This document shows, piece after piece, positions 1 to 64,000 of a DNA stretch of 64,000 nucleotides (positions are counted from its first letter, which is position 1; every line of letters begins with the position of its first letter). The stretch is from Bacteriovorax sp. Seq25_V (lineage in GTDB: Bacteria; Bdellovibrionota; Bacteriovoracia; Bacteriovoracales; Bacteriovoracaceae). The notes under the pieces are model-generated. The model was not told where the DNA came from, did no database searches, and saw only the letters and a program-made list of their open reading frames with translations. The stretch lies in NCBI RefSeq assembly GCF_000447795.1, contig NZ_AUNI01000010.1:124001-188000 (forward strand), given 5' to 3'. The position numbers and the translations under genes are program-made.

Positions 1-1
1 A

Positions 2-499
2 CCTGTTGCTTCTATTCTATTTTCGGAAAAATTCCAAGCGACATTTGAAAAACACTATCGTGGGATGAATGATAAAGTTCGCCCAAAGAGTAGATTCACA
101 AGTTTTCAGGCAGAGATAGCATTAGAAAACTATGAGGTCTTTAGTAAAAAACAGATCGCGAATATTGAAAAAAAGCTATCATTCGAGAAAATGATAGATG
201 CAAATATTGCAAGAGTACAATCTGTCCCAACCAAGGGAAAGCCGAGTTTTTATAATTCAACAATTATAGTAAAAGAAACAGGTGGACCTAAAAGATTAAA
301 GAATATTTTATTCAAAAATGGTTATGATTCTGGTTTTGGATCTGAGGTCATCGATTGTTGTGACAAGTATTTTGATGGGGAGTTTAATAGCCCGAATGCC
401 AAGTGGGTTGAAGAGCAGATACTTTTATTACCAATACATGAGCGAGCAGAGAATAGGGACATTTTGAGAATTTCTAAAGTAGTAAATAATGCTAATTAA
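2..499 (+). CDS. DegT/DnrJ/EryC1/StrS-family PLP aminotransferase, C-terminal part (5' end outside window)
   Basis: The reading frame is open from the first bases of the window, so this is the 3' part of a longer gene and the ATG at 65 is internal. The visible 165 or so residues match the small C-terminal domain of sugar aminotransferases: a GKPSFYNSTIIVK-type strand, a helix, then the closing LPIHERAENRDILRI segment, which corresponds to the family's 'LPxHxxLsxxDxxxI' end. Such enzymes transfer an amino group to keto-sugars bound to nucleotide carriers. The PLP-lysine domain lies upstream and cannot be checked. The downstream radical SAM gene overlaps its end by 11 bases, so it is part of the same operon, probably for surface-glycan synthesis. 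Confidence 0.75.
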   Translation, partial: PVASILFSEKFQATFEKHYRGMNDKVRPKSRFTSFQAEIALENYEVFSKKQIANIEKKLSFEKMIDANIARVQSVPTKGKPSFYNSTIIVKETGGPKRLKNILFKNGYDSGFGSEVIDCCDKYFDGEFNSPNAKWVEEQILLLPIHERAENRDILRISKVVNNAN

Positions 500-1547
500 G
501 AACTTAATGACATTTCTCAATTTAAAATCAAGTAAGATTAGAAAGAAAAGTTCTAAGTATATTCCGATTGTTAATCTTGATGTTATTGATAGCTGCACAT
601 CAAAATGTAAAACGTGCCATATATGGAAGCATGATAATCCCGTAGCGGTTACATTTGAGGAATACAAAAAACTTCTGGCCGAATTAGGAGAGTTTAAAAC
701 TCAAATCATCTCAATAGGTGGAGGAGAACCCTTACTTAGAAATGATATTTGTAATATTATAAAAGAATCTAAGAGAAATGGGTTTAGCGTTCATATGAAC
801 TCAAGTTTAGTCGGTATATCTAAATCACAAATCGATCAACTGATCGATGCAGGATTAGACTTTATCCATGTTTCGATTGATCATTTTGAAAAAGATAAAT
901 ACCATGAAATTCGTGGAATAAATGCACTTGATCATGTTCTTGGAAATCTAAACTATCTAGTCTCTAAAAATATAGAAGTAGGTATCAATGTTGTCATCAG
1001 TAAGCTCAATATATTAGATATTGATAGAATACTCGAATGGTGTCTAAAACAGAAAGTTCAAAAAGTGCAATTCATATTGGCTAAAAATACACTCCAGCAA
1101 AATGACATGAGTGATAGCGAGTTTCAAGAATATGCTTTAGCAGATAATGAAATTCTAGTAATAAAAGAGAAATTGCTCGCATTTCAAACTGCAGCAGAAA
1201 AAATTGGTGTACTGTCTAACTCCAGCATGTTCTTGGAAAATCTCATCGAAGTGAATAGGGAGAGGAGATTAATTCCGTGCTATGTGGGAAGGGCCACAGT
1301 GACAATCGATCCTTTTGGGTTTGTGAGAACTTGTTATGCATACCCATCAAAATTATCGATCAAAAATTCAACACTAAAAGATATATTACTAAGTAAGTCT
1401 TACGAGAGGGACTTAGCTAATGTCGATATGTGCAAGAAGGCTTGTCACGATGTTGGAAGTGCTGAGATTAGTATTCGCATGAATCTAAGGTATTCGATAC
1501 TAAACATTAAAAAAGTTATTTTAGAAGTTGTGAGATATACAAGATGA
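489..1547 (+). CDS. Radical SAM protein with SPASM-like C-terminus
   Basis: A cytosolic iron-sulfur enzyme of the radical SAM superfamily. The cluster-binding CxxxCxxC is C36, C40, C43, followed by the SAM-contacting GGGEP at residues 77-81 and a TIM-barrel-length core. After residue about 255 there are further cysteines (IPCYVGR, RTCYAYPS, MCKKACHD) in the layout of a SPASM/twitch auxiliary-cluster region. At 352 residues it is typical of SPASM proteins. The substrate is unknown: SPASM enzymes modify peptides, sugars or lipids, and the neighbours (aminotransferase, membrane GT-C-like proteins, GT2) favour a glycan or lipid-linked sugar. The start overlaps the upstream stop by 11 bases; M7 (507) is an alternative start. 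A second, distinct SPASM protein sits at 5308-6354. Confidence 0.8.
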   Translation: MLIKNLMTFLNLKSSKIRKKSSKYIPIVNLDVIDSCTSKCKTCHIWKHDNPVAVTFEEYKKLLAELGEFKTQIISIGGGEPLLRNDICNIIKESKRNGFSVHMNSSLVGISKSQIDQLIDAGLDFIHVSIDHFEKDKYHEIRGINALDHVLGNLNYLVSKNIEVGINVVISKLNILDIDRILEWCLKQKVQKVQFILAKNTLQQNDMSDSEFQEYALADNEILVIKEKLLAFQTAAEKIGVLSNSSMFLENLIEVNRERRLIPCYVGRATVTIDPFGFVRTCYAYPSKLSIKNSTLKDILLSKSYERDLANVDMCKKACHDVGSAEISIRMNLRYSILNIKKVILEVVRYTR

Positions 1548-3139
1548 AAAAAAGTACTATCTTAAAATATCACTTAGAAATTATAGTCGTTGTTTTGCTT
1601 GTATTCTTTGGTTTATTTCTCAATTACTTTGATCCTTTTGTTAATGATCTCTATATACTGCAAGCTAATGCTATTTTAAACGGGAAGTTGGATATTGTTT
1701 CAGCTTCATCAGATTTATTAATCTTTGATTCAACTATTTATAAGAATTCTATTTATATGAGCTGGGGGCTATTGCCAGCGTTTGAGTATATTATCTTCTC
1801 TAAACTAACTTTCGGCATGCTTAGTCCATCGGTGCTTTTCTATATTCACTTAGGTCTAATTCCTATTCTTCTAAAAAAAATTTCAGAAAGTTCAAGTCTT
1901 GGTTATATTGCATTGATTTCACCGTTCTTTCTTTATTTTTTTAAACAAGATGTAGTGGCAGTAGACTTATCATTTATTTTTGGGCTTAGTTATTTCTTAG
2001 CTTCGATTTACGCACGTAAAAAAGAAAAACATTATATTGGAGCTATAGGTATTATTGCTTCTGCACTTTGTCGTTTTGGCTTTCTACCGATTTTAATATC
2101 ATACCTTCTGATTGACTCATTAAGATTTAAAAAATATTTTCTGAACTTGTTAACAATTGTTGTAGCAGTTGGCTCTGTCCTGTATGTGAACTATTTAAAA
2201 TTTGAAAATTTTTTATTTTGGGGAGAGAGGTTTAATAAATTTCAGGGTGAGTGGATCACAATACTTAAAACCTTACAGGTCGATAGTTTTAGTTTGAGTA
2301 GAATCGGGTATTCTTTTATTGACTTCGTTCGAGGTGTTTTTTTAAATTTTGGTGGAGAAATTGTTTATGGAAATAGTTTAGCGATATCTCAATTAAATAG
2401 TATTCTCATTTATATATTTATAGGAGCCTTAGTGTACATGCTCCTTTCAAAATTATTGGAGGTAAAGCTTTGTGATACTTCTATGCTGCTGTTGTTCTTT
2501 GTTGATATTCTTTTTCAGATAATTTTTGTACGATTCTACTCTTTCAGACTCTTGTTTATATCCTTTATTCTTCTCTTTTTAAGTTTTGAAATTAGAATAA
2601 AAAAAGACAAGTTCTCTTTATTGGCAATGATATGTTGTTTCCTATTCTTAATAATACTAAATGACTCTATTGGAACACGACATAATAAACTGGATACTTT
2701 GCAGAATCGTGATGAAGTTCACTCTTATGACTATAGTGATAAGACCGAGTATCTGTGTGAAGATGTAAAGAGTGCTTTGAGGAGAGATAGACAGGTCTTT
2801 GACAGCTTGTTTACTGGTTTTGTCATAGAGAATGAGCGTTGTTATGCAAAAAATCCGTTTTCTATTCTAGTTAATAAAGAAAAAAAGCGCTGTCTATTAG
2901 AAATAGATTTAAAAGATATTACATGTGATAAACTTTGGTTGAAAAGCATTGCAGGTGATAATATATTTAAAGAAGAAAATGGGGTTTGTTCGGCGATAAT
3001 TGAGAGTGATTATATTGGAGAGCTACTTCTGTATCTGATTTATGACTTTGAAAATCAAATCGTAGGACAAAATATATATATGAATAAAAGTAAGAGTGAA
3101 TTTATAAGACTTAACTTGGACTGTGTTAATGAGTACTAA
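1544..3139 (+). CDS. Polytopic membrane protein, GT-C (GT39-like) glycosyltransferase candidate
   Basis: A 531-residue inner-membrane protein with about ten hydrophobic segments in residues 10-385 and a soluble, Cys-containing C-terminal part of about 140 residues. After the first membrane helix comes an acidic extracytoplasmic loop (FDPFVNDLYILQANAIL), the place where GT-C transferases carry their catalytic Asp. This suggests transfer of a sugar from a polyprenyl-phosphate carrier outside the cytoplasmic membrane. The start overlaps the upstream stop (ATGA), and the next gene, a DPM1-like GT2 that could make such a carrier-bound sugar, overlaps its end. No family signature is strong enough to name the product; the function is inferred from topology and context. 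Confidence 0.55.
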   Translation: MKKSTILKYHLEIIVVVLLVFFGLFLNYFDPFVNDLYILQANAILNGKLDIVSASSDLLIFDSTIYKNSIYMSWGLLPAFEYIIFSKLTFGMLSPSVLFYIHLGLIPILLKKISESSSLGYIALISPFFLYFFKQDVVAVDLSFIFGLSYFLASIYARKKEKHYIGAIGIIASALCRFGFLPILISYLLIDSLRFKKYFLNLLTIVVAVGSVLYVNYLKFENFLFWGERFNKFQGEWITILKTLQVDSFSLSRIGYSFIDFVRGVFLNFGGEIVYGNSLAISQLNSILIYIFIGALVYMLLSKLLEVKLCDTSMLLLFFVDILFQIIFVRFYSFRLLFISFILLFLSFEIRIKKDKFSLLAMICCFLFLIILNDSIGTRHNKLDTLQNRDEVHSYDYSDKTEYLCEDVKSALRRDRQVFDSLFTGFVIENERCYAKNPFSILVNKEKKRCLLEIDLKDITCDKLWLKSIAGDNIFKEENGVCSAIIESDYIGELLLYLIYDFENQIVGQNIYMNKSKSEFIRLNLDCVNEY

Positions 3140-3821
3140 TATTGATCTCTCGATAGTTGTACCATTTTTGAATGAAGAGTTAGTTTTGAATTCTTTTTTT
3201 GAGAATGCATTTAAAAAGCTAGAATCATCTCAGATCTCGTTTGAGATTATTGGCGTCGACAATGGATCAATTGATTCATCTTACGAAATTGCACAGAGAT
3301 TCCCAGTTAAATTGGTTAAAGAAAAAATGCGTGGATATGGTGCTGCACTAAAACGAGGTTTTATCGAAAGTCGTGGCCAGTATATTGCTTATCTTGATTG
3401 TGATGGGAGTTATACAATTGAAGATCTTATTGCTTTATATCAAGAGATTAGAGAAAAAGGGTCTGATAAAGTCATTGGTACTCGAATCAATGATAAGTCC
3501 GAAAGTAAAGCGATGCCTCTCTTGCACCGCTATGTTGGAACACCGATGTTAAATTTATTGTGTTTCATTAGGCATGGGCTAAGAACAAATGATGTTAACT
3601 CAGGTCTTCGAGTGTTTCGCTCAAGTATTCTTAAGAAAATGAGTTTGAGTAGCGATGGGATGGAGTTTGCTTCAGAGTTCTTAATTAAGTGCTATCGAAG
3701 TAATTTTCAAATACATGAAGTCCCAATCTCTTATGGTAGGGGCTTTTCTACATCTAGACGCCCACATCTTAGGCCACTTCGTGATGGTTGTAGACACTTC
3801 TTGATGATTCTTAAGTCATAG
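3129..3821 (+). CDS. Family 2 glycosyltransferase (dolichol/polyprenyl-phosphate sugar synthase type)
   Basis: GT-A fold transferase of 230 residues. It begins with SIVVPFLNEE, has GVDNGSIDSS (nucleotide-binding Asp), a GYGAALKRGF segment and the metal-binding YLDCDGSYTIEDL block, all typical of DPM1-like enzymes that put a sugar on a polyprenyl phosphate. It ends without the membrane helices seen in larger polyprenyl transferases. A GTG at 3123 lies in the same frame, but the ATG at 3129 gives the usual family N-terminus. It overlaps the preceding membrane gene by 11 bases. It could provide the lipid-linked sugar used by the two GT-C-like proteins of this island. Confidence 0.8.
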   Translation: MSTNIDLSIVVPFLNEELVLNSFFENAFKKLESSQISFEIIGVDNGSIDSSYEIAQRFPVKLVKEKMRGYGAALKRGFIESRGQYIAYLDCDGSYTIEDLIALYQEIREKGSDKVIGTRINDKSESKAMPLLHRYVGTPMLNLLCFIRHGLRTNDVNSGLRVFRSSILKKMSLSSDGMEFASEFLIKCYRSNFQIHEVPISYGRGFSTSRRPHLRPLRDGCRHFLMILKS

Positions 3822-3842
3822 ATACTAATGATAAGTTAAAAA

Positions 3843-3871
3843 TTGTTCAGAATTTAACATTGTGATAAAAT
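3843..3871 (+). promoter_or_regulatory. Putative promoter directly in front of the B12-type radical SAM gene
   Basis: TTGTTC at 3843-3848, 17 bases, then TAAAAT at 3866-3871. The start codon at 3879 follows the -10-like hexamer after only seven bases and has no Shine-Dalgarno sequence, so the transcript may be leaderless. Confidence 0.4.
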
Positions 3872-3878
3872 TTAAACA

Positions 3879-5318
3879 ATGAAGATATCTCAAAATGATC
3901 TCATATATTTCATACGTTTAGACAGGGACGCCTCGAGAAGAGTTGTCGAACCTCGACATCTGCACCCAGCTTTAGATATCAAATATTCAATGGAACTACT
4001 CTCTGAATTTAATAAAGAATATCATGATCAGTGGATAGATATGCTTTCAGAAGAAGAGTTAATTGCTAAAGTTGTGAAGTCTGGATGTCGTATTGCTATA
4101 ATTCGAGCTACATCATTTTGTTTTGAGGAATCTTTATCACTAAGTAAGAAACTTCAAAAAAATAATATCATTACTATTGCTATTGGCCAGCAAACAACCC
4201 AGTTATTAAAAATTTCAGAATCATTAGCTACTGATTCATATCGTTATATTTTACACGGTGAAACTGAGATTGCAGTTAGAGATTTGATAGTCGAACTTAC
4301 AAAGTGCGATGATGATAATGAACTTAAGTCTAAGTACTTTGAAAAATTTAAATCTAATTACTACCATATAGTTGAAAAACCTGAAGAACTTCCACTTTTA
4401 ACTTTTACACAACAGGAGCATCGTTCATATCCTTTTCCATTTCCTGTAAGAGGTGGTTTCTTCAAGAAATGGGCATATCTATTGTCTGCTTGGGGTTGTC
4501 CGCATAAATGTGATTTTTGCACTTTGCTCGTTAGAAAGTCTACTGGTGACAATTTGAGAAGACGTTCACCAGAGCGAGTCGTTGAAGATATCGAAAATCT
4601 TGTAAGGCAAGGTGCAGATTTTATTGTTATTGAAGACGATACATTTTTTTGCAATCGAAATCATTTACGAACTATTTGTCGATTAATTATAGATAAAAAG
4701 ATCAAAATCTCATGGATGTGCAATGCACGAATTGATGAGATTGATGAGGAATCGCTAGCTCTGGCAAAAGAAGCGGGACTCAAACTTGTTAAGGTTGGAA
4801 TTGAGACAGGAAGCCCCCGTGTAATTGAGAAACTAGGTAAATGTAAGAGTGGCACTACATGGTTGGAGAATATTTCTACATCATTTAAGCTCTTCGAACA
4901 ATATGAAGTTGGAGCAATCGGACTTTTTATGGTTGCGACACCAGGTGAAGAAATTGAAGATTTTAGACAAACTGTTGAATTGTTAAGGACGATAAACCCT
5001 GATTATATTCAAGTTCAAATTTTCACGCCTTACCCTGATATTAAATATTATAAGGAAGTTGAAAACTTCGTAAATTCTGAGAAAAGCTTTTATCATTATA
5101 AAGTGCCAGAAGTTAAGTTATCTAAGATTACAGAGTATACCGAGAGTGAAATGCAAAATCTCTTGTATCGTCGTTTCTATTTAAATCCTAGATATATTTA
5201 TCGTCATCTAAGATACTGTTGGCGTTATTATACAAACGCTAGCTATGTAAGAATGTTGACGCGAAAGCTTTTTGAAAAGTTTAGCGATATCTTAAGAATA
5301 AAAAATTATGAAGCCTAG
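3879..5318 (+). CDS. B12-binding-domain-type radical SAM protein
   Basis: A 479-residue enzyme of the cobalamin-dependent radical SAM type by architecture: an N-terminal alpha/beta domain of about 140 residues like a B12-binding domain, then the radical SAM core with CxxxCxxC at C207, C211, C214 (WGCPHKCDFC). The N-terminal domain lacks the classical DxHxxG, which is common in this class. The core has the expected VIEDDTF, RIDEIDEESL and VKVGIETGSPRVIEKLGK segments. B12 radical SAM enzymes methylate unreactive carbons or rearrange substrates; the product here is unknown. The next radical SAM gene overlaps its end by 11 bases. A 57-base gap upstream with a promoter-like sequence suggests its own transcription start inside the island. 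Confidence 0.8.
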   Translation: MKISQNDLIYFIRLDRDASRRVVEPRHLHPALDIKYSMELLSEFNKEYHDQWIDMLSEEELIAKVVKSGCRIAIIRATSFCFEESLSLSKKLQKNNIITIAIGQQTTQLLKISESLATDSYRYILHGETEIAVRDLIVELTKCDDDNELKSKYFEKFKSNYYHIVEKPEELPLLTFTQQEHRSYPFPFPVRGGFFKKWAYLLSAWGCPHKCDFCTLLVRKSTGDNLRRRSPERVVEDIENLVRQGADFIVIEDDTFFCNRNHLRTICRLIIDKKIKISWMCNARIDEIDEESLALAKEAGLKLVKVGIETGSPRVIEKLGKCKSGTTWLENISTSFKLFEQYEVGAIGLFMVATPGEEIEDFRQTVELLRTINPDYIQVQIFTPYPDIKYYKEVENFVNSEKSFYHYKVPEVKLSKITEYTESEMQNLLYRRFYLNPRYIYRHLRYCWRYYTNASYVRMLTRKLFEKFSDILRIKNYEA

Positions 5319-6354
5319 TACTTACTATCAACTTATTAGATGGCATGTTTTATCTTGGTTTGTTCCTCAAAAAATTAGTCGCCGATCACCATATAAATTA
5401 ATGATTCAGTTAACAAATCTTTGTAATTCAAAGTGTAAAAACTGTCTTATATGGACACATGAAGTGAATAAGAATCCAGACTATAAGGAAGTTAGTGTGG
5501 ATGAGATTGCCCATGTCATGTCCGAACTCAAAAATGATCTATTCTGGGTTGCCTTCACAGGAGGGGAGCCTACATTAAAAAAAGCTGAGATTTTTGAGCT
5601 TCTAAAAAGGGCAGTTGAAATATGTCCTCGCATGCGAGTGGTTGCTTTTACCACTAACGGTCTCAAGCCAAATGATGCGCTAGAGATCGCATTAGAAATT
5701 AGAAAGTATAATCTTGATAGTATTGTGACAATAAGTATGGATGGTGATGAAAAGACCCATGATCATATTAGGGGTATTAAAGGAAATTATCAGTTGGCAC
5801 TTGAGACGTATAAGTTACTCAGAGATCATGGAGTAAAAGTTCACTACGGACTGACTGTGGGAAAATTAAATCATGATTATATCAAAGAACATTATCAGAA
5901 TGACGGAAAGAACATTAAGGCCATTACGTTTACCCATATGAATGGTATTTATTCATATAGTGGAGATGTTAACTCGTCTCGTATACTTGATAGTCTTAAT
6001 ATTATTATGAAGAGCTATAAAGTCGAAAAATTACATGAAATCATTGAATTTATTTATCTGAAAATTTCAAAGAAATTTTTTATAAAAAAAATGAGAAAAA
6101 ATATTATTCCATGCTCCGTGATGAAATCTACAATAGATATTATGGCCGATGGTGAAGTTGTACCATGTATGTTCTTACCAAAAATAAGCGATGCTCAAGA
6201 TTTTAAAAAAGAAATGTTGTTCTCGGAAAAAGGACAGAAGATTATTGATGATATAAAGAGAGAAAAGTGTCCTAAGTGTTGGATGAATTGCTACGCACCT
6301 CACTCAATTATCGAGCATCCAGTAAAATCAGTTATACAGGCGGTTATTAATTAA
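5308..6354 (+). CDS. Radical SAM protein with SPASM-like C-terminus (second copy in island)
   Basis: A 348-residue radical SAM enzyme. The core motif CNSKCKNC gives C39, C43, C46, and FTGGEPTLK is the SAM-binding GGEP motif. The end carries PCSVMKSTIDIMADGEVVPCMF and CPKCWMNC, a pattern of auxiliary-cluster cysteines. It is related in layout to the protein at 489-1547 but clearly divergent. The gene is coupled to the B12-type radical SAM gene (11-base overlap) and to the following membrane protein (TAATG junction). These three are probably made together and may act on the same substrate. The substrate cannot be read from the sequence. Confidence 0.8.
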   Translation: MKPSTYYQLIRWHVLSWFVPQKISRRSPYKLMIQLTNLCNSKCKNCLIWTHEVNKNPDYKEVSVDEIAHVMSELKNDLFWVAFTGGEPTLKKAEIFELLKRAVEICPRMRVVAFTTNGLKPNDALEIALEIRKYNLDSIVTISMDGDEKTHDHIRGIKGNYQLALETYKLLRDHGVKVHYGLTVGKLNHDYIKEHYQNDGKNIKAITFTHMNGIYSYSGDVNSSRILDSLNIIMKSYKVEKLHEIIEFIYLKISKKFFIKKMRKNIIPCSVMKSTIDIMADGEVVPCMFLPKISDAQDFKKEMLFSEKGQKIIDDIKREKCPKCWMNCYAPHSIIEHPVKSVIQAVIN

Positions 6355-8048
6355 TGAAGATGCCAGCAATGATTTTGGGACTTTTCTGCTTTTTCTTTTC
6401 TATTATTGATACGGAAATTTTACAGCAGTTGATCACAGTTAAATTGAAACAGCCTCCCGTTGTGAAATTAAGCCCTATGTGTGACAAGGTTAAAGTTCTG
6501 GTTGAGAAGAGAGGCGATGCGACACCTAAGAAACGAGATAAAGAGATCTCTTGTGAGTTATTAGATTCTTATATTTATAACTCTAACTACTTATTATTAA
6601 ATTTTGGAGATAGTTATAAAGGTTTTATTGAAGTTAATGGTTATGCTTACATTGTAAGTCCAGGAGAAGATGTAACTGTCGTTTCGAACAGTCTGGCCCG
6701 TATGTATATTGTTATAAGAATAGGATTAGCTATCTTATTATTGTTTTTACTTCGTCGAAAGTATTTTTATGAGCTTTATCCCGCAGTTGTCGTGACTAGT
6801 TTGATTTTGCTATATTTTCCAGGAGGGGGGAGTTTTGATATTCTAGGTTATTTGCAAATTTATAATAACTTTCCAAATTATCTCGATAATGAATATTCCT
6901 TAGCCCGAATATTTCCATTTCTCGTAACTCAATTTTTAAGTAATAGTATTTTTGTCTATAAGTTAATGCAAGTATGTCTCTGTTGTTTCGGCATTTTACA
7001 TTTTATACAAAGTCTAATTCGAGACAAGAAGTTGCAACTTGTGTCGTTTACTTTTGTTGTTGTGTTAGGTTGTCTTTTTAGTTTGGCCTATTCTTATACT
7101 GACTTGATCTTTACGGGCTTACTGTTTTTGAAGTTGTCCTACTTGACTTCACTGATTAAAGAAGGAAAAGGTTCGTCTCATTATACTTTTGTAAGCATCT
7201 TACTCGCTGTATATCGTAAAAACTCGATTGTCTTGTTAGCTTTTGATGTAGCTCTTTTTTTCTTTTTGAAACTATCTCGAAGGTATGTTGCTGTCTATAT
7301 GACTGCCTTTGCTTTAATTTACAGTTTGAGTTATGGGGTATTTATTGATGAGGCTGATACTGGTTATAGTGGTTATGCTGTTCTTTATGAACTACACCCC
7401 TTACATAGTAAGTATCCTGAAGAGCTTGCGTGGTTGAGACCATACTTTAGGGACGGGACTCTTTCTAAGCCACGTAAAAGTTCCTTGATTCAAACTTATT
7501 ATCGTGGGGATAAGCTTGATGATGATCTAATTGATAGGGAGTATATAGCCGAACACTATGAAGTGATTCATCAGAATTATTTAACTTTTGCAATTGAACA
7601 TCCATTAGAAGTTCTAAAACAGAAATTTATCTTATTTTCATACTTTTTGGGCATGAATGTCGGTACTAATAGCTATCAAAAGAATGTAGATATGATTAGT
7701 TATTTCAATAATAATAATGGGGATTTTAGATTCTTTAATAAGGATCGTTCTCGAGAGGTTTCAATTTTTAAATTACAGGAGTTTCGAATCTTTCAAAATA
7801 TGATGAAGTATTTGTGGATACTTCATATCGTCTTTATATTATTTCTAGGATATGCAGCGATAAAGAAAATGAAAATTGAATTGCTAGTTCTAAGCTGTGT
7901 CTTAGTATATACATTATCTTTTTTAATTTTCAGTCATGGCTTCTTGCTACACTATTCCTATTATCTGATTGTGATTACGAAAGTTTTCTTTTTTAAATTT
8001 TATGAGCTTTGGAGAGAGAAGTGTCAAACTTTATCATTCACAGAATAA
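6354..8048 (+). CDS. Polytopic membrane protein, GT-C-like, with small N-terminal periplasmic domain
   Basis: A 564-residue inner-membrane protein. One hydrophobic segment (residues 5-20) is followed by a soluble domain of about 90 residues, then about nine membrane segments from residue 120 to 330, a hydrophilic region (residues 335-420) with LHPLHSKYPEELAWLRPYF, and two or three C-terminal membrane segments. This layout resembles GT-C-type transferases or O-antigen-like membrane enzymes, but no signature is decisive. It is coupled to the radical SAM gene upstream, and the GDPD-like gene downstream starts inside its end. It is the second such membrane protein in the island, so two membrane-level transfer steps are plausible. 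Confidence 0.5.
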   Translation: MKMPAMILGLFCFFFSIIDTEILQQLITVKLKQPPVVKLSPMCDKVKVLVEKRGDATPKKRDKEISCELLDSYIYNSNYLLLNFGDSYKGFIEVNGYAYIVSPGEDVTVVSNSLARMYIVIRIGLAILLLFLLRRKYFYELYPAVVVTSLILLYFPGGGSFDILGYLQIYNNFPNYLDNEYSLARIFPFLVTQFLSNSIFVYKLMQVCLCCFGILHFIQSLIRDKKLQLVSFTFVVVLGCLFSLAYSYTDLIFTGLLFLKLSYLTSLIKEGKGSSHYTFVSILLAVYRKNSIVLLAFDVALFFFLKLSRRYVAVYMTAFALIYSLSYGVFIDEADTGYSGYAVLYELHPLHSKYPEELAWLRPYFRDGTLSKPRKSSLIQTYYRGDKLDDDLIDREYIAEHYEVIHQNYLTFAIEHPLEVLKQKFILFSYFLGMNVGTNSYQKNVDMISYFNNNNGDFRFFNKDRSREVSIFKLQEFRIFQNMMKYLWILHIVFILFLGYAAIKKMKIELLVLSCVLVYTLSFLIFSHGFLLHYSYYLIVITKVFFFKFYELWREKCQTLSFTE

Positions 8049-8608
8049 ATTCGATAAATGAGTTGTTAACTATTCCATGCGAATATGGCGTAGAAGTTGA
8101 CTTGCGTTGGCACAATAATAAGATCGTTCTTGCACATGATCCTTGCCTAGTCGAAGAGAAATACGAAGATCTAGAGTCGTATCTTAAAAAGTTTGCACAC
8201 GCATATATTATTTTGAATATAAAAGAGACTGGGTTTGAGGTTAACGTTGTTGAAATCCTCAAGAAATATAATATTAAAAATTATTTTTTTCTAGATATTC
8301 AATTTCCAGCCGCTGTTAAATTATTACGACAGGGAATTACAAAGTTTGCTCTAAGATTATCAGAGTACGAAAATCTTGATTCTGTTGATGACTTAATCGC
8401 TTTTCCAAGCTTTGTATGGGTGGATTGTTTCACAAAATATCCAGAAAATAGTACAATAAAGAATATTCGAGATAAGGGAATCAAAGTTTGCTTTGTAAGC
8501 CCCGAGCTTCAAGGGCACCAGTTTGCACTCGCTAATCAGTTGATTGTAACTGATGATGATTATATTTGTTGTAAATTAGAAACTGTGACGAGTTGGACTA
8601 GTAGGTAA
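8021..8608 (+). CDS. GDPD-like (PI-PLC-like phosphodiesterase fold) protein
   Basis: About 195 residues. The segment GVEVDLRWHNNKIVLAHDP matches the second conserved block of glycerophosphodiester phosphodiesterases (GxExDvxxtxDgxxVxxHD). Later segments NIKETGFEV, FALRLSEYE and VCFVSPE follow the barrel's strand order. The usual N-terminal HRG motif appears as FIIHRINS. A TTG at 8009 is in frame, but GGAGAG at 8011-8016 is spaced correctly for the GTG at 8021, which I prefer. It overlaps the membrane gene by 28 bases. GDPD-like proteins in sugar islands may release or transfer glycerophosphate groups; here that is inference. It is shorter than the secreted GDPD at 37053 and has no signal peptide. 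Confidence 0.6.
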   Translation: MSNFIIHRINSINELLTIPCEYGVEVDLRWHNNKIVLAHDPCLVEEKYEDLESYLKKFAHAYIILNIKETGFEVNVVEILKKYNIKNYFFLDIQFPAAVKLLRQGITKFALRLSEYENLDSVDDLIAFPSFVWVDCFTKYPENSTIKNIRDKGIKVCFVSPELQGHQFALANQLIVTDDDYICCKLETVTSWTSR

Positions 8609-9293
8609 ATCTTCTCTTTATCGAGAAAACCACAACCCTAGTTATAAATTTAACGACAGACATCGGCCCCTTATTCCATTTCGATGCGCCATGAAGGCGA
8701 GAAGGAAAGAGTGTTTTCATTCGAATAATCTTAAGATCTTTTTTAATCGCTTCAGTGTAGAAAAAGAGATCAAGTGAAAAGTCGTTAGGATAGTTTTTCA
8801 TTGCTTTGAAAAAATATGCAGGAAAAATATTTGGTTGAGCATTGATTTCATATATCTTTTTTTGAAAAAGAAGTGTCTCAAAAATACTCATTCCAATACT
8901 TAGTATAGTGTCGAGAAGTGGTCTGCCAGAACGTCTTCCTTTAATATAAACTTGTAATGTCTCAGACTCGAGAAGAATTTGATAGGCCCTATATATATCC
9001 ATCGGGTCTGTTTGAAGGTCTGCGTGTGTCCATCCGATAAAATCGCCTGTGCATTGCTTAAGACCTTCAGTGATACCGAACCCATAGCCTTTGTTGACTG
9101 GAATATCGACAACTTTAATGAAGTCATGTGGCTTGGCGTGATCAGTTAGTACACTTACAGTGTTGTCAGTTGACCCATTGTTAACAATTACGAGTTCAAG
9201 ATTTAACTTTTTACTGACCTTACTAAATCTATTAATCAATTCAGGAATATTGGCCGCTTCGTTATAGCACGGTGTAACAATAGAAATCTTCAT
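8598..9293 (-). CDS. Family 2 glycosyltransferase
   Basis: A 231-residue GT-A transferase starting MKISIVTPCYNEAANI, with VNNGSTDNT and the Asp-rich block WTHADLQTDP in the DxD position, a pattern of polyprenyl-phosphate or undecaprenyl-linked sugar transferases. Near the C-terminus there is a conserved-looking RLHGASKWNKG segment, which is common in DPM1-like and GtrB-like enzymes. The start was placed at 9293 because it overlaps the upstream stop as ATGA; the extra eight residues further upstream are unlikely. It is last in a minus-strand operon with a nucleotidyltransferase and a class II aldolase, and ends 11 bases into the convergent GDPD-like gene. Confidence 0.8.
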   Translation of the reverse strand: MKISIVTPCYNEAANIPELINRFSKVSKKLNLELVIVNNGSTDNTVSVLTDHAKPHDFIKVVDIPVNKGYGFGITEGLKQCTGDFIGWTHADLQTDPMDIYRAYQILLESETLQVYIKGRRSGRPLLDTILSIGMSIFETLLFQKKIYEINAQPNIFPAYFFKAMKNYPNDFSLDLFFYTEAIKKDLKIIRMKTLFPSRLHGASKWNKGPMSVVKFITRVVVFSIKRRFTY

Positions 9294-10732
9294 CGTGAAC
9301 TTAACTCCTGATAGCATGATTTAAAGTAGAAGAAAGATTCATATTCATTAGGTGTTCCAAGACTAATAAAGTGCTTTACTGGAAAAGATGAAACCTTGAG
9401 ATTCTCTTTGATTAAATAGGGTACTAGAGAATCAACATAGTATTCGCCATTAATCTTGTCACACTGGTTTAGAAGCTCTTGGTAAGCTTTTTTAAACATT
9501 AACGCCTTTTTAAAATAGAAAAGACCAACAATTGCTTGATCTTTTAAAGGTGTCTTTGAAATTGGAGTTTTAACACTTACACCAGTAACCATGTTTTGGT
9601 TATCTGTTTTAAGCCATCCGTAATGTTCTGGTCGTGTCATCATGTTAGGATGATTAGTGAATGAAAAATAAATAACATCACTTTGGACCTTAAGCTTATT
9701 GAAAGCTTCAATATCAAACTCGGCACAGTTATCGCAAACCCCTACGAGAATTTCACTGTCATCTGCTATGTGTTTAACGGCCTCATAAACACTGCAGGCC
9801 TGACCTTCTGTAGGTGTTAAAATTTTCCTAAGAGCTAGAGGTTTGAATCTATCCAAGTAATCAGCTTTATCATCAAGCGTGATGAAGTGGTATTTCTTTG
9901 CCTCCTTCACATGTCCAGCAGTGAATTCAATCAGAGTCATATCTTCAATCGGTAGGAGGTGTTTTGGTGTTGCGTAGTTTGCACTAGCAAAACGGCTACC
10001 TTTTCCTGCAAGTGGTACTATGTACTCAATATCGGGTATTCGTTGCTCAGATATTTTGGCGACATCGAAATAGTGATACCAGTTTTCAAATAATCTTATT
10101 TTGGATTTCGAATCTAGCTCTAAATTGATGACATCACCATATGTCTCTTTCTGTATGTCAGATTGGTCAAATATTGATTCTGTGTGAAAGTGATTTAATG
10201 AAATTGATTTCTTTATAAAATCTTTAAGAAGTTTAAATGTTTTAAAATAATAAAGACCGCAAGAAACATCTTCACTATGTGGTATTTGAGTAAACGATTT
10301 CTTATGTCCAATTTGAATTTTTTGACCACTAACATTTTTTACGAAAGAATAATCTTGAGAGTCGAGTCTGAAAGGGGTCTGGTGTTTGGAGATAAAAAGT
10401 ATTGTGTCTTTAGTGGAATCAATTGTGGACTTGAACTTCTTGTAATCAAAGAGGACAAGAAGGTCACTATAATGAATGAAAACTTCATCATTTTCATCGA
10501 TACTGAGATGACTAATTGCGCTTTCAATAGTTTGAAGTGGGCCTTTATTATTCTTTGCTACATTAATATTTATAGTCCCCGAAATCCTCTGATCAACTTC
10601 TTGTGAGATGGAATAGAAGTTAGTCTTTTCGGGAAAATTATTTTTGATGTGCTCAAAAATAGTCTTGTTGAGGAAGAGCCTGGTAAGACAGTCCTGGTGA
10701 ATTTGAGAAATGGGAATGATTACAGATGTCAT
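9290..10732 (-). CDS. Sugar nucleotidyltransferase with two tandem GT-A-like domains, the first degenerate
   Basis: A 480-residue protein. The C-terminal half (from about residue 228) has the nucleotidyltransferase signature: VPLAGKGSRF, then PKHLLPIEDMTLIEF, a TEGQACSVYEAV strand-helix and VGVCDNCAEFD as the metal-binding position. It should join a sugar phosphate to an NTP. The N-terminal half repeats the same order (GPLQTIESAISHL, then FIHYSDLLVLFDY, then SCGLYYFKTFKLLKDF) but has no glycine-rich GxGxRF loop, so it looks like a duplicated, inactive copy. The start at 10732 overlaps the upstream stop as TAATG. The sugar is unknown; the upstream aldolase and downstream GT2 suggest a dedicated activated sugar for surface glycan. 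Confidence 0.7.
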   Translation of the reverse strand: MTSVIIPISQIHQDCLTRLFLNKTIFEHIKNNFPEKTNFYSISQEVDQRISGTININVAKNNKGPLQTIESAISHLSIDENDEVFIHYSDLLVLFDYKKFKSTIDSTKDTILFISKHQTPFRLDSQDYSFVKNVSGQKIQIGHKKSFTQIPHSEDVSCGLYYFKTFKLLKDFIKKSISLNHFHTESIFDQSDIQKETYGDVINLELDSKSKIRLFENWYHYFDVAKISEQRIPDIEYIVPLAGKGSRFASANYATPKHLLPIEDMTLIEFTAGHVKEAKKYHFITLDDKADYLDRFKPLALRKILTPTEGQACSVYEAVKHIADDSEILVGVCDNCAEFDIEAFNKLKVQSDVIYFSFTNHPNMMTRPEHYGWLKTDNQNMVTGVSVKTPISKTPLKDQAIVGLFYFKKALMFKKAYQELLNQCDKINGEYYVDSLVPYLIKENLKVSSFPVKHFISLGTPNEYESFFYFKSCYQELSSR

Positions 10733-11712
10733 TATCTTCTCGCTTTCCCTAGTGCCCAATTAGATATTCTTTCGACTACTGTCTTGTCCAGAAAGTTAAT
10801 ATTACTTTCTTCGAGTGCCAGACATATTTCAATCTGTGCTATGGCCAATTCTTCAACTTCTGTTCTTTTTACAGCGTCTTGCTCAAGTAGAAATAGATAG
10901 TCATTATAGACTAACACTTTTTTGTTACTGGTATTTTTAATATTCTGGTCTTCTGGACTATCGCCAAGGTGAATAATGATATCTGGACTGAGGTAATTGC
11001 CAAAACAGCTTGGAAGCTTCTCTTGCCACTGAGAGGTATAGAATTTAATACTTTTCTTTTGAAGAATTCTAAACAGCTTCTCAGCAGCTTCAAAATAATC
11101 GATATGAAAATTAGTATATTGAATTAGTGAATTGATCTTCTTAAAAGTAACGTTTAGAAGAGTCTCTAGTTCTTGGTAGGAATCAGTGCTGATAATAATT
11201 CCATGATTTTGCATGAAGATAACTTCTGGAATGTGTCCAAGTTTTGAGATTTCTTTTTTTAGCTCTATTCCTAACTCAAGGCCCGGATGAGCGTAGTTAA
11301 GGCAGAGTGCCTTTGGAAAGTGCTGTCCGATATAATTTTTCCAATCATTTCGACAAGAAAGAATGAGTGAGCCTATCTGATGAAGATGTACAGTATACTT
11401 TTTAAGTTGGACATGTAAAAAAGTTTCGATACTTGGTCGTAAAGAGTCTGCATCGAATTGTTGATAGAAATTTTTTTGATGTGAATCGAGATCTGAATTT
11501 TCTAATAGTAAATTATTAAAGGCATCCATCTCCGAACTAAAGAAATCATCGATGGTATTTATATTGCCCATGTGTCTGCCACTTGGTTTAATGTAAATTT
11601 TATTTCCCTCTTTAAAGGATATATTTCCCCCGTTAGACTGATTATAGTCTTTTCTTAATTCGATGAGTTTGCACAGAGAAATAATGTGGTCTAGGTTTTC
11701 CATGTTTATCAT
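10732..11712 (-). CDS. Class II aldolase/adducin-family protein with C-terminal extension
   Basis: Residues 1-225 match the class II aldolase/adducin fold (fuculose-1-phosphate aldolase type): SNGGNISFKEG, IYIKPSGRHMG, VHLHQIGSLI (metal-binding histidines) and VIFMQNHGIII. Family members are usually 210-240 residues; this one has about 100 more residues at the C-terminus (ITFYTSQWQEKLP onward) that look like part of an alpha/beta domain of unknown role. The reaction may be a retro-aldol cleavage or synthesis of a phosphorylated sugar. Start alternatives are 11712 and 11703; neither has a clear ribosome site. It is the first gene of the three-gene minus operon and diverges from the radical SAM trio. 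Confidence 0.7.
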   Translation of the reverse strand: MINMENLDHIISLCKLIELRKDYNQSNGGNISFKEGNKIYIKPSGRHMGNINTIDDFFSSEMDAFNNLLLENSDLDSHQKNFYQQFDADSLRPSIETFLHVQLKKYTVHLHQIGSLILSCRNDWKNYIGQHFPKALCLNYAHPGLELGIELKKEISKLGHIPEVIFMQNHGIIISTDSYQELETLLNVTFKKINSLIQYTNFHIDYFEAAEKLFRILQKKSIKFYTSQWQEKLPSCFGNYLSPDIIIHLGDSPEDQNIKNTSNKKVLVYNDYLFLLEQDAVKRTEVEELAIAQIEICLALEESNINFLDKTVVERISNWALGKARR

Positions 11713-11784
11713 CTTAACAAATAAGCTAAGATATTAAAATTAGGAGTTTTTTTCTATTTCTGATCATGATTCTAAGTTCTATGA

Positions 11785-11790
11785 GATAAT
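11785..11790 (+). promoter_or_regulatory. -10-like hexamer six bases before the start codon
   Basis: GATAAT lies exactly six bases before the ATG at 11797, and no Shine-Dalgarno sequence is present. No good -35 was found. This matches the leaderless pattern seen at several other genes of the window. Confidence 0.3.
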
Positions 11791-11796
11791 TAATTA

Positions 11797-13434
11797 ATGG
11801 AAATTATTACGTTTATAAGAATTGAAAATAAAGAGTTCGAGCTGTATCAATTACAGGGACTTATGTATCCGCCAATGTGGGCGGTGACGCTTAATTCTTA
11901 TCTGATGAAAGAGTTTTCGCAACAGTTAAAAAGCGAGTTAGTTGACCTTCGCATTCAAGAATTCAAGGAAATTAAACCTTCATCATATTACTGCCTGTCT
12001 GGGATGAATCAAGATTTGCACGTATTAGCCGAGGTCGCCGATAAACTTAGAAAATTAAATCCTAGGGCCAAGATTCTTCTTGGGGGTCCGATTACCTGGT
12101 CATTTGAGCAAGAGGGAAAACTTTCAGAATTAAATTTTGCTGATCATATCTTCATTGGAGATGGAGAAGTTGAGTTTGTTGAATACTTTAAAAAAGATTT
12201 TGCGAAGATAAATATCTCAAGAATTATTAATGCGGAGACTAAGTTTAATCTTTCTGATGCAATCGCATTTGATGAAAAGCTTTTTTCGCATCTTATTCCA
12301 TATTACTCAGGTGGCTGTGTAGAGGTTTCACGCGGTTGTCCATTTCTATGTGAATTTTGTGATATTCGGGTAATGCCTGATAATAATCGCTCACATTGTA
12401 AATCTATTGATGTCATTATGGATGAGCTAAAAGTATTTCAACGTAGCGGTCTGAACTTTGTTTTTATGGCCTGTGATAATTTTAATGGTGATGTGAAGTG
12501 GGCCGAAAGGTTATGTGATGAGATTATCAAATGGCGTGCTATTGAAGATGTCAAAATAAGTTTTTATACTTGGTCGACAATAAATATATGCTACCATCCA
12601 AACTTATTGAAGAAAATGAGGCTTGCTGGAATTGATACGCTCTTTATTGGTATCGAAAGTTTCCATCAAAACTCTCTTCTTGAGACCTCGAAAGTCCAAA
12701 ATACAAAGTTAGATCTCATTGAGGCAAATAAGCTTATTCAAAGTTATGGATTTATTCTATATGCCGGTCTTATTATGGGCTTTGATAATGACCCTGAAGA
12801 TATTGCAAGCATTCAGCTTGAAGGACTGGAGAAATCAGGGTTAATCTCGGGGGACATAACACCACTTCTTGCATTGCCAGGGACACCTCTGTACAAACGT
12901 CTGAAAGATGATGGACGTCTAAGAGTGCATCAAAAATCATCACTTGGTTATAAGCGCTACTCCAGCAATATTATCTTCAATAGACCAACTGACGTAATTA
13001 AAAAGCAACTGAAAGAATATTTAAATGGCTATAATAGAGGAACTTTTCAACGTCGTCGCTATATAAACTTTTTAAAATCACAGCTGAGTGAACAAAGAAT
13101 TGATAGCAAAACAGGAGACTATGCTTCACTATCTGAAGTATTCAAAATTGTAATTCGTGAACCTGCAGTTCTTCTAAATTACATTAAACGAATGATGATG
13201 GTATTTATTAATCTCGAAAGGGCCGCTAATTTTATTTTTGCATCGGCCTATACACTATATTTCTCGATTCGTTACTTTAACTGTATGTCTTATTTTAAGT
13301 TTTGGCTCTTTGCTTGGACAACTTCATTGCTTAAGAGTTTAAATATCCCAGAGAGTGAAATTGATCTTCAAGGAAATCATGAAATCAAGGAAACAAAACT
13401 TCAAGTATTGAAATTAAAGGTGGCAAATGAGTAA
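11797..13434 (+). CDS. B12-type radical SAM protein (HpnP/DUF4070-like)
   Basis: A 545-residue protein with an N-terminal B12-binding-type domain (residues 1-150; ILLGGPITWSFEQ, without DxHxxG), and a radical SAM core with C181, C185, C188 in SRGCPFLCEFCDIRVM. The CEFCDIxVM continuation and the FVFMACDNFNGD block are typical of the DUF4070-containing group that includes hopanoid C2-methylase HpnP. Family knowledge therefore suggests methylation or rearrangement of a lipid-like or polyketide-like carbon. Residues about 455-510 are hydrophobic, so it may sit at the membrane. It is first of three coupled radical SAM genes (8-base overlap with the next). No squalene-hopene cyclase is in the window, so hopanoids are not implied. 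Confidence 0.78.
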   Translation: MEIITFIRIENKEFELYQLQGLMYPPMWAVTLNSYLMKEFSQQLKSELVDLRIQEFKEIKPSSYYCLSGMNQDLHVLAEVADKLRKLNPRAKILLGGPITWSFEQEGKLSELNFADHIFIGDGEVEFVEYFKKDFAKINISRIINAETKFNLSDAIAFDEKLFSHLIPYYSGGCVEVSRGCPFLCEFCDIRVMPDNNRSHCKSIDVIMDELKVFQRSGLNFVFMACDNFNGDVKWAERLCDEIIKWRAIEDVKISFYTWSTINICYHPNLLKKMRLAGIDTLFIGIESFHQNSLLETSKVQNTKLDLIEANKLIQSYGFILYAGLIMGFDNDPEDIASIQLEGLEKSGLISGDITPLLALPGTPLYKRLKDDGRLRVHQKSSLGYKRYSSNIIFNRPTDVIKKQLKEYLNGYNRGTFQRRRYINFLKSQLSEQRIDSKTGDYASLSEVFKIVIREPAVLLNYIKRMMMVFINLERAANFIFASAYTLYFSIRYFNCMSYFKFWLFAWTTSLLKSLNIPESEIDLQGNHEIKETKLQVLKLKVANE

Positions 13435-15046
13435 GAGAAAGATCGCACTTATTTATCCACTCGATGATAGTTTGCCACTGCAATCAACAAGCTATCGTGT
13501 TTATATGCCTCGCTATGGAATTCTCGCTGTCGCGGCAAGACTTATTAACGAAGGTTATGAAGTTCAGACATACTGTGAACAGTCGGGTAGTGAGGTCGAC
13601 TGGAACTTCGTTCAGAAGGCAGATTATGTTTGTTACTCAATCCTATCCTTTAGTGCTTTTAAGGCATATGAATATACTCAGAAGGTTTCACAAATAAATC
13701 CAAAAGCTATTCAAATTTATGGTGGCTCCCATGCTTCACTCGCTGCAGATGATTGTCTTGATCATGTTGATTACGTCATTCGTAATGAGGGAGAAGAGAC
13801 TCTCGTTGATCTTCTCTCAAAGCTTGAGCAAGGAAATAGCGTAAAGGATGTATTAGGGCTGAGCTTAAATTTTGAGGGAGAGAAAAAGCATAATGTTGCA
13901 AGACCTTTTATTAGTGATGTTAATCAGGTCTTAACCGCGGATCTAATTAAGAATTATAAAAAGAGAAGTATAGGAACTTATATTAAAGACATCTTTACTA
14001 TTGGAATGCCGAGATTCAATGTTGTGGTATCTCAGTCTAGTCGTGGCTGTCCCTTTGACTGTAAGTTCTGCTTTGTGAAAATTGAACTTGGAAAGCAGTA
14101 TCGTCGTAAGACCCCAGAGATGGTTCTTATGGAAATTGAAAATGGGATTAATCAACTTGGATCGAAATATGTGATGTTTGTTGATAATGATTTTTGTATA
14201 AGTAAGAATCATACGTTGGAAGTTCTTAAACTTATTGAAGAGAAATACTACGGTGACATTGACCTCTTTATTTTCACAAGAATAACGGTCGCATTTGATC
14301 AAGATATAGTAGAAGCATTTAAAAGAGCTGGGCGTGTATGCTTAGCCCTTGGAATTGAGTCAATTGAATCTGACACGCAGACAGAATATAAGAAAGAGTT
14401 CTCAAATAACTCAATTGAGAATGCCTTAAAAATATTGAATGATAATGGGATTAAATATCACGCCCTCTTTGTTGTTGGTTCAGACTATGACACTCAAGAG
14501 AGTATTGATAAAATTTTAAAGTTTTCTATCAAAAATAATGCATTCTATATGGGACTTCAGATTCTTTATGATTTTCCACGAAAGGAGATTGTGACCAAGT
14601 CGGAGCAATGTATTCCAGATCATCGTTATATTCATCATGATTGGAGATTCTTTTCTGGAACTTTTGTTATTCATTTTCCCAAAAAGATTAGGCCTTCTGT
14701 TTTACAAGAATCAGTCGTTAAGGCCCATATGGATTTTTATAAGAAGAGCAAATTCTTTATTCAGTTCTATGCAACCAAAGGAATTATGCGCTCATATATA
14801 AAGTACTTGCGGATGATTGAGCACGGACTTTACGACGAGAATGATATCCTTGATGAAGCGAAACTAGAAAACTGGATACAAGAAAAGAAAATTGAGATAA
14901 AATTTAATCTCTATGATTATCTACTAGAGCTTGGTCGCTTCTATGCGATGAATATTTTTAGAAAAGATTCGTGGATGTACTTATTAAGTATTGTAAAGCC
15001 AATGCAAAAGCCAAAACTTGAAGAACACTCAGAGGAAGCCGCATGA
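13427..15046 (+). CDS. B12-type radical SAM protein
   Basis: A 539-residue enzyme. Residues 1-150 form a B12-binding-like domain (IYGGSHASLAADD matches the 'GGxHaS' strand-loop), again without the cobalamin His motif. The radical SAM core has C208, C212, C215 in SRGCPFDCKFC, followed by QYRRKTPEMV and FVDNDFCISKNHTLEVL. The substrate is not known. It is distinct in sequence from its upstream neighbour and is coupled to both flanking radical SAM genes by overlaps of 8 and 4 bases, which implies stoichiometric production and probably successive steps in one pathway. Confidence 0.78.
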   Translation: MSKRKIALIYPLDDSLPLQSTSYRVYMPRYGILAVAARLINEGYEVQTYCEQSGSEVDWNFVQKADYVCYSILSFSAFKAYEYTQKVSQINPKAIQIYGGSHASLAADDCLDHVDYVIRNEGEETLVDLLSKLEQGNSVKDVLGLSLNFEGEKKHNVARPFISDVNQVLTADLIKNYKKRSIGTYIKDIFTIGMPRFNVVVSQSSRGCPFDCKFCFVKIELGKQYRRKTPEMVLMEIENGINQLGSKYVMFVDNDFCISKNHTLEVLKLIEEKYYGDIDLFIFTRITVAFDQDIVEAFKRAGRVCLALGIESIESDTQTEYKKEFSNNSIENALKILNDNGIKYHALFVVGSDYDTQESIDKILKFSIKNNAFYMGLQILYDFPRKEIVTKSEQCIPDHRYIHHDWRFFSGTFVIHFPKKIRPSVLQESVVKAHMDFYKKSKFFIQFYATKGIMRSYIKYLRMIEHGLYDENDILDEAKLENWIQEKKIEIKFNLYDYLLELGRFYAMNIFRKDSWMYLLSIVKPMQKPKLEEHSEEAA

Positions 15047-16290
15047 GTAAGAAATACTGTGTTATATCAACAACTGAAGGTTGCGCAACGAATCTCGTTG
15101 AAAATTCGCAGTACAAAAATTCAATTGGTCAGGCCGGAGCTCAGCTCGTAAGTAATGTTGAAGAGGCCGATGTTGTTATCTATAATACTTGTGGCTATTC
15201 TCAACAGATGGAAGACCGAGCGGTAGGTGAGATAAAGAAAGTTCGCGATCTTTATCCTGAAAAAAAAATCGTCGTTGGCGGATGCCTTCCAAGTATTAAT
15301 AAAGACTCTCTAAAAGATATATATGATGGTGAAACTTTTCGCCCTGGGGATATAAAAAAACTCTTCAGTCTCTCAGATATCGATTACGACCTTATTCCTG
15401 AATTCGATGAACAAATTGGCTTTGATCCAAATGACTTCTCATCTTTAAGTTTTAAGCATCGCTTTTTAAACTCGGTGAGAAATATCTATTTTGGTATCGA
15501 GAGGGCTTTCGGTGGAAGATTTCAACCTCTCTCAAATATCGTCGAGTCGGCAATCGTTAATAATGAATATCAAACGGTAACTGTGAGCACTGGTTGCCTT
15601 GGTGAATGTTCTTTTTGCTCGATCAAGATGGCAAAGGGCTCGGTTAAGAGTCGCCCACGTACAAAGATTGTCGAAGAAATTCGCTCGGGCCTACAACTGG
15701 GCAAGAAGAAATTTTGGCTTCTTGGAGATGATATCGGATGTTATGGTCAGGATGTCGGGGATAATATTGCCAATCTTCTTGAAGACATTCTAAGTATCGA
15801 AGAAGATTTTTCTCTAGTTCTAAACTATATGGAGCCTATGTTTCTTGAGAAGTATTACGATCGTCTGATAGTGCTTCTTTCTGATACTCGAGTGAAAAAT
15901 ATCAATTTCCCAATACAGTCAGGTAGTAAGAAGATCGTCTTTAGTATGAGAAGATTTTATCATCCACACAATATTTTGAAGATGATGGCAGAACTTAGAA
16001 AGGTTAACTCGCAAATTGTGCGCAAGACAAATATCATTGTTGGTTACCCCGGAGAAACCTTCTCCGAATATATGGAAAGTGTGAAGGCCGTTTTTTATTT
16101 TGATGCTTTAGTTGCTTTTAGATTCACTCCGAGAAAACATTCGCTTGCAGCGAAGCTTCCCGAGCAATTAAATAAATTCGTTATTGGCTATCGTTTTTGG
16201 TTTATCAACTTGGCAATTCTTTTAAGACATAGTGTGGTGGCACTAACTTCTTTGAAGAATAGAGTTACTTCTTCAGTGCCGCGATCTTAA
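15043..16290 (+). CDS. MiaB/RimO-like methylthiotransferase-family radical SAM protein lacking a TRAM domain
   Basis: A 415-residue protein with the full MTTase N-terminal module: C14 (EGCATN), C50 (NTCGYS) and C81 (GGCLPS) for the auxiliary 4Fe-4S cluster. The radical SAM motif is C185, C189, C192 (TGCLGECSFC), with SRPRTKIVEEI after it as in MiaB/RimO. Family enzymes thiolate and methylate tRNA adenosine or ribosomal protein S12 and end in an RNA-binding TRAM domain. This one ends instead with a hydrophobic stretch (FWFINLAILL) and a short basic tail. It is coupled (ATGA) to two B12-type radical SAM genes, so I infer a C-S bond-forming role on a non-RNA substrate. It overlaps the convergent ferredoxin gene by 26 bases. 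Confidence 0.75.
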   Translation: MSKKYCVISTTEGCATNLVENSQYKNSIGQAGAQLVSNVEEADVVIYNTCGYSQQMEDRAVGEIKKVRDLYPEKKIVVGGCLPSINKDSLKDIYDGETFRPGDIKKLFSLSDIDYDLIPEFDEQIGFDPNDFSSLSFKHRFLNSVRNIYFGIERAFGGRFQPLSNIVESAIVNNEYQTVTVSTGCLGECSFCSIKMAKGSVKSRPRTKIVEEIRSGLQLGKKKFWLLGDDIGCYGQDVGDNIANLLEDILSIEEDFSLVLNYMEPMFLEKYYDRLIVLLSDTRVKNINFPIQSGSKKIVFSMRRFYHPHNILKMMAELRKVNSQIVRKTNIIVGYPGETFSEYMESVKAVFYFDALVAFRFTPRKHSLAAKLPEQLNKFVIGYRFWFINLAILLRHSVVALTSLKNRVTSSVPRS

Positions 16291-16621
16291 CATCACCATT
16301 ACCATTTAGTCTCGCGCGACAAGAAAGTCTTACTTCTTTGCCAACGGTAAAATGATTTGGATTTTGGTCCTGATAATCTTTAACGATATTGGAGATAGTG
16401 TTTCCTTCGATAACACTCTTTCCTGCGACGTTATCACTTCCTTCGATGATCAAGATTCGGCAAGAGCCACAAGATCCGGCCAAGCACCCGTGGGGTAATT
16501 GACATCCCTGATTATCTATTGCGTCATAGATAATGTCACCAGTTTCGACTGTGAATTTCTTTTCACTATTCGAGATTTCATTACCTTGCTCATCTATTTC
16601 TACTACTGACACGGTGGGCAT
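16265..16621 (-). CDS. 2Fe-2S ferredoxin (plant/vertebrate type fold)
   Basis: A 118-residue soluble electron carrier. The cluster ligands are C46, C51, C54 (HGCLAGSCGSC) and C101 (LSCRARL), the CxxxxCxxC...C pattern; C40 is an extra cysteine nearby. The N-terminus (PTVSVVEIDEQG) gives the first beta strands of the fold. An AAAGGAT-type ribosome site precedes the ATG. It is convergent with, and overlaps, the MTTase-like gene. It might supply electrons to the radical SAM trio or to other metabolism; the sequence does not decide. Housekeeping Isc-type ferredoxin is an alternative, but the usual isc neighbours are absent. Confidence 0.85.
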   Translation of the reverse strand: MPTVSVVEIDEQGNEISNSEKKFTVETGDIIYDAIDNQGCQLPHGCLAGSCGSCRILIIEGSDNVAGKSVIEGNTISNIVKDYQDQNPNHFTVGKEVRLSCRARLNGNGDVKIAALKK

Positions 16622-16710
16622 ATTACTTTTATCCTTTAGCTAGTAAATTTCATCGTTATTACAACCTTATCGACTCATATTTGAATAACTTAAGTGAGTG
16701 AGATTATTGA

Positions 16711-16716
16711 AGGAGG
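16711..16716 (+). promoter_or_regulatory. Strong Shine-Dalgarno deciding the leucine dehydrogenase start
   Basis: AGGAGG lies four bases before the ATG at 16721. It shows that the in-frame GTG at 16694 is not the main start. Confidence 0.75.
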
Positions 16717-16720
16717 AAGC

Positions 16721-17827
16721 ATGCTTAGCTTCGAGAGACTTTATAAAGACGGACATGAAGAAGTAATTTTTTTTAGTGACCCAAGCTGTAATTTAAAAGT
16801 AATTGTTGCGATTCACAATACTGTTCTTGGACCAGCTCTTGGTGGAACTAGAATGTGGAATTATAAGAGTGAAGAAGAAGCCCTAGATGACGTACTAAGA
16901 CTATCAAAAGGGATGACATATAAAGCTGCTGTTTCAGGTTTAAACCTTGGTGGTGGTAAGGCCGTTATTATCGGTGATCCAGAAAAAGATAAATCAGAAG
17001 CTCTATTTAGATCTTATGGTAAATTCCTTGAGTCTTTAAATGGTCGTTACATTACAGCTGAAGACGTAAACACAAGAGTAGAAGATATTGAGCATATCTT
17101 CACTGAAACAAATAACGTTGCTGGTGTTGCTGAAGTTCACGGTGGATCGGGGAACCCGTCTCCATGGACAGCAAGAGGTGTTTACAGAGGTATTGAAGCT
17201 TCTTGTTTAAAAGTATTTGGTGATAAATCTCCAAAAGGTAAAGTTGTTGCTCTTCAAGGTGCTGGATCTGTAGGTCGTTTCCTAGGTGAGTACCTATATA
17301 ATGAAGGTGCAAAAGTTTACGTTTGTGATATCAGTGAAAAGAACCTTGAACTTTTCAAAGAAAAAGTACCAAATGCAGAAATCGTTGGTGTTGATGAAAT
17401 CTACGACGTAAAAGCAGATATCTATTCTCCATGTGCTCTTGGTGCAACAATCAATGACAACACAATTGATAGACTTCAGTGTAAAATCGTAGCTGGTGCT
17501 GCAAATAACCAACTTGCAGAAGCGAGACACGGACAAATCCTAATGGATCGTGGAATTCTTTATGCTCCAGATTACCTAATTAATGCTGGTGGTTTAATGA
17601 ACGTTTCAATTGAATTTGAAGGATGGTCTGCAGATAAAGCTGTAAGAATGGTTGATTCAATCTTTGATACAACTCTTAAGATCTTCGCAATCTCTGATGA
17701 ACAAAATATTCCAGTTTATAAAGCAACAGACATTCTTGCTGAATCAAGAATCGAAGCTATTAGAAATATAAGCGGAAAGTATTTAGGGAATCTATCTCAC
17801 CGTTTCCCTGGAAGAAAAACTAGATAA
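16721..17827 (+). CDS. Leucine dehydrogenase (Glu/Leu/Phe/Val dehydrogenase family)
   Basis: NAD-dependent oxidative deamination of leucine, valine and isoleucine to 2-oxoacids. The 368-residue length is typical of leucine dehydrogenases. Visible signatures are GPALGGTRMW, GMTYKAAVSGLNLGGGKA (substrate and catalytic lysines), TAEDVNT and the Rossmann motif GAGSVGRFLGEYL. The start at 16721 is set by a strong ribosome site. It is monocistronic, with a good terminator at 17843. Together with the fused E1 at 19835 it forms a route from branched-chain amino acids to branched acyl-CoA, for energy or for branched fatty acid primers. It is divergent from the ferredoxin gene. Confidence 0.92.
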   Translation: MLSFERLYKDGHEEVIFFSDPSCNLKVIVAIHNTVLGPALGGTRMWNYKSEEEALDDVLRLSKGMTYKAAVSGLNLGGGKAVIIGDPEKDKSEALFRSYGKFLESLNGRYITAEDVNTRVEDIEHIFTETNNVAGVAEVHGGSGNPSPWTARGVYRGIEASCLKVFGDKSPKGKVVALQGAGSVGRFLGEYLYNEGAKVYVCDISEKNLELFKEKVPNAEIVGVDEIYDVKADIYSPCALGATINDNTIDRLQCKIVAGAANNQLAEARHGQILMDRGILYAPDYLINAGGLMNVSIEFEGWSADKAVRMVDSIFDTTLKIFAISDEQNIPVYKATDILAESRIEAIRNISGKYLGNLSHRFPGRKTR

Positions 17828-17842
17828 TTTTTCATATAAAAG

Positions 17843-17866
17843 ACCCGCTTCGGCGGGTTTTTTTTC
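17843..17866 (+). terminator. Rho-independent terminator of the leucine dehydrogenase gene
   Basis: ACCCGC - TTCG - GCGGGT hairpin (17843-17858) with a UUCG-type loop followed by a run of eight T. Confidence 0.95.
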
Positions 17867-17886
17867 GTCAATTTTTGAAAGTCGTA

Positions 17887-17892
17887 TATAAT
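17887..17892 (+). promoter_or_regulatory. Perfect TATAAT next to a start codon
   Basis: TATAAT ends six bases before the second of two adjacent ATG codons (17896 and 17899). There is no Shine-Dalgarno sequence, and no good -35 at normal spacing. A leaderless start at 17899 is possible. Confidence 0.4.
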
Positions 17893-17895
17893 TAA

Positions 17896-18558
17896 ATGAT
17901 GAAGTATAGTTTTGTTTTCTTGTTATTCTTATTATCTGTTCCGACATTCGGACAGAAGCTCAAACTCTATACAATTGAAATCCCAAATATTAATACTCAA
18001 AATGCACAGTCCTATTACTATAAACTTATCACAATGATTAAAAAGGTTAGTGGTGAGGACTTTGAAGTTGTTTTTCTCCCTCCTTCAAGGGCAATTAGAA
18101 AATTTAATCAGGATCGAGAGTCTTGCTTTTTTCCATACTCAAAACAAGAAGAATCGAGTCCAAAGACCTTGATCTTTTCAAGACCCCTTGTAGATCTTGA
18201 ACTTTTCGCCATTACAAAGAAGAGTAGCGAGCTAGTGACGAGAACTAATATCTATAAGAAAAAACGAATCGCTTTAAACTCTTCCTTTCGCAATAGTTTT
18301 TTCTTTCCATCAGATTTCAAAGTTTACTATGTCGAGACTGAAGATCAGTTATTCTTTATGCTTGATCATGATAGAGTTGATTATATTCTTGAAAGTGTCC
18401 CTGATATTTATCTCTCTTTCGGGGGAAAAGAAGAATTTTTTAAAAAATATAAATTTGATACAAACTATAAACATCAAGTACTAAAGGATTACTTCGCTTG
18501 TCATAAGGGCTCAAAGCGAATCGAAAAGCTGATTAAAACCATCAACAATAAGCTCTAA
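17896..18558 (+). CDS. Periplasmic solute-binding protein-like (family 3 SBP fold)
   Basis: A 220-residue secreted protein with a signal peptide (residues 1-19, ending TFGQ). The remainder has the order of a family 3 bacterial extracellular solute-binding protein: LYTIEIPN, SRAIRKFNQDRESCFFPYSK (the conserved low-complexity 'R..C..p' segment), FSRPLVDLELFAITKK and VDYILESVPDIYLSF. Many such stand-alone proteins occur in predatory and marine delta-type bacteria without transporter partners; none is adjacent here. The ligand is unknown. The start is 17896 or 17899; the second would fit a leaderless mRNA from the TATAAT at 17887. Confidence 0.7.
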   Translation: MMKYSFVFLLFLLSVPTFGQKLKLYTIEIPNINTQNAQSYYYKLITMIKKVSGEDFEVVFLPPSRAIRKFNQDRESCFFPYSKQEESSPKTLIFSRPLVDLELFAITKKSSELVTRTNIYKKKRIALNSSFRNSFFFPSDFKVYYVETEDQLFFMLDHDRVDYILESVPDIYLSFGGKEEFFKKYKFDTNYKHQVLKDYFACHKGSKRIEKLIKTINNKL

Positions 18559-18606
18559 ATATTTAGGAATAATCTGCCAAATCTATCAATTGTTGCACTG
18601 GGACAA

Positions 18607-18612
18607 TATAAT
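18607..18612 (+). promoter_or_regulatory. Perfect TATAAT six bases before a GTG start
   Basis: TATAAT at 18607-18612 is followed by AGAAGG and the GTG at 18619. The AGAAGG abuts the codon and is too close to act as a ribosome site. This fits leaderless initiation. Confidence 0.4.
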
Positions 18613-18618
18613 AGAAGG

Positions 18619-19710
18619 GTGAAGTTTAAACTGATAATCACATTCCTAGCCGTTCTCAATGCCTTCGCTATCGATTTTGAAGATGCTGTTTTTCCTGAAC
18701 TTGCAACCTCGTCACGTGCATTGGCCATGGGAAATGCTTTCATTTCAAAAGTCGATGATGCCTCGTCTGTTTACTATAATCCAGCAGGGCTAGGCACTGT
18801 TCGTTATAGACATTTACACCTCTCGAATTTTCAATTCGAAACAAATAAAGGCTGGCTAAGTTCCGCAGCTGGTGGGAAGGCAACAGATGTGGCCACTAAA
18901 TTTCCTAAAGCATTCTCCCTAGATGGGACGAGAGAACTTCTTAACAAGAATAAGGGTGAAATATCTCATTCTCGTTTTCACTTTCTTCCAAATTTTACTA
19001 CACGATATTTTTCAATGGGGTATCTTTTTTCATTTCAACAGCGTGCGTACACAGGTAAAGAAGCTGGAGCAAAGTTTGAATATGCTCAGCGAAGAGATCA
19101 TGGTCCTTATGTTGCCCTAAATCTTTCATTAGGTGGAGGAATATTTAAACTAGGTGCATCTGCTACTTATTTAAGTCGAAAAGAAATTGTCGGTGAGGCT
19201 GATGCTGCGGCTACTCTGACTCTTGAAGATGGGGACTATCAATACGGAAAAGCTTTTATAATTACAACTGGGGCAAAGCTGACGCTCCCGGTAGCTTTTC
19301 TTCCAACGTTCTCAGTTGTTTCCCATAATACAGGTGAACAACAATTTGGATTCAAGCGTGGAGCAGGTTTGCCTGATAAAATTAAAAACTCAATTGATGC
19401 CGGTTTTTCAATAACACCACAAGTAGGTAATGCTATTCGTATCCATATGGAAGTGAATATGAAAGATGTCACTAATCTTTATAAAGATGTTTCATCAACA
19501 AGAAAAATTCTTGCTGGGATGGAGTTTGATTTTGCGAGAGTTTTCTTTATTCGCTTTGGTTATGGTGATGGATTTGGTTCTGCAGGCCTTGGGGTGAAGT
19601 CGAGAAGTCTCGAGTTTGACCTCACAACATATGCTGTTGATACGACTTCGAACGAATTTCGTGGAAAAGAAGACCGCCGTTTCGCTATAGGTTTCTCTAC
19701 AGGTTTCTAA
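18619..19710 (+). CDS. Outer-membrane beta-barrel protein (PorV/UPF0164/FadL-like)
   Basis: A 363-residue secreted protein: signal peptide (residues 1-18, ending AFA), then the conserved-looking TSSRALAMGNAFISKVDDASSVYYNPAGLG block, which is the hallmark of PorV/UPF0164 and FadL-related outer-membrane barrels. The rest alternates polar and apolar residues in beta strands and ends in an aromatic residue (GFSTGF), as expected for barrel insertion. It starts at GTG. Likely roles are transport of hydrophobic compounds or surface assembly; nothing more specific is visible. The next gene is 124 bases away and probably separate. Confidence 0.75.
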   Translation: MKFKLIITFLAVLNAFAIDFEDAVFPELATSSRALAMGNAFISKVDDASSVYYNPAGLGTVRYRHLHLSNFQFETNKGWLSSAAGGKATDVATKFPKAFSLDGTRELLNKNKGEISHSRFHFLPNFTTRYFSMGYLFSFQQRAYTGKEAGAKFEYAQRRDHGPYVALNLSLGGGIFKLGASATYLSRKEIVGEADAAATLTLEDGDYQYGKAFIITTGAKLTLPVAFLPTFSVVSHNTGEQQFGFKRGAGLPDKIKNSIDAGFSITPQVGNAIRIHMEVNMKDVTNLYKDVSSTRKILAGMEFDFARVFFIRFGYGDGFGSAGLGVKSRSLEFDLTTYAVDTTSNEFRGKEDRRFAIGFSTGF

Positions 19711-19740
19711 TCAAAAATAGTCATTGATATCATCTTGTAA

Positions 19741-19753
19741 TAACAACGTGTTA
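19741..19753. promoter_or_regulatory. Palindrome upstream of the E1 gene, possible operator
   Basis: TAACA-ACG-TGTTA is a perfect 5-bp inverted repeat with a 3-bp centre; a further TGTTA follows at 19759-19763. It lies 82 bases before the start of the branched-chain E1 gene, a position that suits a repressor or activator site. Confidence 0.35.
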
Positions 19754-19834
19754 TAAATTGTTACGTTGCATCGCATCTCCACGGATAACTTAATAGTTGG
19801 TAGACTGACTCACTAAATTAATAAGGAAGAGACC

Positions 19835-22024
19835 ATGTTAGATAAGACAAAGGATAAGCCTGTGGCAAAGTTAAAATTATCGGCAAAAGATATTGAAAAG
19901 AAAGTTAAGATCGCTAAGAAGTATAAGCTTTCAAATGATGATTTAAAGTCACTTCTTAGAAACGTTTTTGTTTCTAGAAAACTTGATGATGCAGAAATTT
20001 CGATGAAGAAGCAATCAAAAGCATTCTTCCAGATTTCTGGTGCTGGACACGAAGGTGTTCTTTCAGCTGCTGCAAAGGTTTTAAAGCCAAAGCATGACTG
20101 GTTTATTCCATACTATCGTGACAGAGCTCTTTGTACTGGTCTTGGTGTAACACCATACGAGATGTTATGTCAGGCAAATGGTAACACTGGAGATACTGCA
20201 TCTCATGGTCGTCAAATGCCAGCACACTGGGGAAATGTAAAACTTAATATTATAACGAAGTCTTCATGTACGGGAACACAGTTCCTACAAGCATGTGGTG
20301 TTGCTGAAGCTGGTTTATTTTTAAAGAAACTAGAAAAAGAGCACGGTACAGATATTTCTAACTTCTTAGTAAACGATCAAGAAATCGTATATACATCATG
20401 TGGTGATGGAACTACTTCACAAGGAGAGTTCTGGGAAGCGATGACAACTGCATGTGTAAATAAGTTTCCAGTTCTTTTCCATGTTGAAGATAACGGTTAC
20501 GCAATTTCTACTCCAACATATGTTCAAACTCCTGGTGGTTCTATCTCTAAAGCAATGGATGAATTTCCTGGCCTTAAGATTTTTGAGTGTGATGGAAATT
20601 GTCCAATTGAAAGTTATGAAGCTTTCTTTGAAGCTGCAAAATATATCAGAGCAGGTAAAGGACCAGCACTTGTTCACTCTCACGTGACAAGACCATATTC
20701 TCACTCTCTTTCAGATGATCAGGGGATGTATAGAACTCTTGAAGATCTTGCAGAGGAAAAAGAAATCGACGTTTTCAATTCATACCCAAAGACTCTAATT
20801 GCGATGAAAGTCATGAAAGAAGCAGAAGTAAAAGCTCTTCTTGATGAAGTTTCTGCAGAAGTTAGAGAAGCAATGAATAAGGCGATTGAGACTCCATGGC
20901 CAAAGCCGGAGTCAGCAATGGATCACCTTTACTCTGAAGATGTAGATATCACTTCAAGTCAATTTGACGTTCCTGGAACTTTCGAAGGAAAAGATGACGT
21001 TCCTATGGCGTCAACAATCAATGGTGTTCTAAGATCTGAGTTTGCAAAAAATCCATTCCTAATGATGTTTGGAGAAGACGTTGCAGACTTTACTGAATTA
21101 CATAAACTAAATGATCCAAACCTAAAAGGTAAGGGTGGTGTATTTAAAGTTTCTTCAGGTGTTCAAAGAGCATCGAAAGAAGGACAAGTATTCAACTCAC
21201 CACTAGCTGAGGCAAATATTATTGGACGTGCAATTGGTATGTCGATTAGAGGGCTGAAGCCAGTTGTTGAAATTCAATTCTTTGATTATATCTGGACTGC
21301 TTATATGCAACTTAAAAACGAGATGGCAACAACTCGTTACCGTTCAGGTGGAGACTTCAAGTGTCCAATGGTTGTCAGAGTTCCAATTGGTGGTTACCTA
21401 AGAGGTGGAGCAATGTACCACTCTCAATGTGGTGAATCTCTATTCACTCACATTCCAGGAATTAGAGTTGCTTATCCATCAAACGCAGCAGATGCAGCTG
21501 GTCTTTTAAGAACAGCAATCAATGCTGATGATCCAGTTATGTTCCTTGAGCATAAGCACCTTTACTACCAAGGTTATAATAGAACAGCTGATCCAGGTGA
21601 AGAGTATATGATTCCATTTGGAAAAGCTCGTATAGCAAGAGCTGGTGCTGATGTGACTGTTGTTGCATGGGGAGCACTTGTTCAAAAATCAATTGATGCT
21701 GCAAAAAAGATCGAAGAAGAAACTGGTAAGACAATCGAAGTAATTGACCTTCGTACGCTTGCTCCATTTGATATGAATGCGATTAAAGATTCATTGGCAA
21801 AAACAAATAGACTTTTAATTTGTCATGAAGAAACTAAGACTTCTGGATTTGCTGGAGAAATTGCAGCTCGAGTTAATGAAGAGTGTTTTGAAGATCTTGA
21901 TGCTCCAATTTTAAGAGTGGCCGCTAAAGATTGCCATGTTGCTTACTGTCCAACATCGGAAGACTATCTTCTTCCACAAGTAAGTGATGTTTACGAAGCT
22001 CTTCAAAAATTAATTAATTACTAA
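19835..22024 (+). CDS. Branched-chain 2-oxoacid dehydrogenase E1, fused alpha and beta subunits
   Basis: A 729-residue thiamine-diphosphate enzyme that decarboxylates branched-chain 2-oxoacids and passes the acyl group to E2. Residues about 30-375 are E1 alpha, with the ThDP motif starting at G190-D191-G192 (GDGTTSQGEFWEAM) and ending in EDNGYAIST. Residues about 388-729 are E1 beta, beginning MASTINGVLRSEF and containing FGEDVADF and SPLAEANIIGRAIG. The alpha-beta fusion is known from several bacterial groups. A good ribosome site (AAGGAAGA) precedes the ATG. E2 and E3 are not in the window. With leucine dehydrogenase it forms a branched-chain amino acid breakdown route. Confidence 0.9.
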   Translation: MLDKTKDKPVAKLKLSAKDIEKKVKIAKKYKLSNDDLKSLLRNVFVSRKLDDAEISMKKQSKAFFQISGAGHEGVLSAAAKVLKPKHDWFIPYYRDRALCTGLGVTPYEMLCQANGNTGDTASHGRQMPAHWGNVKLNIITKSSCTGTQFLQACGVAEAGLFLKKLEKEHGTDISNFLVNDQEIVYTSCGDGTTSQGEFWEAMTTACVNKFPVLFHVEDNGYAISTPTYVQTPGGSISKAMDEFPGLKIFECDGNCPIESYEAFFEAAKYIRAGKGPALVHSHVTRPYSHSLSDDQGMYRTLEDLAEEKEIDVFNSYPKTLIAMKVMKEAEVKALLDEVSAEVREAMNKAIETPWPKPESAMDHLYSEDVDITSSQFDVPGTFEGKDDVPMASTINGVLRSEFAKNPFLMMFGEDVADFTELHKLNDPNLKGKGGVFKVSSGVQRASKEGQVFNSPLAEANIIGRAIGMSIRGLKPVVEIQFFDYIWTAYMQLKNEMATTRYRSGGDFKCPMVVRVPIGGYLRGGAMYHSQCGESLFTHIPGIRVAYPSNAADAAGLLRTAINADDPVMFLEHKHLYYQGYNRTADPGEEYMIPFGKARIARAGADVTVVAWGALVQKSIDAAKKIEEETGKTIEVIDLRTLAPFDMNAIKDSLAKTNRLLICHEETKTSGFAGEIAARVNEECFEDLDAPILRVAAKDCHVAYCPTSEDYLLPQVSDVYEALQKLINY

Positions 22025-22031
22025 TTATGTG

Positions 22032-22058
22032 AGCGTCTAGTTCTCTAGACGCTTTTGT
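22032..22058 (+). terminator. Terminator after the E1 gene
   Basis: AGCGTCTAG - TTCT - CTAGACGCT is a perfect 9-bp stem (22032-22053) followed by TTTTGTCT. Confidence 0.85.
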
Positions 22059-22093
22059 CTAGACGTATTTTGTTGATAATGCAATAATGAATT

Positions 22094-23032
22094 ATGTTTA
22101 GATTATTGCTTATAAAGTTATATTTGGTTCTTGTTTTTGGTAGCAGTCTAGCCTTCGCCAAGAATATTCTTGTCTACCCATATCTGTCAGGTCATGAATT
22201 TTGGGATCTCGTTAAATCAGAGTTTGTTAAAGTAAATCAAGAATTAGGCTTGGACTATGAAGCTTTTGATTCAAAAAATAATCGCTTTAATTATCATCGC
22301 AAGGTTCTAGAAGTATTGAGAAGCTCTAAGAAGGGAGATTCTCTTTACGTGATCTGTCAGGGTGATTCCTTTCTCTCTATTGCAAAGGAAGCGATTGATA
22401 AAGAGATAAAGCTCGTTGTTTTCAATACAAAAATAGAAGATGAGTTAAGAGATAGAATTTATAATTTACCGAACGCCAGTAAGTATATTTTCTCTTTTTA
22501 TCCAGATGATTATCATGCTGCAAGGTTACTTATTGAACAAATGGTCAGAATGTCTAATAAAAGAGAACTCAAATTACTCGTTATCAATGGTAAAAAGAAT
22601 TCTAGCGTTGCAGATCTTAGAGAGCAAGCAGTATTGGATTATGTAAGAAAGAATGAAAATATCAAACTACTTCAAGTGGCACCAGGCCTATGGGACAAGG
22701 AAGTGGCAAACGATATTTTTCTGATAGCTCAGAGCCGTTATAGAGATATTGATATGGTTTGGACTGCGAGCGACTTAATGGCGCTTGGAGTGTTGGAAGC
22801 GGCGGAGAAGCTAAAAATTTCAGATAAGCTTATCATTGGTGGAATAGATTGGACTTCTTCATTTTTAAAGAAGTTCTCCTCTTCGAACAAGTTGATTTCA
22901 GTTGGGGGACATTACAAGGAAATTGGAGATGTCATAAGAACAATCAATCTATATAATCTTAAAAAAATATCAGCTGAAGAAGTTAGAAATAAAAAAATTT
23001 TCAAAAAATTTGACTTCAAGAAATCAAATTAG
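22094..23032 (+). CDS. Periplasmic binding protein, type 1 (sugar-binding/LacI-like fold)
   Basis: A 312-residue secreted protein with a signal peptide (residues 1-22, ending AFA). NILVYPYLSGHEFWDLVKSE is the first strand and helix of the type 1 periplasmic-binding fold. LVVFNTKI, FYPDDYHAARLLIEQM, LLVINGKKNSS and VWTASDLMALGVLEAAE follow the family order, and GGIDWT matches the late conserved Gly-Asp region. A ligand such as a sugar or autoinducer-like molecule is likely but not identifiable. No transporter genes are adjacent, so it may be a sensory or orphan binding protein. An AATAAT lies five bases before the ATG, and no ribosome site is visible. Confidence 0.75.
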   Translation: MFRLLLIKLYLVLVFGSSLAFAKNILVYPYLSGHEFWDLVKSEFVKVNQELGLDYEAFDSKNNRFNYHRKVLEVLRSSKKGDSLYVICQGDSFLSIAKEAIDKEIKLVVFNTKIEDELRDRIYNLPNASKYIFSFYPDDYHAARLLIEQMVRMSNKRELKLLVINGKKNSSVADLREQAVLDYVRKNENIKLLQVAPGLWDKEVANDIFLIAQSRYRDIDMVWTASDLMALGVLEAAEKLKISDKLIIGGIDWTSSFLKKFSSSNKLISVGGHYKEIGDVIRTINLYNLKKISAEEVRNKKIFKKFDFKKSN

Positions 23033-23130
23033 CGCTTTCAAATATCTTGTATAAATTTTATCTAAAATTGTGTCATTTATTCTAACGAGTAAAATGGTCA
23101 GTTTTATCAAATGTTAAATTTAAAAATCAT

Positions 23131-23157
23131 TAATAGGTGAATCTATAATGCCGATAG
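23131..23157 (+). promoter_or_regulatory. Flagellar sigma-28-like promoter in front of the chemoreceptor operon
   Basis: GCCGATAG at 23150-23157 matches the sigma-28 (FliA) -10 consensus GCCGATAA in seven of eight positions. Exactly 11 bases upstream stands TAATAGGT, a weak match to TAAAGTTT. The ATG follows after six bases. A perfect TATAAT at 23144-23149 overlaps it, so a standard promoter is an alternative reading. Confidence 0.4.
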
Positions 23158-23163
23158 GTTAAC

Positions 23164-23757
23164 ATGATGAAATATCTAAAAAAATATTATCATTTGATAA
23201 TGGCTACGTGGTTACTTGTAATTATAGTTGTTATGTCGTTTATGAGCTCGTGGCATAATCTTAATTTTGCTGAGAAGAAGATCACTAACAGAGCAAATAA
23301 ATTTGATAAGCAAGCATATTATCAATTAGTGCACTTTCTAGGTGGAGAGTGTCAGTGTTCTGAATATGTAGTTGAGTATCTTGTAAGAAGAAGGCCCACG
23401 CCAAATACCTTTGAAAAGGTTGTGATCTATGAAGATCGAAAGAACTTTAAGTCAAAACTTGAAGCTAGTGGGTATCGAGTTGAGTTGCAAACCTATGAAG
23501 ATTTAGAAAAAGAAGATAGCCCTAGTGGTATTCCCTTACTTGTAATTGCTAATCCAAGTGGCGGCGTTCTTTATGAAGGAGGTTACTCAAATAAGTTAAT
23601 TAATCCTTTCACAGAATTTCAAGATCTCGTAAAGTTAGAAGAAGTGAAAAAAATAAAAAGAGAAATTGCCTCAATGCCTGCTTATGGTTGTGCAGTTTCT
23701 GAAAAGTATAAGAAATGGATTGATCCTTTAAGTTTAAAATATGGAGAAGTTAGATGA
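23164..23757 (+). CDS. Membrane-anchored thioredoxin-like protein paired with the chemoreceptor
   Basis: A 197-residue protein with one N-terminal membrane helix (residues 13-29) and an extracytoplasmic domain. After [17 protein letters not shown] (C63, C65, a CxC in the place of a thioredoxin CxxC) it follows thioredoxin-fold order, with [13 protein letters not shown] as the cis-proline-like strand, and has a later cysteine in [10 protein letters not shown]. This suggests a redox or metal-binding role at the outer face of the membrane. Its stop overlaps the start of the chemoreceptor gene (ATGA), so the two are made together and may form one sensory unit. No exact family is recognised. Confidence 0.6.
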
Positions 23758-25160
23758 ATAGCTTTGAAAGTGAATATAATTCAAAACTAGCAAAGATGTC
23801 GCTTTGGGTACTTGTTGCGCATATTCCTGTGTTTATTGCGACTGCACTATTTTTCAAAACAGAGCTTACAATCGCTGTTGGCTTTTCGTTATTTATTATT
23901 GCTGGTTCGTTTTTTAGTTATCTCTTCAAAAGAGATAGTGAGATTACAAAAGTTATTAATGGTATCTGCTTTATGGCATTCAGTGCAATTTTAATTCATC
24001 TTGGTCGGGGGATGATCGAAATGCACTTCCATATTTTTTGTTTTTTAACACTAGTGTCAATCTTTGGAAGTTGGAAAGCCGTTTTAGCATCACTATTAAC
24101 TATTGCTATTCATCATATAGGATTCTTCTTTATTCTTCCTAAGAGTTTATTTAATTATGATGCAAGTTTTTATATCGTTCTTCTCCACGCTGCATTTGCG
24201 ATTCTCAATGCTGGTTTTTCCTATGTTATTTGTCAGAAGATTGCACATATGGTTAAAACTCAAGGAGAGACATTTATTGAACTTAGTAAAGTGAGTAATG
24301 AAAATTCTAATACTAGTAATGAACTCGAGCGCTCTGCCCAAGATCTATCAGAAGGTTCAATGAGACAAGCGTCTGGTATTCAAGAAACAGTGTCAACACT
24401 TGATGAGATTACAGCAATGGTGGATACAACATTTGATCAAATGAAGATGACTGAAGATAAATCATCAAAGAATAGAAATCTAGCGCAAGACGGAAGTCAG
24501 ATTTTGTCGATGGTCACTACTTCGATGGATGAAATTAAACACGGCAACAATAATCTTGATAGTCGTTTAAAAAAGAACTCTGAAGAAATGGGACAGATTA
24601 TTGAAGTCATAAAAAATATATCTGAGAAGACAAAAATTATTAACGATATCGTTTTTCAAACCAAGCTCTTGTCTTTTAATGCATCTGTTGAAGCTGCACG
24701 TGCTGGCGAGCATGGCAAAGGATTCTCTGTTGTTGCAGAGGAAATCGGTAATCTTGCAAAGATAAGTGGAGATGCCGCACTTGAGGTCGAGGCCATAGTG
24801 AGTGAGAGTGTCGAGATCGTTAATAAAGTAATTGGGAGTACAATTAAAGATACGATGGTGATTATTGAAAGTTCTACTTCGAATATCACTAGAGGTAATG
24901 AGTTTACGGAGAGATTGAATAAAATTTTTGCTGAGATATTAACTTCTGCTGATGAAATGAAAAATGCAGTAACTGAGGCAACGGTGGCGCTAAACGAACA
25001 GAAAAATGGTGTATCCAATATTAGAGATGCAATGACAGATCTCAATGATCTAACACAAATTAATCAACAAAAATCTCAAGAAATAAAAAATATTTCAGAA
25101 AATCTTGCAGATCGTGCCTCGCATATGAGTGAGATGGTTAAGAAGCTTTCTGCGAAGTAA
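23754..25160 (+). CDS. Methyl-accepting chemotaxis protein with polytopic HFHxF-type sensor
   Basis: A 468-residue chemoreceptor. Residues 15-170 contain about six membrane helices and no large periplasmic domain. [15 protein letters not shown] (around residues 85-95) is the His-rich membrane motif seen in a group of bacterial receptors and kinases with short multi-helix sensors; the histidines could bind a metal or heme. The cytoplasmic part has the highly conserved hairpin tip ([33 protein letters not shown]) and long coiled coils, so it should control CheA. No separate HAMP domain is evident. It is coupled to the thioredoxin-like gene upstream, and a hairpin at 25191 follows. Confidence 0.88.
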
Positions 25161-25190
25161 GATACTTTAGACTCTGAAGCAATTCTTAAG

Positions 25191-25219
25191 AACGATGTCT
25201 AGGACATCGTTTATATTCT
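25191..25219 (+). terminator. Hairpin after the chemoreceptor gene, probable terminator
   Basis: AACGATGTC - TAG - GACATCGTT is a perfect 9-bp stem followed by a T-rich tail (TATATTCTT). The tail is weak, so termination may be partial. Confidence 0.6.
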
Positions 25220-25432
25220 TCCGTAATTGTAAAAATTACACTAACTTTTCAAACTAAAATCTATGATAACTAATCAAAATCGCAAGGTTATATTATTGCC
25301 TTATAGATGTGATAATAAATAACAATTAGCTAGCGAAACTGTTCTCCATTATAAATGTTTTAGATTAAGGATTGATTGTAAAACTTGAATGGGGAGATGA
25401 AAGGGTATATCGAACCATTATTGGAGAAGAAT

Positions 25433-25837
25433 ATGAAGTTATTTGTGCTTGGATTTATGTTGTCGGTTAGTTTTAGTACTTTTGGGATGGAGAAAATAAT
25501 TGGTTGCGAAAATGATAAAATTGCAATCTATAAAGAATGCTCTTTAGAGGGGCAATTCCCACAAAAGTACGTTTGTAGATATGTAGGTGTGATGAATCTA
25601 GATGATATTTCTAGAGCCTTAGATGGACAGAGAGATTTGGATTTAAGTGCTTTAGATGGTTATGGTAATTTTCGATTCATTGGAAACGGAAATAAGATTT
25701 CTCATGGAGAGATTGTTGAGAAAGAAGCATTCTCTGGAGAATTATTTATTCGATTGTATAAATATTCAACACGTGGATCGAGAGTGTTAAGTTTTGAGAA
25801 AAAAGTTCAAAACTGCGAGAGCTTAGGTGTTTATTAA
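25433..25837 (+). CDS. Small secreted protein of unknown function
   Basis: A 134-residue product with a signal peptide (MKLFVLGFMLSVSFSTFG). The mature part has four cysteines (GCENDK, KECSLEG, YVCRYVG, QNCESLG) that could form two disulfides. GGAGAAGAAT just before 25433 supports this start over an upstream in-frame TTG. It is followed closely by a frameshifted secreted gene and another small Cys-containing secreted protein, and the three look like a group of related periplasmic or exported proteins. No family is recognised. Confidence 0.65.
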   Translation: MKLFVLGFMLSVSFSTFGMEKIIGCENDKIAIYKECSLEGQFPQKYVCRYVGVMNLDDISRALDGQRDLDLSALDGYGNFRFIGNGNKISHGEIVEKEAFSGELFIRLYKYSTRGSRVLSFEKKVQNCESLGVY

Positions 25838-25850
25838 ACTGGGAAAGCAT

Positions 25851-26082
25851 ATGAAAAAAATATTGGCTTTGGTGGCGATCATGATCGCTGCCATTAATAA
25901 CACACAAGCTGGCTGAAGCCTCTGTTCTTGTTGAGATTACTATTAAAGTTAATAATCAGATGATTGTACGATCTTATAACGAACCATTTAATGGAAATTT
26001 ACCTAACTTGAATAAGATGAGTGTTTTGGATAAGAAGAATGAGAGAAAACTTGATATTACAATCCCAGTAATGAAAAACTAA
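25851..26082 (+). pseudogene. Small secreted protein gene broken by a frameshift
   Basis: The ATG at 25851, with GGGAAAG as ribosome site, opens a clean signal peptide (MKKILALVAIMIAAINNTQAG) that stops at TGA 25914-25916. In the +1 frame the reading continues from about 25908 as AEASVLVEITIKVNNQ and onward for about 55 residues to TAA at 26080-26082. GCTGGCTGAAGCC at the junction would read A-A-E-A if one G were removed, so a single-base insertion is the simplest explanation. The restored product would have about 76 residues. Sequencing error is possible. It sits between two intact small secreted genes. Confidence 0.65.
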
Positions 26083-26103
26083 TTTAGAAAAATGGAGAGT
26101 GAG

Positions 26104-26637
26104 ATGAATAAAATAGTATTAATATTATTGATGAGTGTATTAAACATAACCATAGTAAAGGCTGAGTGCTCGTTTTCTGACGCATATGAAGTAATTACTA
26201 CAGAAAAAAATGTTACTCTTGATGAGAGTGCTGAGGATGTTTATATAGCACTGAATACGAATGAAGAGAATTTTTATTTGGGACCTTTTAGAACTGGGCT
26301 AACTAAAATAGATAATGGAACAACTTGCATAAAATATAAAAAAACTGCATTTGATGCTGATTCTCAAGTTCAATCTCAAGGTTTTGGAGACTTTCAGTAC
26401 GAGTGTAAAATAAAGATTGAAAGCAAATTGGAGTCGGAAGAATTGATTGTGGATTTAGATGAAGTGCCTGGAATTCGACGAGATAGTAATATCGTTGGAA
26501 GTACTTTTGAAGGAGATAATTATGGAGAGAAAAAATATTCATGTCAAAATTTGCATTGCTCAATTAAAATTATGTGGCATTCTAGTAGCTCTATTATAAA
26601 AAGTGTGGGCAAGCCAGATTGCCACATTTTGTTGTGA
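26104..26637 (+). CDS. Small secreted Cys-containing protein of unknown function
   Basis: A 177-residue product with a signal peptide ending about residue 20 (IVKAECSFSD). The mature part has several cysteines (AECSF, TTCIKY, YECKIK, YSCQNLHCSIK, PDCHILL), suggesting disulfide-bonded beta structure. The ATG at 26104 follows GGAGAGTGAG and is better than the in-frame ATG at 26092. Its end overlaps the region upstream of the LysR gene, which starts ten bases later. No family is recognised. The phase and spacing with the preceding small secreted genes suggest one transcript. Confidence 0.6.
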   Translation: MNKIVLILLMSVLNITIVKAECSFSDAYEVITTEKNVTLDESAEDVYIALNTNEENFYLGPFRTGLTKIDNGTTCIKYKKTAFDADSQVQSQGFGDFQYECKIKIESKLESEELIVDLDEVPGIRRDSNIVGSTFEGDNYGEKKYSCQNLHCSIKIMWHSSSSIIKSVGKPDCHILL

Positions 26638-26647
26638 AGAATGGGCC

Positions 26648-27565
26648 ATGAATATTTTATCAAAAGATTTAAATTTATTAGTTCTCATAAAGATTTTGAA
26701 TGAAGAGAAAAATCTTACAAGAGCGGCTAAAAAAATGGGGATTAGTCAACCAGCGCTGAGTGGAAAATTAAACAGGCTTCGTGATGAATTTGATGATCCT
26801 CTTTTTGTTAAATCTCAAAGTGGTGTAACCCCAACTCCGAAAGCACTTGATCTTGCTTCAAGGATTGATAGTGTTATCCGAATTATTGATGACTTTTACT
26901 TTAAGTCTAATGATATTGACCTTAAAGCCAAAACAGACATTATCACACTATTTACTACTGAGTATGTTGATTTTCTACTCTTGCCAAAGCTCTTAGCTAA
27001 AGTTGATGAAGTTGCTCCTAACATCAAACTTAGAACATTCAATACGTCGATTGGCCTTCCTGAAAAGGAATTAGTGAATGGTGAATGTGATATTGCTATT
27101 GCGGGTTATTTTGTAAAAGAGAATGGTAATTTCTATCAGCAGAATTTGAGAACAGATAAGTTTGTCGCTTTATACGATAAATGTAATAAAAATGTTAAGG
27201 GTGATTTATCTCTAGAAAATTATCTTAGAAGCTCACATATATTGACAACTTTCTCTGGTGATTTCGATGGAATTGTTGATGTTGAATTAAGAAAAGCTAA
27301 TAAAGTACGTAAAGTAGTTGCTGGAACAACTAGCTTTCTTGTCCCTCAAGAAATAATCTCTAAGTCAAATTATATTCTTTCTTGTCTTGAGCCGCTTGCC
27401 GACAAAAGCATTCATACAAACTCAAATTTAGTTAAATCTGACCTTCCATTTTCGGTAAAAAGAGTAAGTATTAAACAGTTCTGGCATGAAAGAACTCATT
27501 ATGATCCTTTGAGAATATGGTTAAGAAAAGAAATCTTCAATATTCTAAGTGTAGATGATAAATAA
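26648..27565 (+). CDS. LysR-family transcriptional regulator
   Basis: A 305-residue DNA-binding regulator. Residues 1-62 form the winged helix: DLNLLVLIKILNEEKNLTRAAKKMGISQPALSGKLNRLRDEFDDPLFVK is the standard LysR reading head. The rest is the two-lobed effector domain (TEYVDFLLLPKLL, CDIAIAGYF, LVPQEIISKSNYIL). Fifteen residues further upstream are open, but the ATG at 26648 gives the usual start. LysR proteins often control a divergent gene, but here the next gene is convergent and the upstream genes are co-directional, so its target is unclear. Confidence 0.88.
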   Translation: MNILSKDLNLLVLIKILNEEKNLTRAAKKMGISQPALSGKLNRLRDEFDDPLFVKSQSGVTPTPKALDLASRIDSVIRIIDDFYFKSNDIDLKAKTDIITLFTTEYVDFLLLPKLLAKVDEVAPNIKLRTFNTSIGLPEKELVNGECDIAIAGYFVKENGNFYQQNLRTDKFVALYDKCNKNVKGDLSLENYLRSSHILTTFSGDFDGIVDVELRKANKVRKVVAGTTSFLVPQEIISKSNYILSCLEPLADKSIHTNSNLVKSDLPFSVKRVSIKQFWHERTHYDPLRIWLRKEIFNILSVDDK

Positions 27566-27567
27566 TC

Positions 27568-28155
27568 TTAGATAGAGTGCAAATACTTTCTAAGCCCTTG
27601 AATGAATCTCAAGGGCCACTTCTTTTGGATGAGATTCATCAACCATACTGGCATCCAACCCTTCATATCCCCATGAAATTCGAATTCAATATTAGTCTGA
27701 TTCTCACTGATCTTTTTTATCTTTAAATTTAGATAGTCAACATCTGCTTGTATGTGTCCATTATCTTTAAAGTCATTGTCTATTGAATGAGCAAGAATGA
27801 GATATTCATTTGCAGACAGTTTCTTTAGTTGTCCCTCAAGTAGAAATTCTCTATCTGTTGCAGGCCATGGAGTTTGATAGTACTCTGAAAAGATATAGTG
27901 ATCATCATTAATTTTCTGATGTGTTTTAACAGATTTAAGTTTTGGAGACCATTTGTTCTTGTTAGAAAAATCTTTTAAAACTTTGAGGACATCGTAGATA
28001 TTTGCTTCAATTAATCCGCTCGCCTTAAAGGGCATTATCGAGTCTTTTGCTTCTTTCGTGTAAATAGCAATCCCATCTTCAGTCGTGAGGTAATTCCAGT
28101 CAGATTGAGCGATAGTGAGTTGCGAGTATGCTAATAGTAATAGGATAATTTTCAT
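27568..28155 (-). CDS. Secreted START/SRPBCC-domain lipid-binding protein
   Basis: A 195-residue product with a signal peptide (residues 1-16, ending IAQS). The mature protein matches a START-like domain: DWNYLTTEDGIAIYTKE, MPFKASGLIEANIYDVLKVL, YYQTPWPATDREFLLEG (the typical 'PWPvsxRDfv' segment) and a long C-terminal helix. START domains bind lipids or other hydrophobic ligands in a closed groove; here it should act in the periplasm. TATATT six bases before the ATG and no ribosome site suggest a leaderless mRNA. It is divergent from ung and convergent with the LysR gene. Confidence 0.8.
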   Translation of the reverse strand: MKIILLLLAYSQLTIAQSDWNYLTTEDGIAIYTKEAKDSIMPFKASGLIEANIYDVLKVLKDFSNKNKWSPKLKSVKTHQKINDDHYIFSEYYQTPWPATDREFLLEGQLKKLSANEYLILAHSIDNDFKDNGHIQADVDYLNLKIKKISENQTNIEFEFHGDMKGWMPVWLMNLIQKKWPLRFIQGLRKYLHSI

Positions 28156-28161
28156 GCTAAA

Positions 28162-28167
28162 AATATA
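28162..28167 (-). promoter_or_regulatory. -10-like hexamer six bases before the START-protein gene
   Basis: On the minus strand TATATT is followed by TTTAGC and the ATG at 28155. There is no Shine-Dalgarno sequence and no clear -35. Confidence 0.35.
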
Positions 28168-28185
28168 GCATACAAAATAAATTTA

Positions 28186-28869
28186 ATGTCATTGAATTGT
28201 AGAATGAAAAAATTATTAAAAAAGACACAATGGTTCCAATATTTAAAAGAAGAAACAGAGAAAGAATACTTTACTCAGCTTGAAGCATTTGTGGCGACAA
28301 AACGAAAACAAGGTGAAGTATATCCAAGAGAATCTGATGTTTTTAAAGCCTTAGAGCTAACAAATGTGCAAGATGTTAAAGTAGTCATTCTTGGACAAGA
28401 TCCCTACCATGGCGAAGGACAGGCCCATGGTCTATCTTTTTCAGTACCTAATAGTGTTAAGATTCCACCCTCCCTTATAAATATCTATAAAGAATTAAAT
28501 ACTGATCTGGGAGTTGAGATTTCTAAAAGTGGGAATTTAGAGAGATGGGCAAGACAAGGCGTTTTATTACTTAACAATACGCTGACTGTAGATAAGGCAA
28601 GTGCTGGTTCCCACCAAAAGAAAGGATGGGAAAATTTTACGAAGCGTGTTATCGAAGTTGTAAACGAGAGATGTGATCATGTTGTATTTATATTGTGGGG
28701 CTCGCCTGCTCAGAAGAAGGCTTCATTTGTGGATGAGAGTAAGCACCTTGTCATTAAAAGCGTACATCCTTCACCTTTATCATCATATCGTGGCTTCTTT
28801 GGCAGTAAGCCATTTAGCCAAGCGAATACTTTCTTGGTGAATAATGGAAAAGCTCCAATCAATTGGTAA
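28186..28869 (+). CDS. ung: Uracil-DNA glycosylase, family 1
   Basis: Removes uracil from DNA at the start of base-excision repair. The 227 residues cover the whole family 1 enzyme. VVILGQDPYHGEGQAHGLSFSV contains the catalytic Asp (D72) in the water-activating loop, GVLLLNNTLTV is the uracil-binding block, and HPSPLSSYRGFFG is the Leu-intercalation loop. The end PINW is the usual C-terminus. The start may be 28186 or the ATG at 28204; neither has a strong ribosome site. The last 11 bases overlap the convergent ComEC-like gene. Confidence 0.95.
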   Translation: MSLNCRMKKLLKKTQWFQYLKEETEKEYFTQLEAFVATKRKQGEVYPRESDVFKALELTNVQDVKVVILGQDPYHGEGQAHGLSFSVPNSVKIPPSLINIYKELNTDLGVEISKSGNLERWARQGVLLLNNTLTVDKASAGSHQKKGWENFTKRVIEVVNERCDHVVFILWGSPAQKKASFVDESKHLVIKSVHPSPLSSYRGFFGSKPFSQANTFLVNNGKAPINW

Positions 28870-29773
28870 ATGTTAAAAAACTTAAAGCGAAGAAAAAAAG
28901 AAAGTTCTTTCTGTTAATAAGAATTGCAGAAATTACAAATGGTAATGTCACTTGGAAGTATGGAGTGACTTTACTCAAGAAGTAGGATGCCTCTAGGAGC
29001 TTCTCGAGAAATAAGAGAATATATTCACTGTAATTTATAATATCAAGAAAGAAGATATTGAAACAGAGTAATGGATAAAGAAAAGAAAAAATCATGGTGT
29101 AGAAAGGTGAAAGAATAAGGTTCAAAATAGAAACCTCATTCCCAAAAATATATGCCATTATTATTTGGCCAATGAAGAGATTGAAGACGATAAAGAATTT
29201 ACTCGATCCACGAAGATAGAAAATCCCGATAAATAAAATACTCATGAGAAAGCTTACGTTGGAAAACCGAAACGTACCGAAGAGAATATCGAAACAGAGA
29301 AAGCATAAAAGAATCTCGAGACGTGAAAATTTACGATCCAAAAATATATCATTTGATACTTTGAGTGAGCGTAGAAGCGCGACGCGCTTAAAAGCATAAA
29401 ACCCAGGAAGAAAAGTATGAATAGCGACACCAATCAAGATTTCAAGATAGGAGAGATATCTATTATTATATTTTCTCTTTAAGAAAATTAGGAGAAAGAG
29501 AAGACAACTATAATGTAGACCAGAAGGTGTCATGAGGTGGTAAAGACCCATGACCTTTAATTTGTCTTTCTTTTCTGGGGAGAGACCATACTTATTTCCA
29601 AGTACAAATGATTGGTAGAGATGGGCACGGTCCTTTGATGAAAAAGACTTAAACTTTTCTTTTTTAAGACTTAGTTTTAAAGAATAGGTTTTCTGATTTT
29701 TTTTGTTGTAATTTAAGGGACTTAAGAGGAGTAGGAAAATACTAAAGAGAAAAATGGATTTAGCCATGGCCAT
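28859..29773 (-). CDS. Short ComEC/Rec2-like membrane protein (competence-domain only)
   Basis: About 304 residues with seven or so membrane segments. KLKVMGLYHLMTPSGLHYSCLLFL matches the core of the ComEC 'Competence' domain (GlxHLLAxSGLHvgll), the channel part that passes single-stranded DNA into the cell. Full ComEC proteins have 600-800 residues with an N-terminal OB-like domain and a C-terminal metallo-beta-lactamase domain; neither is here. It is therefore either a reduced DNA channel that needs separate partners or a repurposed membrane protein. Starts at TTG 29782, ATG 29773 and ATG 29767 are all possible; none has a ribosome site. The end overlaps ung by 11 bases. Confidence 0.6.
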   Translation of the reverse strand: MAMAKSIFLFSIFLLLLSPLNYNKKNQKTYSLKLSLKKEKFKSFSSKDRAHLYQSFVLGNKYGLSPEKKDKLKVMGLYHLMTPSGLHYSCLLFLLIFLKRKYNNRYLSYLEILIGVAIHTFLPGFYAFKRVALLRSLKVSNDIFLDRKFSRLEILLCFLCFDILFGTFRFSNVSFLMSILFIGIFYLRGSSKFFIVFNLFIGQIIMAYIFGNEVSILNLILSPFYTMIFSFLYPLLCFNIFFLDIINYSEYILLFLEKLLEASYFLSKVTPYFQVTLPFVISAILINRKNFLFFFALSFLTFTN

Positions 29774-29886
29774 GTATGTCAATTATTGGTCTTAAAAACA
29801 GCAAAAAAAGACTAAGTATCTAATTTTATTTCTAAAGCGAAAGTGGTAGAAAAACCTATATCGAATAAAATGCACGGAGTGTCAAA

Positions 29887-30741
29887 ATGAGTAATACGCT
29901 TTTCAGTGAAGCCGTAAGACCACTAATAAAAACATACTTTGAAGAAGATGATCTTGGTAGAAATCTTATCTATGTCAATTCTCTTCCAATGGATGAAGTT
30001 GATTGCACTTTGAAGTTAAAAGATGACTTGATGGTTGCGGGCCTTCCATTCTTTGTCGAAGTATTTAATTATTTATCTCCTGGTATTTTAAATTACGATA
30101 GCTTCAAAGAGTTTGAAGGTAGAGTATTTAAGAAAAGTGATAAGGCCGAGATTAAATTTAAACTACCATTCGCTGTTGCCTTAACAGGTGAAAGAATTGC
30201 ACTCAATCTACTACAGCAAGCTTCAAGTATTGCTACTTATACTAATAAGTATGTTGAGAAGGTGAAGGGATCTACGATCTCAATCCTTGATACGAGAAAA
30301 ACAACTCCAGGGCATCGCTCTCTTGAGAAGTATGCTGTTGTTACAGGTGGTGGAAACAATCATCGTCTTGGACAGGCTGATATGTGGATGGTGAAAGACA
30401 ATCACAAGAGTTTCTTTGGTGGTGTTAAAGAGGCGGTCGACTTTTTCAAGCAGATGAAAGGCTTTTATACTCCAATTGAAGTTGAAGTTCATGACCTTAA
30501 GGAATTTGATGAAGTGATTGAGCTTGGAGTAAGACACTTGATGCTTGATAATTTCTCTCCTGATCAAGTTCGCCAAGCAATTGCTAAAAAACCGGCAGGA
30601 GTTACGATTGAAGTTTCTGGCGGAATAAGACTCGATACAATTGGTGGCTATATTATCGAAGGTGTTGATGCTATCAGTGTGGGTGCTTTAACTAATGGTG
30701 CCCCAAATGTTGATATCTCTTTAAAATATTACAAAAACTAA
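29887..30741 (+). CDS. nadC: Nicotinate-nucleotide diphosphorylase (carboxylating)
   Basis: Converts quinolinate and PRPP to nicotinate mononucleotide in de novo NAD synthesis. 284 residues, the usual length. Signatures are GERIALNLLQQASSIATYT, DTRKTTPGHRSLEKYAVVTGGGNNHR (the PRPP and quinolinate site), MWMVKDNH and the late barrel strands HLMLDNFSPDQVR and IEVSGGI. GGAG before the ATG is the ribosome site. It is followed after 11 bases by nadB, so the two consecutive steps of the pathway are made together; nadA is not in the window. Confidence 0.95.
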   Translation: MSNTLFSEAVRPLIKTYFEEDDLGRNLIYVNSLPMDEVDCTLKLKDDLMVAGLPFFVEVFNYLSPGILNYDSFKEFEGRVFKKSDKAEIKFKLPFAVALTGERIALNLLQQASSIATYTNKYVEKVKGSTISILDTRKTTPGHRSLEKYAVVTGGGNNHRLGQADMWMVKDNHKSFFGGVKEAVDFFKQMKGFYTPIEVEVHDLKEFDEVIELGVRHLMLDNFSPDQVRQAIAKKPAGVTIEVSGGIRLDTIGGYIIEGVDAISVGALTNGAPNVDISLKYYKN

Positions 30742-30752
30742 GTTGGATAAAA

Positions 30753-32318
30753 ATGACGACATATAATTTTGATGTTCTTGTTATTGGTAGTGGTGTTGCA
30801 GGATTGGCTTCAGCTTGTAAGTTAGCTGAGTCTGGAATGCTTGTTGGTGTTGTAACAAGAGAAAAAGATCCACAAATCTCAAATACATTTTGGGCCCAAG
30901 GTGGAATTATTTATCCAAACCCAGATGATTCAACTTTAAAATCAGATATTGAAAAAGCTTCAAGCTTTACCTCAAACGGTGAAGCGATTGATGTTTTGAA
31001 AAAACATGGTAAGAGAATTATTGATGAACTTTTGATTAATAAAGCTCAGACATCATTTGAAAAAAATGAGGCCGGAGAGTTACTCTATACTCGAGAAGCT
31101 GCTCATACGATTGATCGCATTCTTTACAAGGGAGATTTCACTGGAAAAGAAATTCAGGTGAGTCTTCTTAATTATTTAAAGGATAAGAAGAGATTTCCTA
31201 ATGTAAAATTTCTTCAAGCTCATACGGCAATCGACTTACTTACTCCACAACACCATGGGGTCTCAATTAAGCAGCGTTATGAGGAAAATAAAGTTGTCGG
31301 AGCCTATCTCTTCAATCAGGAGACTAGTGAAGTTTGTAAGGCCCTTTCAAAAATGACTATTCTAGCAACAGGTGGAATAGGTGGACTCTATCTTCACCAT
31401 TCCAACTCAGAAGGGGCGAGGGGAGATGGTCAGGCCATGGCAAGAAGAGCTGGGGCTTCAATAATTGATATGGAATTTATCCAGTTTCATCCAACAACTC
31501 TGTATGATAGTTCTGGACATAGACGCTTCTTAATTTCCGAAGCACTACGTGGTGAAGGTGGAATTCTCGTGAATTCAAAAGGTGTGCGCTTTATGAGTAA
31601 ATATCACCCAGATGAAGAACTTGCTCCTCGTGATGTTGTAGCCCGTGCAATTGCAGAAGAAATCATTGATACACTTCATGAGTGTGTTTACTTAGATATT
31701 TCACATAAAGATCCAGAATGGATTAAAACAAGATTCCCTACAATTTACGAGCACTGCTTAACGAAGGGGATTGATATGACGAAGGCTCCTATTCCTGTTG
31801 TTCCAGCCGCTCACTATACTTGTGGTGGTGTGAAAATTGATATGGATGGAAAGACTGATCTTACAAACCTCTTCGCTGTTGGAGAGGTCGCTTGTTCTGG
31901 ATTACATGGAGCGAATCGCCTCGCTTCAACAAGCTTAGTAGAGGGCTTAACTTGGGGCTATATTGCAGCCGAAAAAATCCTCGAAGAAATAGCTGATGTT
32001 TCAGAATATGAATCTCGAAAAATTAGAGACTGGGAAGATGGAAGTGAGGATATTGATAAAGCTCTTGTCCATCAGGATCTTATGACATTAAAACAAACTA
32101 TGTGGAACTATGTAGGACTTACTCGTACATCAAATCGTTTAAAAAGAGCTCAAGCAATGTTTCGAGAGTTAAACGATGAAATAGGAAAATTCTATAAAAA
32201 GTGTAAGCTTACCGATAGTCTTATTGGTTTAAGAAATTCAGTTGAAGTGGGTTCAATTGTTCTTCAGTCATCTTTAAGAAATAAAGAGTCTGTAGGTTGC
32301 TTTTACAGAAAAAATTAA
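30753..32318 (+). CDS. nadB: L-aspartate oxidase
   Basis: FAD enzyme oxidising L-aspartate to iminoaspartate for quinolinate synthesis. The 521 residues start with VLVIGSGVAGLASACKLAE (FAD-binding GxGxxG) and have NTFWAQGGI, LATGGIGGLYLHHSN, MEFIQFHPTTLY, LRGEGGILVN and HGANRLASTSLVEGL, all characteristic of NadB. The C-terminal helical part is present. It is coupled to nadC upstream; a GT2 gene begins on its stop codon (TAATG). Confidence 0.95.
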   Translation: MTTYNFDVLVIGSGVAGLASACKLAESGMLVGVVTREKDPQISNTFWAQGGIIYPNPDDSTLKSDIEKASSFTSNGEAIDVLKKHGKRIIDELLINKAQTSFEKNEAGELLYTREAAHTIDRILYKGDFTGKEIQVSLLNYLKDKKRFPNVKFLQAHTAIDLLTPQHHGVSIKQRYEENKVVGAYLFNQETSEVCKALSKMTILATGGIGGLYLHHSNSEGARGDGQAMARRAGASIIDMEFIQFHPTTLYDSSGHRRFLISEALRGEGGILVNSKGVRFMSKYHPDEELAPRDVVARAIAEEIIDTLHECVYLDISHKDPEWIKTRFPTIYEHCLTKGIDMTKAPIPVVPAAHYTCGGVKIDMDGKTDLTNLFAVGEVACSGLHGANRLASTSLVEGLTWGYIAAEKILEEIADVSEYESRKIRDWEDGSEDIDKALVHQDLMTLKQTMWNYVGLTRTSNRLKRAQAMFRELNDEIGKFYKKCKLTDSLIGLRNSVEVGSIVLQSSLRNKESVGCFYRKN

Positions 32319-33004
32319 TGATTAAAATAAACGACAGTATCACAATTATTGTACCAGCTAAAAATGAAGAGGATAATATCGAGAGAGTCCTCTTACTGCT
32401 CGCAGAGGTTTCAAATTGGTGGAATGATTTTAAAGTGATTGCTGTTGATGATGGAAGTAGCGATCAAACAAATCAGAAAATTGCAGAATTTCAAAGGCAA
32501 AATAATCTCTCTCTAACTCTGATTCGAAATGAGAAGTCTAAGAATCTTGGCGGTGCTTTTAAGCAGTGTCTTCCTCTAGTGGATTCTACCTATATTATGG
32601 TTGTACAAGGACAGGGCGATTTTACGCTTGAAAACTTTAAGGCAATTTTTAGTCATGTTAATATGAATAAGGACATGATTATTCCTTATCAATTAAATTT
32701 TATGGAAAGACCATTTCATAGACGTTTATTTTCTTCGATCTTTACGAAGATTCTTAATATCAAACACAACCTGAGACTTTATTACTTTAATCATTCTGTC
32801 TTAATGAAAACAAATGATGTTAAAGAGATTGAGATTACATCAGACTCGTATGGGTATCAGGCAGAAATTCTTATAAAACTTTTAAAGAAAGAGAAATCTT
32901 ATCTAGAGGTTGGAGTTCGTGATAATTTTGAACATAAGAAAAAAACAAATGCTTTTAAGTTAGGCAATATTATAGGTGTAATCAAGTTTATCATTTCCAT
33001 TTAA
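32318..33004 (+). CDS. Family 2 glycosyltransferase
   Basis: About 228 residues. ITIIVPAKNEEDNIERVL and VIAVDDGSSDQT are the GT-A nucleotide-binding blocks, and VVQGQGDFTLENF occupies the DxD position with Q-G-Q-G-D, a slight variation. It resembles polyprenyl-phosphate sugar transferases. ATG 32318 overlaps the nadB stop; the seven residues further upstream are inside nadB. Why it sits in the NAD operon is unclear, and the link may be only positional. A 10-bp hairpin about 90 bases downstream may end the transcript. Confidence 0.75.
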   Translation: MIKINDSITIIVPAKNEEDNIERVLLLLAEVSNWWNDFKVIAVDDGSSDQTNQKIAEFQRQNNLSLTLIRNEKSKNLGGAFKQCLPLVDSTYIMVVQGQGDFTLENFKAIFSHVNMNKDMIIPYQLNFMERPFHRRLFSSIFTKILNIKHNLRLYYFNHSVLMKTNDVKEIEITSDSYGYQAEILIKLLKKEKSYLEVGVRDNFEHKKKTNAFKLGNIIGVIKFIISI

Positions 33005-33095
33005 TTCCTTCGCCCAGCATTCAAAAGCTACAAAGTGTGAAATTACGAAAAGTACCGTTATCCTTAAAATCATAAAATCTCCTTGAGAAAAGTGC

Positions 33096-33119
33096 CTGGG
33101 GTCAGTTTCCTGACCCCGG
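33096..33119. repeat. GC-rich hairpin resembling a REP-type element, possible bidirectional terminator
   Basis: GGGGTCAG - TTTC - CTGACCCC is a perfect 8-bp stem (33098-33117), extended by a G-T and a C-G pair. It sits in a convergent intergenic region, in an otherwise AT-rich stretch. GGGGTCAG palindromes of this type often accompany REP-associated (RAYT) transposases in Gram-negative bacteria, though no such gene is in the window. No T-run follows on either strand. The rest of the gap between 33005 and 33252 shows nothing recognisable. Confidence 0.55.
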
Positions 33120-33252
33120 TTAGGTAGGCTGAAGATTAAATATTTAAAGAGATCCGTTTCTCTAAATAAGTTTGAAAAGAGAGTCTCTGGCCTTGAGTTG
33201 CTTTTGGCATATTATCCATGAGACATAAAGAGGCCTAATATGTTACCAACTG

Positions 33253-33774
33253 TTATGCGGTCTTTAAAAAATTGAGAAGAGAAGTTCCCCACTGAGTTTT
33301 TTCCTGAACTTCCATAGAAACTTTATTCTCTTCTTGGTAAAGGGCTTCCTCCCAATCCATTTCTAAATTTGGGAGTAAACAATTTGTTAACTTGTTTAGT
33401 CCTTTAAGTTGCAACGTGTTTGTCTTTTGACACATCTTCGAGTGATTAAAATCGTTGCTCTTTATAGTGCTAAAATCCCAGTTGCAATTTTCAAATTCTA
33501 CAGAATTGAAATTGCAATTAACAATGTGCGAGAATTCGAACTTGCAATCAATAAATTTACAGTCAATAAAGATGCAATTCTCTAATCTCGTAGCAAAGAA
33601 CACACAAGACTCAAAGGTAACGCCGGTAAATGTAGTGAGTGAGAAGAGAGAACCCGACACTGTTAACTCCTTTAAATCACGAGCTTTTATCACTTCATTT
33701 TCGATTACCTCATACTGGGCCTTGTCGATTTCTGCTTTAAAAACTGGTTCAAGAAATTGAGTTAAAGTAGTCAT
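33253..33774 (-). CDS. Pentapeptide-repeat protein
   Basis: A 173-residue cytosolic protein. Residues about 40-115 contain repeats of the A(D/N)LxX-like pentapeptide: LFSLTTFTGVTFESCVFFATRLENCIF and onward, with phenylalanine or leucine at every fifth position, so a short right-handed quadrilateral beta helix is expected. The C-terminal 50 residues are acidic and helical. Pentapeptide proteins can mimic DNA and bind gyrase, or serve as scaffolds; no more is indicated. A GGGGGA ribosome site precedes the ATG. It is divergent from an HTH regulator gene, with a repeat-rich region between them. Confidence 0.8.
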   Translation of the reverse strand: MTTLTQFLEPVFKAEIDKAQYEVIENEVIKARDLKELTVSGSLFSLTTFTGVTFESCVFFATRLENCIFIDCKFIDCKFEFSHIVNCNFNSVEFENCNWDFSTIKSNDFNHSKMCQKTNTLQLKGLNKLTNCLLPNLEMDWEEALYQEENKVSMEVQEKTQWGTSLLNFLKTA

Positions 33775-33845
33775 GCGTTTCCCCCTGAGTCCTGCATGTT
33801 TTTGTTGCCCTTCCGAGCTTGAAACAAGAATATAATATCTGACTC

Positions 33846-33978
33846 ATTGCGTCAAGCAAAAAAATTGCATCAAGAAATTATTTTTCGATCCGATAGGAAT
33901 ATCAGGTACTAAGACTTGCAATGTGAAATTGCACATTAAGTAAAATCAGTCAGTTGCATATTTCAGAGTGAAATTGCA
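33846..33978. promoter_or_regulatory. Cluster of TTGCA repeats between divergent genes, probable operator region
   Basis: ATTGCGTCAAG (33846-33856) and ATTGCATCAAG (33864-33874) are direct repeats 18 bases apart. TGCAAT-GTGAA-ATTGCA (33917-33933) is a perfect palindrome. GTGAAATTGCA occurs at 33923-33933 and again at 33968-33978, 45 bases apart, the second facing an imperfect inverted copy (TGCATATTTCA, starting about 33954). The HTH protein encoded at 33996 is the natural candidate to bind here (inference). Confidence 0.5.
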
Positions 33979-33995
33979 AAGACCAGGAGACAAAA

Positions 33996-34688
33996 ATGTC
34001 AGAGTTTAATAGAGATAAATTCGATGATTTTCTAGGGATCGTTAGAAAATATATGCAGGTAAGAGGCCCAATGTCTCAAAAAGACCTAGCAGAGAAGACA
34101 AGAATTGGTGTTTCTACGCTTTCACGCTTCATGAGTATGAAGACTGCTGATATTAATCCTCAAATTGTCGCTAAGGTTGTCGCAATACTCGATATTCCAC
34201 TTCATGAAATGATAGATTTTGTCGAAGAGCACTATACAGAACGGTTTGTGAGGCTTTTAAAGTTTTACCAGGCTGACAAGGAAAATGACTACGGCCTAAA
34301 AGACGCCGAGGAACAAGAAGAAGAAAAACAAGCAGGTGGAGGAACACCAGAAGAATTTGTAGAAAGAAGACAACAACCTCCTCCAGCTGGACCGCAGAAT
34401 GATAGTTTTGAGGATGCTGTTGTCGATGTATTGAGTTCTGGTACAGCACAAAGAAATGCAAATGCAAAAGTTCAAATTGGATCAAAGACTAGAACGATTC
34501 CATTTGCGCCAGACCAAGCAGCAAGAAACTCTGAGATGAGTGTCAGAGAAAGATTACAAGCACTCACTCCGAGACAAAAAGCTTATGTATCAGATTTTTT
34601 AAGTCTTGATATTGAAGCAAGAGATTTAATCGTTGATCTAGGTAATGATTTATTTCGTTACTTCAGGCAGAAGGGTATGATTCATTGA
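33996..34688 (+). CDS. HTH (XRE/Cro-like) transcriptional regulator with linker and C-terminal domain
   Basis: A 230-residue protein. Residues 10-75 are a helix-turn-helix domain: MSQKDLAEKTRIGVSTLSRFMSMKTADINPQIVAKVVAIL. A Glu/Gln/Pro-rich linker follows (residues about 100-135, EEQEEEKQAGGGTPEE and RRQQPPPAG), then a basic segment and a helical C-terminus (SVRERLQALTPRQKAYVSDFLSLD). It has a good ribosome site (CAGGAGA). Its stop overlaps the start of a secreted VWA-like gene. The repeats upstream suggest autoregulation and control of the divergent pentapeptide gene. Confidence 0.75.
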   Translation: MSEFNRDKFDDFLGIVRKYMQVRGPMSQKDLAEKTRIGVSTLSRFMSMKTADINPQIVAKVVAILDIPLHEMIDFVEEHYTERFVRLLKFYQADKENDYGLKDAEEQEEEKQAGGGTPEEFVERRQQPPPAGPQNDSFEDAVVDVLSSGTAQRNANAKVQIGSKTRTIPFAPDQAARNSEMSVRERLQALTPRQKAYVSDFLSLDIEARDLIVDLGNDLFRYFRQKGMIH

Positions 34689-35467
34689 GATATTTTTTAA
34701 GTATCCTACTTTCACTGAATATCTTAGCGGCACCAAAGAGTGTTGAAGTCATCTTTTTGTCTCCTTCCAAAACAAAGAAAGAGGCACCTAGTACAACTAA
34801 CTTCTTATTTGAATCAAAGACGTCACCTAAAGTCGCGATCAATATGGATAACTGTCAACCAATGGAGGGAGGCTGTTTCCACCCACAGTTGGGTTTTGTT
34901 GAAGATGAGAAAGATTTTAAGAAGAAAGCTGAAGAAAAAAAAATAGACGTAAAATTAAAAACGATTAATTCTCTCGATACAAATATGATTGATTGCAAGG
35001 AAGGAAATTTCTTTGATATTTTTTGTGGAAAAGCAAAACCAATCACAAAGAGAGAAGATGTCGACATGGAAATCTGGATCGATACAAGTTCTAGCTTGAG
35101 AAACTTTGATTGGGATGGAGATCCGATGCATTGTAAACGTAGAAGCTTTGTCGAAAGGCTTCGAAATAGTTGTGCACTTGAAGTAAAAGTTTTTGATACG
35201 TCAATAAAGCAAATGGGGGACTTATCAAGCCTCTGTGTAACCTATGGACTTAATGATCAAAAAAGATTTATACGCTGGATTGAAGAGTCCACGGTCGATC
35301 GTTTAATTATTGTAACTGATATCGATGAGGCGAGCACGATGGTTAGAGATTATCTCTTTAAAATTGGTGGTAAACTTCACGGTGCTGATTACGGGGACTT
35401 CGACGGAGAGCGCCTCGTTAATTATGTTTCGACTCTTGAAACATCTTGCCAAAAAAAGAAGAAATAG
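34685..35467 (+). CDS. Secreted protein with VWA-like MIDAS motif, unknown function
   Basis: A 260-residue product starting at TTG (overlapping the upstream stop as TTGA) with a signal peptide (residues 1-15, SILLSLNILAAP). In the mature part, DMEIWIDTSSSLRNFD resembles the metal-ion-dependent adhesion site DxSxS of von Willebrand A domains. LEVKVFDTSIKQMG and VDRLIIVTDIDEAS would be later strands of the same fold. Several cysteines (NCQPMEGGCFHP, IDCKEG, FCGKAK) lie in a charged N-terminal region. Translational coupling to the HTH gene is unusual for a secreted protein. Assignment to VWA is tentative. Confidence 0.5.
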   Translation: MRYFLSILLSLNILAAPKSVEVIFLSPSKTKKEAPSTTNFLFESKTSPKVAINMDNCQPMEGGCFHPQLGFVEDEKDFKKKAEEKKIDVKLKTINSLDTNMIDCKEGNFFDIFCGKAKPITKREDVDMEIWIDTSSSLRNFDWDGDPMHCKRRSFVERLRNSCALEVKVFDTSIKQMGDLSSLCVTYGLNDQKRFIRWIEESTVDRLIIVTDIDEASTMVRDYLFKIGGKLHGADYGDFDGERLVNYVSTLETSCQKKKK

Positions 35468-35480
35468 ATAAATCTAATTC

Positions 35481-36509
35481 ATGTATTCAAATCTAATTAA
35501 ATGGTCGAAAGAGAATTATAGTCATCTTCCTTGGAGAACAAAGAGATCTCTGTATGGAACACTTGTTTCTGAAATTATGCTTCAACAAACAACAGTGCAA
35601 ACAGTTCTCAATCATTTTGATCGTTTCTTAAAAGAGTATCCAACAATTAAAAAACTAGCAGCTGCCTCAGAGGAAGAAGTTTGTATTTCTTGGAAAGGTT
35701 TAGGTTATTACAGAAGAGCTCGCAATCTAAGAAAGGCAGCAATCGATATCGTTGAAAATTTCTCTGCAAAAATTCCTGTTGATTACGATCAACTTACTTC
35801 GATATCTGGAATAGGGGACTACACAGCAAGTGCAATTATTGCAATTGGCAATAATGATCCTGCAATTGCAATTGATGCAAATCTAGAAAGAGTTCTTGCG
35901 AGAATTTATGGAATCAAAGAAAAGAAGGGGCCCGCTTTAAATAAGAAATTGAAGAACCTCTTTGTTGAGAAGATTCAGTTTGAAAAAGTTGATTGGACAG
36001 AATTTAATGAAGCATTGATGGATCTAGGCAGAACTTTTTGTCAGGCGAGAAAAGCTTCATGTGATATTTGTCCAATGAACAAAAACTGTGTTGCCTATAA
36101 AAGTAAAAATCCTCTTGAGTACCCAGAGCTTCAAGAGTCTAAAGTAAAAAAATACTTTGAACTCGATCTTGTGCGTTTTTTTGTTCAAAAAAATGGTCAG
36201 ATCCTTGGCTATGTAAAAGGTGAGCAAGAATGGTTAAGTGGGCAAGTCGAACTTCCGACTTTTGTTTTAAATTCTGAAGATGGTTCTCTAGCTCAATATC
36301 CAAATTTAAAGTCGAAAATTGCTCTCGATGAAAAAAGGCTGATTAAAACATCAATTACAAAATATAAAATTAAAAATTATATTGTTGAATGCAGTCATTC
36401 TGACTTTCAGAAAATTTCAAAAGATAAAAAGTTTCAATTTTATAAGAATGAAAAGACAAGCAATTTCGCCACATCAGCTACGAAGGTGATGAAGTATGTC
36501 GCAAAATAA
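35481..36509 (+). CDS. mutY: A/G-specific adenine glycosylase
   Basis: Removes adenine opposite 8-oxoguanine. Residues 1-215 hold the catalytic helix-hairpin-helix domain: LVSEIMLQQTTV with the catalytic Glu (E31), ISGIGDYTASAI (HhH) and AIDANLERVLAR with the catalytic Asp. The 4Fe-4S loop is CQARKASCDICPMNKNC (Cx6Cx2Cx5C). A C-terminal NUDIX-like 8-oxoG-recognition domain is represented by the less conserved residues 225-342. The length of 342 is normal. The following NlpC/P60-like gene overlaps its end by 14 bases. Confidence 0.93.
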   Translation: MYSNLIKWSKENYSHLPWRTKRSLYGTLVSEIMLQQTTVQTVLNHFDRFLKEYPTIKKLAAASEEEVCISWKGLGYYRRARNLRKAAIDIVENFSAKIPVDYDQLTSISGIGDYTASAIIAIGNNDPAIAIDANLERVLARIYGIKEKKGPALNKKLKNLFVEKIQFEKVDWTEFNEALMDLGRTFCQARKASCDICPMNKNCVAYKSKNPLEYPELQESKVKKYFELDLVRFFVQKNGQILGYVKGEQEWLSGQVELPTFVLNSEDGSLAQYPNLKSKIALDEKRLIKTSITKYKIKNYIVECSHSDFQKISKDKKFQFYKNEKTSNFATSATKVMKYVAK

Positions 36510-37011
36510 GCTTCTTCAAGAAGTCATAAAATATCACCAATTCTATAAAACAAATTATTCAAATAAATTTAGAATTTCTCTAGAAGAGAAAATTCTGGAA
36601 AGTAATTGTGTTGGCTACATAAGAGATTTCTATGAAAGAAATGGAATCGTTCTTCCTGTGCGTGCATGTGAAATCTTTGAAAACTTGAAAGAAAGTTCTA
36701 ATTTTCTAAAAATTAATTCTTTAGATGAGCTTCTACCAGGTGATCTAATACTTTGGCGAAAGACACTTGTGCCTTCTAGTGGTGATAGTGGGCATATCTG
36801 TATATTTAAAGAACTTATTAGTAAAAATCGTATATCGGTCTATGACATCGCAAAAGATCCTCATGATAATGATACTCGCTCTGAGTCAGGACTAGGTTTT
36901 GGAGAAATTGAAATTCTTCTTGATGATTCTTGTCATCCTTGTGGATTTAAATGGCTTGGCGATAGTAAGAAAACTAAGTTTACAGAAATCTTGCTAGTTC
37001 GTTATAAATAG
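36496..37011 (+). CDS. NlpC/P60-like cysteine peptidase-fold protein
   Basis: A 171-residue protein without a signal peptide. SNCVGYIRDFYERNGIVLP places a cysteine (C38) at the start of the central helix, ELLPGDLILWRK is the strand typical of the NlpC/P60 fold ('xxpGDLvff'), and SGDSGHICIF gives the histidine (H100). KDPHDN may supply the third polar residue. The catalytic triad order Cys-His-polar is therefore complete. Such enzymes usually cut cell-wall peptides, but lack of an export signal suggests a cytosolic or amidase-type role, or toxin-like use. The start lies inside mutY and the pair is coupled. Confidence 0.6.
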   Translation: MSQNKLLQEVIKYHQFYKTNYSNKFRISLEEKILESNCVGYIRDFYERNGIVLPVRACEIFENLKESSNFLKINSLDELLPGDLILWRKTLVPSSGDSGHICIFKELISKNRISVYDIAKDPHDNDTRSESGLGFGEIEILLDDSCHPCGFKWLGDSKKTKFTEILLVRYK

Positions 37012-37017
37012 TTATTC

Positions 37018-37046
37018 TTGACTCCTTAAAATTAAGTTCATATTGT
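37018..37046 (+). promoter_or_regulatory. Promoter of the secreted GDPD gene
   Basis: TTGACT (37018-37023), a 17-base spacer, and TATTGT (37041-37046). The ATG at 37053 begins six bases after the -10, no Shine-Dalgarno sequence is present, and the signal peptide starts right at that ATG. A leaderless mRNA is likely. Confidence 0.55.
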
Positions 37047-37052
37047 TTATGA

Positions 37053-37925
37053 ATGAATAAATACTCATTTATAATTATTGTCCTACTTTGTTTAAATAAT
37101 ATTGCCAGTGCAACAATTCAAGTTTCACATAAAGGGGTTTGGAGAGATTTTGTATTTCCGCAGAACTCATCCTATTCAATTCAGGGTGCTGTCGAAAACG
37201 GATTTGAAGGTGTAGAGTTTGATGTTTTTATGACTAGAGATAAAGTATTTATCCTCGCTCATGATGATAGCCTTTTGAAGGTTACTAACTGTAGAGGGAA
37301 AATTTCAGAGAGTTTTTATAAAGAAATTCAAAATTGTATCGTAAAAAAAAGTACACTTCTGCCAATTACTAAAATCCTTTTAAAGAAGGTCAAGAATCCC
37401 AAAAGATTAACACGACTGGATGAAGTCCTTGAGAAATTATCTTCTGCTGCGCCTTTGAAGCTTGTTTGGATTGATCTGAAACAGCAAAATATTGCAGTAG
37501 TTGAACCATTAGTAGAAACGATCAGTACTTATGCTTCAGAAGCATTAAAGGATAGTATTGTCATTAATAACGGTAGTACAAATGTTTTACGAAAGTTTAA
37601 GAATATTTTTCCAGACGTAAGATATAGCCTTGAAGGAAAGTGGGGGAGTGAGCCACTCGTCGATACTAGTTTTATAAAAAATGCTGGAGTCACACATGAT
37701 ATTATTTCATTAAATGTAGGTTTTCGATTAGGAGATGAGTCGCCTTTGAAAATCATTGGAAAGAAGAAAAGATTTTTGCGGAGATTAGAAAGACTAATAA
37801 CGAATGCAAAAATTCATAATATCCCAGTCATCGGATGGACGGTTAATAAGAAAGAAAAATTAAAAGATCTTTTAAATTATGATCTGGACTTTCTCTTAAC
37901 AGACAGAGTGAAGCCAATTAATTAG
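37053..37925 (+). CDS. Secreted glycerophosphodiester phosphodiesterase
   Basis: Hydrolyses glycerophosphodiesters to glycerol-3-phosphate and an alcohol in the periplasm. 290 residues with a signal peptide (residues 1-20, ending ASA). SHKGVWRDF replaces the usual HRG, EGVEFDVFMTRDKVFILAHDD is the metal-binding ExD...HDD block, VWIDLKQ is the ELK-like strand, and VIGWTVNKKEKLKDLLNYDLDFLLTD closes the barrel. It is convergent with the next gene (8-base overlap). It has a promoter of its own at 37018. Confidence 0.9.
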   Translation: MNKYSFIIIVLLCLNNIASATIQVSHKGVWRDFVFPQNSSYSIQGAVENGFEGVEFDVFMTRDKVFILAHDDSLLKVTNCRGKISESFYKEIQNCIVKKSTLLPITKILLKKVKNPKRLTRLDEVLEKLSSAAPLKLVWIDLKQQNIAVVEPLVETISTYASEALKDSIVINNGSTNVLRKFKNIFPDVRYSLEGKWGSEPLVDTSFIKNAGVTHDIISLNVGFRLGDESPLKIIGKKKRFLRRLERLITNAKIHNIPVIGWTVNKKEKLKDLLNYDLDFLLTDRVKPIN

Positions 37926-38940
37926 TTGAGCACTGGTACAGTGATTTCAGTGTTGTTGATTCGATCTCTGGAACTTTGCCCTTGTATTGATAGAGATTTT
38001 TTGTAATACCAATTGGGGTTCCATCTTTTTTTGCAAATAGTTTCCAGTTACCAATGAAGTTTACTGCTTGAAAATCAAATTGGCCTAAGTCTAGTCTTGT
38101 AGCAGAATAATATTTATTAGAATCAATCGTAATTTTAAGGTCATGTTTTGTAGAGACAATACTCGAAGGAATAAAGACTTTTACATCTTGAATATCATTA
38201 GCACTCATGGCCGGTAGAATGGCAAGAACTTTCGAATTAACTTTTACTGCCACACTCTCGACATCAACATCAGAAGTTCTAGTTATCTTAACTTCATATA
38301 CAGACGTTTCTTGCTCGCACATTCTATTTTCACTAAACAGAGAGAGGATACTTGGAGTTGAGTAGATGAAACCATCCTTTTTTCTGTTTTTTTTGTAAAT
38401 ACCAAGTGATTTTGCTGAGTTTTTTATTGATTGGCGAAGACCTTTTCTCGCGTCAATTTTCTTATCAAAAGAATGAGTAATTAAATTAGGGTTTGAGTTG
38501 TAGTCACCATTTTCTTTAAATGTTTGAAGAAGTGACTTGGCATTACAGCCAATTAACCCAAGATATCTCATATTTGGATGGACGCTTCTAAAAAGATCTT
38601 TAACATCATTTCCAAAGTAGTCGACAACGGCAGCATCATTCGTGATTCCATTTGCTAGCTGGGACTCTGCTTTTGCATGAGAAACCCAAAAAAGAGCAAT
38701 GTTATCTGGGTTGTGAAGTTCTTCCCATAGTGTCTGCTGGTCAACTTTTTCTTTGATTATGATTTCATAACCCGACTTCTTAAAACTTTTGTGAAAGATT
38801 TTTTCGAGGGAATCTTCTATTTTCCAGTCTTTACTGTGGTACCAAATTTTTGGAGTTTCGACCGAAGAAAGTAAAACAACTCTAGCCGCAAAAACGTTCA
38901 ACGAGAGTAGGAAAAATAGAAGTATAGATATAAATTTCAT
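37918..38940 (-). CDS. Secreted protein with caspase-like His-Cys motifs, function unknown
   Basis: A 340-residue product. The ATG at 38940 is chosen because the signal peptide (residues 1-18, ISILLFFLLSLNVFA) begins there; 21 further residues upstream are open but unlikely. ALFWVSHAKAES (H88) and RYLGLIGCNAKSLL (C132) have the form of the two catalytic blocks of clan CD (caspase/gingipain/CHAT) peptidases: a hydrophobic strand then His, and a hydrophobic strand then Cys. The C-terminal 140 residues look like a beta-sandwich. The spacing between His and Cys (44 residues) is compatible with that fold. This is a tentative call; no known family was recognised. TATATT six bases before the ATG suggests a leaderless transcript. 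Confidence 0.45.
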   Translation of the reverse strand: MKFISILLFFLLSLNVFAARVVLLSSVETPKIWYHSKDWKIEDSLEKIFHKSFKKSGYEIIIKEKVDQQTLWEELHNPDNIALFWVSHAKAESQLANGITNDAAVVDYFGNDVKDLFRSVHPNMRYLGLIGCNAKSLLQTFKENGDYNSNPNLITHSFDKKIDARKGLRQSIKNSAKSLGIYKKNRKKDGFIYSTPSILSLFSENRMCEQETSVYEVKITRTSDVDVESVAVKVNSKVLAILPAMSANDIQDVKVFIPSSIVSTKHDLKITIDSNKYYSATRLDLGQFDFQAVNFIGNWKLFAKKDGTPIGITKNLYQYKGKVPEIESTTLKSLYQCSTN

Positions 38941-38946
38941 ACACAC

Positions 38947-38952
38947 AATATA
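38947..38952 (-). promoter_or_regulatory. -10-like hexamer six bases before a start codon
   Basis: TATATT on the minus strand is followed by GTGTGT and the ATG at 38940. There is no Shine-Dalgarno sequence. Confidence 0.4.
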
Positions 38953-39011
38953 ACAGACTTGGAAATAAAGATGTGGTAACCTGTAATTTTTACAGATTAC
39001 CAAGAGTAATT

Positions 39012-39512
39012 TTATTTTTGAGCAACAAGTGCTTTCATGACATTGAAAGTCTCTGGTGAAAGAGAGGACTCGTATTCTTCCCAGATTTGAGATGCTTCTT
39101 CAGTCGTTGTTGTTTCATTAACCATTGAAATAACTTCAGAAAGAATTGCATTAGCCTCTTCGATTTCTGAATTAAATATTAAAACTTCGAATTTCTTAAG
39201 GCCAAGTTCTTGTGCTTTACTAGGATCAATCGTATTGAACTCGATTTTTCCAGTTCCTTCGTCAAGAATTACAAGACCAATTGAAACCCCAAGAAATAGT
39301 GGTCCAAGGCATTCACCGCTATCACAACTACCCATATAGAATAAAGATCCAAGTGTTCCGGCACCTACAGATGCGAGACCTGCAAGAGCGATTTTCCCAC
39401 CAACAACAGGATTAAAAAGGGCAGTGAAAGCACCAATAGCAGCATGTGAAGATTGAAGTGGAACGAGTGTAATCATTAAAGACATAATAGATGCCTTAAA
39501 AAGTTTTTTCAT
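39012..39512 (-). CDS. Small exported or membrane protein of unknown function
   Basis: A 166-residue product. The start at 39512 is supported by GGGGGA a few bases upstream and by the signal sequence that begins there (MKKLFKASIMSLMITLVPLQSSHA); 29 residues further upstream are open but not convincing. Residues 30-85 are hydrophobic and glycine-rich (GGKIALAGLASVGAGTLGSL, then CDSGECLGPLFLGVSIGLVIL), possibly two membrane segments around a CDSGEC loop. The C-terminal 70 residues are acidic and helical. No family recognised. Expression is probably independent of the neighbour at 38940. Confidence 0.6.
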   Translation of the reverse strand: MKKLFKASIMSLMITLVPLQSSHAAIGAFTALFNPVVGGKIALAGLASVGAGTLGSLFYMGSCDSGECLGPLFLGVSIGLVILDEGTGKIEFNTIDPSKAQELGLKKFEVLIFNSEIEEANAILSEVISMVNETTTTEEASQIWEEYESSLSPETFNVMKALVAQK

Positions 39513-39677
39513 AGATTCCCCCAGATGAAAATACTGATAAGTTTTGTCGACTATAGTAAATAAGAAAGATCTATCAAAGGGGTCGTGTAAAAAATTCACC
39601 TTCCTAAATAACTAAAAATATTAAATTAATTATTTGGTTAATCCGATTCGTAAGGAAATACAAACGTTGGAGATTAC

Positions 39678-40703
39678 ATGAATATTTGTTTTATTCTAGA
39701 CCCTTGGGCGGACTTAAACCCTGAAATTGATTCATCACTGAGAGTTATCCATGAAGCAGCCCTGAGAGGACACAAGGTTGCTATTTTTCAACCCAAAAAC
39801 CTAACGATTAGAGAGAATGAAACTTATGCTTTTGCAAACATTCTGACAAGAATGGATAAAGTTCCAGAGAGTATCCCGGCGTTTTATAAGAAGGCAAAGT
39901 TTAGGAAGCAGATGGTTCCTCTAAAAGGCTTTGATGCAGTCTTTTTACGAAAAGATCCGCCAATTGATAACTTAATGCTTAACTTTCTTGACTCTGTTAA
40001 AGATGACACTTTTATTATTAATAGTGTTGATGGTCTTCGAAAAGCTAATAATAAGATCTATGTGACTTCTTTCGAAGAAGCTGCAGATTATATACCTGAG
40101 ACATATGTATCAAAGGATATTGATTACCTTGAACAAGTCATTAATGACTGTAAAAAAGATAAAATGATTTTAAAGCCACTTGATGGTTTTGGTGGACACG
40201 GAGTTATTGTTCTCGAAACAAAAGCGAAACAGAATATTAGATCACTTCTTGAGTTTTACATTAGTGGATCAGGTTCGAAAAATTACGTAATCCTTCAAGA
40301 ATATATTGAAGGTGCTGATAAAGGTGACGTAAGAGTACTTATGCTTAATGGGGAACCGATTGGTGCGATGAAGAGAATTCCAAAAGAGGGAGATGCTCGC
40401 TCAAATGTTCATGCTGGTGGGACAGCAAGAAAACATGTCATGACTAAAACAGAGTTGGAGATTTGTCGTTGCATTGGAGCGAAACTTGTTCATGATGGAA
40501 TATATTTTGCGGGCCTTGATATAATCAATGGCAAGCTTTTAGAAATCAATGTACTATCACCTGGTGGAATTACAAGGATTAATAAATTTAACAAAACCAA
40601 ATTACAAAAACGTATTCTCGACTTTGTCGAACTTGTACATAAGAGAAGAGAGAATGCCGTTAACCGTAAGATTAATTTTAGGAAAGTAATCGAAGATGCT
40701 TAA
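39678..40703 (+). CDS. gshB: Glutathione synthase (ATP-grasp)
   Basis: Joins gamma-glutamylcysteine and glycine with ATP. The 341 residues match GshB throughout: FILDPWADLNPEIDSSLRVI at the N-terminus, FLRKDPPID, MILKPLDGFGGHGVIVL (ATP-grasp glycine loop), YVILQEYI, DVRVLMLNGEPIGAMKRIP, ARSNVHAGG and LEINVLSPGGI. It overlaps the next gene by 8 bases. The partner gshA is not in the window. Co-transcription with a fused N-formylglutamate amidohydrolase/QEGLA protein suggests that this ATP-grasp enzyme may act on glutamate-containing substrates other than classic glutathione. Confidence 0.88.
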   Translation: MNICFILDPWADLNPEIDSSLRVIHEAALRGHKVAIFQPKNLTIRENETYAFANILTRMDKVPESIPAFYKKAKFRKQMVPLKGFDAVFLRKDPPIDNLMLNFLDSVKDDTFIINSVDGLRKANNKIYVTSFEEAADYIPETYVSKDIDYLEQVINDCKKDKMILKPLDGFGGHGVIVLETKAKQNIRSLLEFYISGSGSKNYVILQEYIEGADKGDVRVLMLNGEPIGAMKRIPKEGDARSNVHAGGTARKHVMTKTELEICRCIGAKLVHDGIYFAGLDIINGKLLEINVLSPGGITRINKFNKTKLQKRILDFVELVHKRRENAVNRKINFRKVIEDA

Positions 40704-42684
40704 ACTACCAATTGATGAGATTATCAGACGTATTAACGAGGAAGAAGTATTTAGCTGTATTGCTTTAGATGGGTCATTCTCACTATATATAAGTGAGTAT
40801 GTTCCATATATTTGCGCAGCGATACATGATGGTGGGAACCTAAGACATAGTCTAAGAAGTCGTTGCCTCTTAACTAAAAGTGACCGTTGGTATGAGGAAG
40901 ATCCACTAACGGCCAGTTTTATTTCTTCTCTTCCAATTCGTATTATCGGGAACGATTCTCGTTATGAGTATGATTTAAATCGCGGGCCGGTAGACTGCGT
41001 TTATAAAGAAGCGTGGGGGAAAAAGATTTGGTCGGAAGATCTTGAAGAGGAAGATATTGAAGAATCACTTGAGAAGCATAGAAACTTTTATCGTGTGGTA
41101 GATGCTCTTGTTGGTAAAATTCAGAAAAAGTTTAAGTCTTGTGTCGTGTATGATATCCACTCTTATAATTACAAGCGTATCACAAATGTAGAACCACCTA
41201 TGTTCAATGTCGGTACCGCAAATGTTGACAAGAAATATAGAAAATTTGTAGATGACTGGCTCAAAAGACTCTCAAAACTAAAATCTGATTACTTTGTAAA
41301 TCAAACAGCTGAAAACCTTGTTTTTCAGGGACACGGTTATTTTTTAAAACATATTACTCAAAAATTTAAAAATACTCTGGTTTATGCAACAGAGATTAGA
41401 AAGAGTTATTGTAATGAAGACACAGGAGATATCTTTCCTGAAGTCGTAAATGACCTTAAGTCTGGTTTACGACGTGCTATTCTAGATAATGCAAAACTCT
41501 TTATTGAAGAAAAATGTAATATCTCGGTAAATAAAAGATCACATCTTTTAACTTCAAATATCGAGCCTGTTGCTCTATCTGTAGATGCGCAGATCAGCAA
41601 AATACTAAAGTCATTTGATTTTCTTTCTTTTATTAACCCAAGTAATCTTGAGGCAGAGAAGAAAAAATTTTTCGCGTCAAAATTTAAAAAGAATCCTGAG
41701 TTCTCTTATAAGCCTTTGAAGGTTGATGTTGCTAAGTTCAAAAAGAGTCTCTATGAAGTACCAGTTGATAGTATTCATGACCTTACTTTGCAAAAAATTT
41801 ATCGCTCTGTAATTGAAGGTTATTGTGATCAGATAGAGCTTCTTGCTTATCGTGGAGATATTAAGTTTAAGTACATGAGTTTAAAATACTTTGGAGAACC
41901 TCACGAAGGGGACTTGACACTTGCGAAGTACTTTCTTGATTCTCCGGACAGAGAAAATATTTCTCCACTATGCAATGATGAAAAAGCCGTTACTGTACTT
42001 CGTAATGAAATGAAGAGTTATGGTTTTGTGGGGAAGGTTGATTTAACTAGGAATATCCCATCCATCGCTGCGTTCTCACCGACCAAGAAAACACTAAAAG
42101 TAAAAAAGGGAATTAAAATAAAGAAGAATTTCCTTGAGGCTCTTTGTCATCATGAAATTGGTGTTCATATGTTGACGACAGAAAATGCTCAGAGACAACC
42201 TCTGCGCATTTTTGAATCAGGACTTCCTGTGTCAACCCTTACGCAAGAAGGGCTTGCTATCGCTAGTGAGTATTGTGCGGGACTTTTAACAATTGAGCGA
42301 CTAAAGGATTTATCTCTTCGAGTTGTTGCTGTCGATCATATGCTTAAAGTCTATGACTTTAAAGAGACATTTAATTTTGTCGTTGAAAGATATAAAATGG
42401 ATGAGGAAAAGGCATTTTACCTGACAGCTCGTGTTTATCGGGGTGGTGGATTTACTAAGGACTATTTGTATCTTAGAGGTTTTAGAAAAATTAAAAAGAT
42501 GATTGATTCTGGTAAAGATATTACTCCACTTTTAATTGGAAAAACCTCATACCACTTTTATAACGAAATTCGCGAACTTCTTGATCGTGGAATTTTGAAT
42601 AAACCAGAATTTATTACGAGATCATTTCAAGAAACACCAATCAAGAACGACGATGTTCTCGAATACCTATTAACTTCTTTTTAA
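40696..42684 (+). CDS. Fusion of N-formylglutamate amidohydrolase-like domain and DUF1704/QEGLA-motif metallopeptidase-like domain
   Basis: A 662-residue protein. Residues about 20-285 resemble N-formylglutamate amidohydrolase (SRYEYDLNRGPVD, VVYDIHSYN as metal-binding block, VFQGHGYFLKH). Residues about 300-662 are the DUF1704 'flavohemoglobin expression-modulating QEGLA' family: H485-H486-E487-x-x-x-H490 (CHHEIGVHML), RIFESGLPVST and STLTQEGLAIASEY with the signature QEGLA, and TARVYRGGGFTKD. The HExxH-like motif suggests a zinc peptidase. The domains are usually separate neighbours; here they are fused and coupled to gshB (8-base overlap), which points to a glutamyl-peptide or tyrosine-like processing route. 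Substrate unknown. Confidence 0.8.
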   Translation: MLKLPIDEIIRRINEEEVFSCIALDGSFSLYISEYVPYICAAIHDGGNLRHSLRSRCLLTKSDRWYEEDPLTASFISSLPIRIIGNDSRYEYDLNRGPVDCVYKEAWGKKIWSEDLEEEDIEESLEKHRNFYRVVDALVGKIQKKFKSCVVYDIHSYNYKRITNVEPPMFNVGTANVDKKYRKFVDDWLKRLSKLKSDYFVNQTAENLVFQGHGYFLKHITQKFKNTLVYATEIRKSYCNEDTGDIFPEVVNDLKSGLRRAILDNAKLFIEEKCNISVNKRSHLLTSNIEPVALSVDAQISKILKSFDFLSFINPSNLEAEKKKFFASKFKKNPEFSYKPLKVDVAKFKKSLYEVPVDSIHDLTLQKIYRSVIEGYCDQIELLAYRGDIKFKYMSLKYFGEPHEGDLTLAKYFLDSPDRENISPLCNDEKAVTVLRNEMKSYGFVGKVDLTRNIPSIAAFSPTKKTLKVKKGIKIKKNFLEALCHHEIGVHMLTTENAQRQPLRIFESGLPVSTLTQEGLAIASEYCAGLLTIERLKDLSLRVVAVDHMLKVYDFKETFNFVVERYKMDEEKAFYLTARVYRGGGFTKDYLYLRGFRKIKKMIDSGKDITPLLIGKTSYHFYNEIRELLDRGILNKPEFITRSFQETPIKNDDVLEYLLTSF

Positions 42685-42739
42685 ATATTACTTGAGAATT
42701 TTTTGATCCTTCCGAATAGTGAAAATATTCGGAGGGATT

Positions 42740-43027
42740 ATGAAAGCAGTAAAAATTATGGAAGTTAATGGTAATGAACATCGTACGGTAAACTATGTTT
42801 ATAATAACAATGGAATTGTAGAAAATAGAGTAATCCATCTCACGCATATTAATGAAGATATAAATCGTGTTATTTCTGAAGGACTTTTTAATCCTGCTCC
42901 ACATGTTTCAACTTTTGTTTTTGCAACAGAAAACCCAATTTTGTTTATCGATTCCCTAAGAACAAGATATTGTGGAAAAAATTACGTGGCAATTGCTGTT
43001 GAAGAGGAAGAAATCCTCGCAGCATAA
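42740..43027 (+). CDS. Small conserved-looking protein of unknown function
   Basis: A 95-residue cytosolic product. GGAGG at 42731-42735, four bases before the ATG, decides the start. Predicted mixed alpha/beta with no cysteine cluster except RYCGKN; ends acidic (EEEEILAA). It lies 55 bases after the QEGLA fusion gene and probably shares its transcript. It ends only a few bases from the 3' end of the RNase P RNA on the opposite strand. Function not recognised. Confidence 0.65.
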   Translation: MKAVKIMEVNGNEHRTVNYVYNNNGIVENRVIHLTHINEDINRVISEGLFNPAPHVSTFVFATENPILFIDSLRTRYCGKNYVAIAVEEEEILAA

Positions 43028-43033
43028 AAAAAA

Positions 43034-43380
43034 GAGCCAAGGTATAAGCCGGGTCCTGTATTCGACTACCATTCGTCTAGGCCTATTGTTACCAATAGGC
43101 TCAAGCGCTCGACCCGTTCACAGAAGCTGGCCGCCCCCATAACGTGAACCTATTTGAACTTGCACCGCCTAGAGTTTACCTGTTTTCACTACAGCAGGTG
43201 AGATAAATCTCTCGCTGATTGGCCGGCTTACGCTACCCCAATCTAACTCAAACCCCTGTACTTCCTTTCTGTTGCACTTGTCCTCACCTCACGGTGGACG
43301 GGCATTACCCGCTAAGCTGCCATATGGTGCCCGGACTTTCCTCCCGAGACCGAAGTCTCCAGCGATAGTCTCCTTGACTC
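43034..43380 (-). ncRNA. rnpB: RNase P RNA, bacterial type A
   Basis: The catalytic RNA that matures tRNA 5' ends. On the minus strand the P1 helix GAGTCAAGG (43380-43372) pairs with CCTTGGCTC (43042-43034). The conserved core GGAGGAAAGTCCGGGC is at 43344-43329, ACAGAAA at 43272-43266, and the 3' ACAGGACCCGGCTTA at 43059-43045. About 347 nucleotides, within the type A range. A run of eight U follows directly after P1 (43033-43026) as the transcript end. The inverted repeat CTATTG-TTAC-CAATAG around 43063-43080 is one of its helices. Confidence 0.97.
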
Positions 43381-43384
43381 TTGT

Positions 43385-43413
43385 TTTAATGATTAGCATG
43401 GAAGATTATTCAA
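43385..43413 (-). promoter_or_regulatory. Possible promoter of rnpB
   Basis: On the minus strand TTGAAT (43413-43408), 17 bases, then ATTAAA (43390-43385), placing the start near 43379, at the first base of the P1 helix. The -10 is a poor match, so the call is weak; the position fits well. Confidence 0.3.
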
Positions 43414-43529
43414 GTCTATGAAATTTCATTTATTCAATAAAATCTGACGTAATTGTTACATAGTTGTTAACGATGAAATTAGCCAGATGTTCAATAAGTT
43501 GATATGTAGAAGAAAATTTTGGGGGATAA

Positions 43530-44912
43530 ATGAAATATATCTTATTAATGACTATATCATTGAGTTCATTTGCTAATTTAAATCAATTTGTAAAAGAATA
43601 CCTTAGTACATCAAACGAAATCAAATCTTCATCATTTGCTTATGAATATCAGAAATTATTGCTAGAGTTAGAGCTCGATAAAAGACCCTTGGTTTTTTCT
43701 CTAGCCAGCGAGAAATCAACTTCTAACTTAATAACAACTCCATTAAATCTCAATCCTACAGAAGAAAAAACAATGACTCATTCTGCGAGTCTCTCGAAGG
43801 ACTTTATTTGGGGTGGTGAGTTTTCAATAACAGGTTCTCTTTACGACTATGATGCAGCAAGTGACTACAAGAGTTTTTCACAAGAAGTTTCGTACACGCA
43901 AGATATCGGAAGAAATTTTTTTGGTCGCAATGAGTTCTTATCAAAAGAAGTTAAACAGCTAGAAGTTACTTTCCAAGATAAGACTTTTGATAATATTAAG
44001 TCCAAGTCATTGTTAGACTTTATTGCGAAATATATTGATGTAAAAAAAGAAGTAACATTCTTTGAACTTCAAAAGCAGGCTTTAGATAGAGCGCAAAGAA
44101 GATTGAAGCTAATTAAGCGCCAAGTAAAAGATGGTCTTAAAGAGAGAGTTGATCTTTATAGTTCTGAGTCTGGATACCGCTATCAAAAAGAGCAAGTAGA
44201 ACAGAAGAGAGCATCTTTACTTGTTGCAAAGAAAAATTTTGAAACGAAACTGGAGAGAAATGTTTCTCTAGATAGCTTTCCTCCGTATGAAGTTAAGAAA
44301 TTGAGATTAGAAGAAGTACCTGCCGGTGAGTTTGAAGATAATTTTGATATCCAAGCAATTAAATCGAAGCTTATATACTTAGAAAAGAATTATGAGAGTG
44401 CAGACAATTCAGTATTTCCGATTGTTAAGTTAAGCGCATCTTATAAGACGAATTCAATTAATACAGCTCAAGATAGTCCAATCTCTGATGGGAGTTTTGG
44501 TGCCGATAATAGTGCCAAAGCTATAGGATTAACAGTTTCAATACCAATCGGATTTGATGTTGAAAAGAATGCTCGCTCGCAAGCAAATTTAGCGAAAATG
44601 AAAGCTGAGTACGATTATAAATTGTTAAAAGTTCAAGTAATGAAGAAAATTGAACAAATTAAAGTTCGCTTACTTGCACTAGATAGAAATATTGACAGTG
44701 TTGCTGATAGATATGAACTATCGAAGAAGACAGTCGATGAATACAACAAACTTTATAACAAGGGTCGTGCCAATCTTGATACGGTACTCAGAGCAGAAGA
44801 AGAGCTAATACAAACAGAGCAAGCTTTCGTTCAATACAATGTACAAAGAGAGTTAGAAGTATATTCTCTTTATGACCTCTACGGAAAACTTGTAGAAAAG
44901 GTTACGAAGTAA
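43530..44912 (+). CDS. TolC-family outer-membrane efflux protein
   Basis: A 460-residue secreted protein, signal peptide about residues 1-15. It has the double-repeat helical structure of TolC: long amphipathic helices (residues about 150-245 and 365-455; LKERVDLYSSESGYRYQKEQ and NLDTVLRAEEELIQTEQAF are the repeat signatures), and beta segments such as SLSKDFIWGGEFSITG. It forms the exit duct for efflux pumps. GGGGGAT is the ribosome site. The RND pump gene follows with its start touching this gene's last codon, so the pair works together. Confidence 0.85.
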   Translation: MKYILLMTISLSSFANLNQFVKEYLSTSNEIKSSSFAYEYQKLLLELELDKRPLVFSLASEKSTSNLITTPLNLNPTEEKTMTHSASLSKDFIWGGEFSITGSLYDYDAASDYKSFSQEVSYTQDIGRNFFGRNEFLSKEVKQLEVTFQDKTFDNIKSKSLLDFIAKYIDVKKEVTFFELQKQALDRAQRRLKLIKRQVKDGLKERVDLYSSESGYRYQKEQVEQKRASLLVAKKNFETKLERNVSLDSFPPYEVKKLRLEEVPAGEFEDNFDIQAIKSKLIYLEKNYESADNSVFPIVKLSASYKTNSINTAQDSPISDGSFGADNSAKAIGLTVSIPIGFDVEKNARSQANLAKMKAEYDYKLLKVQVMKKIEQIKVRLLALDRNIDSVADRYELSKKTVDEYNKLYNKGRANLDTVLRAEEELIQTEQAFVQYNVQRELEVYSLYDLYGKLVEKVTK

Positions 44913-47900
44913 TGAAGAAATTAATTGAATACTTTGTTGATAAATCCACGGTCGTCAATCTCTTCTCGTTCCTAGTTTTAGTGCTAGGAATATATTCAGC
45001 ATACACATTGCAAAAGGATATATTTCCTCAAGTTGAATTTGACGTGATTTTAATTAGAACAGATTACCCTGGTTCATCCTCTGAAGATGTTGAAAAGCTT
45101 GTAACCCTGAGTGTTGAAAGAGCACTTAAGGAAGTTGATGGTATTAAAGAGCTTAATGCTTTGTCTGCAGAAGGCTCAAGTATAGTTTATCTTACAGTTG
45201 ATCCGGATGCAAAAATCAGTAAAGTTCTTGATGATGCTAAGGATGCGATTGATAAAATTAATGATTTTCCTGATGAAGTTGAAGATCCAAAAGTATCAAG
45301 TCTAAGTAATAAGAATAGACGTGGTGTAATTAAGGTCGCAATTAAGGGGGCAGAATACACGCGAATAAGAGAAGTCTCTAAAAAACTTCGTGATGAACTA
45401 GAGTTAAATAAGAAGATTTCACTTGTTGATATTGATGGGTATCGTGAGGATGAAATAGTTGCACTACTAGACCCTAAGAAGCTTGAAGATAATGAAGTTA
45501 CATTAACAGAGATTGCAGCAGCAATTAAGAAGAGTAATATGAATTTGTCTGCGGGGAAAATTAAAGCTGTCGAGGGCGATGTATACATTAGAACTCTTAA
45601 CGAATTTAATTCAGTCGAGGATGTCGAGAATGTTGTTGTGCGGTCCAATAGTGAAGGGAAGAAAGTTACAGTTAAAGATATTGCTCATGTTGTTCAACGT
45701 CCAATTGAGAACTCCGTACTTGGAAGGTCAAATGGTGAGGAAGCTTTATTTTTAGATATTAAAATTAAACAGTCTTCTGACATTCTTGAGACGACTGATC
45801 AGATCAAGGAAACTGTACATGCTTTTTTTGAAAACTCTGATTATAAAGATATAAAATATGATCTACTTGATGATGCTTCATACTACGTAAGTCGTCGTTT
45901 AAATGTATTAAAAGAAAATGGGATTATGGGAATATTTCTTGTATTTGGCTGTCTTCTTTTATTTTTGAATTTCTCAACATCTGTGGTTACCTCTCTAGGA
46001 GCCCCGATGGCATTTATGACTTCGTTCGCAATTATGCAGGCCTTTGGAATGACTATTGACTTAATCTCGATGTTCGGTCTTATTCTAGTACTTGGGATGC
46101 TTGTAGATGACTCAATTATTGTTGCTGAGCATTTTTACCAAAAACTTGAGGCTGGAATTGAACCTCGTGAAGCAGCAAGGCAATCTGCTGTTGAGACATT
46201 TAAACCAGTTTGTGGGACAATCATAACTACTATGATTGCCTTTGGAGCACTTTTCTTTATGGGGGGAATCATGGGGAAATTTCTCTGGCCAGTTCCTGCG
46301 ACTGTTATGATATGTTTAGTCGCTTCACTTTTTGAGTGTTTCTTTATTTTACCTGCACACTTAGCAGATTTTGTACGTCTAAAAAAAGAAAAACAGTGGC
46401 GTATAACTTGGTATAAACCTGTACTCGTTTTTTATGGAAAAGTACTGAAGAAAGTACTTAATGCTCCAGCTATCACAGTATCATTTTTCATTATGTTATT
46501 TCTTGGTTCAGTGTTTTTTGCGAAGACAATGAATTTTGAACTCTTCCCTGGTGATGATGTTAGAACTGTATTTATGCAATTCAAAGGTCGAGTTGGTGTA
46601 GATCAAAGTGTAACAGCAAATGAAATGCTAAAAGTTGAAAAAATGCTGATTAATGAATTTCCTCGTAATGAAGTTCAACAAATTCAAGCACGCGTAGGTC
46701 TTCTTGCAGGAGAGCAAGGGAATAAGCTTGGAAACCATTATGGATCAATCGTTATCTATTTAACAGACCCAGTAGAAAGAGAGAGAACTACAGATGATAT
46801 TTTAAATACTGCTCTCGAAAAAGCGCAATCTCTAGTGTCGAGTGAGTATCAAATAACTGTTAAGAAAATTCAAGGTGGTCCACCAAGAGGTAAGCCTGTT
46901 GAAATTGATATCAAAGGTGAATCAATTGCGGACCTTAAAGCTGTTTCACATAAAATCGAAGACGCTCTGAAAGAAGTTAAAGGTGTAACAACTACTGAGA
47001 TTGATTTTGAAGAAGGTAATGATCAAGTTATCTTTAAAGTTAAAGAGGATGAAGCGAGAAGACTTGGTCTTGACGTTCAGACTATTGCTTTTGAGCTAAG
47101 AAGAGCACTGGCGGGAGATACAATTACGGAAATCAGAAGGTCTGATGAGGATATTGATATCAAAATTAAATTTGATGATAGATGGATTAAAGATGCGGCA
47201 CCGCTATTAGATCTTTCTATTTTAAATTCATCAGGTAGAAGAATTAAATTAGGCAGTGTCGTTTATCTAGAAAAACATCCTGGAGCCTTTGTCATTAGAC
47301 GTCTGGACAGGAAGAGAATTTTCTCAGTTTCAGCAAGTCTTGATAAGGCCGTGACTACTCCAACAAGAGTGGCAAAAGAATTTGCTCCTAAAGTTAAAGA
47401 GATTACTTCTGAATATGAAGGCGTTACATTTAAATTCGGAGGAGAAAATGAAGACACGAAAGAATCGATGGGTGGATTAATTAAGTCTTTCCTTATCGCA
47501 TTTTCTCTAATTTTTATTGTTCTTGTTGTTATGTTCAATTCTGTCGGTAATACTCTCGCTGTTATGTCGGCAATTCCTCTTGGGATGATAGGTGTAATCT
47601 GGTCATTTAAGTTCTTTGGAATGAGCTTAGGCTTCATGGCAATGATGGGAGTTGTTGGTCTCGTCGGAGTTGTTGTAAATGATTCGATTGTTTTAGTTGA
47701 GTGTATTAACGAATTTAGAAAAAAAGAACCAGACTTGATTCGAGCAATCTTTAAAGGCTGTTTATCTCGTTTGCGTGCCGTAATTTTGACAACGGTAACA
47801 ACTGTTGCTGGACTTCTTCCCGTTGCGCACGCAACAGGAGGGGACCCTTTTATTAAACCAATGGCAATGAGTTTTGCTTGGGGTCTTGCTTTTGCAACAG

Positions 47901-48064
47901 CAGTAACGCTGATCTTTGTTCCTTGTCAATATATTGTATTTGAGAAGCTTTCTAATTTTTTTAGGAAGAAAGAAGACAAAGTTGCTATTGGTATTGCGCA
48001 AGAATTAGATGTAATCGAACGTGAAACTGAAGAGTCTATTTTACATACAGAAGTAGAAGCTTGA
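44912..48064 (+). CDS. RND efflux pump, AcrB/HAE-like
   Basis: A 1050-residue inner-membrane proton-driven exporter. TM1 with QKDIFPQVEFDVILIRTDYPGSSSEDVEKLV is the family's N-terminal signature. GMLVDDSIIVAEH (TM4) holds the Asp pair of the proton relay, and GVVGLVGVVVNDSIVLVE is the second-half equivalent. Two large periplasmic loops (residues about 40-330 and 560-870) are present. Usually a periplasmic adaptor (HlyD/AcrA type) is encoded with it; none is found between 43.5 and 51.9 kb. A substrate is not indicated. It forms an operon with the TolC-like gene. Confidence 0.92.
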   Translation: MKKLIEYFVDKSTVVNLFSFLVLVLGIYSAYTLQKDIFPQVEFDVILIRTDYPGSSSEDVEKLVTLSVERALKEVDGIKELNALSAEGSSIVYLTVDPDAKISKVLDDAKDAIDKINDFPDEVEDPKVSSLSNKNRRGVIKVAIKGAEYTRIREVSKKLRDELELNKKISLVDIDGYREDEIVALLDPKKLEDNEVTLTEIAAAIKKSNMNLSAGKIKAVEGDVYIRTLNEFNSVEDVENVVVRSNSEGKKVTVKDIAHVVQRPIENSVLGRSNGEEALFLDIKIKQSSDILETTDQIKETVHAFFENSDYKDIKYDLLDDASYYVSRRLNVLKENGIMGIFLVFGCLLLFLNFSTSVVTSLGAPMAFMTSFAIMQAFGMTIDLISMFGLILVLGMLVDDSIIVAEHFYQKLEAGIEPREAARQSAVETFKPVCGTIITTMIAFGALFFMGGIMGKFLWPVPATVMICLVASLFECFFILPAHLADFVRLKKEKQWRITWYKPVLVFYGKVLKKVLNAPAITVSFFIMLFLGSVFFAKTMNFELFPGDDVRTVFMQFKGRVGVDQSVTANEMLKVEKMLINEFPRNEVQQIQARVGLLAGEQGNKLGNHYGSIVIYLTDPVERERTTDDILNTALEKAQSLVSSEYQITVKKIQGGPPRGKPVEIDIKGESIADLKAVSHKIEDALKEVKGVTTTEIDFEEGNDQVIFKVKEDEARRLGLDVQTIAFELRRALAGDTITEIRRSDEDIDIKIKFDDRWIKDAAPLLDLSILNSSGRRIKLGSVVYLEKHPGAFVIRRLDRKRIFSVSASLDKAVTTPTRVAKEFAPKVKEITSEYEGVTFKFGGENEDTKESMGGLIKSFLIAFSLIFIVLVVMFNSVGNTLAVMSAIPLGMIGVIWSFKFFGMSLGFMAMMGVVGLVGVVVNDSIVLVECINEFRKKEPDLIRAIFKGCLSRLRAVILTTVTTVAGLLPVAHATGGDPFIKPMAMSFAWGLAFATAVTLIFVPCQYIVFEKLSNFFRKKEDKVAIGIAQELDVIERETEESILHTEVEA

Positions 48065-48095
48065 CTTAGGCGTTTTAAAAAGGAATTATAATGGC

Positions 48096-48422
48096 ATGAG
48101 GATATTTTTTCTTTATGCCATTCTCTTGTCATTCTTATCGATCAGCTTCGCTGATTATTTTCACAACGTATATCACAAAGACAATTACGAAATAACGACA
48201 TTAGGTGGGAAGTCTCAGAAACAAGAACATCGTGAAGACTGCGATTTTGAAAAAATAACTAAGGCTTACACTGGCTTGAGTAAGTTATTAAGTGGAGAGA
48301 GTGTGTCTTTAGATACTGCTCCTTCAACTCTTGATGTATTAATAACCTCACAGCCAAATTTAATTACTCTCGCAAAATATTCAATTCTTCGCGTACGTGG
48401 ACCTCCTTCACAGTCAGTTTAA
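48096..48422 (+). CDS. Small secreted protein preceding the metal-uptake genes
   Basis: A 108-residue product with a signal peptide (residues 1-19, ending SFA). The mature part starts DYFHNVYHKDN, is otherwise polar, and contains one cysteine. It lies 31 bases after the RND gene and 47 before the outer-membrane protein. A two-codon reading frame ATG-GCA-TGA at 48091-48099 overlaps its start and is better placed for the AAGGA ribosome site, so translation may be by reinitiation. Function unknown; the clustering suggests a metal-related role. Confidence 0.55.
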   Translation: MRIFFLYAILLSFLSISFADYFHNVYHKDNYEITTLGGKSQKQEHREDCDFEKITKAYTGLSKLLSGESVSLDTAPSTLDVLITSQPNLITLAKYSILRVRGPPSQSV

Positions 48423-48469
48423 TACCTATTTTACATTTATTTAACTAACTATTATTCGCAGGAGTATAT

Positions 48470-49531
48470 ATGAATAAGAATATATCTATTATTTTATCTA
48501 GTGTTTTATTTTCAAGTGTTACGTTAGCTCAATCATCTCTAACAAAAAATATGAATCCAAAGATTGGGCTAAATACAATTTTTGAATATGTAAATAACTC
48601 GAAAGACAGTGACGAAGACGGCTTCTCTTTCAAGGAAGCTGAATTACAGTTCTCATCTGATATTGATGTTTACCTTAAGGGACAGGCAACAATTGCTATT
48701 CATAAAGAACATCATGAAGAAGGAGAAGCTGAGTCAGAGGAGCATGGTCATGCTAGCTATGCAGTGGAGCCTGAGGAGGTTTTTGTTGAAACACTTCAGA
48801 TTCCAAGTGTTACATTTAAGGCAGGGAAGTTTCTACTTGATATCGGAAAGCAAAACCGTACTCACTCTCACGCCCTTCCTTTTAATTCACATGCCAAGCT
48901 GAATGATCTCATTATAGGAGATGAAGCAGTGAGTGAGGTTGGGGTATCAGCATCGTACTTATTACCAACAAGCTTCTTCAATGAATTAACTGTAGAGTAT
49001 TTCACTGCTTCAAATGACGAACTTTTTAGTTCTGAAGATAAACACGAAAGCTCTTACCTACTAAGATATAAATCTCTATTTGATATTAATTCTGCGACAA
49101 CTTTTGATTATGGATTAACATATCTAACTCAGAGTGCTGAAAACAAGACAGATATTTATGGTTTAGATTTTTCTGTCAAATGGAAGCCTGTAACATTGGG
49201 GAATTATCACAGTTTCGCTTGGGTAACAGATATTTTGAAAAAGAAAAAATATGGAACAGATGGCGAGACAGAAGGTGGAGTTAGTTCATACTTAAGGTAT
49301 CAGCTTTCGCAGAGACTATTTGCTCAATACAAGTATGAGCATTTAGGTCTAGACTCCTCAACTGAAACGAATACAAATGTTCACACTGCACTTATTGCGT
49401 TTATTCCGTCTGAATTTTCAAGTGTCCGTCTTCAATATGATCACATAAACGATAAGACTGAAGTCGATGAAAGAGTGTTAACATTACAGTTAAATATTAG
49501 TATGGGCGCACACCCAGCTCATGCATATTAG
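48470..49531 (+). CDS. Outer-membrane beta-barrel protein with His/Glu-rich loop, probably for metal uptake
   Basis: A 353-residue secreted protein, signal peptide about residues 1-20 (ending LAQS). A His- and Glu-rich stretch (KEHHEEGEAESEEHGHAS, residues about 81-98) is in an external loop position, followed by barrel strands that alternate polar and apolar residues to the aromatic end (HAY). A second motif HSHALPFNSH may also bind metal. Together with the adjacent zinc-type binding protein (start 12 bases later) and permease, zinc or a similar divalent metal is the likely substrate. The AGGAG ribosome site is clear. Confidence 0.7.
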   Translation: MNKNISIILSSVLFSSVTLAQSSLTKNMNPKIGLNTIFEYVNNSKDSDEDGFSFKEAELQFSSDIDVYLKGQATIAIHKEHHEEGEAESEEHGHASYAVEPEEVFVETLQIPSVTFKAGKFLLDIGKQNRTHSHALPFNSHAKLNDLIIGDEAVSEVGVSASYLLPTSFFNELTVEYFTASNDELFSSEDKHESSYLLRYKSLFDINSATTFDYGLTYLTQSAENKTDIYGLDFSVKWKPVTLGNYHSFAWVTDILKKKKYGTDGETEGGVSSYLRYQLSQRLFAQYKYEHLGLDSSTETNTNVHTALIAFIPSEFSSVRLQYDHINDKTEVDERVLTLQLNISMGAHPAHAY

Positions 49532-49542
49532 GAATTTCTTTG

Positions 49543-50427
49543 ATGAATAAATTCTTAATCGCACTTCTTGTGTCCATCGCAACTTTTGGCGATGGACGAA
49601 TAATAACTACAACAAATAATGCAGCTTCTATTGTTAAACTGTTGGTTGGGGATAAGGCGTCTGTTGAATCACTTACGCTTGGTCCTCAAGATCCTCATTA
49701 CTTGAGTTCAAAACCTTCATTTACTGTGAAATTATCGAGAGCAGATCTTTTAATCTCTATTGGTATGGAGCTCGAAGAAGGTTGGCTACCTCTTGTAACG
49801 AAAGGAGCGAGAAACCCTAAAATTCTTCACGGAGCGAAGGGAAGCTTAGTTCTTGGCGAGTATTTGAAAAATCCACTTGAGGTTCCAGTTAATTTAAGTC
49901 GTGCTCAAGGAGATGTGCATGCTGCCGGTAACCCACATTTTCTCCTATCTCCTCAACGAGTCTTGGAATTACTCCCGGTAATTAGTACTAAGTTAGTAGA
50001 AACTTTCCCTGATCTTAAAGAAGTTGTTAGGGTGAATAGAGCTAAACTCGAGACTGAACTTCAAAATATTGTTCGCGAGATGAAATCAGTTAAGTTTCAT
50101 AAAAATATCATTATGTATCATAAAACCTTGAGCTACTTTTTGAATGATATGGGTATTGAGGTTGCAGGTTATTTAGAGCCTAAACCAGGCATACCTCCAA
50201 GCGCTGCTCATATGTTGAATATCATGAAAACGATAGATGAGAAAAACGTCAAATTAGTTCTTGTTGAAAATTACTTTTCTGATTCAATAGCTCGAAAACT
50301 TCAAGAGAAGAAAGATGTGAGAATATATCATATTCCTGTTGCAGCCGAAGGAGTTGAGAAAGTTACTACAATTGTTGATCTATACAGGTATTTGTTGAAT
50401 ATTGTAAGAGTAGAGGAAGGGAAGTAA
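49543..50427 (+). CDS. Zinc/manganese-type ABC transporter binding protein (ZnuA-like)
   Basis: A 294-residue periplasmic protein of the cluster A-I (ZnuA/TroA) family. Metal ligands are visible at GPQDPHYLS, GNPHFLLSPQ, MYHKTLSYF, and the final acidic position in LVLVENYFSD. SRADLLISIGMELEEGW and the long helix DLKEVVRVNRAKLETELQNI are typical of the fold. The in-frame TTG at 49540 is disregarded; the ATG at 49543 begins the signal peptide. The permease gene overlaps its last base. There is no His-rich loop, unlike many ZnuA proteins; that region is instead in the outer-membrane protein. Confidence 0.88.
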   Translation: MNKFLIALLVSIATFGDGRIITTTNNAASIVKLLVGDKASVESLTLGPQDPHYLSSKPSFTVKLSRADLLISIGMELEEGWLPLVTKGARNPKILHGAKGSLVLGEYLKNPLEVPVNLSRAQGDVHAAGNPHFLLSPQRVLELLPVISTKLVETFPDLKEVVRVNRAKLETELQNIVREMKSVKFHKNIIMYHKTLSYFLNDMGIEVAGYLEPKPGIPPSAAHMLNIMKTIDEKNVKLVLVENYFSDSIARKLQEKKDVRIYHIPVAAEGVEKVTTIVDLYRYLLNIVRVEEGK

Positions 50428-51236
50428 TGGAATTATTAAACTTCTTTCTTCCGGCAATACTTCTAATTATATGCTTAGTTGGAATCCACTGTTACCTCGG
50501 CATACACGTCTTGAAAAGAGGGGTGATCTTTATTGATCTTACGCTTGCTCAATTAGCGGCACTTGGGTATGTGGTTGGTACGATATTAGGATATGAAATT
50601 GGATCTACCGAATCATATTTTATCGCTCTTTTTCACACTTTCATTGGGTCTCTTGTGTTTGCATACGGTAAACGTGCTAGTAAATTTATTTCAAGTGAAG
50701 CATTAATTGGTATAACTTATGCTTTTGGTTCTTCTGTTGTTATTTTACTGTTAAATAATTCTCCTCACGGAGCTGAGCAGTTTAAGGACTTGTTAGTTGG
50801 TAAGATCTTGTGGGTAACCGCAGAGGATGTAATAAAAATCTTCTTTATCTATGGTTTTGTCGGTGTTGTTCACTACCTTTTTCGTACAAAATTTATTCCA
50901 CTATCAGATTATAAAGAGATTAAAAATGGTTTTTTTTGGGACTTTCTTTTCTATGCATTATTTGGGGTCGTTATAACTTCATCTGTTGGAAGTGCTGGAA
51001 TCTTACTTGTTTTCTCTCTTCTTATTGGACCAGCTATCATAGGACGTGTTTATTTTAGTTCAATAAGGTCACAACTTCTTTTTGGCTGGTTATATGGAGC
51101 AGTTATAAGCATAGCTGGAATTATTCTTAGTTATCAAATTGATACACCTGTAGGCGCAACTGTTGTTGCAATCATTGCAAGTTTAACGATAATTCAAACC
51201 TTAGTTCTTTCTTTTAAAAATGTTTGTGGGCGATAA
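50427..51236 (+). CDS. ABC-3 family metal permease (ZnuB-like)
   Basis: A 269-residue inner-membrane protein with about eight helices, of the family that imports zinc, manganese or iron. LGIHVLKRGVIFIDLTLAQLAALGYVVG is the first conserved block, and SVGSAGILLVFSLLIGPAIIGRVYF matches the 'xxGxllvxalLi.Pa' late block. It is coupled to the binding protein (1-base overlap). The ATPase (ZnuC-like) needed for transport is not next to it within the window. The stop lies inside the convergent zinc-ribbon gene. Confidence 0.9.
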   Translation: MELLNFFLPAILLIICLVGIHCYLGIHVLKRGVIFIDLTLAQLAALGYVVGTILGYEIGSTESYFIALFHTFIGSLVFAYGKRASKFISSEALIGITYAFGSSVVILLLNNSPHGAEQFKDLLVGKILWVTAEDVIKIFFIYGFVGVVHYLFRTKFIPLSDYKEIKNGFFWDFLFYALFGVVITSSVGSAGILLVFSLLIGPAIIGRVYFSSIRSQLLFGWLYGAVISIAGIILSYQIDTPVGATVVAIIASLTIIQTLVLSFKNVCGR

Positions 51237-51924
51237 GTAGTCGTCCACAACTACTACAAATTGCATAGCCATCATTACTATTGATTTGATCCGCATCACT
51301 TCGAGATATTTGAAAACGGCATTTTGAACAAGAGAGTCCTTGAAGAAATGTGACTGGTGAATTGAATCGGTGTTTAGAACGTGTCTTTTCAAAAATTTCT
51401 TTTAGAGGCATTTCAATTTCTTCGAAAATTCCACTGACATTGATTTCTAATTTTTTAATTTCTGCTTCTTCTTTACTTGTCAGTTCCATGAGCTCAACTT
51501 TTACTTCATCAATTGTCTCTATTAGACCAGAGATGAATTTTTCAGCCTCATTAATATCAGATTTTACTTGATCAAGGTTTTCTAGAAGTTCAAATATCTG
51601 TTCTTCAAGAGTATCTTTTTGTGGGATAAGTTTTGAGAGTTCTTTTTGAACAGCTTCTTCTTGCTGTGCAGTTGTAACATTTTTAAGGGCCTCGTTACTA
51701 CGAGATATTTCCCGATCAGTTTGATCAAGACTCTTCTCGAGTTCGACAATGGATTTAGATTGCTCTTTCAAAAGTTCTTCATGACTGTTTTTAAGTTCTT
51801 CTTTTATCGAGAGTTGCTTGTTTAAGAAACTAAGACGCTTTCGCTCTTCTTCTATTATTGAAAGATGTTTACTGATTCGTGTGTCTAAACTATTTATGTC
51901 AAGTATTAACGTGAAATTATCCAT
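51214..51924 (-). CDS. Coiled-coil protein with C-terminal C4 zinc ribbon (CT398-like)
   Basis: A 236-residue protein: residues 1-175 form a long coiled-coil hairpin (Glu/Lys/Gln-rich heptads, e.g. ERKRLSFLNKQLSIKEELKN), and residues about 195-235 are a zinc ribbon with LSCSKCRF and ICSSCGRLL supplying four cysteines. Proteins of this architecture occur widely in bacteria; a nucleic-acid or secretion-related role has been proposed, but none is established. The ATG at 51924 has no ribosome site, but TTGACT and a -10 lie just upstream. It overlaps the permease gene convergently by 23 bases. Confidence 0.85.
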   Translation of the reverse strand: MDNFTLILDINSLDTRISKHLSIIEEERKRLSFLNKQLSIKEELKNSHEELLKEQSKSIVELEKSLDQTDREISRSNEALKNVTTAQQEEAVQKELSKLIPQKDTLEEQIFELLENLDQVKSDINEAEKFISGLIETIDEVKVELMELTSKEEAEIKKLEINVSGIFEEIEMPLKEIFEKTRSKHRFNSPVTFLQGLSCSKCRFQISRSDADQINSNDGYAICSSCGRLLIAHKHF

Positions 51925-51929
51925 AAATA

Positions 51930-51959
51930 TATATAATGATAGTCATTTCTTGCAGTCAA
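51930..51959 (-). promoter_or_regulatory. Promoter of the zinc-ribbon coiled-coil gene
   Basis: On the minus strand TTGACT (51959-51954), 17 bases, TTATAT (51936-51931); or 18 bases to TATATA (51935-51930). The ATG at 51924 follows after six or five bases, with no Shine-Dalgarno sequence, so a leaderless mRNA is expected. Confidence 0.5.
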
Positions 51960-52019
51960 CGAAAAATGGTTCAAAGTTTGTTATTATAAGTATGTATAAA
52001 TGATAAAATGGGAAGAATT

Positions 52020-53030
52020 ATGCGTGGTAGCGTCTTTGGGAAAATGTTATCAATTACAACTTTTGGTGAGTCACATGGTGTTGCTTTAGGTGTTGTTATT
52101 GACGGAATGCCATCTGGAATTGATTTTAGTCTTGATGATTTGCAAAAAGAACTAGATCGAAGAGCGCCTGGTCAATCTAAGGGAACCACTGCTCGTAAAG
52201 AGGCTGATCAGGCCGAAGTACTTTCAGGGATTTTTGAAAATAAAACACTAGGAACACCAATAGCAGTTATTGTACGTAATACAAATCAACGTAGTGGTGA
52301 TTATGATCAAATTAAGACTGATCATCGTCCAGGACATGCTGATCAAACGTATATGGACAAGTATGGAATTCGAGACCATCGTGGCGGTGGGCGATCGAGT
52401 GGACGTGAAACCTTGGCCCGTGTTGTCGGTGGTTACTTCGCATCTCTAATTATCTCTCAAGTTAAAGTGAAAGCATTTATTACTAAGCTTGGACCATTCG
52501 AGTATGGTTCTAATTTAATATCAGATATGAGTCTTAATCTTGGGACTTATAACTTTGCAGATCCTTCTAAAGATATGGAAATTGAAAAATATCTGATTGG
52601 ACTTAAGAAGGATGGTGATTCTGTTGGTGGGATTATTACTGTGAACATCGCTAACTGTCCTGCAGGGCTTGGAGAGCCAGCCTTTGATAAACTCAAGGCT
52701 GATTTAGCAAAAGCTGTTCTTTCAATAGGTGCATGTGTGTCGTTCTCATTTGGACTTGGTGAAAAGATGGCCCATATGAAAGGTACTGATGTTAGTAAGA
52801 GTAGAGAAAATTTTGGTGGGATTGAAGGTGGTATAAGTAATGGAGAGACAATTACTCTTTCAATGACATTCAAACCAACTTCAACGGTGGGTGATAAAGC
52901 AAAATCAGGAAGACATGATCCTTGTATTCTTCCGCGTGCGGTACCTGTTGTTGAGGCAATGATAAAACTAGTTATTGCAGATCATTATTTAAGACAAAAT
53001 GCTTATAACAACGGGATGTGGCATGAGTAA
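52020..53030 (+). CDS. aroC: Chorismate synthase
   Basis: Makes chorismate from EPSP using reduced FMN. The 336 residues start MRGSVFGKMLSITTFGESHG, the usual beginning; the in-frame ATG at 52008 is less likely because GGGAAG stands just before 52020. The conserved RPGHADQTYMDKYGIRDHRGGGRSSGRETLARV, GGIEGGISNG and ILPRAVPVVEAM blocks are all present. aroB overlaps its end by 8 bases. It is first in a three-gene shikimate operon. Confidence 0.95.
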   Translation: MRGSVFGKMLSITTFGESHGVALGVVIDGMPSGIDFSLDDLQKELDRRAPGQSKGTTARKEADQAEVLSGIFENKTLGTPIAVIVRNTNQRSGDYDQIKTDHRPGHADQTYMDKYGIRDHRGGGRSSGRETLARVVGGYFASLIISQVKVKAFITKLGPFEYGSNLISDMSLNLGTYNFADPSKDMEIEKYLIGLKKDGDSVGGIITVNIANCPAGLGEPAFDKLKADLAKAVLSIGACVSFSFGLGEKMAHMKGTDVSKSRENFGGIEGGISNGETITLSMTFKPTSTVGDKAKSGRHDPCILPRAVPVVEAMIKLVIADHYLRQNAYNNGMWHE

Positions 53031-54048
53031 TATCAGAGAGATTGTAAATTTTGATTCACTAAAAAAACAAATCGAAGAAATTGATACAGATCTAATTCTG
53101 TTGGTCGTGGATTCTAATGTTTATAATATTTATAGAAATCAATTTGATTTTTTGAAGTGGAAGAATAAAAAAGTTTATCTGTGGAAATCTCTAGATGGTG
53201 AAAGTACTAAAACATATGACGAACTAAAGCACTGCCTTGAGTTCTTTTTGTCTAAGAATATACATCGTAATTCACATCTCGTGGCCATCGGTGGTGGTGC
53301 ATGTAGTGACTTTGGAGGAATGGTTGCCTCCTTAATCCTTCGAGGGATAAGTTGGAGTGTTGTCCCAACAACAATGCTTGGAATGATTGATGCTGCAATT
53401 GGTGGTAAGGTTGCTATTAATTCTGAATATGGCAAAAACCTTGTAGGAGCATTTAATCTTCCCGATAATATTTTTATTGTGAATGATTTTTTAAAAACAT
53501 TAGATAAGGCAAATGTTCATTGTGGCAATGGTGAACTATTTAAATATTGCTTTCTAAATAAAGAGATATATAGCTCTGTTGTTGCAGGTGAAGAGGTTGG
53601 AAAAGTTATTTCGCTTTGTGCTGCCTACAAGCAATCTATAGTTGAACAAGATTTTAAAGAAAGTGGTATGCGTAAATATCTAAACCTTGGACATACCTTT
53701 GGTCATGCAATTGAAAAAATTTATAAACTCCCGCATGGTGTCGCTGTAGCATGGGGAATGGTGATAATTTTTAAACTATATGATCTCGAGCATAGTCTGG
53801 TTGAAATGAAAACTTTACTTCAACATATTGATATTGATATGAAGGAGTCTGCTTGGTTTAACAAAAACTTTCCTGTTGATGAGATAATGACTTATATAAT
53901 GAAGGATAAGAAAGTGGCATCAAATACAGAGATCGATATTATTTTGACTCCGAATGTTGGAGAAGTAGAAGTTCGAAGAGTATCTTTTAATGAACTCAAT
54001 GAAAGACTTTTAAGGAAAGAAGATGAGCTTAAAAGATTCATTTTTTAA
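53023..54048 (+). CDS. aroB: 3-Dehydroquinate synthase
   Basis: Cyclises DAHP to 3-dehydroquinate, with NAD and a divalent metal. 341 residues. VAIGGGACSDFGGMVASLILRGISWSVVPTTMLGMIDAAIGGK is the NAD- and substrate-binding core. Metal ligands are the Glu in NGELFKY and the histidines in LGHTFGHAIE and LPHGVAVAWGM. The ATG at 53023 is eight bases inside aroC; residues further upstream are an artefact of that overlap. It overlaps aroA by 26 bases. Confidence 0.93.
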   Translation: MSNIREIVNFDSLKKQIEEIDTDLILLVVDSNVYNIYRNQFDFLKWKNKKVYLWKSLDGESTKTYDELKHCLEFFLSKNIHRNSHLVAIGGGACSDFGGMVASLILRGISWSVVPTTMLGMIDAAIGGKVAINSEYGKNLVGAFNLPDNIFIVNDFLKTLDKANVHCGNGELFKYCFLNKEIYSSVVAGEEVGKVISLCAAYKQSIVEQDFKESGMRKYLNLGHTFGHAIEKIYKLPHGVAVAWGMVIIFKLYDLEHSLVEMKTLLQHIDIDMKESAWFNKNFPVDEIMTYIMKDKKVASNTEIDIILTPNVGEVEVRRVSFNELNERLLRKEDELKRFIF

Positions 54049-55249
54049 AGTTAGTAAAAATAGAAACTTTGATAAAGTTATAAGTATTCCAACGTCAAAA
54101 TCTTTTGCGAATCGTGCGCTTATTCTTGCCTCTATTTGTAAGGACCCTGTTGTTATTAATGAAATCTCAGAGTCTTCTGATGTGAAGAATTTAATTAAGT
54201 GCTTAAGGCAAGTCGGGCTTGATATAGAAGAAAGTGAGTCATCAGTAATTGTTAAAAATTCATTTCCAAGTTGTGAGTATGAAACTTCTAGCGAAGAGAT
54301 CGTTGATATTTTGACTGGAGATGGTGGAACCACAAATAGATTTTTGATCCCTCTCTTAGCCTTGGGGAAAAATCGATATAACCTCATCCCTTCAGAAAAA
54401 ATGAAAGATCGTCCAATGGATGAAATGGATAAGATATTAAGAGATCTTTCTGTTGATGTTGTACGTAACGAACATACATGGTTTACATTGCAAGGACCAC
54501 TAAAACTCCATAAGCATGTGATTGAAGTTGATTGTTCGATCTCAACTCAATTCGCAACTGGCTTAGCGCTTGTGTTAGATCAGTTTCATGCAGAAGTGGA
54601 GCCTTTAAACCTATCGACTTCAACACCATATTGGGAAATGACTCTAAATCTAATTGAAAGATTTAGAACAGAAAGAGTATTTGATAATCCTGTAGATTTT
54701 AGCTCTCTTGGGTACCCGCTAGCATTTGCGGCTACAGCAGGGGAGGTCAGGGTGACTAACTGTCGTGGAATTGATCGTTATCAGGCAGATAGTATTATTA
54801 TAAAACTATTAGAAAATCTTGGCGTAAGTCTGAGCTTTGAACGTGATGGAATCAATGTGAGACATGTAGGACGACTTTCTGGGTTTCAACTTGACTGTTT
54901 TGATTGTCCTGATCTAATTCCAACTCTCTGTTTTTTAGCCGCTTATGCAGAGGGTAATACTATTATTCGTGGAGTTGAAGTCCTGAAATATAAAGAGTGT
55001 GACAGGCTAGAAGAAATGTTACACATGCTCGCTGAGTTCAAAGTAGAGGCGTACCATGATGAAGAAACAGATAGTTTAATTATCGTTGGTCGAGAGCCGA
55101 TTGAAGAAGAGGTAGATTACAATCCTCCCGTTGATCACCGAATGGCAATGGTGGCTTATCTCTTTCAGCGTTACAATGGTGGTGGGAAGTTATTTAATTA
55201 CCACAGCGTAGATAAATCATTTAATACATTCTTTGATATTATGGAGTAG
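54023..55249 (+). CDS. aroA: 3-Phosphoshikimate 1-carboxyvinyltransferase (EPSP synthase)
   Basis: Transfers enolpyruvate from PEP to shikimate-3-phosphate. The 408 residues match EPSP synthase: IPTSKSFANRALILAS (S3P-binding), ILTGDGGTTNRFL in place of the usual LGNAGTAxRPL, DRPMDEMDKILRDL, STQFATGLALVL and VDHRMAMVAYL. It is somewhat short and divergent from enterobacterial AroA, especially in the PEP loop. It follows aroC and aroB in the same operon. Its last 33 bases overlap the convergent transketolase-subunit gene. Confidence 0.88.
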   Translation: MSLKDSFFKVSKNRNFDKVISIPTSKSFANRALILASICKDPVVINEISESSDVKNLIKCLRQVGLDIEESESSVIVKNSFPSCEYETSSEEIVDILTGDGGTTNRFLIPLLALGKNRYNLIPSEKMKDRPMDEMDKILRDLSVDVVRNEHTWFTLQGPLKLHKHVIEVDCSISTQFATGLALVLDQFHAEVEPLNLSTSTPYWEMTLNLIERFRTERVFDNPVDFSSLGYPLAFAATAGEVRVTNCRGIDRYQADSIIIKLLENLGVSLSFERDGINVRHVGRLSGFQLDCFDCPDLIPTLCFLAAYAEGNTIIRGVEVLKYKECDRLEEMLHMLAEFKVEAYHDEETDSLIIVGREPIEEEVDYNPPVDHRMAMVAYLFQRYNGGGKLFNYHSVDKSFNTFFDIME

Positions 55250-56128
55250 GGAATCGAAATCTAATTTAAGGATTTCATGTAGCTGCTCCTGTTTACCATA
55301 TTGAAAAATATAATCATTTCCTAAGCTGTAATGCTTGATATTTAATCCCATAATAATTTCTGATATCATAACGTCACTTACACGAGAATAGATTCCTCCT
55401 GTTCTTAAGTGCTCTTCTATAATAAAGATATTCTTATGATTTTTAAGAATGTTTATACAATCTGATGAATATATTGAATCAATTTGCGGGATGTGGAGAA
55501 TGTTAAGCTTTTCGATTTTTCTCTGAATGTCGAGACATCTTTGGAGCATAATACCTGTTGTAATAATCAAATTGTCTGAATGATTTTTGCCTTGAATGAA
55601 ATTTCCACTTGTCAGAGAATATTGAAACTCGTGTGTCACGGGCTTCTCATTCCCCTTTCCCATCCTGATATAAGATGGGCCTTGAGATGAATTGATCTCA
55701 TTTAAGATCTTTATCATTTCTAGTGCATCAGCAGGTGCGTATAGCTTTAAATTCGGAACTGTTGAGAGTATTGAAAAGTCATCGACCATTGTGTGACTAT
55801 GTCCCAAAGGTCCATAAACAAGACCCCCTCCAGAACATAGTATACATACATCGAGATTTTCTGCGCCTATATCAAGAATAATTTGTTCTAGTGCTCGTCG
55901 TACAAAAAATGGAGCGATTGTGTGTATGAAAACTTTGCATCCTGTTAGAGCAAGCCCTGCGGCCATTGAGACAATATGTGCTTCACTTATGCCTTCCATT
56001 AAAAATTGTTTTGGAAGCTCCGTCTGGTATTTAGCAATTGAACCAGCTCCAAGGTCTGATCCAATGAAAACCACCCGACAATCTTCTTTTGCTAATTTGT
56101 AGATATGCTCGATAGAATCTTTTCTCAT
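55217..56128 (-). CDS. Transketolase C-terminal subunit
   Basis: A 303-residue protein equal to the pyrimidine-binding and C-terminal domains of transketolase. FLMEGISEAHIVSMAAGLALTG contains the catalytic Glu of the Pyr domain, LGHSHTMVDDFSIL and YAPADALEMIKILNEI follow, and the last 110 residues form the C-terminal domain. It pairs with the N-terminal subunit encoded just upstream (4-base overlap), so the two chains make one ThDP enzyme that transfers two-carbon ketol units. Its place in a sugar island suggests synthesis of an unusual sugar rather than the pentose phosphate pathway. Confidence 0.88.
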   Translation of the reverse strand: MRKDSIEHIYKLAKEDCRVVFIGSDLGAGSIAKYQTELPKQFLMEGISEAHIVSMAAGLALTGCKVFIHTIAPFFVRRALEQIILDIGAENLDVCILCSGGGLVYGPLGHSHTMVDDFSILSTVPNLKLYAPADALEMIKILNEINSSQGPSYIRMGKGNEKPVTHEFQYSLTSGNFIQGKNHSDNLIITTGIMLQRCLDIQRKIEKLNILHIPQIDSIYSSDCINILKNHKNIFIIEEHLRTGGIYSRVSDVMISEIIMGLNIKHYSLGNDYIFQYGKQEQLHEILKLDFDSLLHNIKECIK

Positions 56129-56910
56129 TTGATCGTCCTTAGTGACTGACGAAGTTTTTCAATTTCTTCTTCACTAACACTATTTCGATGGTGCCATGAA
56201 AGATCTTGCTCAAGAATATGACTTCCAAAGCCTTTTTTTGTATGACAGATTATAACTCGTGGTCTTGTTTGAGCTATTCTTAAAATATTTTGTAGCTCAT
56301 TACTCTTATTGATGATGTCACATTCTAGAACTTCAAAACCGAATGATTTCCACTTTTCTGGGAACGGCTCTAGTGGGAGAACTTGTTCTGTTGCTCCATA
56401 TGACTGTTGCTTATTGTAGTCAATAATAAAGGTTAGATTTTTGAGTTTGTTTTTATTCGCTGAAAGTGCAGCTTCCCATATTGTTCCCTCATTGCATTCA
56501 CCGTCTCCAAGTATGCAATAAACATTTCCTTGTGTATTAAAGGCCATGCCTACAGCAATTGATGGTCCATGTCCAAGTGAACCAGCTGAGATTTCTACTC
56601 CTGGAATTTTTGAGCGTGTTGGATGTCCGCCCAGAATTCCCTCTGGTTTGCAGAAATTATTAATCTCTTCTTTCGGAAAATATTTTAGATCGGCAAGTAC
56701 TGCATATAGCGCAAGACAACCATGTCCCTTGCTAAGTAGGATTTTGTCAGCAGATAAATTTGCATGATGATAATAAAGAGTAGATAAAATTTCTACGAGA
56801 GAAAAAGCTGAAGGAACATGACCTCGATTTCCAGCTTGAAACATATCTAGAATTAAATGGCGTAGCTGAAGATTTTTTTCCTGAAATTTAGAAGTATTCA
56901 TAATATTCAT
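56125..56910 (-). CDS. Transketolase N-terminal subunit
   Basis: The ThDP pyrophosphate-binding half of a split transketolase, about 261 residues. LSKGHGCLALYAVLA, SAGSLGHGPSIAVGMA, and the ThDP motif GDGECNEGTIWEAALSANKNKLKNLTFIIDYN (GDG to N) are clear. The ATG at 56910 (with GGA in range) is my choice; 56901 and 56946 are alternatives. It starts inside the end of the upstream HAD-kinase gene, so all four genes of the minus-strand group are probably one transcript. Confidence 0.85.
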   Translation of the reverse strand: MNIMNTSKFQEKNLQLRHLILDMFQAGNRGHVPSAFSLVEILSTLYYHHANLSADKILLSKGHGCLALYAVLADLKYFPKEEINNFCKPEGILGGHPTRSKIPGVEISAGSLGHGPSIAVGMAFNTQGNVYCILGDGECNEGTIWEAALSANKNKLKNLTFIIDYNKQQSYGATEQVLPLEPFPEKWKSFGFEVLECDIINKSNELQNILRIAQTRPRVIICHTKKGFGSHILEQDLSWHHRNSVSEEEIEKLRQSLRTIK

Positions 56911-58162
56911 ATTTCCAACTGAAGATAGGGTTAGATCTACATTCATTAAGTAAGTTACTTATATCAACATTATTACGAGATAATATATCTAACCATAGTA
57001 TTGAAGTATAAGCAAAATATGACTCAATATTCTTTCTTATAAAGTACTCAGGAAAGGCTAATTTGAATTCTTTAATTAAAATGCAATTTGAATTAAAGTC
57101 TAAATCGTTCTGCGGATGATAGAGGAAGTTTAATAATGCCCTAACTGGATCGTCAACACCTGCAGATTCATAATCAAAAATAATAATTTGATTATGATCT
57201 TTTTTGATATTTCCTGGATGAAGGTCAGGGTTAAGAAAAAAACCAGCTTTTAAATCGTTGAATTTTATTTCGCTATTTGTAAAACTCTCATTAAGTAGAT
57301 TATTGAACTTAGAAGTATTGTTCTCGAGTCGTCGACTTAATAATTCTAATGACGCGGGATGGAGCCAGGTGTCTCTTGCATAACTTACATTAGGAATGTC
57401 CCTTGCAGCCATTAAAGCGGAGCAAATCTTTGAACCGATAGCTGAGTCAATACTTGTAAGTGGAGAGAGATTTTTAATTTCTTCTTGGATAATAAAACCA
57501 TTTTTACTAATAAATTTTATATTTTTAAATTTAAGATACTTCGTTTCATTGATTTGGCGATATTGAGAGAGGTGATATTTGTAATATTTATTTCCAACTC
57601 TAAAGCTTGTTCGAGAAGTTTTGGTAAAAGTATTGAATTCAAAATGACTAAAGAACTCGCAAAGCCCTTTGGTATCACTGAAACTTGGGAGTTCTGTAAG
57701 TGTATTTCCAAGATAAAGTGGAATAACTCCTTTGAGTGCTGAGAGAACTGGGATGAGGTCATCAATCATGAAATCAAAGTTTGAATCATTGATGTAGTTT
57801 ATTTTATTCAATATATCGTTGTGGTAAGTTGTTTTGATGGAATCAAGCCCATGCCTCTTTAAAAAAAATGACGCTTCATCTCTAAGTCTATAGTTTCCAC
57901 AAAGGCTTAGTTCTGTCTTGTGTGAGACAAATTCCACATTAACATTGCATTCTTTAAATAAATTAATGAGATTAAACCATTCCTCATTAATATGAGCCTT
58001 GTGAATCTTTTCTCCATAGACTTGACCTTGAATCTTAATCCATTCTTCATTACTTATGTGAGACTTGAGGTATTCTTTAGGTTCTTCATGCAGAGGAGCA
58101 AGCTCTTTCCAGATATCACTATAGTTGATTAATGTGTTATCAAGATCAATTCCTACTTTCAC
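56888..58162 (-). CDS. Fusion of HAD-like phosphatase domain and APH/choline-kinase-like domain
   Basis: A 424-residue protein. Residues 1-170 are HAD-like: VGIDLDNTLINY (nucleophile Asp in DxDxT), VEFVSHKTE, and FDFMIDDLIPVL. Residues about 180-424 resemble aminoglycoside phosphotransferase/choline kinase: a short N-lobe, then NPDLHPGNIKKDHNQIIIFDYESAGVDDPVRALLNF, with H315 in the DxHxxN catalytic loop and IIFDYE supplying the metal-binding Asp. The kinase lobe could phosphorylate and the HAD lobe dephosphorylate a sugar or polyol. Such a fusion in a transketolase-containing cluster is unusual. The epimerase gene upstream overlaps by one base. Confidence 0.8.
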   Translation of the reverse strand: MKVGIDLDNTLINYSDIWKELAPLHEEPKEYLKSHISNEEWIKIQGQVYGEKIHKAHINEEWFNLINLFKECNVNVEFVSHKTELSLCGNYRLRDEASFFLKRHGLDSIKTTYHNDILNKINYINDSNFDFMIDDLIPVLSALKGVIPLYLGNTLTELPSFSDTKGLCEFFSHFEFNTFTKTSRTSFRVGNKYYKYHLSQYRQINETKYLKFKNIKFISKNGFIIQEEIKNLSPLTSIDSAIGSKICSALMAARDIPNVSYARDTWLHPASLELLSRRLENNTSKFNNLLNESFTNSEIKFNDLKAGFFLNPDLHPGNIKKDHNQIIIFDYESAGVDDPVRALLNFLYHPQNDLDFNSNCILIKEFKLAFPEYFIRKNIESYFAYTSILWLDILSRNNVDISNLLNECRSNPIFSWKYEYYEYF

Positions 58163-59142
58163 TAGAGTATATTTCTTTCTTTTAAAAGTTTTACATTATA
58201 ATAAATTGAATTGTTTAACGGGTCTGTTAGCTTGGATTCTTTTAGAGATACGTAGAGATCGTTGACGGCATCTTCAATAGTGAATTCAGTTTTAATCCCC
58301 AATTCGTTGAAAATTTTATCGGAACAGATTTTGTAAGAGCGATTATCATTAGTTTCAGTAACCTTTATAGAACTTACGTTGAGAATGTTTTTCACCATTT
58401 CACTAAGTTCGTTTACAGTGTGGTTCTTCGCTCCGATATTATAGACATTCTTGTTGATAAGAACTTTTGGTGCTGACAAAAGTTTAATGTAGGTGTTGCA
58501 CATATCTTCGATATGGATATTAGGCCTTTTCTGATCACCACCAAAAACTTTTATTTCATTATTAATATAGCCATGAGTTGCTAAAATATTGACGATAACA
58601 TCAAGCCTCTGTCTTCTGGCAACTCCACAGACGGTAGCTGGTCTCAGGGAAGTAACAACGAATTCCTGAGAAGAATGACGATTTAGTATTTCTTCACACA
58701 GTAATTTGTACTTTGAGTAATCGGTGAGTGGTGAAGGTTCAAGGTCTTCTGTGACTCTCTCTTCTTCTTTGATTCCGTAGACAGATGAAGAGGAAGCAAG
58801 AATAAATCTTGATACACCAGCTTCTTTTGCTGTTGTTACTATATTTTCGAAACAATCGAAATTAATTGTCTTTGCAAGGTTAGGATTGAGATCATACGAG
58901 GGATCATTGGAGATACATGCAAGGTGGATGACATGATCGATATCGACAAGAGACTTGGCCATAATTGAGTTATCTCGGATGTCACCCTCTATGCACTCAA
59001 CATTGTGAAGATCGCTAAAAATATCTTTATCACTAAACCAAAATGTATCAAGTACACGTACGTTGTCGTAAATTTTAGATAGCTTAGGAACGAGGGCACT
59101 GCCAACATAGCCAGCCCCACCTGTCACGAGTATTGTCTTCAA
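58162..59142 (-). CDS. NAD-dependent epimerase/dehydratase (extended SDR)
   Basis: A 326-residue extended short-chain dehydrogenase acting on nucleotide sugars. ILVTGGAGYVGSALVPKL is the Rossmann motif, ILASSSSVYG holds the catalytic Ser, and DYSKYKLLCEEIL the YxxxK pair. HIEDMCNTYIKLLSAP and VYNIGAKNHTVNELSE are typical later blocks. It starts at TTG with TTGGA as ribosome site. It is the first gene of the minus-strand sugar group (epimerase, HAD-kinase, transketolase N and C), divergent from the oxygenase-like gene. Confidence 0.88.
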   Translation of the reverse strand: MKTILVTGGAGYVGSALVPKLSKIYDNVRVLDTFWFSDKDIFSDLHNVECIEGDIRDNSIMAKSLVDIDHVIHLACISNDPSYDLNPNLAKTINFDCFENIVTTAKEAGVSRFILASSSSVYGIKEEERVTEDLEPSPLTDYSKYKLLCEEILNRHSSQEFVVTSLRPATVCGVARRQRLDVIVNILATHGYINNEIKVFGGDQKRPNIHIEDMCNTYIKLLSAPKVLINKNVYNIGAKNHTVNELSEMVKNILNVSSIKVTETNDNRSYKICSDKIFNELGIKTEFTIEDAVNDLYVSLKESKLTDPLNNSIYYNVKLLKERNIL

Positions 59143-59255
59143 ATTAATCCAAGTTGTTAAGATTTCGATGAATCATTGCGTAAATTCATTATATTAATTA
59201 CAATTAATATTAACAATCCAACTCAATAAACACAAGAAATCAGGAAGTAACTTAA

Positions 59256-60020
59256 GTGAAAGTTGTAGGCGAAAGTGAAGTACAACATATAATTCAATCC
59301 ATTAGAACTAATGGGTTTGTTGTAGTTCAGTTGGAGGGGCAAAAACACGAGCGAATCACTCGGGCAATCGCTGACTCGCTTGAGAAGCTCGATATTGATT
59401 TAAGCTCAATTGAAAGGTTACATGAAAAGATCTCATTGCAGGACCTAAATGAGATTCGTCTAAAAATAATTTCTTCTTTAGTTAAGGATGATTTTTATTC
59501 AAATTTACTTTTAAAGGAGTTCATGAGCTTGCTGGTTCAACTCGTAGGGACTGATTTAGCAATACAAAGAGCTTCCGGCCTATCGATACAGCTACCTCAT
59601 GATGAAAGTTCAGTACTGCCAATGCATGCAGATTCACTAGTTGGTAATTCCCCTTATGAATTAGTTATTTGGCATCCCTTGACGAGAGCAGATAAGAGCG
59701 CAGCAATGTATATCTTACCTCTTGAACGATCTCTTGAAGTTTATAAAAGTAATTTATTAAAAACCAAGTCCTTAGCCGAAGTTTTTGAATACGTGAAAGC
59801 GGACATGATCGAATTGAGTGTTAAGCCAGGTCAAATTGTAATTTTTAGTCACAACCTCCTTCATGGAAATAAGATAAATGAAGAAGAGTTTACAAGAGTA
59901 AGTTTAAATACAAGAATAAAAAATATTTTTACTCCATATGGGAGTAAAGAGCTTGGAAGTTACTTTAGAAAAGTTCAATTTAGTGTTGCTTCAGAGCTAG
60001 GGATAAAATTCGATGTGTGA
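59256..60020 (+). CDS. 2OG-Fe(II) oxygenase-like protein of sporadic carbohydrate clusters
   Basis: A 254-residue protein starting at GTG with AGGAAG upstream. LPMHADSLVGNSPYELVIWHPLT contains the HxD of the iron-binding facial triad, and IVIFSHNLLHGNKINEEEFTRVSLNTRI provides the distal His and the 2-oxoglutarate Arg, in the order of a double-stranded beta-helix oxygenase. I recall a family described as 'sporadic carbohydrate cluster 2OG-Fe(II) oxygenase', found mainly beside split transketolase and related sugar genes, which fits this context; this is from memory and not checked. The substrate would be a sugar or its carrier. Confidence 0.65.
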   Translation: MKVVGESEVQHIIQSIRTNGFVVVQLEGQKHERITRAIADSLEKLDIDLSSIERLHEKISLQDLNEIRLKIISSLVKDDFYSNLLLKEFMSLLVQLVGTDLAIQRASGLSIQLPHDESSVLPMHADSLVGNSPYELVIWHPLTRADKSAAMYILPLERSLEVYKSNLLKTKSLAEVFEYVKADMIELSVKPGQIVIFSHNLLHGNKINEEEFTRVSLNTRIKNIFTPYGSKELGSYFRKVQFSVASELGIKFDV

Positions 60021-60390
60021 TTATGTTACATATATGACTTCAAAAGAGGATATGAGATATTTTGTTCCGCATCGAGTACAGAATATAATTCTACGTGAGT
60101 ACTTAAGTCGCATTGAAGAAACCTATCCTTTGCCAAAAACAGAGATAAAAACACAAAACTGTTATCCAGTCCTAAAAGAACTTTTAGCAGACAAGAAGAT
60201 TAAAAAAATCTATTTTTATAGCCTCGAGATGCTTCCCAAAGATAACTTAGAAGTTCTCTCAAATCTTTATGAGCGCGTACTTGAGGGGATGACAATCATA
60301 TTTTGTGTAGAAGATATAACTTTGAATGAAAATTCTTTGCTAGGTTTTAAAGAAGATCTTCATATCATGCAAATAACTAATAGGGTTTAG
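60013..60390 (+). CDS. Small protein of sporadic carbohydrate clusters (LIC12192-like)
   Basis: A 125-residue cytosolic protein with an alpha/beta pattern: MTSKEDMRYFVPHRVQNIILREYLSR at the start, VLKELLADKKIKKIYFYSLEMLP and GMTIIFCVED as strands. It resembles what is called the LIC12192 family of sporadic carbohydrate cluster proteins (from Leptospira), usually found with the 2OG oxygenase-like gene, a transketolase pair and an aminotransferase. The biochemical role is unknown. It overlaps the upstream gene by 8 bases and the next gene begins 2 bases after its stop, so the group is coupled. Confidence 0.55.
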   Translation: MCDYVTYMTSKEDMRYFVPHRVQNIILREYLSRIEETYPLPKTEIKTQNCYPVLKELLADKKIKKIYFYSLEMLPKDNLEVLSNLYERVLEGMTIIFCVEDITLNENSLLGFKEDLHIMQITNRV

Positions 60391-60392
60391 AG

Positions 60393-61463
60393 TTGAGGAT
60401 TAAATTTCAAGATTTAAGAATATTAAATAATGAGCTTAGGTTTGAGTTAATCGAGAACTTAAGGGACTCATTTGATGATGGGGTCTATATTAATGGCAAG
60501 GCAGTCAGTGAGTTCGAATTTAGTATAAGAGAATTGTTTGATATTAAGGATGCTATTTACACAAATTCTGGGACTAGTGCCCTACTTCTGGCGTTAAAAG
60601 AACTTGGAGTCGGTGTAGGTGATGAAGTCATTTTGCCTGCAATGTCATGGGTCGCGACAGCACACGTAATTGCTAAGCTTGGCGCGTTGCCTGTATTCTG
60701 TGATGTTAATCAAGATTTAGTTATTGATGTTTTGTCTTTTAAAAAAATGATCACAGCTAAAACAAAAGCCGTCATTCCCGTACATTTTGGCGGAGTTGCT
60801 TGTGAAATGGAGGGTGTTCTTCAGGTTGCAAAGAAGCATGGGATAAAAGTTATAGAGGATTGTGCACAAGCTTTTGGGAATAAGTATCAAAAATATAAAC
60901 TAGGAACTCTAGGTGATTACGGTTGCTTCAGTTTGAACCCCATGAAGATTATGGGAGCACTTGGAGAGGCGGGATTAATTATTACTAATCATAAAAATGC
61001 GATTAGAGATCATTTATATAGTGGGGTCAATTCTAATAAAGAAGTTATCTCAACTGGCGCAAATTACCGGGGAGACAATTTACAAGCAAGATTCTTGAAT
61101 ACAATGTTGAAATATCAAGATGAAAAATCAGCGAAAGTTTTGAAGATTTGGAACTTATATAAAAAGTATTTGCCAAGTGAAGTTACTTTGGTTGGAAGAG
61201 ATCATGATTTTACTCCGTACTGTGTTAATATTTTATCATCAAAAAGAAATGAAATTGAATTGGCCTTAAATCAATCGGATGTCGAAACAAAAAGATTACA
61301 TGTTCCTATAATGCCAGATATTAGTGTTTATCAATCTTGTAAGCGTGATACTAAATATATCGATGAAGTTAAAAACAAATTATGTACGCTTCCCCTTCAT
61401 CAGTATCTTGAGGAAGAACATATTATAGAAATTTGTCAGGTTATAAATCGAGTGGTGAAATGA
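60393..61463 (+). CDS. DegT/DnrJ/EryC1/StrS-family aminotransferase
   Basis: A 356-residue PLP enzyme for transamination of keto-sugars. SGTSALLLALKELGVGVGDEVILPAMSW contains the pyridoxal phosphate-binding Ser/Thr, IPVHFGG and VIEDCAQAFGNKY (Asp contacting the PLP nitrogen) follow, and LNPMKIMGALGEAGLIIT holds the PLP-linked lysine K185. Start is TTG at 60393. The closing LCTLPLHQYLEEEHIIEIC is the usual C-terminus. It would convert a keto-sugar made by the epimerase group into an amino sugar. The next gene overlaps its stop (ATGA). Confidence 0.88.
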   Translation: MRIKFQDLRILNNELRFELIENLRDSFDDGVYINGKAVSEFEFSIRELFDIKDAIYTNSGTSALLLALKELGVGVGDEVILPAMSWVATAHVIAKLGALPVFCDVNQDLVIDVLSFKKMITAKTKAVIPVHFGGVACEMEGVLQVAKKHGIKVIEDCAQAFGNKYQKYKLGTLGDYGCFSLNPMKIMGALGEAGLIITNHKNAIRDHLYSGVNSNKEVISTGANYRGDNLQARFLNTMLKYQDEKSAKVLKIWNLYKKYLPSEVTLVGRDHDFTPYCVNILSSKRNEIELALNQSDVETKRLHVPIMPDISVYQSCKRDTKYIDEVKNKLCTLPLHQYLEEEHIIEICQVINRVVK

Positions 61464-62116
61464 ATTTGATACATTTATTTAATACTAATCATACTTCAAC
61501 AAAGAGAAACTATCTTGAAAGAATGAGCAATAATAAAATTCATAGTATGAATATCGCTAGTAAGTATGATGAAGAATATTGGGATGGCGACAGGTCCACT
61601 GGCTATGGAGGCTATCATTACGATGGCAGATACCGGCAAATTGCTGAAGAGATCGTTAAGAGATACGGACTAACATCAAAGTCGAAAGTTCTCGATTTTG
61701 GCTGTGGAAAAGGTTACCTTCTCTTTGAAATTTATAATATCACCAAGTGCCAAATTTTAGGTCTTGATATTTCAGATTATGCGATTAAAAACTCAAAAGC
61801 AGAAATTAAAGAATTCATAAAATTCGGAGATGAGGACGCCCTCGAAGGTTTCTCTGATAATGAATTTGATCTCGTTATATCAACAATGACATTACATAAC
61901 TTGTCTCTTAGAAAGTTAGATCAGGCCATCACTAGTATTGAAAGAATTGGAAAGACAAGTCTCTTGACCGTTGAAAGTTATAGAAATTCTAATGAGTTAT
62001 TTAATCTTCAATGCTGGGCCCTGACATGTAAAATATTTCTTTCTCCCGATGATTGGAGATACATATTTGATAGAAACAAATACACTGGTGATGTGGAGTT
62101 TTTATACTTTGAATAA
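61460..62116 (+). CDS. SAM-dependent methyltransferase (class I)
   Basis: A 218-residue protein. SKVLDFGCGKGYLLFEIY is motif I, ILGLDISDYAI motif II and FDLVISTMTLHNLS motif IV/post-I. The N-terminal SKYDEEYWDGDRSTGYGGYHYDG resembles methyltransferases that act on nucleotide sugars or lipid-linked glycans. The start at 61460 overlaps the aminotransferase stop as ATGA. The end is overlapped by the start of the cupin gene. Together they may finish the sugar of this island by methylation. Confidence 0.82.
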   Translation: MNLIHLFNTNHTSTKRNYLERMSNNKIHSMNIASKYDEEYWDGDRSTGYGGYHYDGRYRQIAEEIVKRYGLTSKSKVLDFGCGKGYLLFEIYNITKCQILGLDISDYAIKNSKAEIKEFIKFGDEDALEGFSDNEFDLVISTMTLHNLSLRKLDQAITSIERIGKTSLLTVESYRNSNELFNLQCWALTCKIFLSPDDWRYIFDRNKYTGDVEFLYFE

Positions 62117-62501
62117 TCTAATAGAAGTTCTAAATTCTCGCAGTCCTGCTTATCGCCTGAGATCCATGTGTGCCATTGATGATCCTTACATTGATTTCCT
62201 AAAGAAGCAGGCCGCAAGGCACGAGCTTAAGAGAGCACGAATCCTCTTGCATCCAGAAGAAGAGAATAAATATCATTCTATGCTAATTGTTAAAGTTAAA
62301 GGATGTGTGGAAAAAATTCTCGCATTGCCAGCAGAGTCAAAAAAAATTCAAGTTTTAAAAGGAAGCTTTGAGGCTAGACGAAATGGTGAAAAAGTAATCT
62401 ATGGTGAAGATTGTACTGTGGAATTTAATCCACAGCACGAATTTGAATTTGAAGTATTGTCTGATATTTTAATTATTAAAGAAGAAATTACTTATTTTTG
62501 A
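62091..62501 (+). CDS. WbuC-like cupin-fold protein
   Basis: A 136-residue protein. RSPAYRLRSMCAIDDP, ARILLHPEEENKYHSMLIVKVKG and GEDCTVEFNPQHEFEFEVLSDILIIKE match the WbuC type of cupin found in O-antigen and other sugar clusters; its reaction is not established. The start is uncertain: ATG 62091 is inside the methyltransferase, and TTG 62109 has GGAG at 62095-62098 upstream. The last 10 bases overlap the convergent dsbA-like gene. It is the last gene of the plus-strand sugar group. Confidence 0.72.
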   Translation: MWSFYTLNNLIEVLNSRSPAYRLRSMCAIDDPYIDFLKKQAARHELKRARILLHPEEENKYHSMLIVKVKGCVEKILALPAESKKIQVLKGSFEARRNGEKVIYGEDCTVEFNPQHEFEFEVLSDILIIKEEITYF

Positions 62502-63139
62502 AGCTCTCTATTTATTGCATCTTTTAATTGCTGGTAGCCAAACTCTTTTAAAGGCTGACCATTAATGAAGAAAGTAGGAGTTTGTCTGATTCCTAAAAGC
62601 TGTCCATCAACAATATCGGCAGCAATATTTTTGGCAATTACTGGATTTTCAATATCCTTATTAAGTTTCATCATATCAATACCAATTTTTGGGAGGTAAT
62701 CCCAAAGTAATTCTGGACGTGGGTTATGGTGTGATCCCCAGTTTGGTTGCTGCTCAAAAAAGTACTCTAATGTTTCGAAGTACTTATTTTGAAATCTCGT
62801 TGCCTCGAGTATTGTTGCAGCAAACTTACTATTTCCGTGAAAGAGAGCATAGCGAATAACTAAACGAATTTTCCCCTCATTTTCTTTCATAATATCTTTA
62901 ACAAATGGATAGAAGGCTCTACAGCTTTCACATTCAGGGTCCATGAATTCTACGATTGTCACTTTAGCATTTTGAGGCCCGAGTGATGGAGAATGATTTT
63001 TAATTAAAAATGTTTCTTTTTCATTGAGTACTTTTTCCATTTCATTTTGTTTTTTGTCCTTGTACATCCATGCGAGAAGGGAAAAACCTATAACTAATGC
63101 AGCTACAGAGACGGATACGAGTAGTTTATCTTTTTTCAT
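62492..63139 (-). CDS. DsbA-like disulfide oxidoreductase, membrane anchored
   Basis: A 215-residue protein with one N-terminal membrane helix (residues 7-25) and a periplasmic thioredoxin-fold domain. TIVEFMDPECESCRAFYPF has the redox CxxC (C70, C73), and GIRQTPTFFING holds the cis-proline loop. A helical insertion lies between them as in DsbA. It should introduce or pass disulfides in exported proteins, of which the window has many. It is coupled to the DsbB-like gene upstream (14-base overlap), its natural oxidant. Confidence 0.9.
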   Translation of the reverse strand: MKKDKLLVSVSVAALVIGFSLLAWMYKDKKQNEMEKVLNEKETFLIKNHSPSLGPQNAKVTIVEFMDPECESCRAFYPFVKDIMKENEGKIRLVIRYALFHGNSKFAATILEATRFQNKYFETLEYFFEQQPNWGSHHNPRPELLWDYLPKIGIDMMKLNKDIENPVIAKNIAADIVDGQLLGIRQTPTFFINGQPLKEFGYQQLKDAINRELQK

Positions 63140-63542
63140 GATAGTTCCTATAGAAAGTAATAATTAATACGCCAATTGCTGAAAATGCAATTAATGATAA
63201 AAATGGAATTGTTATAAAACCAAACCAACTAATATAGCTAGTTGTGCATGATATTCCTTGTGAGCAAGGTGCTGCACTCTCTGGTAATATTTTGTAATAA
63301 AGTAAGTTGTGATAGATTGCGATTACCCAACCTGTAAATACTAGAGGTGCTGTAAATCTAAATACATCTTTTTTTAGTGGGAATAATCCGACTAGAAAAA
63401 TTAGTGACAATGGATACATACAAATACGTTGATACCAACAAAGTACACATGGGGGAAATCCCATGATCTCACTGAAGAATAAACTTCCAAGGGTTGCTAT
63501 TGTCGCAACTAACCACGAAAAAAATATTAAGTACCAATTCAT
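63126..63542 (-). CDS. DsbB/BdbC-like quinone-coupled disulfide oxidase
   Basis: A 138-residue inner-membrane protein with four helices. PPCVLCWYQRICMYPLSLIF holds the first redox pair (C32, C35) plus the conserved WYQR, and ESAAPCSQGISC the second pair in the other periplasmic loop. It re-oxidises the DsbA-like partner and passes electrons to quinone. AAAGGAA is the ribosome site. It is divergent from the PepSY gene. Confidence 0.9.
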   Translation of the reverse strand: MNWYLIFFSWLVATIATLGSLFFSEIMGFPPCVLCWYQRICMYPLSLIFLVGLFPLKKDVFRFTAPLVFTGWVIAIYHNLLYYKILPESAAPCSQGISCTTSYISWFGFITIPFLSLIAFSAIGVLIITFYRNYHEKR

Positions 63543-63630
63543 TACATTCCTTTGATTTACATTATCATGTCTTTATACATAAAATATGTAAATAGAAGAA
63601 TTGTTAACTTTTGGTAAACTAGGGACCATA

Positions 63631-64000
63631 ATGAAAAGAGCTACACTTATTAAAATCCACTTATATCTATCAGCTATTTTTACACCTTTTATATTACTCA
63701 TGGCATTTACAGGAACTGCATATCTAATGAATTTCAAAGGTTCTGTAACTGAGAAGGTCGTTGAGACAGTAGAGTCGGAATCGCCTGTGACAGAATCTCT
63801 AATTGAAAATGAATTAAAAAGAATTGATCCTGAATATTCATATGAATACACAAAGAAATCACCAAATGGCTTTTTTACGAGACCTACAACAAGAGATTAT
63901 TATTCTTTTGAAAAGCAAGACAATCAGATCATTGTGAAGAAAGTTACGCCAAGTTTTTTAAGAAAGATTATTGAAATTCATAAAGGCCATGGCCCAGGCT
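63631..64000 (+). CDS. PepSY-associated membrane protein, N-terminal part (continues past window)
   Basis: The reading frame from the ATG at 63631 stays open to the end of the window (123 codons). LIKIHLYLSAIFTPFILLMAFTGTAYLMNF is the first membrane helix of PepSY-TM proteins with its preceding His, and IEIHKGHGPG at the end is the 'ElHxGhg' motif before the next helix. The family includes iron-uptake-linked reductases and small sulfite reductase-like systems. AGGG is the ribosome site. Only the N-terminal part can be seen, so the exact type is open. Confidence 0.7.
   Translation, partial: MKRATLIKIHLYLSAIFTPFILLMAFTGTAYLMNFKGSVTEKVVETVESESPVTESLIENELKRIDPEYSYEYTKKSPNGFFTRPTTRDYYSFEKQDNQIIVKKVTPSFLRKIIEIHKGHGPG

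Follow-up and report, generated by a model that had tools for sequence, protein, structure and literature searches.

A methylthiotransferase-like radical SAM protein lacking TRAM, encoded in a candidate sugar-tailoring operon of a Bacteriovorax genomic island

Methylthiotransferases are described as three-domain enzymes with a TRAM domain, and a 2023 paper gives ribosomal protein S12 as their only known substrate besides tRNA (PMC10702137). The cluster cysteines in the N-terminal part of these enzymes follow the pattern CX35-36CX32-33C (PMC5352715). Gene blocks that bring together sugar-related functions have been described elsewhere. A plasmid block of Brachyspira hyodysenteriae carries several radical SAM genes with glycosyltransferase and sugar epimerase genes on a variable replicon, and its authors suggest a role in LOS or glycosylation (PMC4267127). 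In a related predator, the variable regions of Halobacteriovorax marinus BE01/SJ contain horizontally acquired transferase and polysaccharide genes (PMC5760749).

The locus studied here is part of a 64,000-nt window (the whole stretch of DNA that was analysed) from contig NZ_AUNI01000010.1 of Bacteriovorax sp. Seq25_V, and coordinates refer to this window. Three radical SAM genes follow each other on the forward strand. The first, rSAM1 (11797–13434), encodes a protein with an N-terminal B12-binding-type fold, as judged from domain and family models, fold and orthologues. The second, rSAM2 (13427–15046), combines a B12-binding domain with the radical SAM domain according to the same kinds of models, and the third, rSAM3 (15043–16290), is identified from its domains, fold and tree position as a TRAM-less methylthiotransferase-like protein with UPF0004 and radical SAM domains. 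The predicted overlaps are exact, 8 nt between rSAM1 and rSAM2 and 4 nt (ATGA) between rSAM2 and rSAM3, and this overlapping operon supports co-transcription of the three genes. On the reverse strand, a 2Fe-2S ferredoxin gene (16265–16621) overlaps rSAM3 by 26 nt at the 3' ends. The original prediction considered it a possible electron donor. However, every one of the six genomes in the genus has an orthologue, and in the three genomes checked (G001, G003 and G004) it occupies the equivalent place without the trio. The ferredoxin was rejected as a partner because synteny marks it as an older backbone gene that flanks the right edge of an island, outside the trio.

The ferredoxin gene is separated here by 35.4 kb from a gene that adjoins it directly in related genomes, and the trio is therefore the end of an inserted island. 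By synteny, the island spans contig C10:104905–140264, and its right-hand 16.3 kb correspond to positions 1–16264 of the window. The site is empty in G001, G003, G004 and G020. The GC content, at 34–36% in the island and 35–36% in the flanks, gives no information on lateral origin, the island ends have only chance 9-mers as direct repeats, and no integrase is found among the annotated island genes. The genome has 30 radical SAM matches, and seven of them are situated in the island, in about 1% of the genome, where a post hoc estimate gives about 0.3 expected.

The trio was thought to have no biosynthetic scaffold enzyme next to it, but an operon that diverges 84 bp upstream shows this to be wrong. 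Family models assign its three reverse-strand genes to a class II aldolase-like protein (10732–11712), a sugar-1-phosphate nucleotidyltransferase-like protein (9290–10759) and a DPM/ArnC-like GT2 of the polyprenyl-phosphate sugar transferase type (8598–9317). Three further radical SAM genes are present within 12 kb of the trio, all on the forward strand: one at 489–1547, one that is F4-like (3879–5318; 122 bits) and an orthologue of family F5 (5308–6354; 372 bits), members of which are next to rSAM3 homologues or in their vicinity in four further genomes. The same strand encodes a DPM-like GT2 of family F3 (3123–3821; family models) and two polytopic membrane proteins without a Pfam match, with nine (1544–3139) and seven (6354–8048) predicted transmembrane segments, both possible GT-C enzymes. 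Most proteins match the PMT/GT-C models below threshold or not at all. The island also contains genes for two DegT aminotransferases, a PMT_2-like protein, a GT9, a carbamoyltransferase and a prepilin-like protein.

The absence of TRAM from rSAM3 was confirmed, as Pfam gives only UPF0004 and Radical_SAM (PF04055, 57.5 bits; motif CLGECSFC). TRAM is found in none of the 22 members of the rSAM3 clade at E ≤ 0.1, and UPF0004 in all of them; MtaB of the same genome is matched by the TRAM model. The three expected auxiliary-cluster residues, Cys-14, Cys-50 and Cys-81, are present, and together with CX3CX2C they give six cluster cysteines. Their spacing is X35 and X30, so that the second gap is slightly short; X30 is seen in most clade members, compared with X32-33 in the described pattern, and all three cysteines are kept in 21 of the 22 members. 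The rSAM3 model has the methylthiotransferase fold (Z 31–34 over ~358 residues), with MtaB, MiaB and RimO as the nearest structures, and the protein scores 216.1 bits against the TIGR00089 cut-off of 251. Its C terminus is modelled as a single long helix (residues 378–405; 16174–16257, forward strand) with no TRAM barrel (pLDDT 91). This helix is amphipathic, stands where canonical methylthiotransferases run on into TRAM, and carries RHxxVxxxS in most core members. A further amphipathic helix (residues 137–156; 15451–15510, forward strand) forms part of a longer linker between UPF0004 and the radical SAM domain. Both helices were delineated from model and alignment, and they could be a weak sign of membrane contact.

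In a phylogenetic tree, the rSAM3 clade separates from MiaB, MtaB and RimO with support of 100/98. It is apparently an undescribed branch of CH3-S-attaching enzymes without the third domain, and no description of TRAM-less methylthiotransferases was found in the open-access literature. A profile search over 369 genomes of the Bdellovibrionota detected the family sporadically, in 17. Scanning wider genome contigs with the single protein returned two relatives only, one at 46% in the Bacteriovoracaceae and one at 26% in the Bacillales. A plasmid search gave 100 records; among the matches listed, identities are 24–27% and the annotated ones are miaB or rimO. The host genome itself encodes three canonical methylthiotransferases, and rSAM3 is therefore not needed for tRNA or S12. 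A non-RNA substrate, as originally predicted, is probable.

The recurrent feature of the family is its company. Other radical SAM genes occur within 10 kb of all 17 core members, and a B12-type radical SAM gene within the same distance of 16 of the 17. The predicted pairing with B12-type enzymes is thus recurrent, but the partners differ between genomes. The exact rSAM1-rSAM2-rSAM3 trio was found in no other genome, and of the expected synteny only the wider association stands. A conserved exact trio was also rejected on the distribution of the other two genes, since rSAM1 orthologues occur in genomes without an rSAM3 profile match at E ≤ 1e-50, and the best relative of rSAM2 is only 28% identical, with no close orthologue in the 369 genomes of the phylum. 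As the radical SAM neighbours vary by genome, it does not follow that they act together on one molecule.

For rSAM1, the reported CEFCDIxVM-type pattern is present (CPFLCEFCDIRVM), but the placement in the HpnP/DUF4070 group is weak, at 21.4 bits against a DUF4070 cut-off of 22 and 23.9 against 650 for the HpnR model. Hopanoid methylation was rejected: the family models are far under cut-off, and SQHop_cyclase_N, the squalene-hopene cyclase model, has no match in the 99.97% complete host genome, with a positive B. subtilis control. Assignment of both proteins to the B12 type holds for rSAM2 (PF02310, 39.3 bits above 32.1); rSAM1 is sub-threshold by sequence (20.7) and is supported by its fold (matches at Z 19–24). 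AprD4 has a B12-type fold without using B12, and it is likewise possible that neither rSAM1 nor rSAM2 binds cobalamin. The host encodes MetH and therefore uses B12 somewhere. Five full-length rSAM1 orthologues (37–42% identity) were found, and each of the five has as neighbours a GT2 gene and a gene for a polytopic protein of PMT/GT-C-like type. The best family model for rSAM2 is a distant one, F1 (114 bits), a B12-type radical SAM family that adjoins rSAM3 homologues in other genomes.

We propose, with somewhat less than even confidence, that the products of the trio tailor a lipid-linked sugar from which a surface glycoconjugate is built and that rSAM3 is a non-RNA methylthiotransferase. The nearest fold to rSAM1, that of AprD4, belongs to an enzyme acting on an amino sugar, which we count toward this reading. 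The trio would be the last operon of a ~35-kb surface-glycoconjugate island placed between two conserved genes. The divergent operon would make an activated sugar and load it on polyprenyl phosphate, tailoring by rSAM1–3, of the sugar itself or of its lipid-linked form, would take place in the cytoplasm, and PMT/GT-C-like membrane enzymes would then transfer it outside. By the methylthiotransferase mechanism, SAM would methylate the auxiliary cluster of rSAM3, and a second SAM would yield the 5'-deoxyadenosyl radical for insertion of CH3-S into a C-H bond. The substrate would probably be membrane-associated, with helices in the place of TRAM. On the same building block, rSAM1 and rSAM2 may carry out B12-type or AprD4-like radical chemistry, such as C-methylation or dehydration. 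More tentatively, rSAM3 could be the founder of a TRAM-less clade that adds CH3-S groups to the sugars of bacterial surface glycoconjugates or to their lipid-linked forms.

RimO modifies a protein, so a non-RNA substrate need not be a sugar. A prepilin-like protein, a secreted FG-GAP/ASPIC protein or some other protein or peptide might be what the radical SAM enzymes methylthiolate or C-methylate, in a RimO-like or RiPP-like manner, before its glycosylation. Prepilin-like genes occur in the island, near rSAM3 homologues (G352, G100) and near rSAM1 orthologues (G210/G211), FG-GAP/ASPIC proteins recur in four loci, and the neighbours include SPASM radical SAM genes, whose products are often peptide-modifying. 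We regard this as unlikely, as prepilins occur in only five loci, the ORFs above about 90–110 residues include no conserved short precursor peptide, no leader-binding domain is recognised in rSAM3, and sugar-building enzymes dominate the neighbourhood. An equally unlikely product is a modified membrane lipid or diffusible small molecule without any glycan. BchE, HpnJ, HpnR and ladderane-type B12 radical SAM enzymes are among the nearest NCBIfam models, and several rSAM3 loci contain FA_hydroxylase genes (F9). However, these models all score far under cut-off, the genome lacks the hopene cyclase, no polyketide, NRPS or fatty-acid assembly genes are found among the annotated island genes, and rSAM1 orthologues occur by themselves with a GT2 and a polytopic gene. 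It is more doubtful that rSAM3 keeps the cluster scaffold for other chemistry, such as inserting sulfur with no methyl group or a radical reaction in which sulfur takes no part; the X30 spacing and the score under the TIGR00089 cut-off point that way, against the near-universal auxiliary cysteines and the retained fold. Least probable is that rSAM3 methylthiolates tRNA (or S12), having shed TRAM and acting at a variant RNA site, and is clustered here incidentally. This reading is in line with the nearest folds and with chimera work indicating that TRAM is not the determinant of i6A/t6A specificity (PMC10702137), but opposed by the three canonical enzymes, the separate and sporadic clade and its constant radical SAM company.

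A clade with both clusters, without TRAM and alongside other radical SAM genes offers a direct test of the purpose of TRAM and of whether methylthiolation extends past the translation apparatus. If the sugar-tailoring proposal is true, sugars or lipid-linked sugars would be a substrate class unrecorded for the family. The locus also draws attention to variable surface islands of the predatory Bdellovibrionota that are dense in radical SAM genes and form an unstudied class.

Among known systems, the H. marinus regions resemble this island by gene content alone, and radical SAM enzymes are unmentioned there (PMC5760749). The B. hyodysenteriae block, from another organism, is likewise compared by gene content alone, and no methylthiotransferase-like gene is mentioned in the passages that describe it (PMC4267127). 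The B12-dependent radical SAM methyltransferases TsrM, OxsB, CysS, TokK and MgmA share an N-terminal B12-type fold and a radical SAM domain with rSAM1 and rSAM2, but identity is low (11–21%) and cobalamin binding by rSAM1 and rSAM2 is putative. AprD4, a radical SAM 1,2-diol dehydratase acting on paromamine (Protein Data Bank code 6fd2), is the closest fold to rSAM1 (Z 24.1, 393 residues) and the best Protein Data Bank sequence match of rSAM2; it belongs to an antibiotic aminoglycoside pathway, and rSAM1 differs in its 12% identity and an extra helical C terminus of ~100 residues. MiaB, MtaB and RimO (TIGR00089) share with rSAM3 a UPF0004 domain with three auxiliary cysteines, the CX3CX2C motif and the overall fold. 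In contrast to these enzymes, rSAM3 has a longer helical linker and a C-terminal amphipathic helix in place of TRAM, and belongs to a separate, sporadic clade found in radical-SAM-dense clusters.

The window corresponds to positions 124001-188000 of contig C10 in a 3.45-Mb genome that is 99.97% complete; among named organisms, the nearest relative found is a member of the Bacteriovoracaceae. The three radical SAM genes lie on the plus strand, and they overlap by 8 bases (rSAM1, 11797-13434, with rSAM2, 13427-15046) and by 4 bases (rSAM2 with rSAM3, 15043-16290), the same values as in the original prediction. The Radical_SAM domain scores over the cut-off in each of the three proteins, and rSAM3 also matches UPF0004, with TRAM absent. 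Two of the enzymes had been described as B12-type. This holds for rSAM2, whose B12-binding domain is over the cut-off, but in rSAM1 that domain scores below it, and the assignment is carried by the predicted structure (pLDDT 83.6), which in structure comparison resembles B12-type radical SAM enzymes. The top fold match is AprD4 (Z 24.1, 393 residues, rmsd 3.1), followed by CysS, TsrM, MgmA, and OxsB.

By profile search, 17 of the phylum's 369 genomes carry rSAM3 relatives; at family level the count is 10 of 129. Both figures include the source genome, and several carriers have two rSAM3-type copies. The radical SAM cysteines are kept in all 22 aligned members, and the three auxiliary cysteines are all present in 21, the remaining one being without its N terminus. 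TRAM is matched by none of the 22, whereas the MtaB of the source genome does match it, in agreement with the earlier description of a TRAM-less enzyme resembling methylthiotransferases (MTTases). Compared with MtaB, MiaB, and RimO, the rSAM3 model (pLDDT 91.2) gives Z 31-34 over ~358 residues (rmsd 2.5-3.1); modeling of the C terminus likewise reveals no TRAM, and the chain terminates in a helix (378-405). The linker is longer and contains a helix (137-156). Both regions are net positive and amphipathic in the core rSAM3 members, and their helices may touch the membrane. The family stands apart from 20 canonical MTTases in a tree (support 100/98), in which the placement of a few distant, long-branched members (G033, G100) is uncertain. 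For the homologue of genome G031 (L058:8957-10243), the reading frame extends further 5' than the first start codon of the usual kind and takes in the C14 cysteine.

Every one of the 17 core members has further radical SAM genes within 10 kb (1-7 each), and for 16 of them these include a B12-type gene. Among the neighbor families are SPASM-type radical SAM, GT2, GT9, GT1, DegT aminotransferase, carbamoyltransferase, PhyH, Cupin/JmjC, FA_hydroxylase, FG-GAP/ASPIC, and polytopic proteins. Family F5, which occurs close to rSAM3 homologues in four other genomes, has an orthologue at 5308-6354 (372 bits). Synteny of the trio in relatives, proposed as a check, was not borne out: no second occurrence of the exact trio was found in the compared genomes, rSAM2 has no close orthologue (best match 28%), and the five genomes with full-length rSAM1 orthologues (37-42%; G362, G127, G210, G211, G141) have no match to the rSAM3 profile at E<=1e-50. 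Each of the five rSAM1 orthologues has both a GT2-like and a polytopic neighbor; Pfam confirms some of the GT2-like genes, others being assigned by size and N-terminal sequence, and two of the polytopic genes have weak PMT_2 scores.

The rSAM3 locus of G061 (UBA6261) contains a 934-aa ORF (L090:13347-16151) that fuses a carbamoyltransferase with SPASM and radical SAM domains. A small-protein family adjoins SPASM radical SAM genes at L090:17410-17910, L096:15965-16441, and L099:5965-6729; the L096 protein (158 aa) matches Peptidase_S74 (endosialidase chaperone), which is unusual apart from phage tail proteins. Secreted-type FG-GAP/UnbV_ASPIC proteins are found repeatedly in rSAM3 loci (L059, L091, L092, L098), and the FG-GAP/UnbV_ASPIC, SPASM radical SAM, and DegT genes of L059 are apparently fragmented.

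The orthologue of the ferredoxin at 16265-16621 directly adjoins, in G001, G003, and G004, the orthologue of the gene ending here at position 104904 of the contig (C10) and, in G020, a neighbor lying further out; the orthologue of the dehydrogenase at 16694-17827 flanks its other side in all four. The 35.4-kb segment C10:104905-140264 is therefore additional in this genome, and the trio forms its right end. Gain of this island is a simpler reading than loss in four relatives because there is only one carrier among the genomes compared. The GC content is no different from that of the flanks. Of 30 radical SAM matches genome-wide, 7 fall in the island (~0.3 expected by length), an enrichment that is descriptive, as this richness is what drew attention to the island. 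It also encodes two DegT proteins, a GT9, a carbamoyltransferase, sub-threshold PMT_2-like membrane proteins, and a prepilin-like protein. An aldolase/nucleotidyltransferase/GT2 operon, also within the island, diverges from the trio, contrary to the expectation that no scaffold enzyme would be adjacent.

Left of the window, the prepilin-like gene (L061:1058-3025; 655 aa) has the signature SSGFTLAEVM (N_methyl 20.8 bits, cut-off 21.2) and is followed by two polytopic membrane genes; on the opposite strand is a large 1103-aa protein with a hydrophobic start (L061:6060-9371). A weak rubrerythrin-like protein (L061:11744-12346; 19.8 bits, cut-off 22.8) directly follows the carbamoyltransferase of the island. 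By eye, the ORF list of the window contains a second surface-sugar-like cluster (55217-62501) with a split transketolase, a HAD/kinase-like protein, an NAD epimerase, a phytanoyl-CoA dioxygenase-like ORF, a DegT-like aminotransferase, and a methyltransferase.

The neighbor genes suggest a route in which a DPM/ArnC-like GT2 would load an activated sugar on polyprenyl phosphate and a GT-C-like protein would move it outside. The trio would work at a stage preceding this transfer, in the cytoplasm, the location of radical SAM enzymes and SAM. The ferredoxin had been put forward as a possible electron donor; its orthologue flanks the outer genes in the relatives without the island, and the electron supply of the trio is not tied to it. 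The conserved auxiliary cluster and the fold suggest that rSAM3 performs MTTase chemistry, for which the reaction scheme is taken from PMC10702137. The source genome keeps three canonical MTTases, of the MiaB, RimO, and MtaB types, making a role of rSAM3 in translation less probable.

Searches of open-access literature turned up no description of an MTTase clade lacking TRAM, and one may exist in other journals. The known MTTase architecture is UPF0004, radical SAM, and TRAM, and the known substrates are tRNA and S12 (PMC5352715, PMC10702137). Since the search for TRAM in rSAM3 was negative, the protein is not classed as a member of the MiaB, MtaB, or RimO groups; its mode of action is likely to be like theirs.
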